Below are positions 1 through 64,000 of a DNA stretch of 64,000 bases, in pieces. Numbering within the stretch: position 1 is the first letter of the stretch; the number at the start of each line of letters is the position of its first letter. Source of the DNA: Halarcobacter sp. (GTDB taxonomy: Bacteria > Campylobacterota > Campylobacteria > Campylobacterales > Arcobacteraceae). The position numbers and the translations under genes are program-made. Where the stretch lies: NCBI GenBank assembly GCA_030145305.1, contig JAQYVX010000008.1, positions 62,001 through 126,000 on the forward strand. The letters run 5' to 3'. The notes below the pieces were generated by a model. That model was not told where the DNA came from. It saw nothing but the letters and a program-made list of their open reading frames with translations, and did not search any database.

Positions 1-342
1 TCAAATGACACAGCTTTATTAAAAGGTTTAAATGTAAATAGATTAAATTTAACTCTTCTAATTGTAATTTCTCTTGCAGTTGGAATAAGTATTAGTTTTG
101 TAGGACCGATTGGTTTTATAGGGCTTGTGATTCCTCATATAATAAAAATAATCTATAAACAAAGTGCCCATAAATTAATTTTTCCTGTTTTCTTTTATGG
201 CGGTGTATTTTTAGTCTTTTCTGATCTTATTGCTAGGAATTTAAATACTGCTTCAAGTTTACCAATTGGAGTTGTAACTTCATTTATAGGAGCTCCATTT
301 TTTGTATATTTACTTATAAGAAGAAGTTCAAAAGGTAAATAA
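1..342 (+). CDS. FecCD/BtuC-family ABC importer permease, C-terminal fragment
   Basis: The reading frame is open from the first base of the window, so only the last 113 residues are visible. It carries the typical FecCD motif GPIGFIGLVIPHI followed by two hydrophobic segments, as in BtuC, FecD and FhuB permeases that move cobalamin or iron-siderophore through the inner membrane. Because the next genes are all cobalamin genes, a vitamin B12 or cobinamide importer (BtuC-like) is the best guess, but siderophore uptake cannot be excluded from this fragment. Its last 29 bases overlap the 3' end of the convergent cbiB gene. Confidence 0.85.
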   Translation, partial: SNDTALLKGLNVNRLNLTLLIVISLAVGISISFVGPIGFIGLVIPHIIKIIYKQSAHKLIFPVFFYGGVFLVFSDLIARNLNTASSLPIGVVTSFIGAPFFVYLLIRRSSKGK

Positions 343-1204
343 TGGCTATAAAAATGATTAGAAAATCAAATCTTGCCTTAAACTTCAAGGCTTCTTTGAC
401 ATCTTTGATTTCGATATTTTCTTTTCCTATCCCAAAATATGCCTTATCTTTTATTTTCCCAAAATAAGAAGTAGGGCCTCCTAGTTTTACTTTTATAGCT
501 AAAGCCATAGCTGAAATTGGATGTCCTGCATTTGGGCTATCATGTAATTTTGCAAAGTTATAAAAGTTTTTAAAAGCAAAGCTTGATTTAAATAATATTG
601 CAATTAAAATAGCTGTAATTCGTGATGGAATATAGTTTACTATATCATCTAATTTTGCTGAGAATTTTCCAAAATTTTCATATTTTTTATTTCTATATCC
701 CACCATAGAATCTAAAGTATTAATAGCTTTATAAATAAAAGCTCCAATAAGACCAAAAAATAAAAGATAAAAAATAGGGGCAATAACCCCATCACTTAGG
801 TTCTCAGCATAAGTTTCAATACTTGCTTTATTTATATCACTTTGAGACATTTCTTTTGTATCTCTACTTACAAGCATAGAAATTGCAAATTTTGGGTCTT
901 TTGCTTCTATTACATTTTTAACGCTATCATATAACATTTTTTGAGAAATTGTAAATGAGGCTAAAAAAGCTTGAAATAAAATATTATCTATCATGGTCAA
1001 AAAATATGTTAAAAAGAATACAAGAATAAGAAGAGTAATAGTAAGTAAAAATCCTATAAAAACAGAATCTTTATAAAATTTCTTTTCAAACCAAGAAATA
1101 TAATTTCCCATTAGTATAATAGGGTGTTTTAAATATTTTATTTGCTGAAATTCTGAAAAAATAGCATCTATTAAATAAGCTAGTAAAAATATCTCAATAT
1201 ACAT
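314..1204 (-). CDS. cbiB: Adenosylcobinamide-phosphate synthase CbiB
   Basis: This 296-residue integral membrane protein matches the CbiB/CobD(Pseudomonas) family, which joins adenosylcobyric acid to aminopropanol phosphate (or free aminopropanol) at the inner membrane. Visible hallmarks are the N-terminal KHPIILMGNYISWFEKKFY segment, equivalent to the usual HPVxxxG motif, a central SRDTKEMS segment and a late DSPNAGHPISAMALA segment, with several hydrophobic helices between. The length is slightly below the usual 300-320. Its start lies inside the 3' end of cobD (11-base overlap), so the two are translationally coupled. The 3' end runs tail to tail into the upstream permease gene. Confidence 0.93.
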   Translation of the reverse strand: MYIEIFLLAYLIDAIFSEFQQIKYLKHPIILMGNYISWFEKKFYKDSVFIGFLLTITLLILVFFLTYFLTMIDNILFQAFLASFTISQKMLYDSVKNVIEAKDPKFAISMLVSRDTKEMSQSDINKASIETYAENLSDGVIAPIFYLLFFGLIGAFIYKAINTLDSMVGYRNKKYENFGKFSAKLDDIVNYIPSRITAILIAILFKSSFAFKNFYNFAKLHDSPNAGHPISAMALAIKVKLGGPTSYFGKIKDKAYFGIGKENIEIKDVKEALKFKARFDFLIIFIAIIYLLNFFL

Positions 1205-2237
1205 TTTTATCTATTTCTTTAAAAGCTTTTTTAAGTATTTTTATAGAGTTTTTGTTTTTCACAGCAATTCTTATAAAAGAACTATTTAAAAAATCAAAAT
1301 TTGAACAATCTCTTATTAGAATTTTATATTTTAAAAGTTTAGTTTGTAACTCTTTTGCATCTATTTTTTTTAATTTTACTAAGAAAAAGTTTGCATCACT
1401 TTTATATATTTTTTCTATAAAAGATTGTTCTGTTAGATATTTGGAAAGTAACTTAAAAAGCAGTCTTTTATTTTTAGAATTTTTATTTGTACTTTCTTGT
1501 TCAAAATTTTTATCTTTCATGGCTTCAATTAAATAATTCATATCAAAACTTGACAATTTCCACATTGCTTCTTTTTTTCTAATATTCTTGATGTTTTCTT
1601 TTGATGAAATTATAGTTCCAATTCTAATTCCTGCACTTGAATAAATTTTTGTCATTGATTTAAGTATATATAATTTATCATATGATTTTAAATATTTTAT
1701 AGCAGATTCTTTTTGAGTAAAATCTAAGAAACTTTCATCAATAAAAATTGTACAATTTTTTGATATCCAAGTTTTCATTAAATGTTCAAGATTATAATAT
1801 CTTCCATCAGGAGTTGAGGGATTTACAAATACAACTAAAGAATTCTCTTTTATCTTTTTCTCTTCATAGATATTTTTAAACCTATTGATTTTTTTTAGTT
1901 TATAAGAAAAAATATCCACAGCTTTTTTGTATTCTAAATAAGCAGGAGAATAAATAAGACAATCTTTTAAATTAAGATGTCTAAAAATTGTAAAAATTGC
2001 GTTACTTCCACCATTGAAAAGCTCAATTTCTGAAGCTTTTACACTATATTGTTTTGATATAATCTTATATAATTTTTCATATTTTGGATATGCTTTAATA
2101 TCAAGTTTATTAAAATCAATATTGATTTTTGGTTTTACAAAGTTTATATTTGAGGAAAGATCAATAATCTCTTTTTCTTTGCATTTTAATTGTTTTGCAA
2201 AAGAGTTTACATCTCCGCCATGTTGAAATTTATTCAA
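1194..2237 (-). CDS. cobD: Threonine-phosphate decarboxylase CobD (PLP enzyme)
   Basis: A 347-residue fold-type I PLP enzyme of the aminotransferase I/II family. The opening HGGD and DLSSNINF motifs are those of CobD (Salmonella name; CobC in Pseudomonas) rather than of HisC. The NPSTPDGR motif is at about residues 139-146, and the PLP lysine is K197 in SMTKIYSSAGIRIG. The enzyme decarboxylates L-threonine phosphate to (R)-1-amino-2-propanol phosphate, the substrate of CbiB encoded next to it. It is transcribed divergently from the ThrB-like kinase gene, with only 51 bases between the two starts. A histidinol-phosphate aminotransferase is the alternative, but context argues against it. Confidence 0.9.
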   Translation of the reverse strand: MNKFQHGGDVNSFAKQLKCKEKEIIDLSSNINFVKPKINIDFNKLDIKAYPKYEKLYKIISKQYSVKASEIELFNGGSNAIFTIFRHLNLKDCLIYSPAYLEYKKAVDIFSYKLKKINRFKNIYEEKKIKENSLVVFVNPSTPDGRYYNLEHLMKTWISKNCTIFIDESFLDFTQKESAIKYLKSYDKLYILKSMTKIYSSAGIRIGTIISSKENIKNIRKKEAMWKLSSFDMNYLIEAMKDKNFEQESTNKNSKNKRLLFKLLSKYLTEQSFIEKIYKSDANFFLVKLKKIDAKELQTKLLKYKILIRDCSNFDFLNSSFIRIAVKNKNSIKILKKAFKEIDKNVY

Positions 2238-2288
2238 AATAAAATCTTCTTTAATTTTTTAAGAATATTACTATAAAAAGGCTTATTC

Positions 2289-3164
2289 TTGGGTGTAATA
2301 ACAAGAGTTTCAATTGAACAAATAAATGAACTTATAAAAAAAACTAATATAAAGTTTATATCTTTACAAGAAACAAAGAATGGAATTACAGATTCTACTT
2401 ATCTTGGTACTTCTGTAAATATGACAAAATATATATTTAAAATTTTTGAAAATTCTACTTTGACTAATGTGAAAAATAAAGTGTCTATATTAGAAAGTAT
2501 AAAAGATTTAAAAGTACCAAAAGTAATATCAAAAGAGATTGTTTTATATGAAAATAAACCTACAATATTATTCTCTTTTATAGAAGGTAAAATCGCAAAA
2601 AAGATTACTCTTAAAGAAATTGAAGAGATAACAACTTTTTTATTTAAACTTCATAGTAAAAAAAATATAAAAACAAGTAATGAAAATATATATACAAAAG
2701 ATTATTTTGAAAAAATGCTAAATAAAACGGCTGATAAAAATCTAAAATTAATATTAGAAAATAAATATCAAGTACTTAGAAATATTGATTTAAAGAATAA
2801 TAGTCTTATTCATGGAGATTTATTTCCTGATAATGCAAAATTTATTGATGGAAAATTAAGTGGAGTGTATGATTTTGCACAAGCATCTTTTGGAAATGAT
2901 TATTTCGATTTAGCTGTACTTATTATTAGTTGGTGTTTTGATGAATATACTTTTAATGAAAGATATTTTGAAAAAATACTAGAAGTTTATTCAAAAAATA
3001 GAGAACTTAGTATTTCAAAAGATGAAATAAAAGAATATTTACTTTTTGCTTGTCTTTATTATACTGTGCAAAGAATCACCAGAGAAAATAAAATGAAAGA
3101 TTACAAGGAGTATCAAATAAAGTTTGATATTTTAGAAAATCTTTTTAATGGAACAAATAAATGA
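2289..3164 (+). CDS. ThrB type II-like kinase (candidate L-threonine kinase for cobalamin)
   Basis: The 291-residue protein has the aminoglycoside phosphotransferase/choline kinase fold. The Brenner-type catalytic motif HGDLFPDN is at residues 175-182 (H175, D177, N182) and the metal-binding aspartate is D195 in VYDFAQAS. The N-terminus (MGVITRVSIEQ, then ITDSTYLG) resembles type II homoserine kinases. The start is TTG, preceded by AAAAGG seven bases upstream; the first internal ATG lies 44 codons in and would cut the kinase N-lobe. It opens the cobalamin operon, diverges from cobD and overlaps bluB by four bases. I infer that it phosphorylates L-threonine to feed CobD, a role filled by PduX or BluE elsewhere. 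Homoserine kinase activity remains possible. Confidence 0.72.
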   Translation: MGVITRVSIEQINELIKKTNIKFISLQETKNGITDSTYLGTSVNMTKYIFKIFENSTLTNVKNKVSILESIKDLKVPKVISKEIVLYENKPTILFSFIEGKIAKKITLKEIEEITTFLFKLHSKKNIKTSNENIYTKDYFEKMLNKTADKNLKLILENKYQVLRNIDLKNNSLIHGDLFPDNAKFIDGKLSGVYDFAQASFGNDYFDLAVLIISWCFDEYTFNERYFEKILEVYSKNRELSISKDEIKEYLLFACLYYTVQRITRENKMKDYKEYQIKFDILENLFNGTNK

Positions 3165-3784
3165 AAAAATTTACTAAAGACAATATAAATATTTTAAAGC
3201 AAATCATGCTTTCAAGAAGAGATATAAGAGGGAATAAATTTATAAAAAAGAGAATAGATAATGATATTTTAGATGAAATATTAAGTGCAGCAAATTGTGC
3301 TCCTTCTGTTGGTTTTTCTCAACCTTGGAAATTTGTGATTGTTAAAAATAAAGAAAAAAGAGATGAAATTTATCAGGAATTTGTAAAAGAAAATGAAAAA
3401 GCAAAAAAGATTTTTAAGAATAAAAAAATCTATTCAAAATTAAAACTTGAAGGAATTAAAGAATCATATTTAAATCTTGCAGTTTTTTATGAGAAGCCTA
3501 AAAAAGAAATCTTGGGTCAAACAAGTCAAAAAAAGATGGGTGAATATAGTGTTGTTTGTGCTATTCAAAATCTATGGCTAATGGCAAGAGCTTATAATAT
3601 TGGACTAGGTTGGGTAAGTATTTTAAATCCTAAAAAAGTGAAAAAGATTTTGGGAATAAAAAAAGAGTATAAATTAGTAGGATATTTAACTCTTGGTTAT
3701 GTGGATGAATTTTTAGATAAACCAGAATTAGAGACTATTGGTTGGGAAAAGAAAAAAAGTTTAAAAGATATTAAAATTATATAG
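3161..3784 (+). CDS. bluB: 5,6-dimethylbenzimidazole synthase BluB
   Basis: A 207-residue flavin-dependent nitroreductase-fold protein that oxidatively breaks FMNH2 down to 5,6-dimethylbenzimidazole, the lower ligand of cobalamin. Visible family features are SRRDIRGNKF and NCAPSVGFSQPWKF near the N-terminus (flavin phosphate binding), IGLGWVSIL in the middle, and a C-terminal LGYVDEFLDKPELETIGW stretch typical of BluB and not of general nitroreductases. It starts within the stop of the preceding kinase gene (ATGA overlap) and is followed eight bases later by cobT. Its presence implies aerobic or microaerobic synthesis of the true B12 lower ligand. Confidence 0.92.
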   Translation: MKKFTKDNINILKQIMLSRRDIRGNKFIKKRIDNDILDEILSAANCAPSVGFSQPWKFVIVKNKEKRDEIYQEFVKENEKAKKIFKNKKIYSKLKLEGIKESYLNLAVFYEKPKKEILGQTSQKKMGEYSVVCAIQNLWLMARAYNIGLGWVSILNPKKVKKILGIKKEYKLVGYLTLGYVDEFLDKPELETIGWEKKKSLKDIKII

Positions 3785-3792
3785 GAAAATGA

Positions 3793-4860
3793 ATGATTAA
3801 AAATATTATAGGAAATAGTGATTTTATAGAGAGTTTAAGAGGAAAAGAAGCTACTTTTTTATTGGCTTTAAGTAATACACAAACAGCAAATATAAGAGGA
3901 ATAACCCAAGCAGGAATTCCTGGAAAAATATACTTAACACCAACTCTTGATGGTGAATTTTTATGTACAGGAGAAGTTAGAAGTTTAGATAATGTTCCTA
4001 CAACTCTTAAAAATGTCCCAACTCCTGCCTTGCTTTCGAGGGCTGTTCATCTTTTACATCCATATAAAAATATCGAACTTTTAGATTTGGGCTTAGAAGT
4101 GAAACCTAAAATCGAATATTTTAAAATTCATGATTTTGGATTTGCACCTTCAAAAAGTATTGCCTTAGATGCTGGAATAAATGCAATTGAAATTTTTCAA
4201 AAGGGTTTAGATTTTGCTCAAAAATTTGCTCAAGAATTTGATAATAATGAATATATAATTTTAGGAGAATCAGTTCCAAGTGGTACCACAACTGCTAGTG
4301 CTGTTGCTCAAGCTTTAGCTTATAATTGCAAAGATTTATTTAGTAGTTCTTTTAAAAATGTTCCAAATAATGTAAAAGATCAGACTATTTCTAATGCTTT
4401 AAAAAATATAAAAGCAGAAGATGATTTATTTCAAATATTAGGAAAAGTTTCTGATAATATGCTAATTTTTAACGCAGGATTTATTTTAGGATTAAACAAC
4501 AAAATCAAATTAATTTTAGCAGGTGGAACCCAAATGGCTTGCGTTTTACTAATAGTAAACTCAATATTGAAAACAATGGGAGGCGAGTTTGAAACTTCAA
4601 ATCTTGCACTTTGTACTACAAAATGGATTTTTGAAGATAAAAATAGCGATATTAAAGCACTTCTTGAACTGTTGGATTTTAAAATAAATGCTTATTATTC
4701 TGATTTTGATTTTTCAAGCTCTGAACATCCTTCTTTAAAACTTTATGATGAAGGTGAAGCGAAAGAGGGTGTGGGAGCAGGTGCTTCACTTATATATGCT
4801 TCTTTAAATGGTTTAGAAAAAGAACAAATAATAAAAAAAATCGAAAGCTTTTTAGGGTAA
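3793..4860 (+). CDS. cobT: CobT-like nicotinate-nucleotide phosphoribosyltransferase, archaeal/cyanobacterial type (TIGR00303)
   Basis: The 355-residue protein should activate 5,6-dimethylbenzimidazole to alpha-ribazole phosphate using nicotinate mononucleotide. Its sequence follows the TIGR00303 branch (for example ALLSRAVHLLHPY, GESVPSGTTTASAVAQAL, GGTQMACVLLIVNSIL) instead of the classic enterobacterial CobT. The position between bluB, which makes the base, and cobU, which makes the activated cobinamide, supports the assignment. Only two bases separate it from cobU. The general function is well supported by family and context; the exact base specificity is not visible. Confidence 0.85.
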   Translation: MIKNIIGNSDFIESLRGKEATFLLALSNTQTANIRGITQAGIPGKIYLTPTLDGEFLCTGEVRSLDNVPTTLKNVPTPALLSRAVHLLHPYKNIELLDLGLEVKPKIEYFKIHDFGFAPSKSIALDAGINAIEIFQKGLDFAQKFAQEFDNNEYIILGESVPSGTTTASAVAQALAYNCKDLFSSSFKNVPNNVKDQTISNALKNIKAEDDLFQILGKVSDNMLIFNAGFILGLNNKIKLILAGGTQMACVLLIVNSILKTMGGEFETSNLALCTTKWIFEDKNSDIKALLELLDFKINAYYSDFDFSSSEHPSLKLYDEGEAKEGVGAGASLIYASLNGLEKEQIIKKIESFLG

Positions 4861-4862
4861 CT

Positions 4863-5357
4863 ATGAAAATACTATATTTTGGTGGACAAAAATCAGGAAA
4901 AAGTCGATTAGCAGAAGCTAAAACTTTGGAATTATCTAAAGATAATGAAGCCTACTATTTAGCAACTTATGACAATTCTTATGGCGATATAGAAATGCAA
5001 AAAAGAGTTCAAAAACACCAAAATCAAAGAAAAGAAAAATTTATTACTATTGAAGAAAAATATGAACTTTCAAATCTAATAGAAGAAGAAAAAACATATT
5101 TAATAGATTGTATTTCTATGTGGCTTTTAAATGGACTTGAAAAAACTGAAGAAGAACTTTTAAAAGAAATAGAAAAATTATCATTAAAAAAAGCGAATAT
5201 TGTATTTGTTTTAAATGATGTTAGTTCAGGAGTAATTCCTTTTGAAAAAGTATCAAGAAAATATGTTGATTTAAGTGGAATAATAGGACAAAAATTAGCT
5301 AGTTTTTGTGATGAAGTTTATGAAGTGAAATTAGGTCTTAGCAATAGATTAAAATAG
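4863..5357 (+). CDS. cobU: Adenosylcobinamide kinase / adenosylcobinamide-phosphate guanylyltransferase CobU
   Basis: A 164-residue bifunctional enzyme that phosphorylates adenosylcobinamide and then transfers GMP to give adenosylcobinamide-GDP. The P-loop is GGQKSGKS at residues 7-14. The histidine that becomes guanylylated is H52 in the RVQKHQNQR motif, which is preceded by the expected strand ending in YLATYD. Length is slightly shorter than the usual 170-180 residues. It follows cobT after two bases and precedes cobQ by twelve, so all three are in one transcript. Confidence 0.93.
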   Translation: MKILYFGGQKSGKSRLAEAKTLELSKDNEAYYLATYDNSYGDIEMQKRVQKHQNQRKEKFITIEEKYELSNLIEEEKTYLIDCISMWLLNGLEKTEEELLKEIEKLSLKKANIVFVLNDVSSGVIPFEKVSRKYVDLSGIIGQKLASFCDEVYEVKLGLSNRLK

Positions 5358-5369
5358 AGGTTAGAATAG

Positions 5370-6764
5370 ATGAAAAACATTTCAATATTTGGTACAAGTA
5401 GTGATGCTGGAAAATCTACTATTACTTTTGTAATAGGGAAGATTTTAAAAAAAAAAGGTATAAATGTAGTTCCTTTTAAAGCTCAAAATGTCTCAAACAA
5501 TGCTTTTGTTTGTGATGATGGCAGTGAAATTGCAGTTGCACAATATTTCCAAGCAAAAATCTTAGATGTACCTACTTCATATCATTTAAATCCAGTTTTA
5601 TTAAAATCAGGAAGAGGTTCAAGTGCTTCTGTTATTGTTGAAGGAAAAGTTTGTGAAAGTAAAGATGTTTTGTCTTATTACAAAGATTTAGATACTTTAA
5701 AACCAGCGGTAGATAGATGTTTTGAATACCTTGATAAAAGATATGATTGTGTAATCTGTGAGGGTGCTGGAAGTCCTGTTGAGTTAAATCTTATGGATAA
5801 AGACTTATCAAATATTTATATTGCAAGTAAATATAATACAAAAATCATATTAGTAGCAGATATAGAAAAAGGCGGAGTTTTTGCTTCTATTTATGGAGTT
5901 TATAATTTATTACCAGAAAATTTACGTAAAAATGTAATTGGGGTAATAATAAATAAGTTTCGTGGAGATTTAAGTCTTTTTGATGAAGGTATAAAAATTA
6001 TTGAAAATGATTTTAAAATACCAGTTCTAGGAGTATTACCTTATATTCCTTTTAATTTAGGCTTTGAAGATTCTCAAAGTTTAAAAAATTATACTCAAAA
6101 TAATAAAGAAGCTATTATAAGAGTTGCAGTAATTTTTTATCCATATATGAGTAATTATAATGACTTTGAGCCTTTAATAGCTGATAAAAACATTGATTTA
6201 GAGTTTGTTGAGTCTAATATCTCTTTAGAAAAGTTTGATTTGATAATTTTACCTGGTTCTAAACTTGTAATCAAAGATTTACAATGGTTAAAAGAAATAG
6301 GACTTTTTGATAAAATCAAAATATTTAATAAGACTATTTTAGGACTTTGTGGTGGTTATGAAATGATGTTTGAGAAACTTAATGATAAATATGCTTTAGA
6401 AAATACTAAAGCTTGTATAGAAGATGGTTTTAATTTTATTGATGATGAAATCATATTTGAAAAAGAAAAAACTCTAAAAAAAGCTTCTTATGAAATATTT
6501 GATATAAAGATAAAAGGCTTTGAAATACACCATGGACAAAGTAAAAAATATCCCTTATCTTATAAAAAGAAAAATATTTATGGAACTTTTCTTCATGCAG
6601 TTTTTGATAATGACGAATTTAGAACTTTTCTTTTTTCTAAAATAAATAGTTTATATCAGCCTTTTGATTTTAAAAATTATAAAAAAGAACATATAGATAG
6701 TTTTATAAGTAATTTAGAAAAAAAATTAGATGTAAAAAGAATAATGGATAATATAAATGAATAA
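5370..6764 (+). CDS. cobQ: Cobyric acid synthase CobQ
   Basis: A 464-residue glutamine-dependent amidotransferase that amidates four side chains of adenosylcobyrinic acid diamide. The N-terminal dethiobiotin-synthetase-like ATPase domain begins FGTSSDAGKST and continues PFKAQNVSNNAFVC and NPVLLKSG. The C-terminal triad-type glutaminase domain has the nucleophile in GLCGGYEMMF and the histidine in GTFLHAVFDND. The length is a little under the usual 480-500. It is the only corrin-ring amidation enzyme in the window; the earlier ring-building genes are absent here. It overlaps cobS by eight bases. Confidence 0.94.
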   Translation: MKNISIFGTSSDAGKSTITFVIGKILKKKGINVVPFKAQNVSNNAFVCDDGSEIAVAQYFQAKILDVPTSYHLNPVLLKSGRGSSASVIVEGKVCESKDVLSYYKDLDTLKPAVDRCFEYLDKRYDCVICEGAGSPVELNLMDKDLSNIYIASKYNTKIILVADIEKGGVFASIYGVYNLLPENLRKNVIGVIINKFRGDLSLFDEGIKIIENDFKIPVLGVLPYIPFNLGFEDSQSLKNYTQNNKEAIIRVAVIFYPYMSNYNDFEPLIADKNIDLEFVESNISLEKFDLIILPGSKLVIKDLQWLKEIGLFDKIKIFNKTILGLCGGYEMMFEKLNDKYALENTKACIEDGFNFIDDEIIFEKEKTLKKASYEIFDIKIKGFEIHHGQSKKYPLSYKKKNIYGTFLHAVFDNDEFRTFLFSKINSLYQPFDFKNYKKEHIDSFISNLEKKLDVKRIMDNINE

Positions 6765-7500
6765 AGACATAATATTAGGACTAAAATTTGCTTTTAGTTA
6801 CTTCTCAATTCTTCCTATAAAGTTTGATAATAGTGTTGATTTATCAAAAAAAGAGATTATAAACTACTTGATATTTTTCCTTCCTTTTGTAGGTGCTGTG
6901 TTATCTTTTTTAACGATTATCTCATTTAATTTGCTTGAATCTTTATCTTGGCTTGCTGCAATTATTTGTGCTTTTTTATATATGATGCTTTATGGCTTTA
7001 TTCATACAGAAGCAATTTTGGACGTAGTAGATGCCCTTTATGCTAAACATGGAGGAAAAGATGCCTATGAAATAATAAAAGAGCCTACAATAGGTGCTAT
7101 GGGCTTTTTATATGCTTTAGCCTTTGTATCTATAAAAGTTGCTGCAATATCAATGCTTTTATTAAATGACCTTTTTTTAGAACTCATTTGCATAGCAATT
7201 ATAAGTAGAGTATCAGTTCAGTTTTTAGTAAAGATAAAAGAGTTTAAATCAAGTTTTGTAGGTCTTATGAAAGAGTCTTTTAAAAGTTTCAAAATTTCAT
7301 TTTTACTCTATCTTTTAATCTGTTTTATATTAATAGCTTCAAAAGCTTTTATTCTATTTTCTATAGCTTTTATAGTTTCTTTTTTCTTTTCTTTATTTTT
7401 AGAAAAAAACTTAGGCTTTTTAAATGGGGATGCCTTAGGTTTTAATTTGGAGTTTGTTGAAATAATTTTATTAATAAGTGTTTGTTTATTATGGCTTTAA
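6757..7500 (+). CDS. cobS: Adenosylcobinamide-GDP ribazoletransferase (cobalamin synthase) CobS
   Basis: A 247-residue polytopic membrane protein that joins adenosylcobinamide-GDP to alpha-ribazole (phosphate), the last condensation of cobalamin synthesis. The family's acidic motif appears as FIHTEAILDVVDALYAKHGG, followed by EIIKEPTIGAMG, equivalent to the LEIMKDSxxGxxG segment of characterised CobS proteins. Several hydrophobic helices follow. The start overlaps cobQ by eight bases and the stop overlaps cobC by ten. Confidence 0.92.
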   Translation: MNKDIILGLKFAFSYFSILPIKFDNSVDLSKKEIINYLIFFLPFVGAVLSFLTIISFNLLESLSWLAAIICAFLYMMLYGFIHTEAILDVVDALYAKHGGKDAYEIIKEPTIGAMGFLYALAFVSIKVAAISMLLLNDLFLELICIAIISRVSVQFLVKIKEFKSSFVGLMKESFKSFKISFLLYLLICFILIASKAFILFSIAFIVSFFFSLFLEKNLGFLNGDALGFNLEFVEIILLISVCLLWL

Positions 7501-8027
7501 TTACGCTTTTAAGGCATGCTCCCCTTGCTTCTAAATACCAAAGATGTTACAACGGACATATAGATTTAGAAATTGATAACTCTTTAATAAACTTAGAACA
7601 ACAAGAAACTTTAAAAAAAGTCAAAAATCAAAATTATGACTTAGTATTTTCTTCTGATTTAAAAAGATGTACTCAAACTCTAGATTTAATACATTTTTCT
7701 TATAAAACTGATAATAGATTAAGAGAAGTAAAATTCAAAGATATTTTTGAAGGAAAATCTTTCGATGAAATATCCAAAATGGATATTTATGACAAAAAGC
7801 ATTTAACTTCATTTATTACTTGGCACAATTTTATATCTTCTGAGAGTATAAAAGATTATAAGAATAGAGTAATGTCTTTTTTAGAGGAGTTACCTAAAAA
7901 TAAAAATATCTTAATTTGCTCCCATGGTGGTACTATTAAACTTCTTCATTCTATTTTAAAAAATGAAAGATATGAAGAAAGTTTATTAAAAATTGAATAT
8001 TGTGAATTTATCGATTTAAATACATAA
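7491..8027 (+). CDS. cobC: Histidine phosphatase, probable alpha-ribazole phosphatase CobC
   Basis: A 178-residue phosphoglycerate-mutase-like phosphatase with the catalytic LLRHAP motif (H9) and a second histidine in ICSHGGTIK. It should remove the 5'-phosphate from alpha-ribazole phosphate or from adenosylcobalamin phosphate. I chose the ATG at 7491, which overlaps the cobS stop; a TTG nine bases upstream is possible but would add only three residues. As the last gene of the operon its role follows from context, since the family is broad and the sequence alone would allow other phosphatase substrates. Confidence 0.85.
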   Translation: MALITLLRHAPLASKYQRCYNGHIDLEIDNSLINLEQQETLKKVKNQNYDLVFSSDLKRCTQTLDLIHFSYKTDNRLREVKFKDIFEGKSFDEISKMDIYDKKHLTSFITWHNFISSESIKDYKNRVMSFLEELPKNKNILICSHGGTIKLLHSILKNERYEESLLKIEYCEFIDLNT

Positions 8028-8096
8028 GTAAAACTTATAATTAATTTATAAGCTAGATTAATAATAAATTTAACTTAATTTAAATATAATTCAAAA

Positions 8097-8300
8097 TTAT
8101 AATGGTTTGATTCGTGCTTTAATACTTTTAGGCAGATGAGCAAAAACTATTGTACTATTTTTTATGTATTCACCATTTTCAAATATTGATACCTCTAAAC
8201 TCATATTTGATTTTTTAAAAGATAGTAATTTTATAGTTTGATTATTTTGTTCATAGCTTATATTTTTTGATTTTAAATCAATGAATTGTTTTTTAAGCAT
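8097..8300 (-). CDS. Small hypothetical protein, 67 residues
   Basis: I do not recognise this protein. It has no signal peptide or membrane segment; it is basic at both ends and has alternating hydrophobic residues that suggest a small beta-rich fold. A strong ribosome binding site (AAGGAGAAAT) sits just before the ATG, which argues that it is really translated. It stands alone between cobC and the TDT transporter and diverges from the latter, whose start is 57 bases away. Confidence 0.6.
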   Translation of the reverse strand: MLKKQFIDLKSKNISYEQNNQTIKLLSFKKSNMSLEVSIFENGEYIKNSTIVFAHLPKSIKARIKPL

Positions 8301-8356
8301 ATTTCTCCTTCCTTTTCAAACCATTATAAAAAAATTATTCTTAAAGGATATTATTT

Positions 8357-9334
8357 ATGAACAATCAAGAACACATCTCTGCCATTCCTTCAAATAGATT
8401 ACAATTTTTTCCTATTATGATGTTTGCAATTGTTATGGGATTTACAGGCTTATCTCTTGTCTTATCAAAGCTTAGTGAAGTTTTATATTTTCCATCTTTT
8501 ATAGCCTCTTTTTTTGGGCTTATTTCTATTGGCTTATTTTTAATTATTTCATTTTTTTACATAAAAAAAATTATACTTTTCAAAGAAGAGGTAAAAAAAG
8601 AGTTTCTTCATCCAATTAGAATCAATTTTTTCGCAGCAATTTCTATTTCTTTACTTCTATTATCAGTATTTTATCGGCATAGTATTGTAGAGTTATCACA
8701 AATTCTTTTTATTTTAGGTGCAGTTCTACACCTGTTTTTTACAATGTTTACTTTTAAATATTGGATAAATAATAGTATAGAAATTCAACATTCAAATCCA
8801 GCTTGGTTTATTCCTGTTGTTGGGAATATTATTGTTCCAATTGCAGGAAAAGGTTTTCTTCCTGATGATATATTGTATTTTTTCTTTTCAATTGGAATTT
8901 TCTTTTGGATTATTTTGTTTGCAATTATTTTAAATAGAATTATGTTTCATAAGCAGTTTGCTCCAAAATTTATGCCAACGCTATTTATTCTTATAGCACC
9001 ACCTGCTATTGGATTTCTTGGATATATAAAATTAACAGGAAGCTTAGATTTCTTTGCACATATGTTATATAGTTTGGGACTATTTTTTACAATTTTAGTA
9101 TTTATTATGTATAAAAATTATATTAAAATTAAATTTTTTATCTCATGGTGGGCGTTTACTTTCCCTTTAGCTGCTATTGCATTATCTACAATTTTAATGT
9201 ATGAATTTACGCATCAAAGTTTTTATGCAATTCTTTCATATGTTTTTGCACTTTTAACAGCTGTCGTTGTATTCCTTGTGGCAAAACAGACTATTGTTCA
9301 TATGTTTAAAAAAGAGATATGTATTATGGAGTAA
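8357..9334 (+). CDS. TDT/SLAC1-family transporter
   Basis: A 325-residue membrane protein with about ten hydrophobic segments. It matches the tellurite-resistance/dicarboxylate transporter (TDT) family, which also includes SLAC1-type anion channels: the N-terminal RLQFFPIMMFAIVMGFTG and the central NPAWFIPVVGNIIVP are typical of it. Substrates in the family range from sulfite and dicarboxylates to chloride or nitrate; nothing in the sequence decides among them. Given the sox genes further on, sulfite export is one possibility, but they are 35 kb away. A hairpin terminator follows. Confidence 0.85.
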   Translation: MNNQEHISAIPSNRLQFFPIMMFAIVMGFTGLSLVLSKLSEVLYFPSFIASFFGLISIGLFLIISFFYIKKIILFKEEVKKEFLHPIRINFFAAISISLLLLSVFYRHSIVELSQILFILGAVLHLFFTMFTFKYWINNSIEIQHSNPAWFIPVVGNIIVPIAGKGFLPDDILYFFFSIGIFFWIILFAIILNRIMFHKQFAPKFMPTLFILIAPPAIGFLGYIKLTGSLDFFAHMLYSLGLFFTILVFIMYKNYIKIKFFISWWAFTFPLAAIALSTILMYEFTHQSFYAILSYVFALLTAVVVFLVAKQTIVHMFKKEICIME

Positions 9335-9359
9335 GATTTTATATCTTAGGTTTTAGAGG

Positions 9360-9385
9360 AAAAAGAGAAGTTTATTTCTCTTTTT
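9360..9385. terminator. Bidirectional terminator between the TDT gene and marR
   Basis: A perfect 10-base-pair stem (AAAAAGAGAA / TTCTCTTTTT) with a six-base loop and a T-run on the plus strand and an A-run on the other side. It lies between two convergent genes and overlaps the marR stop codon. Confidence 0.75.
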
Positions 9386-9902
9386 TCTCTGCAATAGAAT
9401 AAAGAATTTTTTTAAAAGCTTTTTCTAAAAATTTTTTTTCTTCATCATCTAAAACATCATAAAAGTATTTATTATTTTCTCTAAATAGGGGCATACATTC
9501 CTCAACTATCTTTTTAGCTTTTTCTTGAAGATAAAGTAGACAACTTCTTTTATCTTCTAACGAAGACTTTTTATATATTAATTCTTTTGTTTCAAGTTTT
9601 TTTACTACTTTACTAGTTCCTCCTGAAGAGAAAACCATTCTTGCAGAAACTTCTTTTGCTGTTAATCCTTCTTTATATATATGCAAAGCAAAAAGCATAT
9701 CTACCTCTGCTTGTGTTAATCCATATTTTTCATAAATATGTTTCCCACTTGAGTGTAACATATTACAAATTATAGTCATGGGAAGAGTTATAGCCGCGGT
9801 TGATTTGATATGATTTTCAGATTTTATTTTTTCATAAGTATAAAAGGCATCTAATATTTTCTTTTTCATAAAATGATTATATCCAAGAAATCTGAAATTC
9901 AT
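9372..9902 (-). CDS. MarR-family transcriptional regulator of the RND pump
   Basis: A 176-residue winged-helix regulator. The DNA-binding part runs through YGLTQAEVDMLFALH, KEGLTAKEVSARMVFSSGG and TSKVVKKLETKELIYKK, with the wing at SSLEDKRSCLLYL. I kept the first ATG because AGGAAGG lies nine bases before it; a second ATG twelve codons in has no comparable site. It is divergent from the tolC-acrA-acrB operon, and two identical TTCCTAGGAA palindromes lie between them, one over its own ribosome binding site. I infer autorepression plus repression of the pump, relieved by a pump substrate. Confidence 0.9.
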   Translation of the reverse strand: MNFRFLGYNHFMKKKILDAFYTYEKIKSENHIKSTAAITLPMTIICNMLHSSGKHIYEKYGLTQAEVDMLFALHIYKEGLTAKEVSARMVFSSGGTSKVVKKLETKELIYKKSSLEDKRSCLLYLQEKAKKIVEECMPLFRENNKYFYDVLDDEEKKFLEKAFKKILYSIAEKKEK

Positions 9903-9913
9903 TTGAAGATACC

Positions 9914-9923
9914 TTCCTAGGAA
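9914..9923. promoter_or_regulatory. Palindromic operator 1 of the marR/RND intergenic region
   Basis: TTCCTAGGAA, a perfect 10-base palindrome, repeated exactly 38 bases further on. This copy covers the marR ribosome binding site, so a bound regulator would block marR expression. Most likely the MarR binding site. Confidence 0.7.
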
Positions 9924-9951
9924 AGCAAAATATAAGTTTTAAGATGTTAGA

Positions 9952-9961
9952 TTCCTAGGAA
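9952..9961. promoter_or_regulatory. Palindromic operator 2 of the marR/RND intergenic region
   Basis: Second exact copy of TTCCTAGGAA, here extended to AGxTTCCTAGGAAxCT. It lies 22 bases before the tolC start, just upstream of the AAGGAAA ribosome binding site, a position suited to block pump transcription. Confidence 0.7.
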
Positions 9962-9983
9962 GCTAAATATTAAGGAAATTAAA

Positions 9984-11213
9984 ATGTTTAAAAGAGTTAT
10001 CTTGGGATTGATTTTTCCAATTTTACTTTTCTCAGAAAGTTTAAATGATTTAATACAGATGTCATTAGAAAATAAAATTATAAATGCATCTAAAAAAAAT
10101 GTTGAATCTGTTCAAGAAGAGTATGAAAGTGTGAAAAAAGCTTATTTACCAAGTGTAGATATTGGCGGAGCTTACACAGATGTTGCACATGAGACAGCAG
10201 CTAATGCAAATAATTCAGTAAATGCATATGTAGATGTCTCTTATAGTCTTTATGACGGTGGAAAAAAAGATTTAAAATATAAATCATATGAATCTCAAAT
10301 TGAAGCTTCAAATAAAGATTTATTGTCATTGAAAAATGAAGTATCATTAGATGTGATAAAACACTATTATGATTATCTAAGTTATAGTTCACAAAAAGAT
10401 GCAAAACAAAAAGAGATAGAACAATTGGATGCTCAATATAAACGATTAAGTAAATTTTTTGAGGCAGGGACTACAACAATTGATGAGTTAGACAAAATTA
10501 AATCAAAAGTGGAAAGTGCAAATGTACAACTACATGAATTAGAATTAAATATTCAAACAGTTTTACATGAATTAGAGTATATAACAGGTCAAAAAGTACG
10601 TATTGATGCGGGTTCTTATATGGAAATTTCTAATGAAGAAGCCGAATTAAGAAATGATATAAAAGCTTTAGAATATTCTATGAAAACAGAGCTTTTAAAT
10701 GCAAAAGAAATTAAAACAGCAGATAATCCACAAATTAATCTTAATAACACTTATACCTATTATGACAATAATTATGATAGTGCAACATACAAAGATAATG
10801 AATTAGAAGATCAAAATATTTTCGCTGTAAATATAAAATGGAATTTATTTGATTTTGGTTCTACAAAAACAGCTTACAATGCTGCTCATAAATCTTATTT
10901 AAGTACAAGATCAAAATATGAATATGAAAAAAACAAAGCAGAAGTTGATTTAAGCTTAGCATTAAAATCTTATAAAATTGCAAAACTTAAAATAAAATCG
11001 GCAAATTCAGCACTTAAAGCTGCAATTAGCACTTATGATGTAATAAAAAATAAATATGAAAATGGCTTAGTGGATAATGTTAACTATTTAGAAGCATTAA
11101 GTGATAGATCAGAAGCGGAAAGTTCACTTAGCCTTGCAAAATATAATTTAGAAATTAGAAAAGCTAATGTGATGTACCACAAAGGTAAAAATGTATGGGA
11201 GTATGTAAAATGA
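9984..11213 (+). CDS. TolC-family outer membrane efflux protein
   Basis: A 409-residue protein with a signal peptide (MFKRVILGLIFPILLFSES) and two repeated long helical blocks typical of TolC, including YVDVSYSLYDGGKK and FAVNIKWNLFDFGSTK at equivalent places in the two halves. It forms the outer membrane duct of the tripartite pump. It is shorter than E. coli TolC (about 470) but normal for Campylobacterota. Its stop overlaps the acrA start (ATGA). Confidence 0.9.
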   Translation: MFKRVILGLIFPILLFSESLNDLIQMSLENKIINASKKNVESVQEEYESVKKAYLPSVDIGGAYTDVAHETAANANNSVNAYVDVSYSLYDGGKKDLKYKSYESQIEASNKDLLSLKNEVSLDVIKHYYDYLSYSSQKDAKQKEIEQLDAQYKRLSKFFEAGTTTIDELDKIKSKVESANVQLHELELNIQTVLHELEYITGQKVRIDAGSYMEISNEEAELRNDIKALEYSMKTELLNAKEIKTADNPQINLNNTYTYYDNNYDSATYKDNELEDQNIFAVNIKWNLFDFGSTKTAYNAAHKSYLSTRSKYEYEKNKAEVDLSLALKSYKIAKLKIKSANSALKAAISTYDVIKNKYENGLVDNVNYLEALSDRSEAESSLSLAKYNLEIRKANVMYHKGKNVWEYVK

Positions 11214-12313
11214 AAAAACAAAATAAAATCCTGTCTTCAGGTAAAAAAATCTTAGTAAGTTTTGTGCTTTTAGCAAGTGCTTGGTCTTTTGCCCAAGGAC
11301 AAGAGGCCCCAGCTGTACCTGTTGAAGCGTTTACAGTAAGTGATAAAGAAGTTACAATAAGTAAAAAATACCCAGCTACAATTAAAGCTCAAAAAAGTGT
11401 TGATATTATTGCTAGAGTTTCAGGTTCTTTAGAAAAAAGATATTTTATAGAAGGTTCATATGTAAAAAAAGGACAAAAGTTATATAGAATTGAACAAAGA
11501 ACATATCAAGCAAATATTGATTCTTCAAAAGCGGCAGTAAGTAGAGCAAAAGCTCTATTAGTAAAAGCTACAAGTGATTGGAAAAGGTATGAAAAATTAT
11601 TTGAAAAAAAAGCAATAAGTGCATCACAAAAAGATGAATATTTTTATAACTATCAAGATGCAATAGCAAACTTAACAAATGCAGAAGCAGCGTTAACAAA
11701 TGCAAAAATTCAGTATGAATATACACAAATTAAAGCCCCAATTAGTGGAATAATTGCAATTACAAACCTAAATGAAGGTAATTATGTTAATGCAAATACA
11801 ACATTAACAACTATTACAAAAATTGACCCTATTTATGTAGAATTTTCTATACCACAATTAGATATTGGGAAATACTTAAATCATATAAAATCAGACAAAG
11901 TTAGGTTTTCAATTAACTGCCAAAATAAATGTATGAAAGATGGTGTTTTAAAATATATTTCTCCAACATTAGACGCCTCAACTGATACTTTATTATTAAG
12001 AACACAATTTGATAATAAAAATAATGAAGTAATAGTAGGTCAATTTGTAAATATAAATATAGAAAATATTCATATTCCAGGAGTAATGAGTATTCCAGAA
12101 ATTGCAATTATGCAAAGTGGTACTTCTTCAGTTGTATATGTTATTGATGATAAATCTACAGCTCAAATTAGACCAGTTCAATTAACAGGTGAAAACTCTT
12201 CAACAGGAGTTATTATTAAAAGTGGTCTAAAAAGTGGTGAAAAAATCATATTAAGTAACATAGCAAAACTTAAACCAAATTCTAAGGTTAAAATAATAGA
12301 AGGAAAAAAATAA
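11210..12313 (+). CDS. RND efflux periplasmic adaptor (AcrA/MexA family)
   Basis: A 367-residue membrane fusion protein. The signal or anchor segment is ILVSFVLLASAWSFAQGQ, then a barrel-sandwich half (VDIIARVSGSLEKRYFIEG), a coiled-coil hairpin (about residues 95-150), the second lipoyl half (YEYTQIKAPISGIIAI) and beta-barrel domains. I chose the ATG at 11210, which overlaps the tolC stop and is preceded by GGAG, over an in-frame ATG 15 bases upstream that lies inside tolC. It connects TolC to the AcrB-type pump encoded one base downstream. Confidence 0.92.
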   Translation: MKKQNKILSSGKKILVSFVLLASAWSFAQGQEAPAVPVEAFTVSDKEVTISKKYPATIKAQKSVDIIARVSGSLEKRYFIEGSYVKKGQKLYRIEQRTYQANIDSSKAAVSRAKALLVKATSDWKRYEKLFEKKAISASQKDEYFYNYQDAIANLTNAEAALTNAKIQYEYTQIKAPISGIIAITNLNEGNYVNANTTLTTITKIDPIYVEFSIPQLDIGKYLNHIKSDKVRFSINCQNKCMKDGVLKYISPTLDASTDTLLLRTQFDNKNNEVIVGQFVNINIENIHIPGVMSIPEIAIMQSGTSSVVYVIDDKSTAQIRPVQLTGENSSTGVIIKSGLKSGEKIILSNIAKLKPNSKVKIIEGKK

Positions 12314-12314
12314 A

Positions 12315-15300
12315 ATGATTTCTTCGTATTTTATAAAAAATCCAGTATTTACATCAGTAATATCTATTATTATTTTTCTTACTGGATTGCTGTCAATTAA
12401 TAATTTACCAATTGAGCAGTATCCTCAAGTGTCTCCTCCTCAGATTATTGTTTCTACAGTATATCCAGGTGCTAGTTCACAGACTATTGCTCAAACAGTT
12501 GTTGCTCCACTAGAAGAGAGTTTAAATGGTGTTCAAGATATGATTTATATGGAGTCTACAACCTCAGATGATGGTTCTGCTTCTATAAATATATATTTTA
12601 AAGTTGGAACTAATACTCAAGAAGCAAAAGTTAATGTAAATAATAAAGTACAAACAGTTTTATCAACTTTACCTTCAATTGTTCAAAGCCAAGGTTTAAA
12701 TGTAGAAGAAAGATCAGCTAGTATTTTAAAAGTATATGCTTTGATTTCTCCTGATAATTCAAGAGATACTCTATTTTTATCAAATTATGCAAAGAACAAT
12801 ATTGTTGATGAACTTAAACGTATTAAAGGTGTTGGTTCTGTAAAAATATTTGGTGAAAAAGAGTATGCAATGAGAGTTTGGTTGAACCCTGATAAATTGC
12901 TAAACTACAATCTAACTTCAGCAGAAGTAATTGAAAAAATTAAAGATCAAAATGAACAATATGCTGCTGGTAAATTTGCACAAGAACCAACAGCAAGTAA
13001 ACAAATGTTTACTTATACTTTACAAACGCCAAATAGATTTGAAAATGTAGAACAATTTTCAAATATTATTCTAAAAGCAGATATGACAGGTAGAAATGTT
13101 TTATTAAAAGATGTGGCAACAGTGGAACTAGGTTCTGCTTCATATTCAAGTAAAGCCTTATTTAATGGGCAAAATGCCATTCCTTTTGGTATCTTTTTAC
13201 AATCAGGTGCAAATGCTCTTGATTCAGCTGCTGCTATTCAATTAAAAATTGATGAAATTGAAAAGAATTTTCCTGAAGGTGTTGAATATAAAGTTCCTTA
13301 TGAAACATTATCTTTTATTGAAGTTTCTATTCAAGAAGTAGTAAATACTTTTATTGAAGCTATGCTTTTAGTAATGTTAATTATTTATATCTTCTTACAA
13401 AATTGGAGAGCTACACTTATTCCTATTTTAGCAGTACCAATTTCAATTGTAGGTGCTTTTGCTGGAATGTATGCTTTAGGATATAGTATAAACCTTCTTA
13501 CTCTTTTTGGTTTAGTTCTTGCTATTGGAATCGTTGTTGATGATGCAATTGTTGTTATAGAAAATGTTGAAAAACATATGTCTCAAGGACTAAATCCAAA
13601 AGATGCAACAATTAAGGCCATGAAAGAAGTATCAGGTGCGTTAATTGCTATTGTTTTAGTTTTATGTGCTGTATTTGTGCCAGTTGCCTTTTTGGGTGGA
13701 CTTTCAGGAGTTATGTATAAACAATTTGCTGTAACAATTGCCATTTCTGTTATTATTTCAGGAATTGTAGCTTTAACTTTAACACCAGCACTTTGTGCAC
13801 TTTTACTAAAACCAAATCATGCTGAACCAATATTTATTTTTAGATGGTTTAATAGAATGTTTGATTCTTTATCACATGGTTATTCAAAAATCGTACGATT
13901 TGTAATTAGATTATCTTTTGTTTTCATTTTCATTTATGCAGGAGTTGTTTATTTTACATATTCAGAATTTGGAAAAATGAATACAGAGCTTGTTCCAACA
14001 GAAGACCAAGGAAATTTATTTATTCTTTCTTATAATCCTCCTGGTTCTTCTTTAACTAGAACAGAAAAACTTGCAGATGAAATTTATCAAACTATTTCAA
14101 AAAATCCAAGTGTAGAACAAATGATACAAATTCCAGGTTTGGATTTAGGTACATTTACAAACAGATCTAATGCTATGATTACCTTTGTTGATATGAAAGA
14201 TTGGAGTGAAAGATTAGAACCTAATCAACAAACACCATTTTTAGCAAAACAGTTTACGGGACAATTAATGCAAACTACAAGCGAAGGTTTTAGTTTTGGT
14301 GTTGTTCCTTCTCCAATTCCAGGTATGTCTATGACTGGTGGTTTTGATATGTATGTTCAAGCTAGAAATGATACGGATATTATAAAGTTAAATAAATATG
14401 TAACACAAATAGTTAAAAAAGCAAATGCAGACCCTAAATTAGTTGCAGTTAGATCTTCATTAAATGTAAATACTCCAAAATATAAAATGGAAGTTGATTA
14501 TCAAAAAGCTTATTCAAAAGGTGTAACAACAAATGATATTTTCACAGCACTAAATGCTGCTTTGGCAAATAAATATGTAAATGATTTTACTTATAATGGT
14601 AAAAACTATAATGTTATTGTTGAATCACTTCAAAAGTATAGAGAAGATCCTCAAGGTTTAGATAAAGTTTTTGTTAGAGGTGGAAGTGGTGAGTTATTGC
14701 CAATTACATCATTTGTAAGTATTACAAAAACAACAGGAACGGATATTATCACAAGAATGAATATGTTCCAATCAGCAAAAGTTTCAGGAAGTCCAGCACC
14801 AGGTGTTAGTTCAAGTGAAGCTTTAGATACTATTGAGCGAATTTCAAAAGAGATTTTACCTAAAGATTATTCTATTGCTTGGACAGGAACTGCTTTCCAA
14901 GAAAAAACCCTGAAATCTAATAGTAGTGTAGCTTTTATTGCTGGTATTGTTTTCTTATATTTAATACTTTGTGCTTTATATGAAAGATGGTTCTTGCCAA
15001 TTACTATTATTTTTGCGGTTCCTTTTGCAGTTTTAGGTTCAGTTGAAGCTACTATGTGGAGAGGATTATCAAATGATATTTATTTCCAAGTAGGATTACT
15101 CGTACTAATAGGGCTTAGTGCAAAAAATGCAATTTTGATTGTTGAGTTTGCTTTACAAAAAAGAAAAGAGGGTATGAATATTGCAGATGCAGCTGTTGAA
15201 GCTGCTAAGTTAAGATTAAGACCTATTATTATGACTTCACTTGCTTTTACTATTGGAGTTGTTCCTTTAGCAATATCTCAAGGAGCAGGGGCTGCTAGTA

Positions 15301-15452
15301 GACACTCTATTGGTACAGGAGTAATAGGTGGTATGTTAGCTGCAACATTTATTGCAATAATATTCATTCCAATGTTTTATTATGTGATAGAAAAGCTTAC
15401 AAATAGTGAAAAAAAGCAAGAGAAAAAAGAAAAATTAGAACAAAAAAATTAG
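12315..15452 (+). CDS. RND-family multidrug efflux pump (AcrB/MexB, HAE1 type)
   Basis: A full-length 1045-residue proton-driven inner membrane transporter. The N-terminus MISSYFIKNPVFTSVISIII and the TM4 proton relay in GIVVDDAIVVIENVEKH (paired aspartates) are diagnostic of the HAE1 subfamily, as are NWRATLIPILAVPISIVGAF and, in the second half, GLSAKNAILIVEFALQ with the partner lysine. Large periplasmic porter domains lie between TM1-2 and TM7-8. Drug-type substrates are expected; metal-pump (CusA) features are absent. It forms one operon with tolC, acrA and the downstream TetR gene. Confidence 0.95.
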   Translation: MISSYFIKNPVFTSVISIIIFLTGLLSINNLPIEQYPQVSPPQIIVSTVYPGASSQTIAQTVVAPLEESLNGVQDMIYMESTTSDDGSASINIYFKVGTNTQEAKVNVNNKVQTVLSTLPSIVQSQGLNVEERSASILKVYALISPDNSRDTLFLSNYAKNNIVDELKRIKGVGSVKIFGEKEYAMRVWLNPDKLLNYNLTSAEVIEKIKDQNEQYAAGKFAQEPTASKQMFTYTLQTPNRFENVEQFSNIILKADMTGRNVLLKDVATVELGSASYSSKALFNGQNAIPFGIFLQSGANALDSAAAIQLKIDEIEKNFPEGVEYKVPYETLSFIEVSIQEVVNTFIEAMLLVMLIIYIFLQNWRATLIPILAVPISIVGAFAGMYALGYSINLLTLFGLVLAIGIVVDDAIVVIENVEKHMSQGLNPKDATIKAMKEVSGALIAIVLVLCAVFVPVAFLGGLSGVMYKQFAVTIAISVIISGIVALTLTPALCALLLKPNHAEPIFIFRWFNRMFDSLSHGYSKIVRFVIRLSFVFIFIYAGVVYFTYSEFGKMNTELVPTEDQGNLFILSYNPPGSSLTRTEKLADEIYQTISKNPSVEQMIQIPGLDLGTFTNRSNAMITFVDMKDWSERLEPNQQTPFLAKQFTGQLMQTTSEGFSFGVVPSPIPGMSMTGGFDMYVQARNDTDIIKLNKYVTQIVKKANADPKLVAVRSSLNVNTPKYKMEVDYQKAYSKGVTTNDIFTALNAALANKYVNDFTYNGKNYNVIVESLQKYREDPQGLDKVFVRGGSGELLPITSFVSITKTTGTDIITRMNMFQSAKVSGSPAPGVSSSEALDTIERISKEILPKDYSIAWTGTAFQEKTLKSNSSVAFIAGIVFLYLILCALYERWFLPITIIFAVPFAVLGSVEATMWRGLSNDIYFQVGLLVLIGLSAKNAILIVEFALQKRKEGMNIADAAVEAAKLRLRPIIMTSLAFTIGVVPLAISQGAGAASRHSIGTGVIGGMLAATFIAIIFIPMFYYVIEKLTNSEKKQEKKEKLEQKN

Positions 15453-15465
15453 AAGGAGGTCGTTC

Positions 15466-16062
15466 ATGAAAGATAATTTAAGAGAAAAAAGAAAAAATGA
15501 AATCATGAATATAGCCTCCGATTTATTTTATTCAAAAGGAATAAGTGAAACAACTATTTCAGAGATTGCATATTTAGCAAATATTGGAAAAGGAACTTTT
15601 TACGAATACTTTAAAAATAAAGATGATGTAATAAATGAATATATTAAAATATATTTTCAAAACATTCATCAACAAATAAATCAGAAGATAGAAAGTCTTG
15701 AAACAAATGAAGAGAAAATTCATTTTATAGTTAAATTTCTTTTTATCTCAAAAACTACAGATGAAAAACTCACCTATCTTTTGGTGGAGTTTTTCAGACT
15801 TACATTTAATAAAAAGAGGGAAGAAGCAAAAAAGTTATATCAGTTCAATGAACAAAATACAAATCTTATAAATAAATATTTAGAAAAAGGGATTGAGAAT
15901 AAAGAGTTTAAAGAGTGTAATACTCAAGAAGTTGCTTTTGAAATTATCTCGGCAATTTTAGGGAATCTAGTATTATCTTTAAGTTATGAATTTAAAGAGT
16001 GTGATACTTCAACAAAATGTAATGTTGAAACAATTTTAAACTCAATTAAATATGAGAAATAA
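15466..16062 (+). CDS. TetR/AcrR-family regulator
   Basis: A 198-residue regulator with the N-terminal TetR helix-turn-helix (ASDLFYSKGISETTISEIA, then NIGKGTFYEYFKNKDDVI) and a variable all-helical ligand domain. A near-perfect Shine-Dalgarno (AAGGAGG) precedes the start, 13 bases after the pump gene. Being the last gene of the pump operon suggests feedback on the same efflux system, giving two regulators of different families for one pump. No second operator type is visible at the tolC promoter, so its target may also lie elsewhere. Confidence 0.88.
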   Translation: MKDNLREKRKNEIMNIASDLFYSKGISETTISEIAYLANIGKGTFYEYFKNKDDVINEYIKIYFQNIHQQINQKIESLETNEEKIHFIVKFLFISKTTDEKLTYLLVEFFRLTFNKKREEAKKLYQFNEQNTNLINKYLEKGIENKEFKECNTQEVAFEIISAILGNLVLSLSYEFKECDTSTKCNVETILNSIKYEK

Positions 16063-16132
16063 TAAAAAAAATTTATTGATATAAACTCTTTTTATAGTTA
16101 TAATCAATTATTAAAAATATGAAGGAATTATT

Positions 16133-17152
16133 ATGGATTTTAGATATATAGGAAAAAGTGGCTTAAGAGTTAGTTCTATTTGTTTAGGAACTATGACTTT
16201 TGGCTCTACTACAAAAAAAGATGAAGCATTTAAAATAATGGATAAAGCATATGAAAGAGGAATAAATTTTTTTGATACAGCTGAACTTTATCCAGTACCT
16301 CCAAAAGCAGACACCGCTGGAATAACAGAAGAGTGGGTAGGGGATTGGTTACAAACAAAACCAAGAGACTCAGTAATTCTTGCTACAAAAGTAGCAGGAG
16401 CAGCTTCTGGGTGGTTTGTGCCACCTATTAGACATGGAATTACAGCAATTGATTCTTTCCATATAAAAAAAGCTGTTGAAGGAAGTCTTAAAAAACTGAA
16501 AACTGATTATATAGATCTTTACCAAATGCATTGGCCTGATACTATTGTTCCAATTGAAGAAAGTATGAAAGCCTTTGATGAGCTTGTACGTGAAGGTAAA
16601 GTTAGATATTTGGGAACTTCAAATGATACAGCTTATGGTTTAACAAAAGCAAATGAAGCTTCAAAATATAATAATCTTGCAAGATTTGAATCTATTCAAA
16701 ATAACTTCTCTTTATTAAACCCAAGATTTCATGATGAATTAGCTAATGTATGTAAAAGAGAGAATATCTCTTTACTACCATATTCTCCAATAGCAGGGGG
16801 AGTATTATCAGGAAAATACAATGCTGATTTATATCCTGAAGATTCAAGATTTGGTATATATATGGCAAATAAAAGCCCAAGAGTACAAGCTATGGCAAAT
16901 AGATTTGTAAATGAAAAAACAAAAGAGGCTACTAAAAAATATGTAGAACTAGCAAAAGAATATGGAATTTCACCCGTAACTTTAGCCGTTGCATATTCAA
17001 AGCACTTTGATTTTGTGGCTTCAACAATAATAGGAGCAAGAAAATTATCTCAACTTGATGATTCTTTAGCTGCCTTTGATTTTAAAATAGATGATGAGTT
17101 AATGAAAAGAATAGAAGAAATTCAAAAAGATATTTTATATCCTATGGGATAG
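16133..17152 (+). CDS. Aldo/keto reductase (Tas-like)
   Basis: A 339-residue NADPH-dependent oxidoreductase with the complete catalytic tetrad: D48 and Y53 in FFDTAELYP, K86 in ILATKVAG and H133 in YQMHWPD. The C-terminal nucleotide-binding segment is STIIGARKLSQLDDSLAAF. It most resembles the Tas/YajO group, whose natural substrates are poorly defined carbonyls. It has its own promoter (TATAATC about 35 bases upstream) and a GAAGGAA ribosome binding site, so it is probably a single-gene unit unrelated to the pump. Confidence 0.9.
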   Translation: MDFRYIGKSGLRVSSICLGTMTFGSTTKKDEAFKIMDKAYERGINFFDTAELYPVPPKADTAGITEEWVGDWLQTKPRDSVILATKVAGAASGWFVPPIRHGITAIDSFHIKKAVEGSLKKLKTDYIDLYQMHWPDTIVPIEESMKAFDELVREGKVRYLGTSNDTAYGLTKANEASKYNNLARFESIQNNFSLLNPRFHDELANVCKRENISLLPYSPIAGGVLSGKYNADLYPEDSRFGIYMANKSPRVQAMANRFVNEKTKEATKKYVELAKEYGISPVTLAVAYSKHFDFVASTIIGARKLSQLDDSLAAFDFKIDDELMKRIEEIQKDILYPMG

Positions 17153-17197
17153 TTTAGATAAAGCATTTGATATAATGCTTATAAGAAATTATCTAAA
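17153..17197. promoter_or_regulatory. Nested inverted repeats around the promoter of the GTPase/membrane module
   Basis: TTTAGATAA (17153-17161) and its exact inverse TTATCTAAA (17189-17197) enclose a smaller pair AAGCAT / ATGCTT, with a consensus -10 box TATAAT at 17171-17176 in the centre. It lies just before the four-gene module. It could be an operator, or a hairpin ending the upstream transcript. Confidence 0.5.
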
Positions 17198-17206
17198 TGG
17201 AAAAAA

Positions 17207-18484
17207 ATGAATTTAAAAAGTTACATACAACACAGACAAAACTTAGAAGACTTAGACCTTTCACAGATATCAAGAAAAAACTTTGATCCCAAGAAGAGTA
17301 ATTTTGATTCTTTATTAGAAATATCCAATAAAGAATCAAAAATAACTGATATTAAATTTATTTATAATCTATCTATTTATCTAATTCTTGGTATTTTTCT
17401 TAGTTTTTTATTCTCCTTTGCTTATGCCTATGAATCAGAAAATAAAAGAGTAATAAATATTTCAGTGTATATTTTATTAGTTATTGTTCTTCCTTATTTA
17501 TTTTTGGGTTTATCTTTGTTAAAAAAAGTATATTCTTTAAAAAAAAATGGATACGTTACTTCTAGTTTTATTACAAATGTTTTTTTATCAAATTTTAAAA
17601 CTTTAAGCCCTATAGAAAAGGAGTCTTTTAAGATTTCTGAACAATTCCATTTTCAATTTGTATCTTTTATTTATTCTATTACTTCTTTATTCTATTTGTT
17701 TTTTTATACTACATTTTTAGAATATAAATTTAAATTTGAAACAAGTTGGCTTGGAGACTCTTTTTTTGAGAATATAGTAGCTTTTTTTAATATCCCCTTG
17801 AGTCTATTTTCTTTTGATTTAAGACCTTCAATTGAAATTATAAATCAAACGATTAATCATAATTCAAATGGAAATTCATGGTTGTTCTTTTTAATATCAA
17901 TTACTATTATTTGGACTATTTTGCCAAGATTAATATTCTTTTTAATAAGTTGGTATATCTTAAATAAATCACTAAAAAAATCTTTTTTAAATAGTACAAA
18001 ATCTAAGATTATATTAAATTATATTAAGCCAGAAACTTCAACAACAAACGTATCTATAAAAGAGGATGAAGCTTCTAAGGATATTATTACAAATAAGCAA
18101 ATAGTAAAATTTGATTTATTTAATAATACACTTGATTTTAAAACAATTTTAATGTGGCAAGTAAGCCATAAAGCAAGAAAGAAAATAGAAAATGAAGAAA
18201 AATATGCGAATAAAGAGATAAATAGAAGTATAATTTATTTAGAAAGAGTTAAAAACCTAGATATAAATATTTTAGATATAAATTCACCTATTTTAATTCT
18301 AATTAATTCTGAAAACGAACCAAAAAGAACCTTTATTAATTTATTAATCAAATTAATAAATTTTGACCTAACAATTAAAATTGTAGATAACAGTGCAGAG
18401 TTTGTAAATACTGATGAAAAAATTAAAGAATGGCTTAGATTTATAGAAACAGAAGATATAAAAGTAGAGGTAATAAATGGATAA
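17207..18484 (+). CDS. DUF2868-like membrane protein, first gene of the GTPase module
   Basis: A 425-residue protein with a soluble N-terminus, paired hydrophobic segments at about residues 50-105, further membrane segments at about 145-165 and 225-250, and a soluble C-terminal domain ending in a Rossmann-like stretch (INSPILILINSENEPKRTFINL, read in part). The architecture and its place directly before a GTPase-DUF3482 gene match the DUF2868 family, which has no established biochemical role. Its stop overlaps the GTPase start by eight bases, so the two are co-translated. Membership of DUF2868 is my judgement from layout and context. Confidence 0.65.
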   Translation: MNLKSYIQHRQNLEDLDLSQISRKNFDPKKSNFDSLLEISNKESKITDIKFIYNLSIYLILGIFLSFLFSFAYAYESENKRVINISVYILLVIVLPYLFLGLSLLKKVYSLKKNGYVTSSFITNVFLSNFKTLSPIEKESFKISEQFHFQFVSFIYSITSLFYLFFYTTFLEYKFKFETSWLGDSFFENIVAFFNIPLSLFSFDLRPSIEIINQTINHNSNGNSWLFFLISITIIWTILPRLIFFLISWYILNKSLKKSFLNSTKSKIILNYIKPETSTTNVSIKEDEASKDIITNKQIVKFDLFNNTLDFKTILMWQVSHKARKKIENEEKYANKEINRSIIYLERVKNLDINILDINSPILILINSENEPKRTFINLLIKLINFDLTIKIVDNSAEFVNTDEKIKEWLRFIETEDIKVEVING

Positions 18485-19898
18485 TATCTTAAAGATTGCA
18501 GTAATAGGAGATCCTAATAAAGGGAAAAGTAGCTTTGTATCAACTTTAGCTTATGATGATGGAGTTTCTGTATCTTCAAAATCAGGAGAAACAACACTCT
18601 CTTCTTGTCATCCTTTAAAAATAGCTAATGAAATAGTATATGAATTATATGATACGCCAGGATTTAACAATGACGAAGAATTACTTGATTATATAGAAGA
18701 CAATGAAGCAAATTTTGAAGACTTTTATTCTTTAATTAATGCTTTTATTCAAAGTTATAAAAATAATTCAGCATATTCAAAAGATATTGAAATCTGTAAA
18801 ATCTTAATCAAAAAACCTATAATAATTTATATAGCAGACAACTCTTTAGAATATAACTCAAATTATAATTGTCAATTAGAAATTATCAAAAAATTTAATT
18901 TATCTTCATTTTTAATTTTTAATCAAAAAGAGAATATTGATAAAAGAAGTACTTGGATAAATTCCACTTCTGAGTATTTTATTTCATCCTTTGAATTTAA
19001 TGTATTAAGCTCAAATTTTAATAATAAAATCAATTTTCTAAAGATGTTAGAAACAAAAATAAAAGAAGATAAATCAAAAATACAATTGAATAAATCTATT
19101 AAAATATTAAACAAAGATTTTAAAAGAAGACTGGAATTTTCCTTCTCTAACTTAAGTGATAGCTTTTATAAAATAATAAATCATACAAGTGAATATAAAG
19201 AAATGAATTTTTTAGAATCAGATATTCAAAAAAAAGAAAAAGAGTTTATTGATAAAATTAAAAATATAGAAAAAGCTTTTTATTTGTTAGTTGAAAAAGA
19301 GTGGGGCTTTAATAATCTTGATAAAGATGTTCAATATTTAAAAGATATACAAATTGATTCAAATGAATATACACAATTATTTGGCGTATCAAAAAAAGTG
19401 TTAATTGTTTTAGGAGCTTTAATAGGTGGGACAACAGGAGGAAGTATAGGTTTTTCTCTTGACTCAGCTTCTTTATTTGGCTCGATGGGAATGGGAACAG
19501 CATTTTTTGCTTTAGGTGGAACAATAACAGGAAGCTTAAGTGTATTAGGAATTACAAACTTAGTAGATAAAAGAACTAAAGGATTTGGGAAACAAAAGAT
19601 TACAATCTTAGGTCCATTAAAGTTAAACTACAAACTTGCAATACTTGCTAAAATGTATTTTTTTGTTGAATTAATTTCTAAAAGATCACATGCAAATAGA
19701 AATACCTTTAATTTTAAAGAAAATGAAAATTTAATGGAAAAGTTATTTAATAAAGAAAATAGAAATAAGATTGTGAAAATCTTGAATATAAAAGAAAAAG
19801 AAATTTTTATAAAAGATTTAAATCTTTTATTAATAAAAAATTATCTTAATGATAAGAAAGAAAAGACTCAAAGTTTGCAACTTTTACTAAAGGCATAA
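18477..19898 (+). CDS. GTPase with C-terminal DUF3482-like membrane-associated domain
   Basis: A 473-residue protein. The N-terminal G domain has a P-loop GDPNKGKSS at residues 11-19, switch I threonines around SGETTLSS, and a switch II DTPGF; the base-recognition NKxD motif reads FNQKENIDK and is non-canonical. The C-terminal part carries a glycine-zipper hydrophobic hairpin (LIGGTTGGSIGFSLDSAS onward) that could insert into or scaffold at a membrane. Known DUF3482 proteins pair with DUF2868 proteins, as here. The biological function is unknown; a membrane-remodelling or stress role is only a guess. Confidence 0.75.
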   Translation: MDNILKIAVIGDPNKGKSSFVSTLAYDDGVSVSSKSGETTLSSCHPLKIANEIVYELYDTPGFNNDEELLDYIEDNEANFEDFYSLINAFIQSYKNNSAYSKDIEICKILIKKPIIIYIADNSLEYNSNYNCQLEIIKKFNLSSFLIFNQKENIDKRSTWINSTSEYFISSFEFNVLSSNFNNKINFLKMLETKIKEDKSKIQLNKSIKILNKDFKRRLEFSFSNLSDSFYKIINHTSEYKEMNFLESDIQKKEKEFIDKIKNIEKAFYLLVEKEWGFNNLDKDVQYLKDIQIDSNEYTQLFGVSKKVLIVLGALIGGTTGGSIGFSLDSASLFGSMGMGTAFFALGGTITGSLSVLGITNLVDKRTKGFGKQKITILGPLKLNYKLAILAKMYFFVELISKRSHANRNTFNFKENENLMEKLFNKENRNKIVKILNIKEKEIFIKDLNLLLIKNYLNDKKEKTQSLQLLLKA

Positions 19899-19904
19899 AA
19901 TAGT

Positions 19905-20696
19905 ATGAAGACAAGTGTTTTTTATAAACAAATTATAGCTTCTATTCTAGTAATATTTTTTATATTATTAGCTTGGATTTATACTTATAATATAGCTTGT
20001 TTTTCTTTATTAATACCAGTTTTAATTGCCTTGGTTTTATCTTCTAGTTATATTGAAATAAAAATGAAAGAAAAGAAATGTTTTAGAAATTGTTATTTCA
20101 AAAAGAATACCTTTATCTCTAAGATATTAATCTCACCAGTGCTGACATCTATATTTTTCATTCTCTTATCTCTTAGTTATACTCTTAGCCTAATGTATAA
20201 TATTTTGACTTTTGATAAAACAATGTTTTTATCAATAGGGATTTTTATTTTTCTAGTTTTTGGAATATATAATTATATTTTAAGATACTTTGTTGATATT
20301 ATAAATGAAAAACATTTAGAGATTTTTGCAAGAGAATTTACAATCAAAATTTCAGCTTTAATACTATTTTGTATATATTTATTTATATATTTTAATAGTT
20401 ATGAACCAGAATATTTAAGGGAAACATTATTAGAAACAATAAATATTGCTACAAATTCTATTTCCTCAAATTGTCAATTTATTGATCTTATTTTAAGAGT
20501 AAGAATAGAAATTGAGAGTCAAGTTTGGTTTCTAATGAAAGGTTCAAATAACTTCTTAGAAGAAAAGAATGTTAAAACTATTTTCTGGATAGGGTTTATA
20601 ATTGTAAATTCCTTGTCTATTCTAGCTCTAAACCGTTTCATTATTCAAATAATATATTTAATAAAGAAGTGTATAAGAGAAAAAGATGAAAAATAA
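19905..20696 (+). CDS. Unrecognised polytopic membrane protein of the GTPase module
   Basis: A 263-residue protein dominated by five or six hydrophobic segments (about residues 10-45, 65-90, 105-125, 150-165 and 220-245), with short charged loops. I recognise no family. It starts six bases after the GTPase gene and overlaps the next gene by eleven bases, so it belongs to the same transcript. A cysteine-bearing basic loop (KKCFRNCYFKKN) is the only notable motif. Confidence 0.7.
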   Translation: MKTSVFYKQIIASILVIFFILLAWIYTYNIACFSLLIPVLIALVLSSSYIEIKMKEKKCFRNCYFKKNTFISKILISPVLTSIFFILLSLSYTLSLMYNILTFDKTMFLSIGIFIFLVFGIYNYILRYFVDIINEKHLEIFAREFTIKISALILFCIYLFIYFNSYEPEYLRETLLETINIATNSISSNCQFIDLILRVRIEIESQVWFLMKGSNNFLEEKNVKTIFWIGFIIVNSLSILALNRFIIQIIYLIKKCIREKDEK

Positions 20697-21735
20697 TTTT
20701 AATAATGAAGAAAATAATAAAGAAAAAATGTCAAAGGGTGAAAAGTATTTTTGGAGTACATTAATTTTAATATTTATTATGTATATTACAGTTTCTTTTG
20801 TAGCAGTACTAAAAAATGAAAGCTCTTCTTTACTTGAAAAAACTAAATCAAAAAGTGATAAAAGTCCAATATTATTAGAATTATCAGATATTATAAATAA
20901 AAATTTATCTACTAATCAAAATTCAATAATCTTAAATCTAAAATCAGAAATCAAAAAAATTAATAATACAATCGATACTGAAATAGATAATCTTTTTGAA
21001 GAAGTGATTAATAAAAATACTGATACTTACTTAGATTTTCATTATTCTATAATTGGAGGATATACTGAATTAGGAAATATGGCAATTAGTGAACATAGTA
21101 AGTTATTAACAGAAAAACTCTTGGGAAATAACTTCCAAAATAAGCTTAAAGAAGTTGATAAAAAGATTAGAAAAACCTACCTTCAAAGTTTAGAAAAACA
21201 ACAAAACTATATTGAAGAAATTGCTATGAAAGGAGTTAATTTAGAATTAAATTCTAAAGCAGTAGAGACTATAAAAAATGATATAGATTTTAATTTATCA
21301 GAGCAAAAGATAAAATTAGGAGTTCTAGGAACTGCAATTAGTGCAAAGATTTTAACTGTTATCTCCACAAAAATTAGCGCTAAAACTGCATTAAAGGTAA
21401 GTGGAAAAGCTGCTACAAAAATAGCTGGAGTTGGAAGTTCTGCTATTGCAGGCGCAAGTGCAGGATTGCTTTGTGGACCAGGGGCTGTTATTTGTAGTCC
21501 TGTTGGTGCTGTACTTGGGGCTGTTAGTATTTGGTTTGCTACGGATGCTATTATAAATACCATTGATGAACACTATAATAGAGAAAAATTAAAAGAAGAA
21601 ATCTTAAAATCAATTAATTTAGCAAAACAAGATTTAAAAGATGAATATATTTCTATTTTAAATCCAAAAATAGAAGAATTCTCAAATCAAATTCAAGAAA
21701 AATATAAGAATAAAAAATTAAAAGATAACTTTTAA
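20686..21735 (+). CDS. Unrecognised single-pass protein with glycine-zipper hairpin, last gene of the GTPase module
   Basis: A 349-residue protein: short cytoplasmic N-terminus, one membrane helix (about residues 22-42), a long helical, probably coiled-coil region, then a glycine/alanine-rich hydrophobic hairpin (AGVGSSAIAGASAGLLCGPG and onward) followed by ATDAIINTIDEHYNREKL and a charged helical tail. The hairpin resembles the one in the GTPase of the same operon, so both proteins may meet at the same membrane site. It ends seven bases from the convergent diguanylate cyclase gene. Confidence 0.7.
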   Translation: MKNNFNNEENNKEKMSKGEKYFWSTLILIFIMYITVSFVAVLKNESSSLLEKTKSKSDKSPILLELSDIINKNLSTNQNSIILNLKSEIKKINNTIDTEIDNLFEEVINKNTDTYLDFHYSIIGGYTELGNMAISEHSKLLTEKLLGNNFQNKLKEVDKKIRKTYLQSLEKQQNYIEEIAMKGVNLELNSKAVETIKNDIDFNLSEQKIKLGVLGTAISAKILTVISTKISAKTALKVSGKAATKIAGVGSSAIAGASAGLLCGPGAVICSPVGAVLGAVSIWFATDAIINTIDEHYNREKLKEEILKSINLAKQDLKDEYISILNPKIEEFSNQIQEKYKNKKLKDNF

Positions 21736-21742
21736 TTTTTTA

Positions 21743-22993
21743 TTAAATCTTTATACCATTATCAAATATAATTTTATCTCTACCTTCTTTTTTAGCTTGA
21801 TATACTAATTCATCAGCATTTTTTCTTGTCTCATAATAATCTTTATATTTGTCTCTAAATGCAATACCTGCACTAAAACTTACATGTATTCTCTCGTTAT
21901 TATAAATAAAATTATTAGTTTTAATAATTCGTTTTAACCTATTTACATAAGTAATTATCTCATTTTCATTTTTATAATTTATTAATGTGACAAACTCTTC
22001 TCCCCCATACCTACATACAATATCTTCTTGCCTAGTTAATTTCTTTAAAATAGATGCAAAAGTTTTTAAAATGGTATCCCCACAAGCATGCCCATGAGTA
22101 TCATTTATTTTTTTAAAATGATCAATATCTATAAACATTAATGCATAATTTGAACTAAAAAAAGCATATTTTTTTTCAATTTTTTCAACTTCTTCTTTAT
22201 AGGCTCTTCTATTTAATATATTTGTTAAGAAATCAATTGATTTTTCTTCTTTTGCAGTTGAAAGTTCATTTCGTAGTTTTTCTATTGTTTCATTTAATTC
22301 TTCAAAATTTGATTTATGATGATCTAAAAGGAGATAATTCTTTTGTAAAGTATTCTCAATATTAAAAATAGTGCTTATTAATTTTGATTGTAACATTCCT
22401 AATTCTCGAAATGAAGAATCAGATATATTTAATTCGTTTAATTCATTTTTGATTTTATTAACTTCTTTTGTTGAATTAGAACTCTCAATAAGAGATTTTT
22501 CAAAATATTTTTCCATAAGATTAGTTATTTTTATTATGTCATTAGTTTTTTCTCTTATTACAATTCTATCAGCATCTATTCTTTTTCTTGTAATACATTG
22601 TAGTTTTCTATGTGTGTCTTTTTCTACAATTGTTTTTGGGTTTAATAAGAGATTTTTAATAAAAACTTCATTTTCTTGATTTTTAGTAAAATCTATTGAT
22701 GGAGATAAAACATCATGTAAAACAATTATTAATTCTTTTAAATCCTCAAGAGGAACTCTTTTAGATAAAATCTTTGCAATATCATTAAAACTTTCCAAAT
22801 TTGGAGAAAACCTAATCTCATCTTCGGTTAAAGTATTTTTTATCTCATTAAATTCTTCTAACTCTTTTATCTTTATTTTAGAAAATTCAGAATGCTTTTT
22901 AAATTCTTTAAAATAGTTTTCAGGAGTTATTTCAAGTTTATTGTCTCTTAGTGTCGTTAAGACATCTTTAGTTATTTTTTTAAGGGAGTCCAA
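21743..22993 (-). CDS. Diguanylate cyclase with uncharacterised helical N-terminus
   Basis: A 416-residue cytoplasmic protein. The C-terminal GGDEF domain has the active motif GGEEF in VCRYGGEEFVTLI and an intact product-inhibition site RxxD (RQED) five residues before it, so it should make c-di-GMP and be feedback inhibited. The DFLTNILNRRAYKEE and MFIDIDHFKKINDTHGH stretches are the usual start of the domain. The first 240 residues are helical with no recognisable sensor; a similar layout is common in Campylobacterota. The 275-base gap to phnF holds the phn control region. Confidence 0.9.
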   Translation of the reverse strand: MDSLKKITKDVLTTLRDNKLEITPENYFKEFKKHSEFSKIKIKELEEFNEIKNTLTEDEIRFSPNLESFNDIAKILSKRVPLEDLKELIIVLHDVLSPSIDFTKNQENEVFIKNLLLNPKTIVEKDTHRKLQCITRKRIDADRIVIREKTNDIIKITNLMEKYFEKSLIESSNSTKEVNKIKNELNELNISDSSFRELGMLQSKLISTIFNIENTLQKNYLLLDHHKSNFEELNETIEKLRNELSTAKEEKSIDFLTNILNRRAYKEEVEKIEKKYAFFSSNYALMFIDIDHFKKINDTHGHACGDTILKTFASILKKLTRQEDIVCRYGGEEFVTLINYKNENEIITYVNRLKRIIKTNNFIYNNERIHVSFSAGIAFRDKYKDYYETRKNADELVYQAKKEGRDKIIFDNGIKI

Positions 22994-23062
22994 TTTTTAA
23001 TATCCTGTATTATTAATTCCAAACATTATACAACATAATTAATAATTTTTGCATTATACCTA

Positions 23063-23078
23063 AATAACCTTGGTTATT
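23063..23078. promoter_or_regulatory. Short inverted repeat upstream of phnF
   Basis: AATAACC-TT-GGTTATT, a perfect 7-base inverted repeat, in the divergent region between the diguanylate cyclase gene and phnF. It could be an operator for the cyclase gene, whose start is 70 bases away. Function is not shown. Confidence 0.35.
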
Positions 23079-23118
23079 AAAATAATTAAATTAAAAATAA
23101 TATTTGTAAAAGTTAAAA

Positions 23119-23141
23119 TAGTGTATATGTTTTATACACTA
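23119..23141. promoter_or_regulatory. 9-base inverted repeat upstream of the phn promoter
   Basis: TAGTGTATA and TATACACTA flank a five-base centre. There is no T-run after it, so it reads more like a protein-binding site or an insulating hairpin than a terminator. It lies about 80 bases before the Pho-box-like -10 region. Confidence 0.4.
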
Positions 23142-23178
23142 TTTAGCTGCTTTCTTTATTAGCTATACTACTTGCTTT

Positions 23179-23193
23179 ACTTGTATAGACAAG
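23179..23193. promoter_or_regulatory. PhnF-like operator O1
   Basis: ACTTGTATAGACAAG, containing the perfect inverted repeat CTTGT-ATAG-ACAAG. The same 15 bases recur exactly 60 bases downstream. The core TGTATAGACA fits sites of GntR/HutC-family regulators such as PhnF. It directly abuts the Pho-box-like repeat. Confidence 0.75.
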
Positions 23194-23211
23194 ATGTAAT
23201 CATCATGTAAT
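23194..23211 (+). promoter_or_regulatory. Pho-box-like direct repeat of the phn promoter
   Basis: Two 7-base repeats ATGTAAT separated by four bases (CATC), giving the 11-base period of PhoB sites (consensus half CTGTMAY). A -10-like TATACT lies at 23222-23227, ten bases after the repeat, the same geometry as PhoB-activated promoters where the box replaces the -35. I infer phosphate-starvation control of the operon. Confidence 0.6.
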
Positions 23212-23238
23212 TATCCTCTCTTATACTTCCAATACAAA

Positions 23239-23253
23239 ACTTGTATAGACAAG
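23239..23253. promoter_or_regulatory. PhnF-like operator O2
   Basis: Second identical copy of ACTTGTATAGACAAG, located at the expected transcription start and ending at the phnF Shine-Dalgarno (AAGGAGG, 23254-23260). A repressor bound here would block both initiation and early transcription. Confidence 0.75.
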
Positions 23254-23268
23254 AAGGAGGTAAGACAA

Positions 23269-23991
23269 TTGAAAAATTCTACTAAACCAATGTATATAAA
23301 ACTTTATGAAAATATTTTAGAAAATATTGAAAATAAAATATATACCCATTGTCAAAAACTACCTTCTGAGAATGATTTTGCAAAAGATTATAAAGTAAAC
23401 CGTCATACTGTAAGACAAGCATTAAGTTTATTAAAAGATGAAGGTATTATTTATACAAAAAGAGGGAAAGGGAATTTTCTTACTAATATAAAAGTTCCTT
23501 ATTCTATTTCTGATAAAAGTTCATATTCTTCTAAAATTCTTGATTTGGGTTATGAGCCTAAAACAAAACTTTTAAGTGCTGATATTATTGAAGCTAAAGG
23601 TGATGTTGCACAAAATCTAAAACTAAGCAATAAATTAAAAGTAATAGAACTTAAACTCTTAAGATATGCAAATGATTTACCAATATCAGTTTCTTATTCT
23701 TATTTTGATGCCTTTATTTATAGAGATATTATCAAATATTTAGACTGTGAACCCTTTTCTCTTTATAAGATTTTACAAAAGTGTTATCCCCATTTAGAAG
23801 TAATAAAAGTATCTACCGTATTTGAATCTATTTCATCAACAAAACAAATAAGTGAGCTTTTGATGATGCCTTCAAATTCCCCAATTTTAAGTGCTTGTAC
23901 CATATCAAAAGATCAAAATGAAAATTTAGTTGAGTATGGAACTTCTTATTTTAGAGGTGATACTTGCAAAATAAAAGTAAATCTAATTTAA
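23269..23991 (+). CDS. phnF: GntR/HutC-family regulator PhnF of the C-P lyase operon
   Basis: A 240-residue regulator with an N-terminal GntR winged helix (KLPSENDFAKDYKVNRHTVR and onward, about residues 10-75) and a C-terminal UTRA ligand domain. The start is TTG, chosen because AAGGAGG lies eight bases before it; the first ATG is seven codons later and has no suitable site. First gene of the phosphonate operon; by position and by the two identical operators in front of it, it should repress its own operon until a phosphonate or related ligand is bound. Confidence 0.9.
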   Translation: MKNSTKPMYIKLYENILENIENKIYTHCQKLPSENDFAKDYKVNRHTVRQALSLLKDEGIIYTKRGKGNFLTNIKVPYSISDKSSYSSKILDLGYEPKTKLLSADIIEAKGDVAQNLKLSNKLKVIELKLLRYANDLPISVSYSYFDAFIYRDIIKYLDCEPFSLYKILQKCYPHLEVIKVSTVFESISSTKQISELLMMPSNSPILSACTISKDQNENLVEYGTSYFRGDTCKIKVNLI

Positions 23992-24006
23992 CTAGGAGAA
24001 TGTAAA

Positions 24007-24735
24007 TTGATAAAAATGAAGAATCTAACTTTAGGTTATAAAAAAGAAGTGATTTTAAAAGATATAAATTTAAAAGTAAAAGAAGGCGAATTTATAGGAA
24101 TTATTGGTCCAAGTGGAGCAGGAAAATCTACCCTTTTAATGTCAATAACTGGCGGAATAAAAGTTTTTGATGGAAAGTTTGAAGTTTTAGATTTTGATTT
24201 AAATAGAATCAAAAAAAAGAATTTGATTAAATTAAGAGAGCAAATAGGTGTTATTTTTCAAGGATATAACCTAGTTGATAGAATTAGTGTTTTAGACAAT
24301 GTAGTAAGTGGGATGTTAAAAGATATTCCATTATCTAGGGCAATTATAAAATTATATGTAGATAAGGAGTTGAAGAAAGCAAAAGAGTACATGGATATTG
24401 TTGATATTACAAAGTATTCGTTAAAAAGGTGTGATGAACTTTCGGGAGGTCAAAGGCAAAGAGTTGCAATTGCTCGAGCATTAGCCGCTGAACCAAAGAT
24501 TATCTTAGCAGATGAACCAGTATCAGCACTTGATCCTAAAAGTGCAAAAAAAGTAATGGAGATTCTTAAAAAAGTAAATAAAACTTATGGTGTAACTGTT
24601 ATTGCAAATCTACATCATTTGGAATATGCAAAAGAGTATTGTGACCGTGTAATTGGTGTTAATGATGGAACAATTGTTTTTGATGACAAAAGTGAAAAAT
24701 TAACTGAAAAGTTAGTAGAAAATATTTATAAATAG
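24007..24735 (+). CDS. phnC: Phosphonate ABC transporter ATPase PhnC
   Basis: A 242-residue ABC ATPase that energises PhnE. Walker A is GPSGAGKST (residues 34-42), the signature LSGGQRQRVA and Walker B ILADEPVSALD are intact. Like other PhnC proteins it has the GYNLVDRISVLDNVVSG stretch after the Q-loop. The likely start is TTG at 24007, eight bases after GGAG; the ATG nine bases further on is the alternative and is too far from that site. It follows phnF by 15 bases. Confidence 0.93.
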   Translation: MIKMKNLTLGYKKEVILKDINLKVKEGEFIGIIGPSGAGKSTLLMSITGGIKVFDGKFEVLDFDLNRIKKKNLIKLREQIGVIFQGYNLVDRISVLDNVVSGMLKDIPLSRAIIKLYVDKELKKAKEYMDIVDITKYSLKRCDELSGGQRQRVAIARALAAEPKIILADEPVSALDPKSAKKVMEILKKVNKTYGVTVIANLHHLEYAKEYCDRVIGVNDGTIVFDDKSEKLTEKLVENIYK

Positions 24736-24744
24736 GAAATAAAA

Positions 24745-25608
24745 ATGAAATTAGTAAAAAAACTTACACTTGCTACCTTGGCTTTAGGTCTTACAACTTC
24801 ACTCATGGCTCAAGAAAAATGGCCTGAAAAAATTACTTTTGGTGTTATTCCAGTTGCTGGTTCAACTTCTATGAAAGAAAACTTTGGAGCTTTAACAAAC
24901 TATTTATCAAAACAATTAGGTATTAAAGTTGAATTACAATTAGCAGGTGATTATACAGGTGTAATAACAGGGATGCAACATAAACATATTGACGTTGCAT
25001 ATTTAGGACCAAAATCTTATGTAGAAGCACATAGAAGAGCAAATGCAGAAGCTTTAGTAGTTGAAGTTGATGGAGAATCAGGGTTACCAGGATACAATGG
25101 AACTATTATTACAAAAAAAGGTTCAGGACTTAAAACAATTGCTGATTTAAAAGGCAAAACTTGGGCCTTTACTTCATCACAATCAACTTCAGGAACCTTA
25201 GTACCAACAGTAATGTTTTCAAAAGCTGGAATTAATCCTAAAGAATATTTTTCAAGAGTAGTATATTCAGGTGGTCATGAAGCTTCAATCTTAACTGTAA
25301 AAGCTGGAAAAGTTGATGCCGCTTCTACAAATAACTTGGATTTTAATAGAGGATTAGGAAAACATTGGAACAAAGATGATTTCAATATTATTTGGAAGTC
25401 TGACTTAATTCCAGGTGCTCCAATGGCGGCACGTGCAGATTTACCAACATCTTTAAAAATGGCATTAAAAGGTGCATTCTTATCATATAACGATCCAGAA
25501 GGTTTAGCAAAACTTAAAAATAAAGGTTTTATTAAAGTTGATGATTCAAACTATGATAGCGTTAGAGATTTAATAGAATTAAAAAAACAATTAAAAAATA
25601 AATTATAA
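24745..25608 (+). CDS. phnD: Periplasmic phosphonate-binding protein PhnD
   Basis: A 287-residue periplasmic binding protein with a signal peptide cut after LTTSLMA. The family motifs FGVIPVAGSTSM and DVAYLGPKSYVEAH form the phosphonate pocket, and SQSTSGTLVPTVMF is the conserved hinge-side loop. It delivers phosphonates such as 2-aminoethylphosphonate or methylphosphonate to PhnE; the substrate range cannot be read from sequence. A strong hairpin follows it, probably keeping its level above that of later genes. Confidence 0.93.
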   Translation: MKLVKKLTLATLALGLTTSLMAQEKWPEKITFGVIPVAGSTSMKENFGALTNYLSKQLGIKVELQLAGDYTGVITGMQHKHIDVAYLGPKSYVEAHRRANAEALVVEVDGESGLPGYNGTIITKKGSGLKTIADLKGKTWAFTSSQSTSGTLVPTVMFSKAGINPKEYFSRVVYSGGHEASILTVKAGKVDAASTNNLDFNRGLGKHWNKDDFNIIWKSDLIPGAPMAARADLPTSLKMALKGAFLSYNDPEGLAKLKNKGFIKVDDSNYDSVRDLIELKKQLKNKL

Positions 25609-25615
25609 AAATCAG

Positions 25616-25646
25616 GATAAAAGAGAAGAAAAACTTCTCTTTTATC
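25616..25646 (+). terminator. Intercistronic hairpin between phnD and phnE
   Basis: A perfect 13-base-pair stem (GATAAAAGAGAAG / CTTCTCTTTTATC) with an AAAAA loop. No continuous T-run follows, and phnE starts 14 bases later with its own ribosome binding site. It is better read as an attenuator or mRNA 3'-end stabiliser than as a full stop. Confidence 0.65.
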
Positions 25647-25659
25647 AAAGGAAAATATT

Positions 25660-26517
25660 ATGAACATAAATGAACTTAAAAAAGAAAGCAATCCCTTTTC
25701 TATAAGTAAATCAATAGTAATAATCATATTTATTCTGATAGTTGTAAAAAGTTGGAATGATACAGAAATGAGTTTTTCTTCTTTACTTGATGGCGGAAAA
25801 TTTATGCAAGAGTATATTATTGGAAATCCAGATATTCAAGGAAGTGGTTTTTTCCCGCCAAATTTAAATAGTGCAGATTTAAAAGATTATGCCTTAGCAA
25901 TGTTAGAAACAATTCAAATGGCAGTAATTGCACTTATCTTATCAATAATAGTTGCAGTTCCATTATCATATATGTGTTCAAAAAATATCTTAGATATTTT
26001 AATCCCAGGAAAAACTCCCTTACCTCTATTATCTAAAAAAGTGATATATGGAAGTGCTACTTTACTAGCAAATATTTTTCGCTCAATTAATGAAATTATT
26101 TGGGCATTAATTTTTGTATCGGCAGTTGGTCTTGGACCAATGGCAGGTATTTTAGCCTTAGGCGTTCATACAGCAGGAGTATTGTGTAAGTTATTAAGTG
26201 AAGGGAATGAGGCAATTGACCCAGGACCAGTAGAAGCGCTTACAACAACAGGCGCAGGATTTATAAAAATACTTATTTATGCTGTAATTCCTCAAACAAT
26301 GCCTCATTTTATTTCAATGGCATTATATAGGTTTGAGTCAGATGTAAGAAGTGCTTCAATCTTAGGTTTTGTAGGTGCGGGTGGAATTGGTTTTTATTTA
26401 TTCGACAAAATGAGAGCTTTTGAAAATAGTGATGTATGTACGATTATTATAGTAATTGTTATTACCGTTTGGGTTTTAGACAAAATAAGTTCAGTAATTA
26501 GAAGAAGGTTTATATAA
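25660..26517 (+). CDS. phnE: Phosphonate ABC transporter permease PhnE
   Basis: A 285-residue inner membrane permease with about six hydrophobic segments. The MetI-like coupling motif appears as EGNEAIDPGPVEALTTTGAG, and the C-terminal SILGFVGAGGIGFYLFD is characteristic of PhnE. It forms the membrane channel with PhnC and PhnD. The gene ends directly at the start of phnG (no spacer). Confidence 0.93.
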   Translation: MNINELKKESNPFSISKSIVIIIFILIVVKSWNDTEMSFSSLLDGGKFMQEYIIGNPDIQGSGFFPPNLNSADLKDYALAMLETIQMAVIALILSIIVAVPLSYMCSKNILDILIPGKTPLPLLSKKVIYGSATLLANIFRSINEIIWALIFVSAVGLGPMAGILALGVHTAGVLCKLLSEGNEAIDPGPVEALTTTGAGFIKILIYAVIPQTMPHFISMALYRFESDVRSASILGFVGAGGIGFYLFDKMRAFENSDVCTIIIVIVITVWVLDKISSVIRRRFI

Positions 26518-26931
26518 ATGAAAAGAGAAAGTATTAATCATTTAGCTCAATTAGTTCAAATTGATAAATTAAAAAGGCTATATGAAAAAATTGATAAAAA
26601 TTTTAAAGTAAAAGTTTTAACATCTCCTACAGAACAAACACTTTTAGTTCCAGTAAAAGATCCAATTACAGGAGGAAACTTTTATTGTGGAGAAGTATTA
26701 GTAACTTCTACAATTGTAGAAGTGCAAGAAGAAAAAGGTTGGTCTATGGTAATGGATAGTAATGAAGAACTGTCTTTATATGTGGCTGTATTAGATGCTT
26801 GTTTTGAGAAAAAGATTTATAAAGATGAAATCAAAGATTTATTAAAAGAAGCAAAAAAGAGTGAAGAGAAAAAGAATAAAAAAATAAATCAAAAAGTGAA
26901 CTCAACTAGAGTCTCTTTTGATTTATTATAA
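26518..26931 (+). CDS. phnG: C-P lyase core subunit PhnG
   Basis: A 137-residue subunit of the PhnGHIJ core complex that, with PhnI, attaches the phosphonate to the ribose of ATP (releasing adenine). Conserved PhnG features are PTEQTLLVPVKDPITGGNFY and GEVLVTSTIVEV, followed by GWSMVMDSN. The C-terminal 25 residues are a lysine-rich extension not essential to the family. Start codon immediately follows the phnE stop, with AAGAAGG as ribosome binding site. Confidence 0.92.
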   Translation: MKRESINHLAQLVQIDKLKRLYEKIDKNFKVKVLTSPTEQTLLVPVKDPITGGNFYCGEVLVTSTIVEVQEEKGWSMVMDSNEELSLYVAVLDACFEKKIYKDEIKDLLKEAKKSEEKKNKKINQKVNSTRVSFDLL

Positions 26932-26942
26932 GTAGGTGAATT

Positions 26943-27479
26943 ATGAAAACAGTTGATATAGAAAAAATAAATAGAAATAACTTTAAATCAATTATGAATG
27001 TTTTGTCAATGCCTGGAAAAGTAGAAAAAATTGAACCTTTATTCAAATCTACATTTTTAGCTCTTGCAAATACTTTACTTTATTCAGAAGTTTCATACTT
27101 TTATGATGGAAGTGAAGAATTTGGTTTAATTGATGCAATTACAAATGCCCAAAAAGAAGATGAAGAACAAGCTGATTATATTTTTTGTGATGAAATAAAT
27201 GAGTTTTTATTTAATAAAGCAAAAGTTGGAACATCAAAAGACCCTGAATTTTCAGGAACATTGATTTTTAAATGCAATGATTTCAAGGGCTTAAATGTAA
27301 GACTAAGTGGACCTGGAATCAATGGCTCAAAAGATATAACTTTGCCTGTAGATAGATCATTTATTAAGTTTTTTAATGAAAAAAACTCATCTTTTCCTTT
27401 AGGAAATGAAGTTTTCTTTTTAAGTGAAAAAGGAAAAGTTATAGGCTTATCAAGAACTACGAAAGTAGAGGTATTGTAA
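26943..27479 (+). CDS. phnH: C-P lyase core subunit PhnH
   Basis: A 178-residue PLP-transferase-like subunit (without PLP chemistry) of the PhnGHIJ core. It opens with FKSIMNVLSMPGKV, the conserved PhnH start, and has LSGPGINGS and the late FPLGNEVFFLS typical of the family. It is slightly shorter than E. coli PhnH (194). It ends immediately before phnI. Confidence 0.9.
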   Translation: MKTVDIEKINRNNFKSIMNVLSMPGKVEKIEPLFKSTFLALANTLLYSEVSYFYDGSEEFGLIDAITNAQKEDEEQADYIFCDEINEFLFNKAKVGTSKDPEFSGTLIFKCNDFKGLNVRLSGPGINGSKDITLPVDRSFIKFFNEKNSSFPLGNEVFFLSEKGKVIGLSRTTKVEVL

Positions 27480-28550
27480 ATGGCTTATTATGCAATCAAA
27501 GGTGGAGAAGAAGCGATTAAAAACTCCTTGAAGTATTATGAAGATTTGACAAAAGAAGCTCAAAAAATTGACGATGATGATTTAATAAATGGATTAACAT
27601 TTTCAATTGATAAAGTTATGAGTGAGGGTTCTTTATATAGTAAAAAACTAGCAGCTGTGGCTATTAAAAGAAGTGCAGGGGATTTATTAAATGCCTCATT
27701 TTTTTTAAGAGCACATAGATCCTCTTGTCAAAGAATCGGAATTGCAAAAGAGCTTGATGTTAATACTATGAGATTAAGAAGAAGAATTTCTTCGGCTTTT
27801 AAAGATATTGAAGGTGGTCAAGTTTTAGGTGCTTCAAATGATTATGAAATAAAACTTTTAGTTGATTTAAAAAATGAAAAAGTAAATATTGAAGATTATT
27901 CAAATGAAGACAATATTATCAAATCAGCACTAACTCCTTTGAGAGAAGATAATTTAATCAAAGTATTAAAAAAAGAAACTGAAGCTTGGGATATTACAAG
28001 AGCTTTTCCAAATGCTCCATATCCAAGAAGTGCAGTTCACCAAGTTATGAGTAGAGGGGAAAGTGGTTCACTTCTAGGTTTTGCTTATACTTCAATGAGA
28101 GGTTATGGTGATGTTCACCCCACAATTGGGGATTTAAGAATTGGGGAACTTGATATTGAGTTTATTCATCCTTTTACAAAAAAAGATGTAAAAATTGGTT
28201 CAATTGAAGCCACTGCTGTTGAAAGTGCTGGAACATTTAATAAAGATGAAGATGGACAAACTAGACTTACAACTGGTTTTGGATTTTGTTTTGGAAAAAA
28301 TGAAACAAAAGCCATTTCTATTTCAATAATTGATTTATCTCTTTACAATGATTCTTATACAGTAGGAACAGAACAAATTGTAGCAAGTGATTTTGAGATG
28401 ATGATGCACCATGTAGATGGAATAGAGTCTTTTGGTTTTGCAAATCATTATAAATTACCTCACTATGTAACTTTTCAAGCTGATTATCAAGTATTTAAAA
28501 GTGCAAGTAAATATGTAAAAGAACAAGAGCAAAAGGAAGAAAGAAAATGA
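27480..28550 (+). CDS. phnI: C-P lyase core subunit PhnI (nucleosidase component)
   Basis: A 356-residue protein, the catalytic component that transfers alkylphosphonate onto ribose of MgATP in the first lyase step. MAYYAIKGGEEAI is the highly conserved start; RGYGDVHPTIGDLRIGEL and GFGFCFGKNETKAISI are further core motifs. The C-terminal charged tail (KEQEQKEERK) overlaps the phnJ start by four bases. Confidence 0.95.
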   Translation: MAYYAIKGGEEAIKNSLKYYEDLTKEAQKIDDDDLINGLTFSIDKVMSEGSLYSKKLAAVAIKRSAGDLLNASFFLRAHRSSCQRIGIAKELDVNTMRLRRRISSAFKDIEGGQVLGASNDYEIKLLVDLKNEKVNIEDYSNEDNIIKSALTPLREDNLIKVLKKETEAWDITRAFPNAPYPRSAVHQVMSRGESGSLLGFAYTSMRGYGDVHPTIGDLRIGELDIEFIHPFTKKDVKIGSIEATAVESAGTFNKDEDGQTRLTTGFGFCFGKNETKAISISIIDLSLYNDSYTVGTEQIVASDFEMMMHHVDGIESFGFANHYKLPHYVTFQADYQVFKSASKYVKEQEQKEERK

Positions 28551-29371
28551 GATATGCATTTTTAGATGAAGAAGCTAAAAAAGAGATTAGAAGATCAATT
28601 TTAAAAGCTATTGCTATTCCTGGATATATTGTATCTTTTGCTTCCAGAGAAATGCCAGTAGCACGAGGTTGGGGAACAGGTGGATTACAAGTTACCCTTG
28701 CAATCATAAATGAAAAAGACAATTTAAAAGTAATAGATCAAGGTTGTGATGGTAGTGTTAATGCTGTAAATATTAGAAATTTTATTTCATCTGTTACAAA
28801 TGTAAAAACAACTACTAAAACAAAAGAAGCCACAATTATTCAAACAAGACATAGAGTTCCAGAAATTGATTTACAAGAAGGTCAAACTTTAGTTTTTCAA
28901 GTTCCTATGCCTGATATTTTAGAAACAGTAGAACCAAATACAGCAAAACAAAAAATCATGCACGCAAATGCTGATTATTCAAAGCTTTGGGTCTTATTAT
29001 ATGAAGACACTTCAATGTTTGGAGATAGTAGGATTTCAAATAGATACCCTGTAATTGTACATAATCGTTATGCAATGGATCCAAGTCCAATTCCAAAATA
29101 TGATACTCCAAAACTAAACAATAGCAAAGCTTTACAATTGTTTGGAGCAGGGAGAGAAAAAAAGATTTATGCAATTCCTCCATACACAGATGTAAAACCT
29201 TTGAAATTTGAAGATAAAGAGTTTAAAGTAGAAAATTTTGAAGGACAAACTTGTCAAAGATGTGGAAGTTCAAATTCATTTTTAGACGAAGTTTATGATG
29301 ATAATGGCGAAGTAAAATATTATTGTAATGATACAGATTATTGTGATGAAAATATTGGAGAGAATAAATGA
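28547..29371 (+). CDS. phnJ: Carbon-phosphorus lyase PhnJ (radical SAM)
   Basis: A 274-residue non-canonical radical SAM enzyme that breaks the carbon-phosphorus bond of ribosyl-alkylphosphonate. The iron-sulfur and radical cysteines are near the C-terminus: C236, C239, C260 and C266, spaced C-x2-C-x20-C-x5-C, one residue shorter between the second and third than in E. coli PhnJ. EMPVARGWGTGGLQ near residues 26-40 is invariant in the family. The start overlaps phnI and the stop overlaps phnK, as in most phn operons. Confidence 0.96.
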   Translation: MRYAFLDEEAKKEIRRSILKAIAIPGYIVSFASREMPVARGWGTGGLQVTLAIINEKDNLKVIDQGCDGSVNAVNIRNFISSVTNVKTTTKTKEATIIQTRHRVPEIDLQEGQTLVFQVPMPDILETVEPNTAKQKIMHANADYSKLWVLLYEDTSMFGDSRISNRYPVIVHNRYAMDPSPIPKYDTPKLNNSKALQLFGAGREKKIYAIPPYTDVKPLKFEDKEFKVENFEGQTCQRCGSSNSFLDEVYDDNGEVKYYCNDTDYCDENIGENK

Positions 29372-30204
29372 TATTAGATATAAAAAATCTTTCAAAGGTT
29401 TTTGGTAAGTTTTGTCCTAAATGTTTAGAAACAACAGGAGCTTCATATAATAGTTCTATTTGCCCAACGTGTAAAAGTGTAGTAGGGGTAAATAATATAA
29501 ATTTAACTTTAAGTCAAGGCGAGGTTTTAGGAATTGTTGGGGAAAGTGGAAGTGGAAAATCAACACTTTTACAGCTTATTTACCAAGATCAAAAAGCTAG
29601 TTTGGGTGAAATTTTTGTAAAAGATTTTATAGGTAAAGATGGTGAAAAAAAGAATATTTTGGATGCAGATTTAAATGAACTATCAAGTTTAAGAAATACT
29701 TTGATGTCAATGATTTATCAAAACCCTAGACTTGGTTTAAATTATAACTTTTCAGCGGGTGGAAATATTGCAGAAAAGATTATAGGAAGTGGGAATAAAA
29801 AATATGAAGATATTAGAAATAGGGCTTTATATTTTTTAGATAAAACTGAAATTCCAACATCTAGAATTGATGATTATCCTGAGTTCTTCTCAGGTGGACA
29901 ACAACAAAGAATTCAAATTTCAAAAGCCTTATCTAGTAATCCAAAGATTTTATTACTTGATGAGCCAACAACTGGGTTAGACCTTTCTGTTCAAGCTAAG
30001 ATTCTTGATTTAATCAAAGAATTACAACATGAAATTGGTTTTGCAATGGTAGTAGTTTCACATGATTTAGGAGTTATTAAACACCTAACCGACATTACAG
30101 TTGTTATGAAAAATGGACAAATTGTTGAAAATGGTTTAACCGACCAAATTTTGGAAGACCCACAACATCCGTATACACAACTGCTTGTGTCTTCAATTTT
30201 ATAA
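29368..30204 (+). CDS. phnK: C-P lyase ABC-type subunit PhnK with a four-cysteine insert
   Basis: A 278-residue ABC ATPase that binds the PhnGHIJ core. Walker A is GESGSGKST, the signature is FSGGQQQRIQ and Walker B is ILLLDEPTTGLD. Between the first strand and the usual VNNINL strand it has an extra ~20 residues with C16, C19, C32 and C35 (CPKC and CPTC), forming a probable zinc-ribbon or small metal site that E. coli PhnK lacks. It overlaps phnJ by four bases. The insert makes the protein about 25 residues longer than E. coli PhnK. Confidence 0.92.
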   Translation: MILDIKNLSKVFGKFCPKCLETTGASYNSSICPTCKSVVGVNNINLTLSQGEVLGIVGESGSGKSTLLQLIYQDQKASLGEIFVKDFIGKDGEKKNILDADLNELSSLRNTLMSMIYQNPRLGLNYNFSAGGNIAEKIIGSGNKKYEDIRNRALYFLDKTEIPTSRIDDYPEFFSGGQQQRIQISKALSSNPKILLLDEPTTGLDLSVQAKILDLIKELQHEIGFAMVVVSHDLGVIKHLTDITVVMKNGQIVENGLTDQILEDPQHPYTQLLVSSIL

Positions 30205-30213
30205 GGAAATAGC

Positions 30214-30903
30214 ATGATTAGATTAGAAGTAAAAGATTTAAATAAAACTTTTAATGTTCATACCAGAGGTAGTATTGAAGTTAAAGGTTTTGAAAATATT
30301 AATTTAAGTGTAAAACAAGGTGAGTTTTTATCTCTTTTTGGACCATCAGGAGCAGGAAAATCTTCAATTTTAAAGACATTATTTAGAACATATACTACAA
30401 CATCTGGAAGTATTATTTTTCATAAAGATAATGGAAATACTATTGATATTTCAAACGCTAGTGAAAGCGAGATACTAAATCTTAGAAAAAATGAAATAGG
30501 ATATGTTTCACAATTTTTGCAAATCTTACCAAGAATAAGCGCAGTTGATGTAGTAAGTGAACAGCTTATTTTCAAAGGTGAAAGTGAAGATGTATCAAGA
30601 ATCAAAGCAAAAGAGATGTTAGATTATTTATCAATTAGAGAAGAGTTATTTGATTTATCTCCTCTAACTTTTAGTGGAGGAGAGCAACAAAGAGTAAATA
30701 TAGCAAAAGGAATAATTGCTCCAAAATCTTTACTTTTACTTGATGAACCAACAGCATCATTAGATAAAACAAATACAATGAAAGTTGTTGAGAAGTTGAA
30801 AATTCTAAAAACTCAAGGTGTTGCTATGGTTGGTATTTTTCATGATTTAGAAGCCATGAATATAATTAGTGATTCTATTCACGAACTTAAAAGAGTAGGT
30901 TAA
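30214..30903 (+). CDS. phnL: C-P lyase ABC-type subunit PhnL
   Basis: A 229-residue ABC ATPase that associates with PhnK on the C-P lyase core. Walker A GPSGAGKSS, signature FSGGEQQRVN and Walker B LLLDEPTASLD are intact; the start EVKDLNKTFNVHTRGSIEVK is typical of PhnL. It lies nine bases after phnK and one base before phnM. Confidence 0.93.
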   Translation: MIRLEVKDLNKTFNVHTRGSIEVKGFENINLSVKQGEFLSLFGPSGAGKSSILKTLFRTYTTTSGSIIFHKDNGNTIDISNASESEILNLRKNEIGYVSQFLQILPRISAVDVVSEQLIFKGESEDVSRIKAKEMLDYLSIREELFDLSPLTFSGGEQQRVNIAKGIIAPKSLLLLDEPTASLDKTNTMKVVEKLKILKTQGVAMVGIFHDLEAMNIISDSIHELKRVG

Positions 30904-30904
30904 A

Positions 30905-32044
30905 ATGATAACAATATTAAGAAGTAAAAACGTATTAGTAAATGAAAAGTTTATTGAAGCTGATATTGTAATAAAAGGTGAGTTTATTCAAAGTATTGAT
31001 ACTTATGGTTCAAATGAAGTTGCTGTGGATTTAGGCTTTAAAAAGATTGTTCCAGGAATTGTAGATTTACACTCAGATGCAATTGAAAAAGAGATAGAAC
31101 CAAGACATGGAGCAACTTTCCCTGTTGAACATGCAATTGCTGAACTTGATAAAAAATTATCAATGGCTGGAATTACAACGATGTTTCATGCTATTGGATT
31201 TGAAGATAATCCAAAGAAAAAAAGAAGTGTTTATTTAGCAAGACAACAAATAGAAGAAATTTATAATGCAAATAAAAAACACTTAGGTGTTGATAACTTA
31301 ATCCATGCAAGATTTGAGTTAAGTTCTAGTGATGCGATTGAAGCTATTAAAGAAGTTATTGATTTAGGGATGGTAAAACTTTTATCTATTATGGATCATT
31401 CTCCAGGACAAGGACAATTTAAAACATTAGAAACTTTTAAGACATATTATTCAAATTATTATGGATTAAATGATGATGAAGTTCAAGATGTTGTAGATAA
31501 AAAAATGAACAAAGATGAAGAGAAAATTAATAATTTGATCTCTCATGCAAAAGAAAATAAGATTACTTTATTAAGTCATGATGATGATTGCATTGAAAAA
31601 CTTGATGGTCTTTTAGATTTGGGTGTTCAAATATCAGAATTTCCCCTTGATTTAGAAGTAGCAAAATATGCAGTTTCCAAAGGAATTGCTACAGGAATGG
31701 GCGCACCAAATATTGTAAGAGGTGGTAGTCAAAGTGGAAATATAGCAGCAATTGATTTAGTACGTGAAGATGTTTGTAAATACCTTTGTTCAGATTATCA
31801 TCCAACTTCAATGTTGCAAGCAGTTTACAAAATGAAAGAAGATACAAATCTACCACTAGAAATTGGTTTTTCAATGATTACTTCAACACCTGCAAAATAC
31901 GCAAACTTAACAGATAGAGGGGAATTAAAAGCTGGGAAACTTGCTGATATTTTAGTAATTGATGATTCTCATATTCCAAAAGTAGTATTAACTTTAAAAG
32001 ATGGAGAATCAATTTATAACGGGATTAGAGGCTTTAAACTATAA
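30905..32044 (+). CDS. phnM: Alpha-D-ribose 1-methylphosphonate 5-triphosphate diphosphatase PhnM
   Basis: A 379-residue amidohydrolase-fold enzyme that removes pyrophosphate from the 5-triphosphate intermediate to give the substrate of PhnJ. Metal-site motifs are visible in VDLHSDAIEKEIEPRHG, in LLSHDDD, and in CSDYHPTSML. It belongs to the main lyase pathway and follows phnL directly. A 22-codon open frame separates it from phnN. Confidence 0.94.
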   Translation: MITILRSKNVLVNEKFIEADIVIKGEFIQSIDTYGSNEVAVDLGFKKIVPGIVDLHSDAIEKEIEPRHGATFPVEHAIAELDKKLSMAGITTMFHAIGFEDNPKKKRSVYLARQQIEEIYNANKKHLGVDNLIHARFELSSSDAIEAIKEVIDLGMVKLLSIMDHSPGQGQFKTLETFKTYYSNYYGLNDDEVQDVVDKKMNKDEEKINNLISHAKENKITLLSHDDDCIEKLDGLLDLGVQISEFPLDLEVAKYAVSKGIATGMGAPNIVRGGSQSGNIAAIDLVREDVCKYLCSDYHPTSMLQAVYKMKEDTNLPLEIGFSMITSTPAKYANLTDRGELKAGKLADILVIDDSHIPKVVLTLKDGESIYNGIRGFKL

Positions 32045-32062
32045 AAATTAAAAGGAATTAAA

Positions 32063-32131
32063 ATGATTACAGTATTTAGAAGTATTTTACATTTAGAGGT
32101 TAAATATCATAATAAGAATAGAAGACTTTAA
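32063..32131 (+). CDS. Possible 22-residue peptide between phnM and phnN
   Basis: An ATG-initiated frame of 22 codons with a good ribosome binding site (AAAGGAATTAAA before the ATG) and its stop two bases before the AAGGAAA site of phnN. The predicted peptide is basic and not hydrophobic enough for a membrane helix. It could be a translational-coupling leader for phnN, a small regulator, or a remnant. It is too short to recognise. Confidence 0.35.
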   Translation: MITVFRSILHLEVKYHNKNRRL

Positions 32132-32145
32132 TTAAGGAAATTAGC

Positions 32146-32691
32146 TTGACAAAGAGAAAAATGAAAACTAAAATAATACTTATTGTAGGCCCTAGTGGAG
32201 TAGGAAAAGATACTCTTTTACGATATGCAAAAGAAGAGTTTGGCAAGAAGTTCAATTTTGTTAAAAGATATATTACTAGAAAGCCAGATTTAAATGAGGA
32301 TAATTACTATATTGATGATTATGCTTTTGAGATATTAAGACATAATGGTTATTTTGCTTCATTTTGGAATGCACATGAAAATCAGTATGGAATAGCAAAA
32401 AGATTTATTAATCCAGGAATTAATATAATATCTATATCAAGATCAAAAATAAAAGATTTTGAAAAGCAATATGATAATGTTTATACAATTAATATTACTA
32501 TTCCAAAAGAGTTATTAAAGCATAGGCTTCTTTTTCGTGGAAGAGAAAGTAAAGCTCAAATAGAAGAGAGATTATCTAGAAACTATGAAAAGATAAAAGC
32601 TAAAAAGTTAATTGATTTTGACAATTCTAGTTCTTTAGAAGAATCAAAAATAAGATTTAAGAAACTACTTAAAGAAATAAAAAATGCCTAG
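32146..32691 (+). CDS. phnN: Ribose 1,5-bisphosphate phosphokinase PhnN
   Basis: A 181-residue guanylate-kinase-like enzyme that phosphorylates ribose 1,5-bisphosphate to PRPP, returning the ribose carrier to metabolism. The P-loop GPSGVGKDT is at residues 15-23. RYITRKPDLNEDNYYI and FWNAHENQYGI are the family counterparts of the substrate lid. The start is probably TTG at 32146, five bases after AAGGAAA; the ATG 15 bases later is the alternative. Confidence 0.92.
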   Translation: MTKRKMKTKIILIVGPSGVGKDTLLRYAKEEFGKKFNFVKRYITRKPDLNEDNYYIDDYAFEILRHNGYFASFWNAHENQYGIAKRFINPGINIISISRSKIKDFEKQYDNVYTINITIPKELLKHRLLFRGRESKAQIEERLSRNYEKIKAKKLIDFDNSSSLEESKIRFKKLLKEIKNA

Positions 32692-32718
32692 AACAATTTT
32701 TTTTAAATGGAGAGAAAA

Positions 32719-33456
32719 ATGAAACTTAAATTTTTAGGAAGTGCTGATAGTGCAGGAATTCCCGTACATAATTGCAAATGCTCAATTTGCAATAAATATA
32801 GATTAAAAGAATTAAAAAATCTTTCAACTTGTGCTTATTTGGAAATTGAAGATAAAACAATTCTTCTTGATGCTGGAATAGAAAATATTTCAAATATCTT
32901 TGATACCAAAAAAATTGATGCTATTTTTCTTACACATTTTCATGCAGACCATTGCTTAGGACTACTTAGACTTAGGCATTCAAATGATAAAATCAAATGT
33001 TTCCATCCTCATGATAAAAAGGGCTTTGCAGATTTATTTAAGCATGAACATTCTATTTCATATAAAAAAATAGATGCTTTTGATACAAAGATTATTGGTT
33101 CAGTAAAGTTTACAAGTATTCCTTTGGAACATTCAAAAAATACATATGGATATTTAATTGAATATAAAAATATTAAAATTGCATATTTAACTGATTGTTC
33201 AGGCATTCCTAATGCAAGTCTGCGTTTCTTAAAATCAGTTAGTTTGGATTATGCTTTTATTGATGCTTGTTATGATGAAAGAAAGAAAAAAGGAAATCAT
33301 CTAAACTATTTACAAGCAACAAAGATTTTAAATAAGTTAGATGTTAACAGTGCTTTTTTAATGCATATTTCACATTCAACTCAAGAGTTTATTGAAAATA
33401 ATGATATTTCATTAAAGTATAGATATGTAAAAAATGATGAGGAATTCATATTTTAA
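32719..33456 (+). CDS. phnP: Phosphoribosyl 1,2-cyclic phosphate phosphodiesterase PhnP
   Basis: A 245-residue metallo-beta-lactamase-fold enzyme that opens the cyclic ribose phosphate made by PhnJ. The metal motif is THFHADH (H73, H75, D77, H78), and the N-terminal cysteines C19, C21 and C24 (NCKCSIC) match the structural zinc site of E. coli PhnP. I chose the ATG at 32719, preceded by GGAGAG; an ATG 12 bases upstream lies before that site. Last gene of the phn operon. Confidence 0.93.
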   Translation: MKLKFLGSADSAGIPVHNCKCSICNKYRLKELKNLSTCAYLEIEDKTILLDAGIENISNIFDTKKIDAIFLTHFHADHCLGLLRLRHSNDKIKCFHPHDKKGFADLFKHEHSISYKKIDAFDTKIIGSVKFTSIPLEHSKNTYGYLIEYKNIKIAYLTDCSGIPNASLRFLKSVSLDYAFIDACYDERKKKGNHLNYLQATKILNKLDVNSAFLMHISHSTQEFIENNDISLKYRYVKNDEEFIF

Positions 33457-33542
33457 CAAATTTGTAACCATTTTGTTTCCAAAAGGTAATCAAAATGAAA
33501 TTAAGTTTCTTTATTATTTGTACTTTAAAATAAGGAAAAATC

Positions 33543-33791
33543 ATGAAAATAGATCTTAGTAAAATCAAGCTGCATTACAGCAATGAAATATCACAAGCTA
33601 AAGCAAATAATTATGAAGCGGTTATTGTACCTTTAGAATATGATTTTGATATCTATTGTTTAAATAATATTGATGATGAGGATTATATATTTCAAATAGC
33701 AGAAGATTGTGGTTGGGATAGATTTATTTTAATTGACTTTATTAATAACAATGAAAAACTAATAAACTTGTTTGAACTTGAAGCCGCATGA
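33543..33791 (+). CDS. Small acidic hypothetical protein, 82 residues
   Basis: A soluble, acidic 82-residue protein with no family I recognise. It has a clear ribosome binding site (AAGGAAA) before the ATG and 86 bases of its own upstream region, so it is probably a genuine gene outside the phn operon. The C-terminus (LINLFELEAA) overlaps no conserved motif. Confidence 0.6.
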   Translation: MKIDLSKIKLHYSNEISQAKANNYEAVIVPLEYDFDIYCLNNIDDEDYIFQIAEDCGWDRFILIDFINNNEKLINLFELEAA

Positions 33792-33792
33792 A

Positions 33793-33990
33793 ATGTTTAC
33801 AAAATTAAAAGAAAAGATTAAAATAATTTTTGAAAAAAAAGATACTAAAAAAGAACAATATAAAAATTTGAAAAATAGAATAGAGCGCAAAATCAAAAAA
33901 CTCGAGGGTAAAAAAGATAAAAACTCTTCAAAAGAAAGACTAATTTACCATAATATGATTTCTAAGTTAGAAAAAAAATCACAAATGTAA
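33793..33990 (+). CDS. Small basic coiled-coil hypothetical protein, about 65 residues
   Basis: A lysine- and glutamate-rich small protein predicted to be one long helix or coiled coil. The ATG at 33793 comes one base after the previous stop, so translation is probably coupled; an in-frame TTG 21 bases upstream would extend it inside the previous gene. No own ribosome binding site is visible. No family recognised. Confidence 0.45.
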   Translation: MFTKLKEKIKIIFEKKDTKKEQYKNLKNRIERKIKKLEGKKDKNSSKERLIYHNMISKLEKKSQM

Positions 33991-34114
33991 GAATAAATTA
34001 AAAAATATTTTAATAATCAAAACTACCCACTACTTTAGATTATGATAAAATATCAAGTAAAAAGAAGTGCACTATTTTTATACAAATATAGTGTCTTAAT
34101 TAAAGGTTTAGTAA

Positions 34115-34137
34115 GTGAAAATGAGAGTCTATTATGA
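34115..34137 (+). repeat. Displaced ybgC 5' end, copy A (attachment-site-like)
   Basis: Start codon GTG and the first codons read MKMRVYYD, matching the real ybgC start at 36318 in 18 of 23 bases and copy B in 20 of 23; the shared core is TGAGArTyTATTATGA. A ribosome binding site (AAAGG) precedes it. Similarity stops right after the core and no thioesterase sequence follows, so this is a separated 5' fragment, marking the outer end of a probable insertion. Confidence 0.65.
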
Positions 34138-34254
34138 CTTTATTTACTTTCATAGGAATACTTTAATAAAGGGTTTTTTAGGCTTTCTGGTCTCAAGAAT
34201 TGATGAAAATGTTGCATTTTTGAATATTTTTTGGCACAAATCTAGCACACAATT

Positions 34255-35304
34255 TTATAAGGTATTTAAAATATGTTTCATTAGAGATGAGCCTAAAATA
34301 GCAATTGCTAATATTTCCATTTTCTCATTTTTTGTCAGTTCTCTATTATCTTTTAATTTTCCTCGATGTGCAATGTCATTTCTAAGTTTTCTTAACAAAT
34401 TCATTTTAGTTATTAGCGTCTTGTCAATTATAGTTAAATTATTTGCTTTTGAAATTAATGTTATTAAGTGACTTAATTGATGACCATATGTTGCCCCAGT
34501 AACTAAAAAGTCTTCAACACTTTTTTTGCCTTTTGAACTATCATTATTTTTAACAAACTCTTTATAACATATTTGATTACAAATTAATTCTAAACTCCTA
34601 TTTGCATTCATAATCAATTCATAGGGTTTATTGTCTATAAAATTGTCTATGGCATCAAGTAGGTTATTATCTAAAGTATTATTATCATCATATAAAAGCC
34701 ATTGCACCATTATTGATAATCCATTCTTATCATTTATTTTTTCTTGATTATTTAAATTCGCAGGGAAAAAACTAAATTTATTATCTCTTGCCTCTTGTAC
34801 AAATCTTGTGTTATTTGACATTAATTTTAAAGGGAATAGATGACAAGATGGAGTTAAATGAATATCTAATATCTTTGCATTAGCTGGAATACCCATATCT
34901 TCAAAATATATATCATTAACTTGATTTTCTTTCATTGAAACTGTGCCAATATTTGTTTTAGAACCTAAAGTTAAATATACATTATTAAAGGCATTCATAT
35001 TAATTATCTGAAGTAATTGTTTTAAAGTGTTTTCTTGTTCAATTAAAATACTGTTTGATTTACAAGTTGAACAATTTATATTATTTCTAAGACTATAAAT
35101 GTCATGAAAAATATCTGCTCCAAATATATTTTTAGGGGTTGATTGATAGTTTCTACATTTAGGACATACATAAGAAGAATTTGGAAACATATCTGTTAAT
35201 TCATTTGGGTAATTTAAATCAAATACTAGTCTTCTGTTGTTGAGGATTTTTTGATTTTTTATATCAATTTCTTGTTTTTTATCTTCATTGATTTTTATTT
35301 TCAT
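34255..35304 (-). CDS. HEPN/DUF4145-like protein with N-terminal zinc ribbon
   Basis: A 349-residue soluble protein. Near the N-terminus are two CxxC pairs, C47/C50 and C78/C81, suggesting a zinc ribbon. The middle is not recognised. The C-terminal helical region resembles DUF4145/HEPN-type domains: a conserved-looking LRKLRNDIAHRG carries R318-N-D-I-A-H323, the R-x4-H motif of HEPN ribonucleases. Proteins of this type often occur in abortive infection or toxin-antitoxin systems. The gene is alone between repeated ybgC 5' ends and has its own AAGGGA ribosome binding site. RNase activity and a defence role are inferences. Confidence 0.6.
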   Translation of the reverse strand: MKIKINEDKKQEIDIKNQKILNNRRLVFDLNYPNELTDMFPNSSYVCPKCRNYQSTPKNIFGADIFHDIYSLRNNINCSTCKSNSILIEQENTLKQLLQIINMNAFNNVYLTLGSKTNIGTVSMKENQVNDIYFEDMGIPANAKILDIHLTPSCHLFPLKLMSNNTRFVQEARDNKFSFFPANLNNQEKINDKNGLSIMVQWLLYDDNNTLDNNLLDAIDNFIDNKPYELIMNANRSLELICNQICYKEFVKNNDSSKGKKSVEDFLVTGATYGHQLSHLITLISKANNLTIIDKTLITKMNLLRKLRNDIAHRGKLKDNRELTKNEKMEILAIAILGSSLMKHILNTL

Positions 35305-35698
35305 ATTAATATATCCCTTTTAGATATTTACACTATTTTACACTATTTATAGTATCAATCAAATAAAATAAATTTCAGTAGTTTAATTCTATTACTTAGA
35401 TATCATTTATGAAAATAAAAGTCCGTATCTACTATTTTGATACGAAAAATGGCACATATTTGGCAGAAAATTTATCAATTTTAATAAAAATAGGGATTGT
35501 AACACCTATACATAAGGGATTTTAAGCGTGGAAATGAGAATTTATTATGAGAATAACTTTTTTCTATAAATTTCTGAAAAAGTAGTTTTTATGATATTTT
35601 ACTATTTCAGACTATTAATTATTTTACTAATATAAGTGATGATTTGGGCATTAATTAAACAGGAATAGTTTTAGATAAAGTCGTTCTACCTTTTAGTA
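35305..35698. other. Gene-free 394-base region with repeat and promoter-like signals
   Basis: No convincing gene. It holds the promoter side of the HEPN-like gene, with a tandem TTTACACTAT / TTTACACTAT repeat just upstream; an inverted repeat CGTATC / GATACG at about 35423-35443; the TGGCACA motif at 35450; and copy B of the ybgC start at 35528, whose frame closes after 13 codons. Confidence 0.55.
35528..35550 (+). repeat. Displaced ybgC 5' end, copy B
   Basis: GTG start and codons MEMRIYYE; the 16 bases TGAGAATTTATTATGA (35535-35550) are identical to those in ybgC at 36325-36340. An AAGGG ribosome binding site lies before it. The frame ends after 13 codons. It marks the junction between two probable stacked insertions. 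Confidence 0.7.
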
Positions 35699-36175
35699 CT
35701 ATAAACTTCTTGGTTTTGATACATAAAAAAATAATTCATTTTTAATGAAATCAATATTTTGATTAGCTTTTTTTATATTAATATTAATATTTTGTCTATT
35801 ACAAAAAAATGAATCTAATGGTTTGTACTTTAGTATTAAAACTCTTTTTCCCTTTCCGTAAATAGTATTATTTGATGATGAACCTTTTTTAAGAATTTTC
35901 CCATCTTGTTTAATTTCAAAATCTATTTTAAAAATAGTTTCATGTGTAGTTATATATTTGGGTTTAAATATAATTCCTATTTCTCTATCATAATATTTAT
36001 TACATTCAATATCTATATTAAGAGTATATTCACTTTTGTTTTTATCGAGTTTCTTTTTATAATCAAAAGGAACTGTATTATTAAGTATTTGATTAATATC
36101 ATATATTGATATAACCAAAAGAAATACAAAATATGAAATTATACTAATTATGAATACTTTATATACTTTTTTCAT
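35699..36175 (-). CDS. Unrecognised membrane-anchored protein, 158 residues
   Basis: An N-terminal membrane helix (VFIISIISYFVFLLVISIYD, residues about 7-27) is followed by a beta-rich extracytoplasmic domain with alternating polar and hydrophobic residues, resembling small immunoglobulin-like or immunity-type domains. Two cysteines (in IECNKYYD and FFCNRQN) could form a disulfide. I recognise no family. It is the only gene of the second insertion before ybgC. Confidence 0.55.
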   Translation of the reverse strand: MKKVYKVFIISIISYFVFLLVISIYDINQILNNTVPFDYKKKLDKNKSEYTLNIDIECNKYYDREIGIIFKPKYITTHETIFKIDFEIKQDGKILKKGSSSNNTIYGKGKRVLILKYKPLDSFFCNRQNININIKKANQNIDFIKNELFFYVSKPRSL

Positions 36176-36317
36176 AAACTTTCTTTTTGATTATATTATC
36201 AAAAAAATTATAAAATACCTTTATCATTAAATTATAATCATATAAAGACAATCACATTAGTATATTTAATATAAAACCAGATATTATTCAACAATCGATT
36301 TAAAGAGGCTTATAGTA

Positions 36318-36340
36318 ATGAAGTTGAGAATTTATTATGA
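36318..36340 (+). repeat. Intact ybgC 5' end, copy C of the repeat
   Basis: First 23 bases of ybgC, matching copy A in 18 and copy B in 19 positions, with TGAGAATTTATTATGA identical to copy B. This is the only copy that continues into the gene, so it marks the probable integration target. Confidence 0.7.
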
Positions 36341-36686
36341 AGATACAGATATTGGTGGGGTAGTTTATTATGCAAATTATTTAAAATTTTGTGAGAGAGC
36401 ACGAAGTAATATTTTTTTTGAAAAGGGATTATCTCCTCATCAAGAGAAGGAATTTTTTGTTGTAAAAAAAGTTGAAGCAGATTATATAAAATCTGCAACA
36501 TTTGGAGATATTTTAGAAGTAACTACTAAACTTGTAAGTAAAAAAAATGTATCACTTGAAGTTTATCATGAGATTTTTAGAGAAAAAGAGTTAATATTTA
36601 CTGCAAAAATCAAACTTGCGTACTTAAAAAACTATAAACCATCAAAAATTCCAAAAGAAATTTCAGAAATTTTTAATATATTATAG
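36318..36686 (+). CDS. ybgC: Hotdog-fold acyl-CoA thioesterase YbgC
   Basis: A 122-residue hotdog thioesterase of the Tol-Pal-associated YbgC/FadM family. YYEDTDIGGVVYYANYLKF contains the catalytic aspartate; FCERAR follows as usual. It hydrolyses short acyl-CoA or acyl-ACP and is often linked to phospholipid metabolism. It is full length, and its first eight codons are the sequence found twice more upstream. The start ATG has AAAGAGG ten bases before it. Confidence 0.92.
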   Translation: MKLRIYYEDTDIGGVVYYANYLKFCERARSNIFFEKGLSPHQEKEFFVVKKVEADYIKSATFGDILEVTTKLVSKKNVSLEVYHEIFREKELIFTAKIKLAYLKNYKPSKIPKEISEIFNIL

Positions 36687-36916
36687 TTCCTTATAAAATA
36701 ATATTTCAAACATAAGTATATTGGTTATAAATACATATTTTTAATAATTATAATTTTTTATATTTAGAAGGTGTCTTTAAAAAAAAGTCATAATATATAT
36801 AGAAAGATAAATTATTAGAGCTTGATTATATTTTGTTTTTAATCATTTAATTTAAGATAAATTTATAATAAGGTAAAATAAGCGTTTATTTTCAAAATAT
36901 AAGGATAGACTACTAA

Positions 36917-37927
36917 ATGGCAAAATATATAATTGCATGTATAGAAAGCGATGTTGAAATTCTTGATGGACTTTATAATAAAATCTCAAGAATAGTGGAT
37001 TCTGACTATGTTATAGAAAGTTATATAAATGCTGAACAAGCTTTAATTGGCTGCTATAATTATATAATTTCTGGAAATGAAATATTAATTACAATTTTAG
37101 GAAATGATACTTCTTCTATGCCTTGTTCTAATTTTGTTATAGAACTGCATAAAAACTCTCCAAATACAAAAAATATTATTTTTAATGATGTTGCTAAGGT
37201 CGAATGTTTAGAAAAAATAATAAACAATGCTTCCGTTTATCAGTTAATCCCTAGACGCTTTGATAGAGTAGATTTTGAATTAATTATTTTAGAAGCTATA
37301 AAACAAAATGCACAAGAAAGAAGATTGAAAGATTATCAAAAAGTTTTAGAAAATGCTGTTGAAAAAAGAACAAAAGAATTAAATGATATAAATATTAAAC
37401 TAGAAGTTTTAGCAACAACTGATTCTTTATCAGGAGTTAAAAACAGAAGAAGTTTTTATGAGTCTTCAGCTCCAATGATAAGATATAACCGAAGAGAAAA
37501 TAAAAAGCTCGCTGTTTTAATGATTGATATTGATAAATTTAAAATGATAAATGATCTTTATGGTCATTCAGTTGGAGATGATGTTATTAAATTAATGGCA
37601 AAAAAAATTGAAAGCACCTTACGAACTTCAGATATTTTTGGTAGATTAGGTGGAGAAGAATTTGCGGCTGTATTACCAAATACTTCTGAAAGAGGAGCTT
37701 TAAAAGCTGCGGAAAATATTAGACAAGAAATAGAAAATCTTGAGTATACAGTTAATGAAAAAGAGAAAGTAAAATTCACAATAAGTATTGGTGTTGCCCT
37801 TTTAAATTCAAATGATCTTGATTTGGATGCTATCTTACATAGAGCTGATTTAGCACTTTACGAGTCAAAAAGAAATGGAAGAAATAAAGTAAGCTTATCT
37901 GAATGTGATTCCACAAAAGAAAAGTAG
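36917..37927 (+). CDS. Diguanylate cyclase with degenerate receiver domain
   Basis: A 336-residue protein. Residues 1-125 have a receiver-like pattern (IIACIESDVEILDGLY at the start) but where the phosphorylated aspartate should be the sequence reads ILITILGNDTSSMP, and the conserved lysine is replaced in YQLIPRRFD, so normal phosphorylation looks impossible. A coiled coil links it to a GGDEF domain with the active motif GGEEF and the inhibitory RTSD five residues before it. It should make c-di-GMP under control other than a classic histidine kinase. It stands alone with AAGGATAG upstream. Confidence 0.88.
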   Translation: MAKYIIACIESDVEILDGLYNKISRIVDSDYVIESYINAEQALIGCYNYIISGNEILITILGNDTSSMPCSNFVIELHKNSPNTKNIIFNDVAKVECLEKIINNASVYQLIPRRFDRVDFELIILEAIKQNAQERRLKDYQKVLENAVEKRTKELNDINIKLEVLATTDSLSGVKNRRSFYESSAPMIRYNRRENKKLAVLMIDIDKFKMINDLYGHSVGDDVIKLMAKKIESTLRTSDIFGRLGGEEFAAVLPNTSERGALKAAENIRQEIENLEYTVNEKEKVKFTISIGVALLNSNDLDLDAILHRADLALYESKRNGRNKVSLSECDSTKEK

Positions 37928-38000
37928 TTTATTTATTCAATTTACAACAAGTTTAATACGATAAAATATCCACTTAATTTCATATAAAAAAGGAAAATAA

Positions 38001-39257
38001 GTGTTAGAAATTTTCGTTATAGGATATTGTTTATACTTTATATTTAATATCTATACTTCATTTATGCAAATAGGTTTTGTAAAAAATGCAAAAGATTTAA
38101 AAGCAGTAATTTTAGATCAAGACAAATACCTTGAAGCAGCAAATTATTCAATAGAAAAAGAAAAAATTGCAATTTTATCTTCATTTTATAGTTTCTTTAT
38201 TTTTGTACTATGGATTGGCTTTGGGCTTTCATCTTTAGACTCACTTATAAATATTGAATCCTCTTTAATAAAAGCAGTTGTTTTTGTAGATTTATTTATT
38301 ATTATAAATTGGCTTTTAGGCTTACCTTTTGATTTATACTCAACTTTTAAACTAGATAAAAAATATGGTTTTTCAAATATGACATCTGCTTTATATATTA
38401 AAGATACTCTTAAATCAGGAGCGTTATTTTTAGTATTTGGTTCACTTGTAATTGCTGGAATTTCATGGATTATTACTTCATTATCTTCTTGGTGGATTTG
38501 GGGATTTGTATTTATTTTTGCTGTAATTATTTTAATAAATATGCTTTACCCTATAATTAGAGATAAAATGTTTGATAAATTTGAATCTTTAAAAGATAAA
38601 GAATTAGAAGCTAAAATTGAAAATCTATTAGACAAAGTAGGGTTTAAAAGTTCAGGTGTTTTTTCGGTTGATGCAAGTAAAAGAGACAATAGATTAAATG
38701 CATATTTTGGTGGTTTAGGAAGTACAAAAAGAGTTGTACTTTTTGATACTTTAGTAGAAAAACTTTCACACAATGAGCTTTTGGCTGTTTTAGGACATGA
38801 ATTAGGACATTTTAAAAATGGCGATATTCTAAAAAATATTGGTATTATGGGTGTTGTTATGTTTGTATTTTTTGCTATTTTTGGAAACTTAAGTGAAGAA
38901 ATATTTTTAGGTTTATCTTTAGAAAATGAACCTTATGCAATCATAACTGTATTTTTAATTTTTTCACCTATTTTATCATTTTTCTTAATGCCTTTAATTT
39001 CATTAATTTCAAGACATAATGAATACGCAGCAGATGAGTTTGGCTCAAATATGCAAAGTAAGGAAGATTTAGTAAGTGCTTTATTAAAACTAGCAAATGA
39101 AAATAAATCTTTTCCTTTATCTCATCCTATTTATATCTTCTTCTATTATTCACATCCACCTTTAGTAGAAAGATTTAAAGAGTTAGGTTATGATGTAAAT
39201 TCACAAGCGGATACTGCGTTAAAAGATAGTGTATTTAATAATGCAAGTACAATATAA
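38001..39257 (+). CDS. M48-family (Ste24/CAAX-like) membrane metalloprotease
   Basis: A 418-residue polytopic zinc protease. The HExxH motif is HELGH (H266, E267, H270) and the third ligand glutamate is in RHNEYAADEFG. Hydrophobic segments surround it as in Ste24 and HtpX. The start is GTG at 38001, six bases after AAGGAAA. It likely degrades or processes membrane proteins. The rmuC gene overlaps its 3' end. Confidence 0.9.
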   Translation: MLEIFVIGYCLYFIFNIYTSFMQIGFVKNAKDLKAVILDQDKYLEAANYSIEKEKIAILSSFYSFFIFVLWIGFGLSSLDSLINIESSLIKAVVFVDLFIIINWLLGLPFDLYSTFKLDKKYGFSNMTSALYIKDTLKSGALFLVFGSLVIAGISWIITSLSSWWIWGFVFIFAVIILINMLYPIIRDKMFDKFESLKDKELEAKIENLLDKVGFKSSGVFSVDASKRDNRLNAYFGGLGSTKRVVLFDTLVEKLSHNELLAVLGHELGHFKNGDILKNIGIMGVVMFVFFAIFGNLSEEIFLGLSLENEPYAIITVFLIFSPILSFFLMPLISLISRHNEYAADEFGSNMQSKEDLVSALLKLANENKSFPLSHPIYIFFYYSHPPLVERFKELGYDVNSQADTALKDSVFNNASTI

Positions 39258-40587
39258 TATAGAATTAATAGGAATAATTTTTTTAATTTTAGGACTGCTT
39301 GTTGGAGGACTTATCCTTTGGATAATCTTCCGACAAAAAGTAAATTTACTTGAAGAAAAAATTGCTTTTATAAATAATTCATATGAGTCTTCAATTTTAA
39401 AACTAGAAGATGAACTTTTTATGCAAGCAAAAACTTATGAAGATAAAATTCAATTAATAGAATCAAATTTTAATGAAACCTTGCAATTTGAAAAAAATAC
39501 AGGAAAAATTCAACTTGAAAACCTAAAAAATGAATTTATAATCAAAGAAGAGAATCTAAAAGAAAAAATCGAACTTTTAGAAACTTCAAAAGAGAGATTA
39601 AAACAAGAGTTTGAAAATCTTGCAAATAAACTCTTTGAAGAAAATTCAAAAAAATCTGCAAGCAATCTTAATCTTATGTTAAATCCTTTTAAAGAACAAT
39701 TATCTTCTTTTGGAAAAAGAGTTGATGATATTTATAATGAAGAGACAAAACAAAGAAGTTCATTATTAACTGAAATAAAAAATTTGAAAGATTTAAATAA
39801 TCAAATCTCCCAAGATGCAATAAATCTTACAAAAGCTTTAAAAGGCGAAAATAAGACTCAAGGTGATTGGGGAGAACTAATCTTAAGTAAAATATTAGAA
39901 CAAACAGGGTTACGAGAAGGAATTGAATACACAACTCAAGGCTCTTTTACTGATGAACAAGGGAAAAGATTAAGACCAGATGTTATAGTGCATCTTCCAT
40001 TAAACAAAGATATTGTAATAGATTCAAAAGTTACCTTAACTGCTTATTTAAAGTATACACAAGCTTCAGATGATGTGCAAAGAGAAATAGCAACAAAAGA
40101 ATTAATAAAATCAATTTATGCTCATATAAAAGGTCTTAGTTTAAAATCATATGAAGATATTGATTCAGTTAATACTCTAGATTTTGTATTAATGTTTATA
40201 CCAATTGAAAGTGCTTTTATGTTAGCTTTTTCAAATGATAATAACTTATTTAAAATAGCTTTTGAAAATAATATTATGTTAGTTTCTCCTTCAACTTTAT
40301 TCGCTACATTAAGAACGGTTGAAAATATATGGAGATATGAACACCAAAATGAAAATGCATTATTGATTTCAAAAAAAGCTGCTGATTTATATGATAAGTT
40401 TGCAAATTTTGTAAATGATATTGAAGCTATTGGCTTAAATATCAATAGAACTCAAAAATCTTATGAAGAGGCTATGAATAAACTTAGCCTTGGAAAAGGA
40501 AATCTTCTTAGACGAAGTGAAGAGTTTATAGAGCTTGGCGTAAAAGCTAAAAAAAAGATAGATACAAGAAGGATGTTAGATGAATGA
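39241..40587 (+). CDS. rmuC: DNA recombination protein RmuC
   Basis: A 448-residue protein with an N-terminal membrane helix (IIFLILGLLVGGLILWIIF), a long coiled coil (to about residue 200), and the RmuC nuclease-like domain (GDWGELILSKILEQTGLREG, then RPDVIVHLP and VIDSKVTLTAY). RmuC limits inversions at short inverted repeats. I prefer the ATG at 39241; a GTG 12 bases upstream is possible. The gene overlaps the protease gene by 17 bases and the next gene by 8. Confidence 0.92.
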   Translation: MQVQYNIELIGIIFLILGLLVGGLILWIIFRQKVNLLEEKIAFINNSYESSILKLEDELFMQAKTYEDKIQLIESNFNETLQFEKNTGKIQLENLKNEFIIKEENLKEKIELLETSKERLKQEFENLANKLFEENSKKSASNLNLMLNPFKEQLSSFGKRVDDIYNEETKQRSSLLTEIKNLKDLNNQISQDAINLTKALKGENKTQGDWGELILSKILEQTGLREGIEYTTQGSFTDEQGKRLRPDVIVHLPLNKDIVIDSKVTLTAYLKYTQASDDVQREIATKELIKSIYAHIKGLSLKSYEDIDSVNTLDFVLMFIPIESAFMLAFSNDNNLFKIAFENNIMLVSPSTLFATLRTVENIWRYEHQNENALLISKKAADLYDKFANFVNDIEAIGLNINRTQKSYEEAMNKLSLGKGNLLRRSEEFIELGVKAKKKIDTRRMLDE

Positions 40588-41725
40588 TTACCTTATTGAA
40601 TTTGTTGATAAGTTTTTCTTATTAACGGATGCAATGTCAATATATATTATGCTTGGACTATTTTTTGCAGGTATTTTAAAGCAGATTATTCCAAATGATT
40701 TTGTTTCTAAAAATCTTGGAAATGATTCAACAGGTTCAGTTATAAAAGCTACAATTTTTGGAATACCACTTCCTGTTTGTTCTTGTTCTGTTATTCCAAT
40801 AGCACAAGGACTTAAGAAAGAAGGAGCTAGTAAAGGAGCTGTTCAGAGTTTTTTAATTTCTACACCTATTACAGGGGTTGACTCAATTCTTGCAACTTTT
40901 TCATTTTTTGGACTTATTTTCACAGTTTATAGAGTTGTTAGTTCAATTATAATTGCAATTTGTGTTGGACTTATTCAAAATTTTATTGAAAAAAAAGAGA
41001 TTAAGAAAGAAGAAAAAACAAGCAAACCAAATCCAATGTTTTTTGCAAGCTCAACAAAAGTAAATAACCCAAGTTTTTCTTTAAAAAATGATACACCAAA
41101 AGAAACAGATAAGGGAAATTCTTGTTGTTCTTCGTCTTCTTCAAGTTCAAAAACATTTTCATTTAAAAATGTTTTTACTTATGCTTATAAAACACTCTTT
41201 GAAGATATGGTAAAAGCCTTGTTTATAGGTCTTTTATTAGGAGCTTTATTTACTACTTTTGTACCAAAAGAGTATTCTTCTTTATTATTTGAAAATCAAA
41301 TTTTAACATATTTTATAATCTTAATAGTGGCAATTCCTTTATATACTTGTGCCACAGCATCTTTACCAATAGCCGCTGCTTTTATGCTTCAAGGAATGAG
41401 TGCTGGTGCTGCTTTTATTTTTTTAACAGCAGGACCTGCTACTAGTGCTGTTACTATGAGTATTATTTATAAAATGCTTGGACGTACTTCTTTAATCATT
41501 TATGTTTCTACTATTGCTACTTTATCTTTAATTTTTGGTTTTGTATTTGATACTTTTTTTGATAGTTTACAAATACTAAATATTGCTCATGATATGGAAG
41601 AAGCCTCAATTATAAATAGGACATTTTCAATCATAATGCTTTTATTAATTTTTTATTATTTATTAAAACCAATATTTACAAAAAATGTAAAAAAAGAGTC
41701 TTGTTGTAGTTCTAAAGGAAATTGA
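40580..41725 (+). CDS. Permease of the SO_0444 (Cu/Zn efflux) / ArsP-like family
   Basis: A 381-residue membrane permease with two homologous halves of about four helices each. The first half has the signature GIPLPVCSCSVIPIAQG, and the second has ATASLPIAAAFMLQGMSAG. The central loop is serine- and cysteine-rich (NSCCSSSSSSSK), and the C-terminus ends ESCCSSKGN, both possible metal contacts. Family members export copper and zinc or organoarsenicals; the cysteine clusters favour soft metal. The start overlaps rmuC by eight bases. Confidence 0.88.
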   Translation: MNDYLIEFVDKFFLLTDAMSIYIMLGLFFAGILKQIIPNDFVSKNLGNDSTGSVIKATIFGIPLPVCSCSVIPIAQGLKKEGASKGAVQSFLISTPITGVDSILATFSFFGLIFTVYRVVSSIIIAICVGLIQNFIEKKEIKKEEKTSKPNPMFFASSTKVNNPSFSLKNDTPKETDKGNSCCSSSSSSSKTFSFKNVFTYAYKTLFEDMVKALFIGLLLGALFTTFVPKEYSSLLFENQILTYFIILIVAIPLYTCATASLPIAAAFMLQGMSAGAAFIFLTAGPATSAVTMSIIYKMLGRTSLIIYVSTIATLSLIFGFVFDTFFDSLQILNIAHDMEEASIINRTFSIIMLLLIFYYLLKPIFTKNVKKESCCSSKGN

Positions 41726-41730
41726 AAAGT

Positions 41731-42297
41731 ATGAAATATTTTATACTAATCGTTTTGATTATTTCAAGTTCTTATTCAAAACCTTTAGTATTTACTAATT
41801 ATAAATATTATGATATTTATCCAACAAATAAACACAACTTAGAAGAGAGTATGGATAATAGCTCTCCTCTTCGTTCTTTTGGTTCTATTAGACATGGAAC
41901 TGTTTCTTGGAAAATTGCTTATAAATATAAAAGAGAAAGAAAGAATAATATTTGTAAAATAAGTGAAACAAAAACAAAAGTCTATATAGAATACTATGTG
42001 CCAAAAATTGGAAAAACTCATAAACCAGTAAAAGGAACAAAGAGAGTTTTTAATAGATATTATATTATTTTAAAAGATTATCTAAAAAAACATAGTGATT
42101 TCTCAGTACAAGCAGCAAATGAAATAGAAAATAAATTATTAGAAATAGAAGATATAAATAATTGTGACGAGTTAAAAACAAATGCAAAAAAACTTGCAAG
42201 TAATATTATAAAAAAATATAAAAAGAAAAATAAAGATTATGAAATACGAACATATGAAGGCTTTTTAGAAGGTATTAGAAAAGAAAAATTATTCTAA
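41731..42297 (+). CDS. Secreted DUF922-like protein with degenerate metalloprotease motif
   Basis: A 188-residue exported protein (signal peptide YFILIVLIISSSYS). The pattern YYDIYPTN, SFGSIRHGTVSWKIAYKY, CKISETKTKVYIEYYVPKI and DYEIRTYEG follows DUF922, predicted secreted zinc proteases. However, the family's HExxH equivalent reads KKHSDFSVQAANEIE: only the first histidine remains, so it is probably not an active zinc protease. I chose the ATG at 41731, after AAAGGAA; a TTG nine bases upstream overlaps the permease stop. Confidence 0.72.
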   Translation: MKYFILIVLIISSSYSKPLVFTNYKYYDIYPTNKHNLEESMDNSSPLRSFGSIRHGTVSWKIAYKYKRERKNNICKISETKTKVYIEYYVPKIGKTHKPVKGTKRVFNRYYIILKDYLKKHSDFSVQAANEIENKLLEIEDINNCDELKTNAKKLASNIIKKYKKKNKDYEIRTYEGFLEGIRKEKLF

Positions 42298-42333
42298 AAA
42301 AGCCTTATAAACTTAAAACAAATAAAATTTAAA

Positions 42334-43230
42334 TTAAGTTTTTTTCATAAATAAGGATAAATAAATCCCACTTGCTATTAATATAGCTCCTAAAATATGA
42401 TAAAGTTCTAGCGTTTCCCCCAAAAATATAAAAGCTAAAATTGAACCAAATATTGGCATTAGATGTGTAAATTGTCCTGTTCTTTCAGCACTAATTCTAT
42501 CAATTCCTATATGCCAAAAATAAAAAGAAAGAATTGAAGCAAATAAAGATACATATAAAAAGAAATACCAATTTTGTTTTACTAAGTTTAATTCATGAGC
42601 AAAACTATAACCTTGAAGTAAATACCAAGGTAATAGATAAATAAAGCCTAAATATACAATGATTAAGAAAAATTCAATATGTGATAAGGCTTTGGGTTTA
42701 AACTTTACAGCAACTGAGTATGTAGCCCATAATATAGAACTTACTAATATCCATAAATCACCTTTTGTAAAACTAATATTTAAGATATTTAAAAAATCAC
42801 CTTTTAAAACTAAAAAAACTACTCCAATAGTAGATAAAACTATTCCAAGTATTTGCCTTGAAGTAATATTCTTTTTTAATACAAAGAAAGATATTACTAA
42901 AATTAAAATAGGAATAATAGAATTAATCAAAAGAGCATTTGTAGCACTTGTTGTTTGTAAGGCTATATATAAAATAGTATTAAATAAAGAGATTCCTATG
43001 ATTGCTAAAAAAGATAATAAAAGAAAATTTTCTTTAAGAATTTTTAATATTTTTTTAATATCTAGAAAAAATAGAATAGGTAGAGAAAGTAAAATTACAA
43101 AAAACCATCTAAAGAAAGCTAATTCTAATGGTTCAATTTGTGTATTAACAAACCTTCCTAATATAAAGTTCCCAGACCAAAAAAGTACACAAAGTACTAA
43201 TAATAAATGAACTCTTTGTGTACTTATCAT
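42334..43230 (-). CDS. EamA/DMT-family transporter
   Basis: A 298-residue membrane protein with ten hydrophobic helices in two EamA repeats, the first starting LLLVLCVLFWSGNFILGRF and the second GDLWILVSSILWATYSVAVK. The family exports amino acids, nucleosides or other metabolites; no substrate can be assigned. It begins immediately after the moeA stop, so both are in one transcript. A possible weak hairpin (AAACTTAA / TTAAGTTT) lies just beyond its 3' end. Confidence 0.9.
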   Translation of the reverse strand: MISTQRVHLLLVLCVLFWSGNFILGRFVNTQIEPLELAFFRWFFVILLSLPILFFLDIKKILKILKENFLLLSFLAIIGISLFNTILYIALQTTSATNALLINSIIPILILVISFFVLKKNITSRQILGIVLSTIGVVFLVLKGDFLNILNISFTKGDLWILVSSILWATYSVAVKFKPKALSHIEFFLIIVYLGFIYLLPWYLLQGYSFAHELNLVKQNWYFFLYVSLFASILSFYFWHIGIDRISAERTGQFTHLMPIFGSILAFIFLGETLELYHILGAILIASGIYLSLFMKKT

Positions 43231-44451
43231 TTATTTTAATTCATTTAAAAGTAAAATATCAACTAAATCACCTGATTTAATATCTTGGCTATCATCTTTT
43301 TGAATAAGTAAAGCAGGACTTCCTAGCATATTCGTTAAGATTGCACTTGTTCCTTTTTTCTTACCTTCAAAATCTATTATATATTCATTGTTTTCATATT
43401 TTACATTACAAGCTGTAAAGATTGTCTTTGCCATTTTTCTAGGAAAGTCTTGTGTAATTCTAGCTTTTACTATTGGAAGTTTTTTATTTGCTCCCTCATA
43501 TTTATAAATCATTGGTAATAAATATAAAATTGCACAAACTGTAGATGAATATGCAAACCCTGGAAGGGCAATTATTAATTTACCATCTTTAACAGCAGCT
43601 AATAAATGCATACCAGGCTTTATAGTAACCCCATGAAATAAAATCTGAGCTTGAAGTTTGTCTTTTATTACATCTTGAACAAAATCATAATCTCCAACTG
43701 AAACTCCACCTGTAGTGACAACTATATCAGATTTTTCCAAAGCAGATGATAGTAAATTTGTAATTGAATCTATATCATCTTCTACTACTCCCATTTGAAT
43801 TGTATCTGCACCTGCTTTTTTAGCTAAGGCCTCTATAGTTAAATGATTTGAACTTCTTATTTGTGAATCATTAGTTTGCATTTCACCTAAATCTAAAATC
43901 TCACTTCCTGTACTTGCAATAGAAACTGTTGGTTTACAATATACTAATACTTGTGCAATATTTAATGAAGCTAATACTCCAATTTCTGCAAAACCTATAA
44001 CTGTTCCTTCTTTTATAAGGACTTCACCTTTTTTATAGTTTTCACCAATTTCTCTTGTAGCAAAACCATAAGGCACTTCTTTTATAACTTTAATACTGTC
44101 ATTAACTACTTCGACATTCTCAATTGGTATTAAAGTATCACTTCCTTCAGGCATTAATGAACCTGTAAAAGTTTTTATTGAAACACCATGTTCAAGTTTT
44201 GATTCAACAATAAAACCAGCAGGATTTTTATCAATAATTTTAATAAAGTCATTTTTTTGATCTTCATATTTTATTGCATAACCATCCATAGCAGAAGTTG
44301 GATATTCAGGTGAATTATCACTAGCAACAACATCATACGCAAGAACTCTATTTATGGCATTTGTTAAAAAAAGTTTTTCCTTAGTTTTTGCTTTGAAATC
44401 CAAGCTATCTAATTTGTTTAAAGACTCTTCATAATTTATAAAATTTCTCAT
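43231..44451 (-). CDS. moeA: Molybdopterin molybdenumtransferase MoeA
   Basis: A 406-residue enzyme that inserts molybdenum into adenylated molybdopterin. Family motifs are SPEYPTSAMDGYA, PEGSDTLIPIENVEV, STGSEILDLGE, VVTTGGVSVGDYDFVQ and IALPGFAYSSTVCAILYL. I chose the ATG at 44451, which has GGAGAG six bases before it; an upstream in-frame ATG at 44493 lacks one. It lies next to soxC, a molybdenum enzyme, but transcribed away from it. Confidence 0.93.
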   Translation of the reverse strand: MRNFINYEESLNKLDSLDFKAKTKEKLFLTNAINRVLAYDVVASDNSPEYPTSAMDGYAIKYEDQKNDFIKIIDKNPAGFIVESKLEHGVSIKTFTGSLMPEGSDTLIPIENVEVVNDSIKVIKEVPYGFATREIGENYKKGEVLIKEGTVIGFAEIGVLASLNIAQVLVYCKPTVSIASTGSEILDLGEMQTNDSQIRSSNHLTIEALAKKAGADTIQMGVVEDDIDSITNLLSSALEKSDIVVTTGGVSVGDYDFVQDVIKDKLQAQILFHGVTIKPGMHLLAAVKDGKLIIALPGFAYSSTVCAILYLLPMIYKYEGANKKLPIVKARITQDFPRKMAKTIFTACNVKYENNEYIIDFEGKKKGTSAILTNMLGSPALLIQKDDSQDIKSGDLVDILLLNELK

Positions 44452-44577
44452 ATTCACTCTCCAAAAATTAAGTTGGAATGATACCATATGCAAGAATAGA
44501 AGTAAATTAGAGTTAATAATTACTTATAATTTAAACCCAAAATAGCATCTGTGTAGCATTAATATTCCAAATGTGGA

Positions 44578-44592
44578 AATAGTGACACTATT
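44578..44592. promoter_or_regulatory. Inverted repeat upstream of the sox operon
   Basis: AATAGTG-A-CACTATT, a perfect 7-base inverted repeat in the 339-base region between moeA and soxC, about 200 bases before soxC. Candidate operator; nothing more can be said. Confidence 0.35.
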
Positions 44593-44625
44593 ATGACAAA
44601 TGAAGAAAAAAAAGCCCTAATATTA

Positions 44626-44639
44626 TTGACTTAAGTCAA
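44626..44639. promoter_or_regulatory. Crp/Fnr-type palindrome upstream of soxC
   Basis: TTGACTTAAGTCAA, a perfect 14-base palindrome of the TTGAN-N4-NTCAA form bound by Crp/Fnr-family regulators. It lies about 150 bases before soxC in the only long gene-free region before the operon. It may couple sox expression to oxygen, nitrogen oxides or another redox signal. The rest of this region holds AT-rich promoter-like sequence and no gene. Confidence 0.5.
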
Positions 44640-44790
44640 AAAAGTGGTAATAATTTACCTATTATTATATAAATAATCTTTATATAATTGGCTGTTATAT
44701 TATGTATAAGTAAATGTAAATTAAGAGTAAAAAATTATTCTAAATCTGATTGATTTATATGTAGTATGACTTATTTTCTAAGGAGGAATA

Positions 44791-46131
44791 ATGACGAAAG
44801 TAAGTAAAACTTCTGAAAAAACTTTAGCTACGGTTTCAGAAAAGGAATTAAGTAGAAGAGATTTTTTTAGAAAAACTGCAGTTTATTCAGCTGGTGCAAT
44901 TGCCGCTGCAAATGTATTATCACCAGTAAAGTTAAAAGCTGATGATCCTGCAATAATTAATGAAGCTTCATGGGGACAAAAGTTGGGTGATCCAGTAGAT
45001 AAAAATCTATATGGTATGCCTTCTCCTTTTGAGCATAATAATATAAGAAGAACACATTCTTTATTTTCATCAGGAGATTATTATGCATCAGTATCTATGT
45101 CTCCTATTCATGAATCACAAGGAATTGTAACACCAAATGGTTTGTTTTTTACAAGAAATCATGGTGGAACAGCTCATGTTGATCCAAATGAATGGAGATT
45201 AATGATTCATGGTGATCAAGTTGAAAAAGAGATTGTTTTAACACTTGAGGATTTAAAAAAATATCCTAGTGAAAGTAGAATTTACTTTATTGAGTGTCCT
45301 GCAAATGGGGCTCCTGAGTGGAGGGGACCACAATTTAATTCTTTACAATTTATGAAAGGATTAATGAGTGCTGCTGAGTGGACAGGTGTAATGCTTAAAA
45401 CTGTTTTAGAAGATATTGGTCTAAAAAAAGATGCAGTTTGGATGCTAGCAGAAGGTAGTGATAATGCCTCAAATCCAAGATCTATTCCTGTTGAAAAAGC
45501 TTTAGATGATGTTATGCTTGTTTGGGGACAAAATGGTGAAGCCTTAAGACCAGAACAAGGTTATCCTGTAAGATTAATTGTTCCAGGTTGGGAAGGTAAC
45601 TTAAATACTAAATGGCTAAGAAGATTAGAAATATCAGATAAACCTTGGCATTCAAAAGAAGAGACATCTAAATACACTATGGTTCAACCAGGTGGAAAAG
45701 CAATTAGATTTTTCTGGGTAAATGAAGTTAATTCTGTTATTACCTCTCCCTGTCCTGAAAAACCTTGGACTCATCTTAAAAAAGGTGATAAAGTGGAAAT
45801 AGAAGGTATTGCTTGGTCTGGACATGGAACAATTAATGGAGTTGATATTTCTTTTGATGGTGGAGACAATTGGGTTGAAGCTAATTTAAAAGGATTAGTT
45901 CTTCCTAAATCATGGACTAGATTCTCATATATTATTGAATGGGATGGAGAGCCTTTATTATTGGCATCTAGATCAAGAGATGATTTTGGAAATATTCAAC
46001 CAACTATTGATGAAGAAACTTCAGCTGTGGGTGTTGAATCTGTTTACCATAGAAATGCTATCGTAACTTGGGAAATTAATAAAAAAGGAGAGTGTAACAA
46101 TGTTCAAATTAGAAAACACAAAAAAGCTTAA
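44791..46131 (+). CDS. soxC: Sulfane dehydrogenase subunit SoxC (molybdopterin)
   Basis: A 446-residue molybdenum enzyme that, with SoxD, oxidises the sulfane sulfur bound to SoxY. The twin-arginine signal is SRRDFFRKTAVYSAGAIAAA. The sulfite-oxidase fold is recognisable: the molybdenum ligand C169 is in YFIECPANG, followed by EWRGPQF, VRLIVPGWEGNLNTKW and VWGQNGE. The dimerisation domain follows. A strong AAGGAGGAA precedes the start, and soxD overlaps its 3' end by 32 bases. It heads the operon. Confidence 0.95.
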   Translation: MTKVSKTSEKTLATVSEKELSRRDFFRKTAVYSAGAIAAANVLSPVKLKADDPAIINEASWGQKLGDPVDKNLYGMPSPFEHNNIRRTHSLFSSGDYYASVSMSPIHESQGIVTPNGLFFTRNHGGTAHVDPNEWRLMIHGDQVEKEIVLTLEDLKKYPSESRIYFIECPANGAPEWRGPQFNSLQFMKGLMSAAEWTGVMLKTVLEDIGLKKDAVWMLAEGSDNASNPRSIPVEKALDDVMLVWGQNGEALRPEQGYPVRLIVPGWEGNLNTKWLRRLEISDKPWHSKEETSKYTMVQPGGKAIRFFWVNEVNSVITSPCPEKPWTHLKKGDKVEIEGIAWSGHGTINGVDISFDGGDNWVEANLKGLVLPKSWTRFSYIIEWDGEPLLLASRSRDDFGNIQPTIDEETSAVGVESVYHRNAIVTWEINKKGECNNVQIRKHKKA

Positions 46132-47290
46132 GACTCTTCTTAGTCTAGGACTATCCTTATCTCTTACAACGTCTTTATTCGCTGCAAATGGAATGTCTGT
46201 TGATGGTGCTGTTAAATACGAAGTTAAAGATGGTAAATATGGACCATATCATTTAAATATGCAAGACACTAAAAATTATAACAATGGTAGAGCAGCAACA
46301 AAAAAAGAAATAAAAATGTGGAATGTTGATGTAAGACCAGATGGTAAAGATCTTCCTTTATATGATATGAAACATGGTAAACCTATTTTAGAAGATGGTA
46401 AACCAAAAATTGCTGAAGGTTCAGTTGAATTTGGTGAAGAACTTTATGATGCTCAATGTGTAATGTGTCATGGTGAATTTGGAGCAGGGGGGAAAGGTTA
46501 TCCTACTTTAGCTGGTGGAGATTTTAAAAATTTACACATTCAAAGACTAAATCCAGCAGATGAAAATCCAAATCCAGATGTTGCAATAAAAACAATTGGT
46601 TCATATTGGCCTTATGCAAGTACACTTTTTTGGTACATATATGACTCAATGCCATTTACAAATCCAAAATCTTTAACAAATAGTGAAACATATGCTCTTA
46701 CTGCATTTTTATTAGCTTCAAATGGAATTAAAGTTGATGGTAAAGAAATGGATAGTGAATTTACTTTAAGTAAAGCAAATTTCAATAAAATTGTAATGCC
46801 AAATGTTGACGGATTCTATCCAGAAGTTGATACTAAAGATCCGCATCAAGGTCCAAAGAATATGCAAAAACTTTTATCTGATCCAACTATATATGGAAAG
46901 GGTACAAGATGTATGAAAGATTGTATAAAACCAAAAGTAGAAGAGTTACTATTACGAGTAAAATTTGATTTAGCACCAAATGCTAATGAGCCTCTTTCAA
47001 CAAAGAGATCATGGAAAGAGCCTGCAAAAGCAGCTGCTCCTGATGGTGTTGATCCTGTTGTTGTAGAGAATTATGCTACATATTGTTCAGCTTGTCACTC
47101 TAATAAAGCAATTGGAGCACCTGTTATTGGTGATAGTACGGCATGGGCAGAGGTTTTAGAAAAAGGTATTGAAGAAGTTTATTCAAATGCTATTGAAGGT
47201 ATAAATGCAATGCCTCCAATGGGAGCAAGTACATTACCTGAATCTGATTTTAAAGCTATTATTGATTATATGATCAATGAAAGTAAATAA
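46100..47290 (+). CDS. soxD: Diheme cytochrome subunit SoxD
   Basis: A 396-residue periplasmic cytochrome c with a signal peptide (LLSLGLSLSLTTSLFA). Two heme sites are visible: CVMCH at C120-H124 and CSACH at C329-H333. It takes electrons from SoxC to downstream cytochromes. Its ATG lies 32 bases inside soxC in another frame, with its own AAAGGAGAG site, so translation is independent but coupled. A CMKDC pair in the middle could form a disulfide. Confidence 0.93.
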   Translation: MFKLENTKKLKTLLSLGLSLSLTTSLFAANGMSVDGAVKYEVKDGKYGPYHLNMQDTKNYNNGRAATKKEIKMWNVDVRPDGKDLPLYDMKHGKPILEDGKPKIAEGSVEFGEELYDAQCVMCHGEFGAGGKGYPTLAGGDFKNLHIQRLNPADENPNPDVAIKTIGSYWPYASTLFWYIYDSMPFTNPKSLTNSETYALTAFLLASNGIKVDGKEMDSEFTLSKANFNKIVMPNVDGFYPEVDTKDPHQGPKNMQKLLSDPTIYGKGTRCMKDCIKPKVEELLLRVKFDLAPNANEPLSTKRSWKEPAKAAAPDGVDPVVVENYATYCSACHSNKAIGAPVIGDSTAWAEVLEKGIEEVYSNAIEGINAMPPMGASTLPESDFKAIIDYMINESK

Positions 47291-47301
47291 GGGAGAACGC
47301 A

Positions 47302-47652
47302 ATGAAATTAATCAAAAGTTTAGTTATAGCAGCTGCTATTAGTGGTTTAGCTGTTACTGGTTTATTAGCTAATGACGACCTAATCAAAAAAGGTGAAAAG
47401 ATTTTTATGAATAAGAATCTTGGAAACTGTTTAGCTTGTCATGCAGCAAATGGAAAAAATATAGATGGACCAGGAAGTATGGGACCAAAGTTACAATATT
47501 TGTCAGCATGGCCTGAAGAAGCATTGTATGAAAAAATTTATAATCCGTACACAACTAACCCAATTTCACAAATGCCTGCATTTGGTAAAAATGGTTGGTT
47601 AAGTGATTCAGAAATTAAAGCAGTTGTTGCTTATTTAAAAACTATTAATTAA
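47302..47652 (+). CDS. soxX: Sulfur oxidation cytochrome SoxX
   Basis: A 116-residue monoheme cytochrome c with a signal peptide (SLVIAAAISGLAVTGLLA) and heme site CLACH (C43, C46, H47). The later GPKLQYLSAWPEEALYEKIY and SQMPAFGKNGWLSDSEI are typical of SoxX, with the distal methionine in SQMPAFG. It pairs with SoxA to load thiosulfate onto SoxY. It sits between soxD and soxY. Confidence 0.93.
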   Translation: MKLIKSLVIAAAISGLAVTGLLANDDLIKKGEKIFMNKNLGNCLACHAANGKNIDGPGSMGPKLQYLSAWPEEALYEKIYNPYTTNPISQMPAFGKNGWLSDSEIKAVVAYLKTIN

Positions 47653-47669
47653 AAGAAAAGGATATTAAA

Positions 47670-48122
47670 ATGATGGAAAGAAGAAATTTTTTAAGTTTAG
47701 GATTAGGTGTTTTAGCAGCATCAGTTGTAGTACCATCTACATTAAGTGCAGTTGATTACAGAAAAGATAAGCCTAAAGCTTGGGAACAAGACAAAATTGA
47801 TTTAGCATTAAAAGAAATTTTTGGTACTAGTGAAACAGCTGAAGGGAAAGTTAAATTAAAAGCTCCTGATATTGCTGAAAATGGTGCAGTTATTCCTGTA
47901 ACAGTATCTGCAAAAGCAGGTACAAGAGTAGCAATTCTACAAGATGTAAATCCTCAAAGTTTAGTTGCAGTGTTTACTGTACCAAAAGGTGGAATTGTTG
48001 ATTATTCTGTAAGAATCAAAATGATGAAAACTGGAAATGTATATGCTATCGTTGAAGATGGTGGAAAATTATACAAAGCTTCAAAACAAGTAAAAGTTAC
48101 AATCGGTGGATGTGGTGGTTGA
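47670..48122 (+). CDS. soxY: Sulfur carrier subunit SoxY
   Basis: A 150-residue protein with a twin-arginine signal (ERRNFLSLGLGVLAAS) and the diagnostic C-terminal GGCGG, whose cysteine (C148) carries the thiosulfate-derived sulfur. The body is the usual immunoglobulin-like beta sandwich. It works as a complex with SoxZ, encoded 64 bases downstream, and is the substrate of SoxAX, SoxB and SoxCD. Confidence 0.96.
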   Translation: MMERRNFLSLGLGVLAASVVVPSTLSAVDYRKDKPKAWEQDKIDLALKEIFGTSETAEGKVKLKAPDIAENGAVIPVTVSAKAGTRVAILQDVNPQSLVAVFTVPKGGIVDYSVRIKMMKTGNVYAIVEDGGKLYKASKQVKVTIGGCGG

Positions 48123-48186
48123 TTTAATTCAACAACTAAAAATTACAAAAATTACAAAATAATAAAAGAAGAAAAAGGAACTAATA

Positions 48187-48504
48187 ATGGCTAAAAAAAC
48201 AAGAATTAAAGCAAAATTAAAAAAAGGCGTTGTAACTGTTAAGGCTCTTGCAAGTCACGAAATGCTGTCTCATCAAGAAGCAGAAAGAGCAAAAAAAGAA
48301 GCTAACTGGATTACTTACGTAGTTGCAAAAGTTAATGGTAATATCGTATACGAGGTATCTACAAGTCAATTTTTATCAAAAAATCCTTATATGAAATTTC
48401 AGTTTCAAGCTGAAGCAACAGGTACAAAAAAAGGTGATAAAATTGAATTTACTTGGGTTGATTTAAAAGGTAATACTAATACAAGTACAGGAAAAATTAA
48501 ATAA
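48187..48504 (+). CDS. soxZ: Sulfur carrier partner SoxZ
   Basis: A 105-residue beta-sandwich protein without a signal peptide, as usual for SoxZ, which is exported with SoxY. KTRIKAKLKKGVVTVKALAS and the late KIEFTWVDLKGNTNTSTGKI are family motifs. It forms the SoxYZ carrier. A 64-base gap with an AAAAGGAA site separates it from soxY. Confidence 0.95.
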   Translation: MAKKTRIKAKLKKGVVTVKALASHEMLSHQEAERAKKEANWITYVVAKVNGNIVYEVSTSQFLSKNPYMKFQFQAEATGTKKGDKIEFTWVDLKGNTNTSTGKIK

Positions 48505-48530
48505 TTAAATATTCTAAAAAGAATACTTAA
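48505..48530 (+). terminator. Weak hairpin between soxZ and soxA
   Basis: TTAAATATTC / GAATACTTAA around a TAAAAA loop, with one mismatch. No strong T-run follows, so at most it reduces readthrough or protects the soxYZ message. Confidence 0.35.
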
Positions 48531-48551
48531 ACAAGATACAAGGAGATATGT

Positions 48552-49487
48552 ATGTTATTAAAAATTGCCAAAACGACAGCATTAATTGCATTAACAGTAT
48601 CAGCTTTAAATGCTGCTGACTTTAATGCACAAGCTGAAAAAGATAGAATTGCTTTAGTGAAATATTTTGAAGCAAAATTTGAAGACCCATTAAAAAATAG
48701 AAATACTTTTTTTCCATATTCTACGGATGATGAATTAAAAAATAATATTATGGGTGGATTAAAAAAAGCTGATTTTTCTATAGGAAACTATGCATATTCT
48801 AAGAATGGTAGAGCTTCATATGATGAGATTAAAGAATTTCCACCTACAGAAGAATGGATTGAAGTAGGTGAAGAGTTATATAACAAAAAATTTGCTAATG
48901 GTAATTCTTTTGCAAATTGCTTTGCTAACCCAGCTGAAACTGGTGCTGCTTACCCAATGTTTGATGAAAAAAGAAAAGAAGTTATAACTTTAACTGTAGC
49001 TATTAATGAGTGTTTAACAAATAATGGTGAAAAAAAATGGGGAACTTCAAAAGGTAAAATGGCTCACTTACAATCTTATTTTGCAGCATCTGCAACTGAA
49101 GAAGAAAAAGTTATTGACGTAAAAATTGAAAGCCCAGAAGCTGCTGTTGCTTATGAAGATGGTAAAGAATATTACTATTCTCAAAAAGGATATTTAAAAC
49201 TTAATTGTGCAAATTGTCATATTCAAGGTGCTGGACAAAGAGTTAGAAATGAATCATTATCTCAACTTCTTGGTCAAACATCACATTTCCCAGTATATAG
49301 ACTTAAATGGGGTGCAAAAAAGACTGAAAATGGTTTAGGTACTTTAGAAAGAAGAATGTCTGGTTGTATCAAAGATCAAGGTCAAGTTCCACCAAGTAAT
49401 ACAAGTAAAGAAATGAGAAATTTATTGTTTTTCATGGCTTACATGAATAATGGTATGAAGTTTGACGGTCCAGACTTTAGAAAATAA
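48552..49487 (+). CDS. soxA: Sulfur oxidation cytochrome SoxA (monoheme type)
   Basis: A 311-residue periplasmic cytochrome that with SoxX oxidatively links thiosulfate to SoxY. One heme site is present, CANCH (C219, C222, H223); the N-terminal half keeps two cysteines (C123 and C154) but has no CxxCH, so it is the monoheme SoxA form. The catalytic cysteine that carries the persulfide heme ligand is C272 in RRMSGCIKDQ. The signal peptide ends near LNAADF. GGAG precedes the ATG. Confidence 0.94.
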   Translation: MLLKIAKTTALIALTVSALNAADFNAQAEKDRIALVKYFEAKFEDPLKNRNTFFPYSTDDELKNNIMGGLKKADFSIGNYAYSKNGRASYDEIKEFPPTEEWIEVGEELYNKKFANGNSFANCFANPAETGAAYPMFDEKRKEVITLTVAINECLTNNGEKKWGTSKGKMAHLQSYFAASATEEEKVIDVKIESPEAAVAYEDGKEYYYSQKGYLKLNCANCHIQGAGQRVRNESLSQLLGQTSHFPVYRLKWGAKKTENGLGTLERRMSGCIKDQGQVPPSNTSKEMRNLLFFMAYMNNGMKFDGPDFRK

Positions 49488-49498
49488 GGGGAGATGAA

Positions 49499-49909
49499 AT
49501 GAAAAAATTAATTAACTTAACAATAGCTGCAACAGCAGCATTAGCTTTAACTACATCTCTTCATGCTATGGATGAAAAGAAAGATTGTGATGTAAAAGCA
49601 AATGGCATTACTAAAGTAATTGCAACTGCAAATGTATATAATGAACAAGCTAAGAAAAAAGGTCTTGAATTTAGAAGACTTAATGTAAATAATTCTGATC
49701 TTATTATAGCAGTTGAAGAGGCAATTAAGACGGGTGCAAAAGAGGTTAATCCAATGCACTTTAAAGGTAAGAAAAAATCTAAGACTAAATTAGAGACTAC
49801 TTATGCAGCTGAAAGAGCGTGTAGATTTGCAATTGCTGCATTAACACAAGCTAAAGAAGCAAAAACTACTTGGCGCTTAGCTGTACCAGGGGATGGATAC
49901 AAATACTAA
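49499..49909 (+). CDS. Small periplasmic Sox protein, possible SoxXA-binding protein (SoxK-like)
   Basis: A 136-residue exported protein (signal INLTIAATAALALTTSLHA) starting 11 bases after soxA. Its helical pattern AKKKGLEFRRLN, DLIIAVEEAIKTGAK and YAAERACRFAIAALTQAK resembles the SoxAX-binding protein SoxK/SAXB, which raises SoxAX activity, but the protein is longer and ends in TTWRLAVPGDGYKY. Two cysteines are present. The name is tentative; position next to soxA is the stronger evidence. Confidence 0.55.
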   Translation: MKKLINLTIAATAALALTTSLHAMDEKKDCDVKANGITKVIATANVYNEQAKKKGLEFRRLNVNNSDLIIAVEEAIKTGAKEVNPMHFKGKKKSKTKLETTYAAERACRFAIAALTQAKEAKTTWRLAVPGDGYKY

Positions 49910-49924
49910 AAGTTATTTGTATCA

Positions 49925-49955
49925 AAAAAAGTCAAGATTTTATCTTGGCTTTTTT
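49925..49955 (+). terminator. Terminator after the soxC-soxA gene block
   Basis: A 13-pair stem (AAAAAAGTCAAGA / TCTTGGCTTTTTT, one G-T pair) with a TTTTA loop and a T-rich tail. It would end most transcripts before the rhodanese gene, so the rhodanese-soxB part probably has its own promoter (TATAAAATG at about 49966). Confidence 0.75.
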
Positions 49956-49997
49956 ATTTTAAGATATAAAATGCATAAAATTAAGGGAGAGATATAA

Positions 49998-50651
49998 ATG
50001 ACAATTCTAAAAAAACTATTAATATCAGTAAGTATTGCTGGTATTTGTTCAACAGGAAGTTTTGCTGCTGAAGAAAAATCTAACTTTGTTCCAGTTTCAA
50101 GTGGTGTTAAATCAATTGAAATGAATTTAAATGGTGAAGAATTTACTCTAATGAGAAATCAAACTTCTGGGAATAAAATTTCACCTTTATATGAAACAAC
50201 AAATAGAGGAACAGCTCAACCAATAGTTTTAGCAAAAGGTGTAGAAACTTTAGGAGAGTTGGAATTTATTGAGTATATGAAAAAAGCACAAACTGACGAA
50301 ACAATTGCGATTATTGATTCAAGAAAGCCAGGATGGTTTGCAAAACTTAGAATTCCGGGGGCTATAAATGTTCCTTTTACAAATTTCGATGAAAAAGATA
50401 CTGCTATTGAAATGATGGAAGATGAAATGGGTGTTGTTCAAAAAGATGATGGAACACTTGATTTTTCTAATGCAAAAACACTAGCATTATATTGTAATGG
50501 TTATTGGTGTGGACAAACTCCAGGAATGGTTAGTAGATCAAAATTTGCACTATTAAAAATGGGATACCCTGCTTCTAAGATTAAATATTACAGAGGTGGT
50601 ATGCAAGCTTGGACTTCATTAGGATTTACTGTTGTGGGAACAGGTAAATAA
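49998..50651 (+). CDS. Periplasmic rhodanese-like sulfurtransferase with CNGYWC loop
   Basis: A 217-residue exported protein (signal LLISVSIAGICSTGSFAA). The rhodanese domain covers about residues 85-215: ETLGELEFIEYMKKAQ, IIDSRKPGWF, IPGAINVPF, then the catalytic loop CNGYWCGQTP and YYRGGMQAW. Unlike standard rhodaneses (CxxGxR) the loop holds two cysteines three apart, which could allow redox chemistry. It lies between soxA and soxB and is paralogous to the gene at 57812. A role in moving sulfane sulfur is inferred. Confidence 0.85.
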   Translation: MTILKKLLISVSIAGICSTGSFAAEEKSNFVPVSSGVKSIEMNLNGEEFTLMRNQTSGNKISPLYETTNRGTAQPIVLAKGVETLGELEFIEYMKKAQTDETIAIIDSRKPGWFAKLRIPGAINVPFTNFDEKDTAIEMMEDEMGVVQKDDGTLDFSNAKTLALYCNGYWCGQTPGMVSRSKFALLKMGYPASKIKYYRGGMQAWTSLGFTVVGTGK

Positions 50652-50689
50652 TTTAGATTGTCTCTAAATTAAAAGAAAGGTATTAATTA

Positions 50690-52453
50690 ATGAGTAAATT
50701 AAGTAGAAGAGAATTTGTTTATATGATGGCAGTATTAGGTGCTGCTCCTGTATTTGCAAACTCTCATACAAGAATGATGGATACAAATAAGCTAGAAGAT
50801 TATTATAAGTTGAAGCCATTTGGAAATGCAAGATTTTTGCATATGACAGATTGTCATGCACAGCTTTTACCTGTCTACTTTAGAGAACCAAGTGTTAACT
50901 TAGGTTTCTATGGGAACTATGGAAAGCCTCCTCATATAGTAGGAGAGAAGTTATTAGATTATTATGGAATCAAAGGAAATAAAAGACTTGAGTATGCATA
51001 TTCATGTGTAAATTTTGAAAAACATGCAAAAGCAATGGGACGAACTGGTGGTTTTGCTCAAATCAAAACTGTAGTTGATTTCTTAACTAAAAACTTTGGT
51101 GAAGATAAAACACTATTATTAGATGGTGGAGATACTTGGCAAGGAAGTGCTACATCACTTTACACTAGAGGTAAAGATATGGTTGGAGCGATGAACTTAT
51201 TGGGTGTTGATGTAGCTGTTGGACACTGGGAGTTTACATACACAGCTGAAGAAGTTTTAGCAAATGTTAAATTATTAGATGCAGAATTTTTAGCTCAAAA
51301 TGTAAAAGTTAAAGAAGATTCTATGATGAATGGTGTTGAAGCTTTTGATGAAGATACTGGTCATGCTTTTAAACCTTATACTATTAAAAAAATGGGTGAT
51401 GCTAGAGTAGCTATTATTGGTCAAGCTTTCCCTTATACAACTATTGCAAATCCTCAAAGATTTATTCCAGATTGGAGTTTTTCTATAAATGATGACGGAA
51501 TGCAAGAACTTGTAGATGAAGTTAGAGAAGAAGAAAAACCAGATGCTGTAATTGTACTATCTCACAATGGTTATGATACAGATAAAAAAATGGCAGAAGT
51601 TGTTACTGGAATTGATTTTATTATGGGTGGACATACTCATGATGGTGTTCCTGAAGCATATCCTGTTAAAAATGATGGCGGAACTACTTATGTATGTAAC
51701 GCAGGATCAAATGGTAAATTCTTAAATGTACTTGATTTAGAGATTAAAAATGGAAAAGTTGTTGATCATAAATTTACACTTCTTCCAATTTTTTCTGATT
51801 TAATTCCAGAAGATCCTTCTATGAAAAAGTATATTGAAGATGTTAGAGCTCCTTATTTAAAAGAGTTAACAAGAGAAATTGCAACTACTGAAGAAACTTT
51901 ATTTAGAAGAGGAAACTTCAACGGCTCTTGGGATCAAATTATTTGTGATGCTTTAATTGATGTTAAAGGTGCTGATATATCTTTATCTCCTGGATTTAGA
52001 TGGGGAACATCTGTAATGCCAGGTCAAGCTATTACTTTTGATGATTTAATGACTCAAACTGCAATGACTTATCCTGAAACTTATGCTAGAGATATTTCTG
52101 GAAAAGATATAAAACTTATTTTGGAAGATGTAGCTGATAACTTATTTAATGAAGATCCATTCTACCAACAAGGTGGAGATATGGTTAGAACAGGTGGAAT
52201 TTCTTATAGAATTAACCCAACTGCAAAAATGGGTAAAAGAATTTCAGATATTACACTTACAAAAAATGGTCAAAAACTAGATGCTCGAAAAAGCTATAAA
52301 GTAGCTGGATGGTCAACTGTTGGTTCTAAATCACCAGGAGAACCAGTTTGGGAAACAGTAGAGACTTATCTTCAAAATGTTAAACATATTGCAAACTTAA
52401 AAATTGATTCTCCTGATATCATTGGTGTCAAGGGAAATCCAGGAATCATATAA
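50690..52453 (+). CDS. soxB: Thiosulfohydrolase SoxB
   Basis: A 587-residue periplasmic dimanganese hydrolase that cuts the sulfonate off SoxY-bound thiosulfate as sulfate. A twin-arginine signal (SRREFVYMMAVLGAAPVFA) leads. Metal motifs are D54-C-H56, D145-GG-D148, GHWE (178-181, in place of the GNHE of 5'-nucleotidases), SHNG (291-294) and GGHTH (313-317). The C-terminal domain has the usual NFNGSWDQIICDALIDVKGA. It ends the sox core and is followed by a strong terminator. Confidence 0.96.
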   Translation: MSKLSRREFVYMMAVLGAAPVFANSHTRMMDTNKLEDYYKLKPFGNARFLHMTDCHAQLLPVYFREPSVNLGFYGNYGKPPHIVGEKLLDYYGIKGNKRLEYAYSCVNFEKHAKAMGRTGGFAQIKTVVDFLTKNFGEDKTLLLDGGDTWQGSATSLYTRGKDMVGAMNLLGVDVAVGHWEFTYTAEEVLANVKLLDAEFLAQNVKVKEDSMMNGVEAFDEDTGHAFKPYTIKKMGDARVAIIGQAFPYTTIANPQRFIPDWSFSINDDGMQELVDEVREEEKPDAVIVLSHNGYDTDKKMAEVVTGIDFIMGGHTHDGVPEAYPVKNDGGTTYVCNAGSNGKFLNVLDLEIKNGKVVDHKFTLLPIFSDLIPEDPSMKKYIEDVRAPYLKELTREIATTEETLFRRGNFNGSWDQIICDALIDVKGADISLSPGFRWGTSVMPGQAITFDDLMTQTAMTYPETYARDISGKDIKLILEDVADNLFNEDPFYQQGGDMVRTGGISYRINPTAKMGKRISDITLTKNGQKLDARKSYKVAGWSTVGSKSPGEPVWETVETYLQNVKHIANLKIDSPDIIGVKGNPGII

Positions 52454-52463
52454 TTCCAAATAT

Positions 52464-52494
52464 GAAAAGTGTATAAAATATTTATACACTTTTC
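52464..52494. terminator. Terminator after soxB
   Basis: A perfect 14-base-pair stem (GAAAAGTGTATAAA / TTTATACACTTTTC) with an ATA loop, ten bases past the soxB stop, flanked by AT-rich sequence. The next gene starts 55 bases later. Confidence 0.75.
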
Positions 52495-52548
52495 AATTTA
52501 TTAGATATTTTAAAAAAGTACCTACTAAGTTGAAAAGAAGGATTAAGT

Positions 52549-53349
52549 ATGATTAAAAAGGGATTGTTTATATTGATTTCTTTATTTATGGCTGTTTGTT
52601 TAAATGCTGATTTTAAAGAAGGGGAAAAACTTTTTGAAGAAAAATGTGCCTCTTGCCATAAAGATTATATTCCATTTAAGAAGCTAAAAGAAAATTTTTT
52701 TGAAAGAAATAATACTTTATTAAATCTGTCAATACCAACAGAAAATATGCTAGCTTGGGCAATTATGGAAAGTTCTAGAAAAGTAGGAGATCCTAATGAT
52801 CCAGAAATGAGATCAGTTGAAATTGAAGAGTATTTAAAAAGTTATCTTGCAAACCCAGATATAAATAATAGTATTTGTGATCAGCATGCATTAAAATATT
52901 ATGATAAAAAAGAAGCAATTAAAATTACAGCAGAAGAAGCAGAACTTTTTGCAGCATATTTTATGGCTTATAAAGAAAATAGATTAAAAAATACTCCAAA
53001 TGAAGAAAAGTCCTTAGAAAAAATCTTTGATGAAAAAAAATTAATAGAAAAAGCTACGAAAGAGGGTAAACATTTTATTATTTATGCAAGTTCAAAGAGC
53101 TGTTATTATTGTAAAAAGATGGATAAAGAAGTACTTAGTTTAGATGAAGTAAAAAATAAAATTAATGAAGACTATATTTTTGTAAAAATTGATGTAGATA
53201 ATATGAAACTACCTTTTGGATTGAAAAAATATTTTAAAGGTATGACCCCAACATTTTTTGTTCTAACAAATAGTGGAGAGCTTTTAAATACTTATCCAGG
53301 AGCTTGGGTAAAAAAAGATTATTTAGAGATTTTAAAGGAAAATTTATAA
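52549..53349 (+). CDS. Cytochrome c - thioredoxin fusion protein (SoxW-like)
   Basis: A 266-residue exported protein. After the signal (LFILISLFMAVCLNA) a c-type cytochrome domain has the heme site CASCH (C33, C36, H37); a linker with two further cysteines follows; and the C-terminal thioredoxin-like domain (from about residue 160) has the active site CYYC at C185/C188 and the cis-proline loop KGMTPTFFVL. A SoxW-type thiol reductase next to soxB is common, but the heme fused to it is unusual and suggests direct electron exchange between heme and disulfide. Confidence 0.82.
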   Translation: MIKKGLFILISLFMAVCLNADFKEGEKLFEEKCASCHKDYIPFKKLKENFFERNNTLLNLSIPTENMLAWAIMESSRKVGDPNDPEMRSVEIEEYLKSYLANPDINNSICDQHALKYYDKKEAIKITAEEAELFAAYFMAYKENRLKNTPNEEKSLEKIFDEKKLIEKATKEGKHFIIYASSKSCYYCKKMDKEVLSLDEVKNKINEDYIFVKIDVDNMKLPFGLKKYFKGMTPTFFVLTNSGELLNTYPGAWVKKDYLEILKENL

Positions 53350-53350
53350 T

Positions 53351-53818
53351 ATGAAAATAGGAAAAGTTATAGATATTTTTAGTGCAAAAAAAGGACAAAG
53401 TGGACTTCCTAGACCAAAGGCTCAAGAGCTTAATCTTATAAATGGATATGGAATTAAAAATGATAAGTTTGCAGGAAAAGAGCTAGATAAATCAGTAATG
53501 GTAGTAGGCAAATATGCTTATGAAAAAGCTGAGGAAAATGGAATTAGCCTAGAATATGGAAGTTTAGGTGAAAATATTTTATTAGATTTTAACCCACATG
53601 AATATAATATAGGGACAATATTCCAAATAGGTGATGCCTTAATAGAAATAACCCAAGCATGTACTGTTTGTAATCATTTATCTATTTTTGATGGTGATTT
53701 ACCTATTTTAATTCAAGATTGCAGAGGTTTATACTGCAAAATACTTGAAAGTGGTGATATTTTAATAAATGAGTCTGTAAAACTTGTTGAAAATTTACAA
53801 GAAAAAATTGTATCTTAA
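53351..53818 (+). CDS. MOSC domain protein
   Basis: A 155-residue MOSC-fold protein, a family that binds molybdopterin cofactor or carries sulfur on cysteine. Recognisable parts are KIGKVIDIFSAKKGQ, NGYGIKNDKFAG, ISLEYGSLGENILLD and the cysteine motif ACTVCNHL. It has no signal peptide, so it is cytoplasmic, unlike its neighbours. It follows the fusion protein by one base. A role in maturing the SoxC cofactor is possible but unproven. Confidence 0.82.
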   Translation: MKIGKVIDIFSAKKGQSGLPRPKAQELNLINGYGIKNDKFAGKELDKSVMVVGKYAYEKAEENGISLEYGSLGENILLDFNPHEYNIGTIFQIGDALIEITQACTVCNHLSIFDGDLPILIQDCRGLYCKILESGDILINESVKLVENLQEKIVS

Positions 53819-53833
53819 TTAAAGGAAATTATA

Positions 53834-54271
53834 ATGAAAAAAATCATAGCGTTGTTATTTATATCTATTTTTGTATATGCTGAGTCTACTTTTAATGATC
53901 CTCAACCTACTTTTGATGAACCAAGAAAACTGGCTATTCAATTATATGATTCTGAAGTAAAAAAAGTAAATCATAATCTTAGTACAATATATAATATTTT
54001 AAAAGAGTATCCAGCTGAGAGTTTAAAAGTTGTTGTTATTACTTATGGAAATGGAATTAGAGCATTAAAAAAGGATTATGATAAAGATACCTTAAGAAGA
54101 ATCAATTCTTTGATGGAATATGATGTTGAATTTATAGTATGTAAAAATACAATGGAAACAATGAAATGGACTGAAGAAGATTTTATTGATGATGTTTCTT
54201 TTGTTCAAGCAGGAATTGTTGAATTAATTGAGAGAGAAATAGCTGGTTATGTAGGAATTATTGCATATTAA
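53834..54271 (+). CDS. Periplasmic DsrE/DsrF-like protein
   Basis: A 145-residue exported protein (signal IIALLFISIFVYA) with the DsrE/F fold: VVVITYGNGIRALKKD, then the conserved cysteine in VEFIVCKNTMETM and SFVQAGIVELIEREIAGYVG. DsrE-type proteins bind sulfane sulfur on that cysteine and pass it between enzymes. Periplasmic members are frequent near sox genes. It ends the plus-strand block before a terminator. Confidence 0.85.
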   Translation: MKKIIALLFISIFVYAESTFNDPQPTFDEPRKLAIQLYDSEVKKVNHNLSTIYNILKEYPAESLKVVVITYGNGIRALKKDYDKDTLRRINSLMEYDVEFIVCKNTMETMKWTEEDFIDDVSFVQAGIVELIEREIAGYVGIIAY

Positions 54272-54273
54272 TT

Positions 54274-54303
54274 AGAAGAAAGAGTACAAAAACTCTTTCT
54301 TCT
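54274..54303. terminator. Bidirectional terminator between the DsrE-like gene and the rhodanese-MBL gene
   Basis: A perfect 12-base-pair stem (AGAAGAAAGAGT / ACTCTTTCTTCT) with an ACAAAA loop and a TTTT tail, between two convergent genes. Confidence 0.8.
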
Positions 54304-54313
54304 TTTGATTTTT

Positions 54314-55624
54314 TTATTCAAACTCCATTTGTTTAAATAGTGTTGCAATATTTTGTTTTCCTAATTCTTTATATGTATCTAAATGCTTATAATCTGACAT
54401 ATCAATATTGTATGCTTCATTTAAGCCGCCATCTTCTTCTAAAATTTCTTCAATTTTAGTTCTTAGATAAACTAAATAATCTTTTGTATATTTTGTTACA
54501 GTTGGCATATCAGTAGTATCCCCATGTCCAGGAACTACTATTTTTGCATTTAATTCTGCAAATTTTTCCCAAGCTTCTAACCATTTTTGTGTTTGCGTAA
54601 TTTCAAATATAGGAAGTAATCTATTGTTAAATGCTATATCTCCTGCGAAAGCTATTTTTTCTTTTTCTAGCCATAAAATAATATCACTATGTTCATGGGC
54701 ATATCCAAAGTATTTTGCTTCTACAGTTCTATTTCCTAAATCAAATTTCATATTATCTTTAAAAACTTCATCAGGAGAAACTACTTGTGTTCCATCAAAT
54801 TTATCCCTTAATACTCTTTTTAATCTATTAAATATTAAGTCACCTTTTGTTTCAATCTCTTCTTTTGCAAGTTCTTGGGCTACAATTATAGCTCCTTGTT
54901 CTTTCCAATAATTAGAGCCTAGCATTGCATGACCTTGTGAATTTTCAAGTAAGACATATTTTACAGGCTTATTAGTAATTTTTTTTATTTCTTTATGAAA
55001 AGATTGAGCTAAAAGATAAGATGACCCAGCATTCCAAACAAGAACTGAATCATCACCTATAATAAAACCAAGATTATTATTATGTGCTGTTGACTCATAC
55101 AAATATGGTGCAGTGATTCCTATTGAAGTATAAACACCATCTGCAACTTTTTCAATCTTATTATAAAGTAGTGAATCAGAATATTTATCAAGTGAATTGG
55201 TTTTATTTCCCGCTTTACTCCAACCATTGTAACTATCTTTGTACCAAATTACATTTTTATAGCCCATGTCTTTTAATGTTTTAGTAGCCAATAGAGATCT
55301 ATTTCCATCACTACAAGAAATAATAAATTTTTCATCTTTTTTTACATATTGTGCTATTAAGAATTCTAATTTATCTCTTGATATATTAGAATAATTATTA
55401 GTTTTAATATATCCTCCATCTTTATTGATTTCGTCCCTTGTTCTAACATCAATTATTTGAATATTAGGATCTTTTTTTAAAAGTTCAACTAAACCTTTTG
55501 TATCAATTTTATTTATCTCTTTCTTTGCTTCAACAATCAAATTATTTACTTCAATTGCACTAATTAAAGTAGGTGTTGAAAGTCCTAGAAGTAGGGATGT
55601 GATTATGGCTTTTTTGTTTATCAA
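54314..55624 (-). CDS. Rhodanese / metallo-beta-lactamase fusion with altered metal motif (SoxH-like)
   Basis: A 436-residue exported protein. The N-terminal rhodanese domain (about residues 40-135) has the active loop CSDGNRS with C104. The C-terminal metallo-beta-lactamase domain (about 160-400) follows the SoxH pattern, keeping AHEHSD, FAGDIAFNNRLLPIF and PGHGDTTDM. Its first metal motif, normally THxHxDH, reads ENSQGHA at residues 227-233, losing three ligands, so hydrolysis needing two zinc ions is doubtful. It is convergent with the DsrE-like gene. A periplasmic sulfur-handling role is inferred. Confidence 0.82.
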   Translation of the reverse strand: MINKKAIITSLLLGLSTPTLISAIEVNNLIVEAKKEINKIDTKGLVELLKKDPNIQIIDVRTRDEINKDGGYIKTNNYSNISRDKLEFLIAQYVKKDEKFIISCSDGNRSLLATKTLKDMGYKNVIWYKDSYNGWSKAGNKTNSLDKYSDSLLYNKIEKVADGVYTSIGITAPYLYESTAHNNNLGFIIGDDSVLVWNAGSSYLLAQSFHKEIKKITNKPVKYVLLENSQGHAMLGSNYWKEQGAIIVAQELAKEEIETKGDLIFNRLKRVLRDKFDGTQVVSPDEVFKDNMKFDLGNRTVEAKYFGYAHEHSDIILWLEKEKIAFAGDIAFNNRLLPIFEITQTQKWLEAWEKFAELNAKIVVPGHGDTTDMPTVTKYTKDYLVYLRTKIEEILEEDGGLNEAYNIDMSDYKHLDTYKELGKQNIATLFKQMEFE

Positions 55625-55762
55625 AATTGTCTCCTTAATTATAATAATTAATTATATTTAATAAATCTTTATAATTACTTATTAGAAAATTTTATATAAA
55701 ACTTTTAATAAGTTTTATATAGAAAAATGATTTAATATTCTAAATAATAAAAAGGATAAAAA

Positions 55763-56554
55763 ATGGGAAAAAGCTTATTATCATTTGTATCTTTAGTTCT
55801 TTTAACTCTTAGTTTAGAGGCTAGTAAAATTGATGAAACTAAATGTACAACTTTAGGTGACAATTTTGTATTTGCTGGTGGTGAATGTATTGAATTTAGA
55901 GCTTTTGAAGGTGACTCAAATGAACATATTGTTGTAATAGTTCATGGAACATGGGATGAAGGAACAAATACTTTAGGTAGATATGCTCCTTTTGCTGAGA
56001 CAATGAATTTAAATACAGATTTAACTACAATAGCTGTTGCTCTTCCTGGTTATTCAGGTTCCTCAACAAATAACTTTAGTTCACTTGCACATGAAGGTGT
56101 GAAAAATCTTTCGGCAAATGAGGATTATGTACTTTTTTTAGGAGAGTTAGTAAAAACATTAAAAGATAAATTTAAAGCTATAAGAGTGACTTATCTTGGA
56201 CATAGTGCTGGAGCTAGAATGGGTGCTACTTTAACAGGTCTTAAACCAGGTCTTATTCAAAATATTGCACTAGCAGGTGGAAAATATATAAATGATGCAG
56301 ATAAAAAGAATAGTGAGAGCTTAGTATCTTTAGATAATGTAATCAATAATGTAGATAAAGATACTAAGTATTTATTTATTTATGGAACTGAAGATAAAAT
56401 TTCAAAACCAGAAGAAACGATAAGTTATTTTAAAATTGCAAAAGCAAAAGGATTAAAAGCAAAACTGATTGAAGTTAAAGGGGCTGAACATATTGATTTA
56501 GATATGACTGACACCTCAGTTGAAGCTATAATTGAAATGCTTGAAGAAGAGTAA
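55763..56554 (+). CDS. Periplasmic alpha/beta hydrolase
   Basis: A 263-residue exported protein (signal LLSFVSLVLLTLSLEA) of the alpha/beta hydrolase fold. The oxyanion segment VIVHGTWDEG, the nucleophile S148 in YLGHSAGAR, an acid in YGTEDKISKP and the histidine in GAEHIDLDM form a full triad. ALPGYSGSS is the conserved loop. The substrate cannot be told. Two cysteines (CTTL and ECIEF) near the N-terminus may form a disulfide. It stands alone between the SoxH-like and HD-GYP genes. Confidence 0.85.
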   Translation: MGKSLLSFVSLVLLTLSLEASKIDETKCTTLGDNFVFAGGECIEFRAFEGDSNEHIVVIVHGTWDEGTNTLGRYAPFAETMNLNTDLTTIAVALPGYSGSSTNNFSSLAHEGVKNLSANEDYVLFLGELVKTLKDKFKAIRVTYLGHSAGARMGATLTGLKPGLIQNIALAGGKYINDADKKNSESLVSLDNVINNVDKDTKYLFIYGTEDKISKPEETISYFKIAKAKGLKAKLIEVKGAEHIDLDMTDTSVEAIIEMLEEE

Positions 56555-56626
56555 GCTTCTTAAAATTTTAATTCGCTGTTAGTATTAATATTGTAGGATT
56601 ATGAATAAAAATTTAGGGTTAAAAAA

Positions 56627-57784
56627 ATGAATAAAAAACAACAAATACAATTTAATTTAAATAATTTCTTACTCTCTACATCTTTAGCTTTGGATTTAGT
56701 AGAAAAAGATGTTCATAATACAAGTAAAAATCATTCAAAAAGAGTTGCTTATCTCTCTTTGAAAATAGGGCAAAAATTTGATTTTTCGCCTCAAGAGATG
56801 TCTGATTTATGCGCATATTGCTTGGTTCATAATCTTTCTTTAAAAAAAGAAAATAATTATAATAAAGAACATTTAGAAATAGCACAAGAAAAAGTTGATA
56901 ACTTACCTTTTTTGTGTGGATATAAAAATATAATAAAGTACCACCGTGAATATTTTGATGGTAGTGGAGTTTTTGGATTAAAAGGAAAATTAATACCTCA
57001 ATTTTCTCAAATTATTTCTTTAGCTCATCTTTTAGATGAAAGATTTGATTTAAGTAAAGAACATATTGAAAATAGAAAAGAAATAAATTCTTTTTTAGAA
57101 GAGCAGGGGAATATCTTATTCTCTAAAGAGTTAATAGATAAGTTTTTTGAAGTATCCTCTAATATCGATTTTTGGTTAGATATTCAAAATGAAAATGATA
57201 TTTTATATTTTATTTTTGGTTCATTATATGATTTTACTATTACTCCCACTTTTGAAGAAGTGTTAAGTTATACCTCTATTTTTGATTCATTATATTCTGA
57301 AAATTCTGATTATTTAGAAAAGTGTTCTAAAATGGCTGATTTTTATGATTTTGATCATAAAGATAAGCAAACTTTTTTAATAGCAGCTTCCTTACATAAT
57401 ATAGGAAAGTTAGCAATTCCAAGTAAGATTTTAAATAAACAAAGTAAACTTACAAAAGATGAGTATGAAATTATAAAATCATATCCTTACTATACAAAAA
57501 AGATTTTAAACAATCTTATGGGTTTTAATGATATTTCAAATTGGGCGTCTAGAGTTCAAGAAACTATAGATGGAAATGGATATCCTTATAAGCTTTCAGG
57601 AAAAGATTTAAGTTTAAAAGATAGATTAATGGCTGTTTTAAATGTATATCAGTCTTTAAGAACAAAGAAATCATATAGAGATGAATATTCTCACAAAGAT
57701 GCTGTTAAAATAATGCTTGAGCTATCTAGTAATAATAAACTTGATAAAGCTACCGTACTTGATTTAAGTAAAGAGTTACAATAA
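56627..57784 (+). CDS. Tandem degenerate HD-GYP domain protein
   Basis: A 385-residue cytoplasmic protein with two HD-GYP-like halves. In the first, NHSKRVAYLS, VHN (H68, N69) and YHREYFDGSGVFGLKGKL keep the outline. In the second, LHNIGKLAIPSKIL (H257, N258), YPYYTKKIL and ETIDGNGYPYKLSG do. In both halves the HD metal pair has become HN, and in the second the usual HHE is lost, so c-di-GMP hydrolysis is unlikely. It may be a c-di-GMP-binding or structural protein. It ends at a terminator. Confidence 0.8.
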   Translation: MNKKQQIQFNLNNFLLSTSLALDLVEKDVHNTSKNHSKRVAYLSLKIGQKFDFSPQEMSDLCAYCLVHNLSLKKENNYNKEHLEIAQEKVDNLPFLCGYKNIIKYHREYFDGSGVFGLKGKLIPQFSQIISLAHLLDERFDLSKEHIENRKEINSFLEEQGNILFSKELIDKFFEVSSNIDFWLDIQNENDILYFIFGSLYDFTITPTFEEVLSYTSIFDSLYSENSDYLEKCSKMADFYDFDHKDKQTFLIAASLHNIGKLAIPSKILNKQSKLTKDEYEIIKSYPYYTKKILNNLMGFNDISNWASRVQETIDGNGYPYKLSGKDLSLKDRLMAVLNVYQSLRTKKSYRDEYSHKDAVKIMLELSSNNKLDKATVLDLSKELQ

Positions 57785-57813
57785 AACTTTTGCTCAAAAA
57801 AGAGCAAAAGTTT
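57784..57813. terminator. Bidirectional terminator between the HD-GYP and rhodanese genes
   Basis: A perfect 12-base-pair stem (AAACTTTTGCTC / GAGCAAAAGTTT) with a loop of six A, between convergent genes. It touches both stop codons. Confidence 0.8.
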
Positions 57814-58495
57814 ATTCACTAGTAGTTGTTAAATTTAGCATTTTCCAAGAATACATTCCACCTCTATACCAATTTAATTTTTCTTGGGGATAGCCAATTT
57901 TAATTAAATTTTCTATAGCAAAAGTTGATTGTGGACACCAAGCTCCATTACAAAATAGGAGTAAAGTTTTTGCATTTTTAAAATCATATTTACCTTTTGA
58001 AACCTCTTTAACTCCAATCATTTCAAGAACATCATAGAAATCATCTGGATATTTATTTTTATCAAAGTATGTAAAAGGAATATTTTCAGCTGTTGGAATA
58101 CTCATTTGTAAAAACCACTCTTGAAGTCTTGCATCAATTAGGAGCATATTTTTATTGTATTGAGCATCTTCAATAAACTTAATAACTTCAAGTTCTCCAA
58201 CAGTTTTAATTTTGTCACTTATTGTCATTGGAGTGATTTTACCAATTGTTGTTACGAACTTTTTGACACAATTTTTGGGCAAGCTTTCTTTTGCATAATT
58301 GCCAGACCAAACATTTTTAGGGTCAGCACCATTTATGGTTCTACATTCTTCATTATGCATTCTTTTGATTACAAAAGTTTTGTCATCATAATCAACATTT
58401 AAACCTTGACCTCTTAAATCAAAATCGTTTGCAAATGTACTTATTGAAGTTATAAATGCAAAGACTAGAAGATATTTTAATTTCTTAAAAAACAT
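57812..58495 (-). CDS. Second periplasmic rhodanese-like protein with CNGAWC loop
   Basis: A 227-residue exported protein (signal YLLVFAFITSISTFA), a paralogue of the rhodanese between soxA and soxB: the same VGELEVIKFIEDAQ, IDARLQEWF, IPTAENIPF and WYRGGMYSW blocks, and a catalytic loop CNGAWCPQST. Its N-terminal third differs and has two extra cysteines (in NEECRT and PKNCVKK), possibly a disulfide. AAGGAGAAA precedes the start. A sulfur-transfer role with the sox genes is likely but inferred. Confidence 0.83.
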   Translation of the reverse strand: MFFKKLKYLLVFAFITSISTFANDFDLRGQGLNVDYDDKTFVIKRMHNEECRTINGADPKNVWSGNYAKESLPKNCVKKFVTTIGKITPMTISDKIKTVGELEVIKFIEDAQYNKNMLLIDARLQEWFLQMSIPTAENIPFTYFDKNKYPDDFYDVLEMIGVKEVSKGKYDFKNAKTLLLFCNGAWCPQSTFAIENLIKIGYPQEKLNWYRGGMYSWKMLNLTTTSE

Positions 58496-58737
58496 TTTTT
58501 CTCCTTATTTATTTGTTTAGATTATGCATTAAAGAAAATATAAAAATCCTTAAGTAAAAAAGTAGCTTTTTTACCTAAGTATTATAATAAATAATCTTTT
58601 TTATAATTATTATAAAATCTTATTTATTTTAGCTAATATAAAAATAAATTTTAAATTTAGAACTAAAAGATTAAAAATAATTATAATATGTTACAATCAT
58701 CTTCAAAAAAATATAAACTAAAAGGATATTTTATTAA

Positions 58738-59652
58738 ATGACCAAATTAGATTCAAATGCTTATAAATTTGCCTTAATCTCAGTGTTCTTATGGTCAACT
58801 GTTGCCACAGCATTTAAGTTTTCACTTAAATATTTATCTCCTGAACTCCTAGTTTTATATGCTTCTTTAACTTCTCTTATAATTCTTTTTATAATTTTAT
58901 TTATTCAAAATAAAATTAATCAAGTTTTTAAACATATAAGAGACAATTTACTTTTAGTTCTTACTTTAGGGATTATCAATCCTTTTTTATATTATTTAGT
59001 ACTTTTTAAAGCTTATGATTTACTTCCTGCCCAAGAAGCACAAGCTATTAATTATACTTGGGCTTTAATGTTAGCATTTCTTTCCGTTCCTTTTTTAAAA
59101 CAAAAATTAAGACTTGCTGATATAGTTGCAGGTATTATTTGTTATTTTGGTGTTTTAATAATAGCAACTAAAGGGGAGCCTTTTTCTTTAAATTTTTCAA
59201 ATATGGATGGAGTCTTTTTAGCTTTGTTTTCTACAGTTTTATGGGCTATTTATTGGATATTTAATACAAAAGTAAAAGCTGATCCTGTTGTATCTTTATT
59301 TGCAAATTTTTTAGTTGCTACACCTTTTATCTTAGTTTATTGTTTAATAAATACAGATATGGTTTTTCCTGAAACAACAGGTCTTTTAGCAGCTATTTAT
59401 GTAGGATTGTTTGAAATGGGAATAACCTTTCTTTTTTGGTTAAAAGCTATGCAAAGTGCTACAAATACTTCTAAAATTGCAAATTTAATATTTATTTCAC
59501 CATTTATATCTTTGATTTTTATATATTTTATATTAGGAGAAGAGATTTATATTTCAACGTTGTTTGGCTTAGGATTTATTATTTTAGGATTGGTTCTTCA
59601 GTCATCTAAAAAATTTAATAAAGAAAATAAAAAACAAGAAAAAGTTAATTAA
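58738..59652 (+). CDS. EamA/DMT-family transporter
   Basis: A 304-residue membrane protein with ten hydrophobic helices in two EamA repeats ([19 protein letters not shown] and [19 protein letters not shown]). It is a different subfamily from the EamA protein at 42334. The substrate is unknown. The 242 bases before it contain no gene, only AT-rich sequence with promoter-like stretches. Its stop overlaps that of the convergent glpK gene inside a palindrome. Confidence 0.9.
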
Positions 59653-59662
59653 CTTTTTCTTG
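59635..59662. terminator. 28-base perfect palindrome ending the EamA and glpK genes
   Basis: CAAGAAAAAGTTAA followed by its exact inverse TTAACTTTTTCTTG. It spans the overlapping stop codons of two convergent genes and so doubles as coding end and bidirectional terminator, with T-runs in the stem on both strands. Confidence 0.75.
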
Positions 59663-61145
59663 TAAGAGTTCTTGATACAGCATCTTTCCAGCCCTCATAT
59701 AACTCTTCTCTTTTTTCTTCTTTGATTTGTGGTTCAAATCTTTTTTCAAGTTTCCAACTTTTTGCAAAACCCTCTTTTTTAGGATAGAACCCTGCTTGCA
59801 TTCCTGCTAGCCAAGCTGCACCTAAAGCTGTTGTTTCAAGTATTTCAGGTCTATCAATAGAAGCTCCTAAAATATCTGCTAAAAATTGCATACTCCAATT
59901 AGATCCAGACATTCCACCATCAACTCGCAAAATTGATTCTTCTATTTGAACATTTTTTAAATCTGCATGCATAGCTTCCCATAAATCTCTGGTTTGATAA
60001 CCAACACTCTCTAACGCAGCTTTAGAAAATTCAGCTACACCAGAACCTCTTGTTAAGCCATAAATAGCCCCACGACACTCTGTGTCCCAATATGGTGCAC
60101 CTAAACCTGTGAAAGCCGGAACTAAATATAGTTGTTGTTTTTCATCAGCACTTTCAGCAAGTTTTTGTGTTTCTTTTGCATCTTTTATTATTCCTAATCC
60201 GTCACGTAACCATTGAACAACAGCTCCTGCAATAAAAATTGAACCTTCAAGGGCATATGTTGTTTTGTTATCTAATTGATAAGCAATAGTTGTAAGAAGT
60301 TTGTTTTGAGATAAAACCATATTATCACCGATATTAAGTAAAGCAAAACATCCGGTTCCATAAGTTGATTTCATCATTCCTGGTTCAAAACATGCCTGCC
60401 CAAGAGCAGCACTTTGCTGATCTCCTGCAACGCCTTGAATTGGTATTTCATGACCAAATATATCAGCACTTGCATTTCCAAATTCATCAGCACAATTTTT
60501 AACTTCAGGTAACATATTCATTGGAATATCTAATAAAGAACAGATTTCTTCATCCCAAACACCATCTTTAATGTTATAAAGAATAGTTCGTGAGGCATTA
60601 GTTGCATCAGTTAGATGTTTTTTCCCATCTGTTAATTTCCAAATTAAAAACGAATCAACGGTTCCAAATAATAAGTCGCCATTTTCAGCTTTTTCTTTAG
60701 CTCCTGGAACATTTTTTAGAATCCAGTTAAGCTTTAATCCTGAAAAGTATGGATCTATCATAAGACCAGTTTTTGATCTTATCATATCTTCATGGCCAGC
60801 ATTTTTTAAATCCATACAAAAAGCGCCAGTTCTTCTATCCTGCCAAACAATGGCATTATAGATAGCTTCTCCTGTATTTTTATCCCAAACTATTGTAGTT
60901 TCTCTTTGATTAGTTATTCCAATAGATATAATATCTTTTGCTTTAGCTCCTACTCTTTCCATAACAGCTCTACAAGTTGCTGCTACTGTTGTCCAAATAT
61001 CTGAAGGGTCATGTTCTACCCATCCTGAATTAGGAAAATGTTGTGGGAATTCTTCTTGTGAAATAGCTTCAACTTTCATTTCTTTATTAAATAAAATTGC
61101 TCGGCTTGAAGTTGTACCTTGATCGATTGATAAAATATATTGCAT
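59649..61145 (-). CDS. glpK: Glycerol kinase GlpK
   Basis: A full-length (498-residue) FGGY-family kinase that phosphorylates glycerol to sn-glycerol 3-phosphate. [14 protein letters not shown] (phosphate binding), [31 protein letters not shown]-type and [11 protein letters not shown] segments, and the C-terminal [19 protein letters not shown] are typical. It is the last gene of the minus-strand glycerol transport operon, so imported glycerol would be trapped at once. Confidence 0.95.
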
Positions 61146-61232
61146 TTTAACCTACTTAAAATAAATTAGATTTTAGATTTTTATTATAACAAAAGTTAAG
61201 ATAAGACTTAACTTCTGTTATTTTTTAAAGGA

Positions 61233-62936
61233 TTATTTAGTCCAAGATTTGATTAACTCATCGTAAGAAATAGTTACAGGAGTTGGTTTTTCATTAGCTA
61301 TTTTAGCTTTTGGAGAACCTGGTTGTTTTAACCAATATGATGCATCTCTTTCTTTATTAAGTTTTGGACCCATGTCACCTTGAACTCCAGCTCTTTCAAG
61401 TCTTTTAAGAACTTTTTCTTGTGCTAGACAAAGTGAATCTAATGCTTCTTGTGCTGTTTTAGCCCCAGATGAGGCATCTCCAATATTTTGCCACCATAAT
61501 TGTGCTAATTTTGGATAATCAGGTACATTTGTTCCAGTTGGAGACCATTGAACACGTGCAGGAGATCTATAGAATTCTACTAAACCACCAAGTTTTGGTG
61601 CTCTTTTTGTGAATGATTCATGTTGAATAGTTGACTCTCTAATGAAAGTTAAACCAACATGTGATTTTTTAACATCAACTGTTTTTGATGTAACAAACTG
61701 TGCATATAACCATGCAGCTTTTGCTCTTTTTACAGGAGTTGATTTCATTAAAGTCCAAGAACCAGCATCTTGGTAACCAATTTTTGTTCCTTCTTCCCAA
61801 TATGCACCATGTGGTGATGGAGCCATTCTCCATTTAGGATTTCCGTCTTTATCTACAACTGCAATATTTTCTTTTACCATATCAGCTGTAAATGCTGTAT
61901 ACCAGAACATTTGTTGTGCAATTTCACCTTGTGCAGGAACTGGACCAGCTTCAGAGAATACCATTCCAGCAGCACTTGGTGGTGCATATTTTTTCAACCA
62001 ATCATTATATTTTTCAATTGCATAAACAGCAGCAGGAGAGTTTGTAGCTCCACCTCTAGCCACACAAGAACCAACAGGTTGAGATTTATCATTTACTCTA
62101 ATTCCCCACTCATCAACAGGAAGACCATTTGGTTCACCTTTATCTCCCATTCCAGCCATAGACATCCAAGCATCAGTAAATCTCCATCCTAAAGAAGGAT
62201 CTTTTTTACCATAATCCATATGTCCATATACTTTTTTACCATCAATTTCTCTACCTGTAAAGAATTCAGCTATATCTTCATATGCTGACCAGTTAACAGG
62301 AACACCTAATTCATAACCATATTTTGCTTTAAAATCAGCCATGTTTTTCTTATCTGTAAACCAGTCTAATCTAAACCAATAAAGGTTAGCAAATTGTTGA
62401 TCTGGTAATTGATATAATTTCCCATCAGGTGCAGTTGTAAATGAAGTTCCTATAAAGTCTTTTAAATCTAAATTAGGGTTTGTTACTTCTTTAGCTTCAC
62501 CAGCCATCCAAGATGTTAGGTCTCTTGCTTGTTTATATCTCCAGTGTGTACCAATTAAATCAGAATCATTAACAAATGCATCATAAATATTTTTCCCTGT
62601 TTGCATTTGAGTTTGTAGTTTTTCAACAACATCACCTTCTCCTATGATGTCATGATTAACTTTGATTCCTGTTAAATCATAAAAGGCTTTTGTTAAAGTT
62701 TTACTTTCATATACATGTGTTGTAATACCTTCTGATACAACGTTAATAGTCATACCTTTATATGGCATTGCCGCTTTTTCAAACCAATCTAACTCTTTTT
62801 GTTGCTCTGCTTTTGTTAAAGCTGAAGGTTGAAATTCATCTAACCATTTACTCATATCCGCTGCAGAATATGCAGAAGTACTTAAAGCTAGCATTGCAGC
62901 TAGTACTGAAGTTGTTACTCTTTTTTTAATTTCCAT
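61233..62936 (-). CDS. ABC transporter substrate-binding protein for glycerol (GlpV-like)
   Basis: A 567-residue periplasmic binding protein with a signal peptide (TTSVLAAMLALSTSAYSA). Large size, the NVVSEGITTHVYESKTL start, and DAFVNDSDLIGTHWRYKQA and SPARVQWSPTGTNVPDYPK segments agree with the glycerol-binding GlpV-type group of the carbohydrate-1 family. I chose the ATG at 62936, preceded by GGAGAAA; an in-frame ATG 30 bases upstream is poorer. Neighbouring DUF2160, permease and glpK genes support glycerol as the ligand. Confidence 0.85.
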   Translation of the reverse strand: MEIKKRVTTSVLAAMLALSTSAYSAADMSKWLDEFQPSALTKAEQQKELDWFEKAAMPYKGMTINVVSEGITTHVYESKTLTKAFYDLTGIKVNHDIIGEGDVVEKLQTQMQTGKNIYDAFVNDSDLIGTHWRYKQARDLTSWMAGEAKEVTNPNLDLKDFIGTSFTTAPDGKLYQLPDQQFANLYWFRLDWFTDKKNMADFKAKYGYELGVPVNWSAYEDIAEFFTGREIDGKKVYGHMDYGKKDPSLGWRFTDAWMSMAGMGDKGEPNGLPVDEWGIRVNDKSQPVGSCVARGGATNSPAAVYAIEKYNDWLKKYAPPSAAGMVFSEAGPVPAQGEIAQQMFWYTAFTADMVKENIAVVDKDGNPKWRMAPSPHGAYWEEGTKIGYQDAGSWTLMKSTPVKRAKAAWLYAQFVTSKTVDVKKSHVGLTFIRESTIQHESFTKRAPKLGGLVEFYRSPARVQWSPTGTNVPDYPKLAQLWWQNIGDASSGAKTAQEALDSLCLAQEKVLKRLERAGVQGDMGPKLNKERDASYWLKQPGSPKAKIANEKPTPVTISYDELIKSWTK

Positions 62937-62999
62937 TTTTTTCTCCAAATTTAATATCACTCTCAATAAATCTAGTAAAAATTTATTTTACTTTAAATT

Positions 63000-63278
63000 T
63001 TATACCCAACGAAAAACTGCTAAGGCATAAAAAAAACAAACAATTAATCCACCAAAAATTGGTGCTCCAAACATAGCTAACCAAGCAAGGCTTATAAACG
63101 CAGAGCCTAGTAAACTTAAGAAAAACCTATCACCAGGAGTTGTTTCAATTCGTAAAATACCAACTCTAGGTGCTTGCGGTGCTTTTATTGCCCAAATTGT
63201 CATAATAATTAGACCAATAAAAATCAAAACGAAAAATATTGCAGTTCCGTTTGTCCATGCCATCCATGATAAGTTCAT
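63000..63278 (-). CDS. DUF2160 small membrane protein of the glycerol transporter (GlpU-like)
   Basis: A 92-residue protein with two or three membrane helices (IFFVLIFIGLIIMTIWAI and a C-terminal hairpin) and the central RVGILRIETTPGDRFFLS typical of DUF2160. Such proteins occur only between the permease and binding-protein genes of glycerol ABC transporters (GlpU in Rhizobium). It starts nine bases after the permease stop. Confidence 0.88.
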   Translation of the reverse strand: MNLSWMAWTNGTAIFFVLIFIGLIIMTIWAIKAPQAPRVGILRIETTPGDRFFLSLLGSAFISLAWLAMFGAPIFGGLIVCFFYALAVFRWV

Positions 63279-63287
63279 AATTACTCC

Positions 63288-64000
63288 TTAAACTCTTCCA
63301 AGAGATAAACCCTTGGCAATATGATTTCGTACAAAATAAATAACTAAAGCACCTGGGATTAGTGTTAGTACACCTGCTGCTGCTAAAACTCCCCAATCAA
63401 CTCCTGAAGCTGATACAGTTTTAGTCATAGTTACAGCAATAGATTTTGCATTTACAGATGTTAATGTTCTACTTAAGAGTAATTCAACCCATGAGAATAA
63501 GAAACAAAAGAATGCTGCAACACCAATACCAGATGCAATTAGTGGAGTAAAGATTTTTGTAAAAAATCCAAAAAAACTAAAACCATCAATATATGCGGTC
63601 TCATCAATTTCTTTAGGAACTCCTCTCATAAAGCCTTCAAGAATCCAAACTGTCAAAGGAACATTGAATAATGTGTGAGCTAAAGCCACCGCTATATGTG
63701 TATCAAAAAGACCAACACTAGAATAAAGTTGAAAGAAAGGCAGCGCGAATACAGCAGGTGGTGCCATTCTATTAGTTAAAAGCCAAAAGAAGAGATGTTT
63801 ATCTCCTAAAAATGTATATCTTGAAAATGCATATGCAGCAGGAAGTGCAACCGCTAATGAAATTACAGTATTCATTAAAACATAAGTAATAGAATTTATA
63901 TATCCCCAATACCAAGAAGGATCTGTAAAAATTATTATGTAATTGTCAAAAGTTAAATTATTAGGGAATAAAGAGAAAGTTCCTAATATCTCTTCATTTG
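63288..64000 (-). CDS. ABC transporter permease (GlpQ-like), 5' end outside the window
   Basis: The minus-strand frame stays open to the last base of the window, giving 237 visible residues: FTDPSWYWGYINSITYVL joins into NTVISLAVALPAAYAFSRY. The coupling motif is ETAYIDGFSFFGFFTKIFTP and the end is YFVRNHIAKGLSLGRV, as in MalG-type permeases of glycerol ABC systems. An internal ATG at 63875 lies mid-domain and is not the start. The partner permease and ATPases should lie beyond 64000. Confidence 0.9.
   Translation of the reverse strand, partial: NEEILGTFSLFPNNLTFDNYIIIFTDPSWYWGYINSITYVLMNTVISLAVALPAAYAFSRYTFLGDKHLFFWLLTNRMAPPAVFALPFFQLYSSVGLFDTHIAVALAHTLFNVPLTVWILEGFMRGVPKEIDETAYIDGFSFFGFFTKIFTPLIASGIGVAAFFCFLFSWVELLLSRTLTSVNAKSIAVTMTKTVSASGVDWGVLAAAGVLTLIPGALVIYFVRNHIAKGLSLGRV

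Follow-up and report, generated by a model that had tools for sequence, protein, structure and literature searches.

How do the first codons of one gene come to stand three times in a row at its own 5′ end? The question is raised by a stretch of 64,000 nt from an Arcobacter-like bacterium of the Campylobacterales, family Arcobacteraceae (the window, G000:C75:62001-126000; G numbers are the labels of the compared genomes and G000 is the window's own), in which ybgC-type starts occur on the plus strand at 34115 (GTG), 35528 (GTG) and 36318 (ATG). Only from the start at 36318 does a thioesterase reading frame continue (36318-36686, plus strand). Its product of 122 aa is a ybgC-type acyl-CoA thioesterase with a 4HBT domain that scores 83.3 bits (1.6e-23) against TIGR00051, the YbgC/FadM family, above the cut-off of 68.7, and under the cut-off of the tol-pal ybgC equivalog. 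The two upstream copies (34115-34137, comprising the GTG and codons 2-8, and 35528-35550, both on the plus strand) were recognized by a start pattern and by a 16-mer, TGAGAATTTATTATGA, which is exact at 35535 and 36325 and has two mismatches at 34122; two positions of the core separate copy 1 from copy 2. An RBS lies at similar spacing upstream of each start (AAAGG at 34102-34106, AAGGGA at 35514-35519 and AAAGAGG at 36302-36308). An earlier note on this DNA had described three ybgC starts of which only the last runs into the thioesterase, with a core identical in the last two and changed twice in the first and with a start codon and RBS kept at the right spacing, and all of this was confirmed.

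The earlier note had also named chance likeness in AT-rich DNA as one observation that would undo its reading. A search for the 16-mer with up to two mismatches gave 4 matches against 0.57 expected, a count reached in 0 of 100 shuffles, and one of the four is an unrelated match on the other strand. A looser start pattern allowing 3 mismatches gave 34 matches against 27.5 expected, which is chance level. A 21-nt scan covered as much as 17 kb before ybgC in 22 family genomes and in L034 (the same contig as G137:C12); in genomes without a copy, the best chance matches reached 15-17 of 21 positions, and the window copies reach 16 and 17. Taken alone, the window repeat is weak evidence, near chance for AT-rich DNA, and its weight comes from other genomes; the regions upstream of ybgC in relatives were therefore examined. 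The pattern used for extra starts, a start codon plus a seven-residue motif, was written after copies had been seen. It was applied to 94 of the 95 family genomes with a ybgC match (G113, whose match lacked a start, was left out), of which 90 loci were readable, four being dropped where the ybgC pattern missed them, for a total of 1,043,000 bases upstream. Twelve extra ybgC starts were found in nine of the 90 genomes: two each in G000, G003 and G013, and one each in G010, G048, G118, G026, G054 and G043. All twelve lie on the ybgC strand and none on the other, and all twelve have an RBS as loosely defined here. Ten rounds of Markov shuffling searched with the same pattern yielded 0-2 matches each, with a mean of 0.5. 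An additional copy in G118 has no start codon and stands outside the count of 12. The upstream sequence was at least 1 kb long in 84 of the 90 loci and at least 12 kb in 65, and left copies can have been missed because some loci hold little of it. Relatives with a single ybgC start, which the earlier note had proposed to look for, do exist (G001 and G009 among others) in what is a between-species comparison with one genome per species. Chance matching thus accounts for the loose pattern and the 21-nt scan of the window by itself and fails once the relatives are counted in: the strand ratio of 12 to 0, the RBS before every copy, the shuffles and the integrases that lie at this site (see below) leave it next to no probability.

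Copies that are ybgC starts complete with an RBS could instead be decayed tandem duplications of the gene, reduced to their first codons. The point at which likeness ends makes this highly improbable. Compared with its own genome's ybgC, the left copy is identical in 12 of 12 cases at nt +22 and in 2 of 12 at +23; the drop comes at +23 in ten copies and a few bases later in G118 and G026. Beyond it, the sequence is conserved between genomes as the end of an element and not as ybgC. Shuffles, strand asymmetry and this drop in identity led us to reject both chance and decayed duplication. Identity across nt 15-22 is complete, apart from one position that differs in both G003 copies, and at the silent site +20 the copy equals its own ybgC in 12 of 12 cases, agreement with the genes of other genomes being 58%. 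From these positions we infer that strand exchange most likely takes place in codons 6-8 of ybgC (TAYTAYGA).

The reading that we prefer, with a probability of about 90%, is that two integrative cassettes lacking an integrase, here called S1 (about 34130-35545) and S2 (about 35545-36335), were stacked in the window by site-specific recombination at the start of ybgC. A tyrosine integrase from another element would have recombined the attP of each cassette with an attB made up of the first codons of ybgC. Each insertion would leave the old leader and first codons at the far end and would hand ybgC a new leader, a new RBS and new first codons, and ybgC would stay whole because all three are re-supplied each time. 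Copy 1 would then be attL of S1, copy 2 an att site common to S1 and S2, and the first codons of ybgC, which appears intact behind its leader, RBS and start, would hold attR. In relatives, full elements with an integrase, a small HTH/excisionase-like gene and sometimes a rolling-circle Rep occupy this site, filamentous prophages among them, alongside integrase-fragment remnants and cassettes like those of the window. What the relatives contain supports the earlier proposal of two insertions stacked at the 5′ end of ybgC, each bringing a leader, an RBS and a start. The leader to the left of copy 1 (34074-34114, plus strand, RBS AAAGG) is probably the older host leader, as this model requires, and it resembles the leaders of single-start relatives. 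Leader and core together (34074-34137) match the region upstream of ybgC in G007 (77% over 66 nt) and G020 (75% over 64 nt), and 34092-34137 matches that of G004 (81% over 47 nt), all three being single-start genomes; these matches are short and count as only moderate evidence because the core makes up part of each. The leader directly before ybgC, R1 (36268-36308, plus strand, RBS AAAGAGG), is common to three G003 sites, G005 and G008. R1 may be an old host leader and not an element end because it precedes ybgC in G005 and G008, where no left copy was found; either the left copies of these two genomes have been lost, or recombination has brought a host leader, R1, back in front of ybgC.

The earlier note had suggested searching relatives for a tyrosine recombinase beside ybgC, and such genes were found well beyond the family. 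An integrase gene adjoins ybgC in six of the 104 family genomes; across the order the count is at least 14 genomes of 398, drawn from five families. Relatives of the integrase at E<=1e-40 are present in 72 of the 398 order genomes; matches of at least 44% identity occur in 18, of which 17 were followed (G445 was not), and weaker matches were followed in part. Twelve of the 17 have the integrase beside ybgC (G013, G063, G075, G164, G176, G223, G331, G344, G350, G383, G403 and G433), G082 has it 1.25 kb away, and in G051, G119, G209 and G449 ybgC does not lie beside the close integrase. Two weaker matches, in G123 and G313, also adjoin ybgC. In G403, two elements that each carry an integrase stand in tandem, separated by a copy of the ybgC start; at most order-level loci, the left copy was not found within the stretch fetched. 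At 8 further loci among 89 in the family, remnants of the 3′ part of an integrase gene lie 43-107 bp upstream of ybgC, and a fragment also lies within the G048 segment. R221, R323, H349 and Y359 of the integrase, which we take to be its catalytic residues, are kept in all six aligned sequences. On a tree labelled by integration site, in which G082 was counted as ybgC and the very long-branched G449 row was included, use of ybgC is clustered, with 6 label changes against a mean of 11.5 after shuffling and 0 of 500 shuffles as low. Those 6 changes leave a single clade of ybgC-adjacent integrases unsupported. The sole G000 integrase at E<=1e-40 is 36% identical and lies ~19 kb to the left of the window. 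Present-day movement of the window segments is unsupported because the window has no integrase and this G000 integrase is a distant relative.

Left copies were found for four full elements, those of G013, G010, G118 and G026. The G013 element spans 7.5 kb between the real ybgC start and the next copy. Its integrase of 384 residues (Phage_integrase, 1.9e-23) ends 44 bp before ybgC, and the element further encodes a rolling-circle Rep (Phage_GPA, 5.9e-12), a small HTH-like gene without a family match and an Iet defence pair (IetA 1.2e-83, IetS 4.4e-48); no virion genes were recognized in it. To the left of the outermost G013 copy, a TIR-NLR gene (1.4e-233) lies behind another integrase remnant. 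The elements of G010 (12.9 kb) and G118 (13.5 kb) have int, HTH-like and rep genes related to those of G013 together with Zot matches (4e-17 and 7.2e-18, respectively), to which G118 adds a secretin like M13 protein IV (1.8e-42) and G010 a weak coat protein match (4.7e-4) under the cut-off. By their gene content these two are filamentous prophages (inoviruses), and inoviruses thus make up 2 of the 4 full elements whose two boundaries could be located. A DndC-like gene is also present in G010, and a type II restriction pair in G118. The G026 element (9.0 kb) has a TrbL/VirB6 gene (1e-12) and no recognized defence gene. In G059 and G123, an integrase lies at ybgC and type I restriction genes and MzaC (5e-109) lie within ~13 kb upstream; these genes are not proven to be inside an element because the left copies were not found. 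Anti-phage-type genes accompany five of the six integrase elements of the family. An inovirus with a 56% identical integrase is also present in IMG/VR as contig L136, which ends just behind the integrase.

The ends of these elements provide a second line of comparison. Left ends align among S2 of the window, G003, G013, G048, G010 and G118. About 100-130 bp inside the left ends, paired short direct repeats with a ~12-bp period can be seen by eye, and matching pairs stand about 45-90 bp before the right ends, where in full elements they fall in the last codons of int. The pairs are alike at both ends of one element and differ between elements: G010 has GGCACGATTTTAGGCAT at both ends, G026 has GGGGACT, G043 has TCCC and a further group, type A, has pairs of TGGCAC. 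Integrase arm sites would be expected to show this layout, and we refer to the pairs as arm-like sites, that is, putative integrase binding sites.

S1 has putative arm-like sites near both ends. The left pair, TTTGGCACAAATCTAGCACAC, lies at 34227-34250 (plus strand), and the same site is similarly placed in G013 and G054; the right pair, ATGGCACATATTTGGCAG, lies at 35446-35468 (plus strand), as located by the type A alignment. Adjoining the right pair is a short inverted repeat, CGTATC..GATACG (35424-35444, plus strand), in a stretch that is kept in G013 and partly kept in G054, which does not form the inverted repeat. The right end of S1 (35469-35527, plus strand), a leader with the RBS AAGGGA, resembles the right end of the G013 segment. 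Type A right ends also contain a stretch reading like RIYY.DT; we weighed whether it is one more ybgC copy and treat it as conserved sequence next to the arm site. A three-way alignment shows type A ends to be common to S1, segment 2 of G013 and the G054 segment; one of the two holders beyond the window belongs to another genus, and both of these segments are integrase-less. Identity between S1 and G013 segment 2 is 82% for the 182 nt at the left and 74% for the 203 nt at the right. A search of 104 genomes for the type A left site, allowing 2 mismatches at most, gave exact matches only in S1, G013 and G054 and matches with 1-2 mismatches in nine other places. An integrase with TGGCAC arms was not found at ybgC; TGGCAC sites do lie near integrases in G104 and G042, away from ybgC. 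A scan of IMG/VR for type A arm sites returned contigs L207, L208 and L209, of which L207 and part of L209 look unrelated.

Between its ends, S1 carries one gene (34255-35304, minus strand) for a putative defence protein of 349 aa. By eye, the N-terminal part is Cys-rich and the C-terminal part contains a HEPN-like motif, RNDIAH; residues 238-325 match a PADLOC CARF-HEPN model at 2.8e-4, and a match to DUF4145 (0.017) is under the cut-off. S1 probably carries a HEPN-type protein, then, for which a role in defence is suggested by the CARF-HEPN match. The sole homologue among the other 397 order genomes, in G413, is 63% identical with RNDIAH conserved and sits among other genes, with no integrase in the stretch viewed; the other 103 family genomes have none at E<=0.001. 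A structure-database search gave no solved relative (best E 0.82), and single-sequence structure prediction had a mean pLDDT of 34.3. Neither the G054 protein nor the esterase-like protein of G013 is related to the S1 protein, so the check for other cargo between the same ends, proposed in the earlier note, came out in its favor. A match between the G013 and G054 proteins (E 0.001 over 69 residues) comes from a single comparison and is not counted as kinship. S2 likewise carries one gene (35699-36175, minus strand), for a protein of 158 aa with an N-terminal hydrophobic segment by eye and no Pfam, PADLOC or NCBIfam match. Its left end is that of the integrase elements (66% identical to G118 over 136 nt) and has a half-site, TTTGGGCATTAATTAAACAGG (35643-35663, plus strand), whose second half is unlike the first and which aligns with the paired sites of G003, G013, G048 and G010; a clear arm site is absent at the right. 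The counterpart of S2 in G003 has similar ends and an unrelated protein. Neither segment has an integrase gene or fragment, and no virion or Rep gene was found in either from the ORF list, Pfam and PADLOC; the description of one unrelated gene per segment and no recombinase therefore holds for both. A weak search of S1 and S2 identified neither a replication origin nor a packaging signal.

Segments that keep att sites and have no integration and transfer genes can also be read as CIMEs, that is, decayed integrase elements, with no cassette family and no mobilization in trans. We give this reading somewhat less than even odds. A review describes CIME formation followed by accretion as the usual route, in the part of it covered here (PMC5704250), and the integrase remnants before ybgC in eight genomes and inside the G048 segment show such decay at this site; S2, which has lost or never had a right arm site, would fit as well. 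S1 fits poorly, with arm-like sites at both ends, no integrase fragment and one complete gene, and the same layout recurs with the same ends and other genes in G013 and G054. The CIME reading is weakened because independent decay would hardly repeat one layout with similar ends. A different proposal would keep the cassettes and make them minimal satellites that depend on a helper inovirus, itself using ybgC, for Rep, Int and virion. Inoviruses are indeed among the full elements, G013 combines related rep, HTH-like and int genes and a defence pair with no recognized virion genes, and S2 shares its left end with these elements. The lack of an identified origin or packaging signal and an S1 arm type that differs from those of the inovirus elements seen make the satellite proposal quite unlikely. 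An extended version, in which type A one-gene cassettes keep their ends fixed while swapping defence-like cargo, stack at ybgC and borrow the integrase of ybgC-specific inoviruses, and possibly their replication and virion, is a speculation that we consider doubtful; if true, it would mean that satellites of filamentous phages assemble a defence array at a single host gene and leave that gene unbroken.

Returning to integrase-less cassettes stacked by recombination, the finding is real, well explained and known in principle. The earlier note knew of no described ybgC-targeting element, and this statement has to be corrected: the small element of a bipartite Bradyrhizobium symICE integrates at attBY in ybgC, as described in the parts of the papers covered (PMC9239051, PMC9174649). 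By description only, it resembles the present case in the ybgC attachment site and in an integrase bordering the predicted att site, and it differs in being a symbiosis ICE of Alphaproteobacteria. The dusA elements (IMEVchUSA3 and others) are likewise islands of the tyrosine-integrase type in the 5′ end of a protein gene, which receives a new promoter and N-terminus and stays expressed in the dusA case; these are SGI1-related Vibrio islands with another target that are mobilized by IncC plasmids, according to the sections covered (PMC8409611), whereas each segment of the window carries a single gene and lacks int. The SXT/R391 ICEs at prfC also have an attB near the 5′ end of a protein gene and a tyrosine Int and Xis, but are large conjugative elements in the account covered in part (PMC2654960). 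The likeness is one of layout and is not claimed for sequence; the target here is ybgC-type and the segments have no integrase, which places them outside SXT/R391. CIMEs with tandem accretion are att-flanked integrase-less segments stacked at one gene and are described as decayed ICEs or IMEs (PMC5704250, in part); here, in contrast, the same ends enclose different single genes from case to case, and inoviruses are among the related full elements. Integrase-bearing inoviruses, as treated in the portion covered of PMC6813254, share rep, Zot and a tyrosine integrase with G010 and G118 and a secretin with G118, and those described here differ in targeting ybgC and in residing in Campylobacterales. 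For Arcobacter butzleri, the genome paper describes one Mu-like prophage and three islands with integrases, one of them at a tRNA, and the part of it covered does not mention a filamentous prophage (PMC2147049). No report of ybgC elements in Campylobacterales was recognized in the partly covered literature, and TIGER/Islander (PMC12424338) could hold cases. What is new is the lineage, the inovirus link and the recurring one-gene cassette with different cargo between similar ends.

By these comparisons, at least five families of Campylobacterales have an integration site at the start of ybgC. Within the family of the window, it is used by filamentous phages and by elements lying with anti-phage genes, namely Iet, type I and type II restriction-modification, Mza and DndC-like genes. 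The window cassettes suggest a route by which a conserved gene could gather a stack of single genes that have no recombinase of their own, and their short fixed att ends allow cargo genes to be discovered by searching between ybgC starts. Around the site, the region upstream of ybgC is variable, and the order 3′ of it (a GGDEF gene, an htpX-like gene and an rmuC-like gene, with neighbor names read from sequence unless a family match is given) is largely kept in relatives, the GGDEF gene being absent in some. A separate observation is an orphan ybgC fragment of 29-32 codons in G058.

Beyond the outer of the ybgC start copies in the family relative G013 lies a TIR-NLR defence gene (L045 12086-14545; 1.4e-233), which sits behind an integrase remnant and to the left of that copy. 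The defence gene and the remnant together probably represent an older third element at this site. The 349-aa cargo protein of S1, one of the two integrase-less cassettes stacked at the ybgC start in the window, has a homologue in a genome from the wider order (G413, L223 7826-9052), where it is flanked by other genes and carries a longer N-terminus. The segment in the relative G054, which like S1 has TGGCAC arm-like pairs at its ends, encodes a cargo protein (L117 10653-11705) that returned no Pfam or PADLOC match. Its RNKYFGH stretch resembles a HEPN motif by eye, and such a putative motif appears to be common to this protein and the S1 cargo even though the two proteins are unrelated.

The IMG/VR contig L136 encodes Zot-like, secretin-like, rep-like and HTH-like proteins along with an integrase, and by eye the filamentous prophage at ybgC in G118 is its close kin. 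The L136 integrase ends in a VPFFVPF repeat that is also found in G043. An extra copy of the ybgC core, lacking a start codon, occurs in G118 at L092 2788, 594 bp left of the left copy. In G058, an orphan ybgC fragment of 29-32 codons (L059 about 8273-8368; G058:C1:428272-428367) lies on the same contig as the real ybgC, about 360 kb apart, and exceeds the att core in length.

In the window, a phosphonate (phn-like) gene cluster of ~10 kb (23269-33456), its genes named by eye, has the conserved GGDEF gene (21743-22993) on its left and the first ybgC copy on its right. The left edge of the cluster showed no copy of the ybgC start. In the relatives' loci compared, none of its phnM-, phnN- and phnP-like genes was detected upstream of ybgC, and a second comparison gave no counterpart for the remaining cluster genes. 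The window's own genome encodes another tyrosine integrase (G000:C75:42187-43224; 36% identical), located ~19 kb left of the window and away from ybgC.
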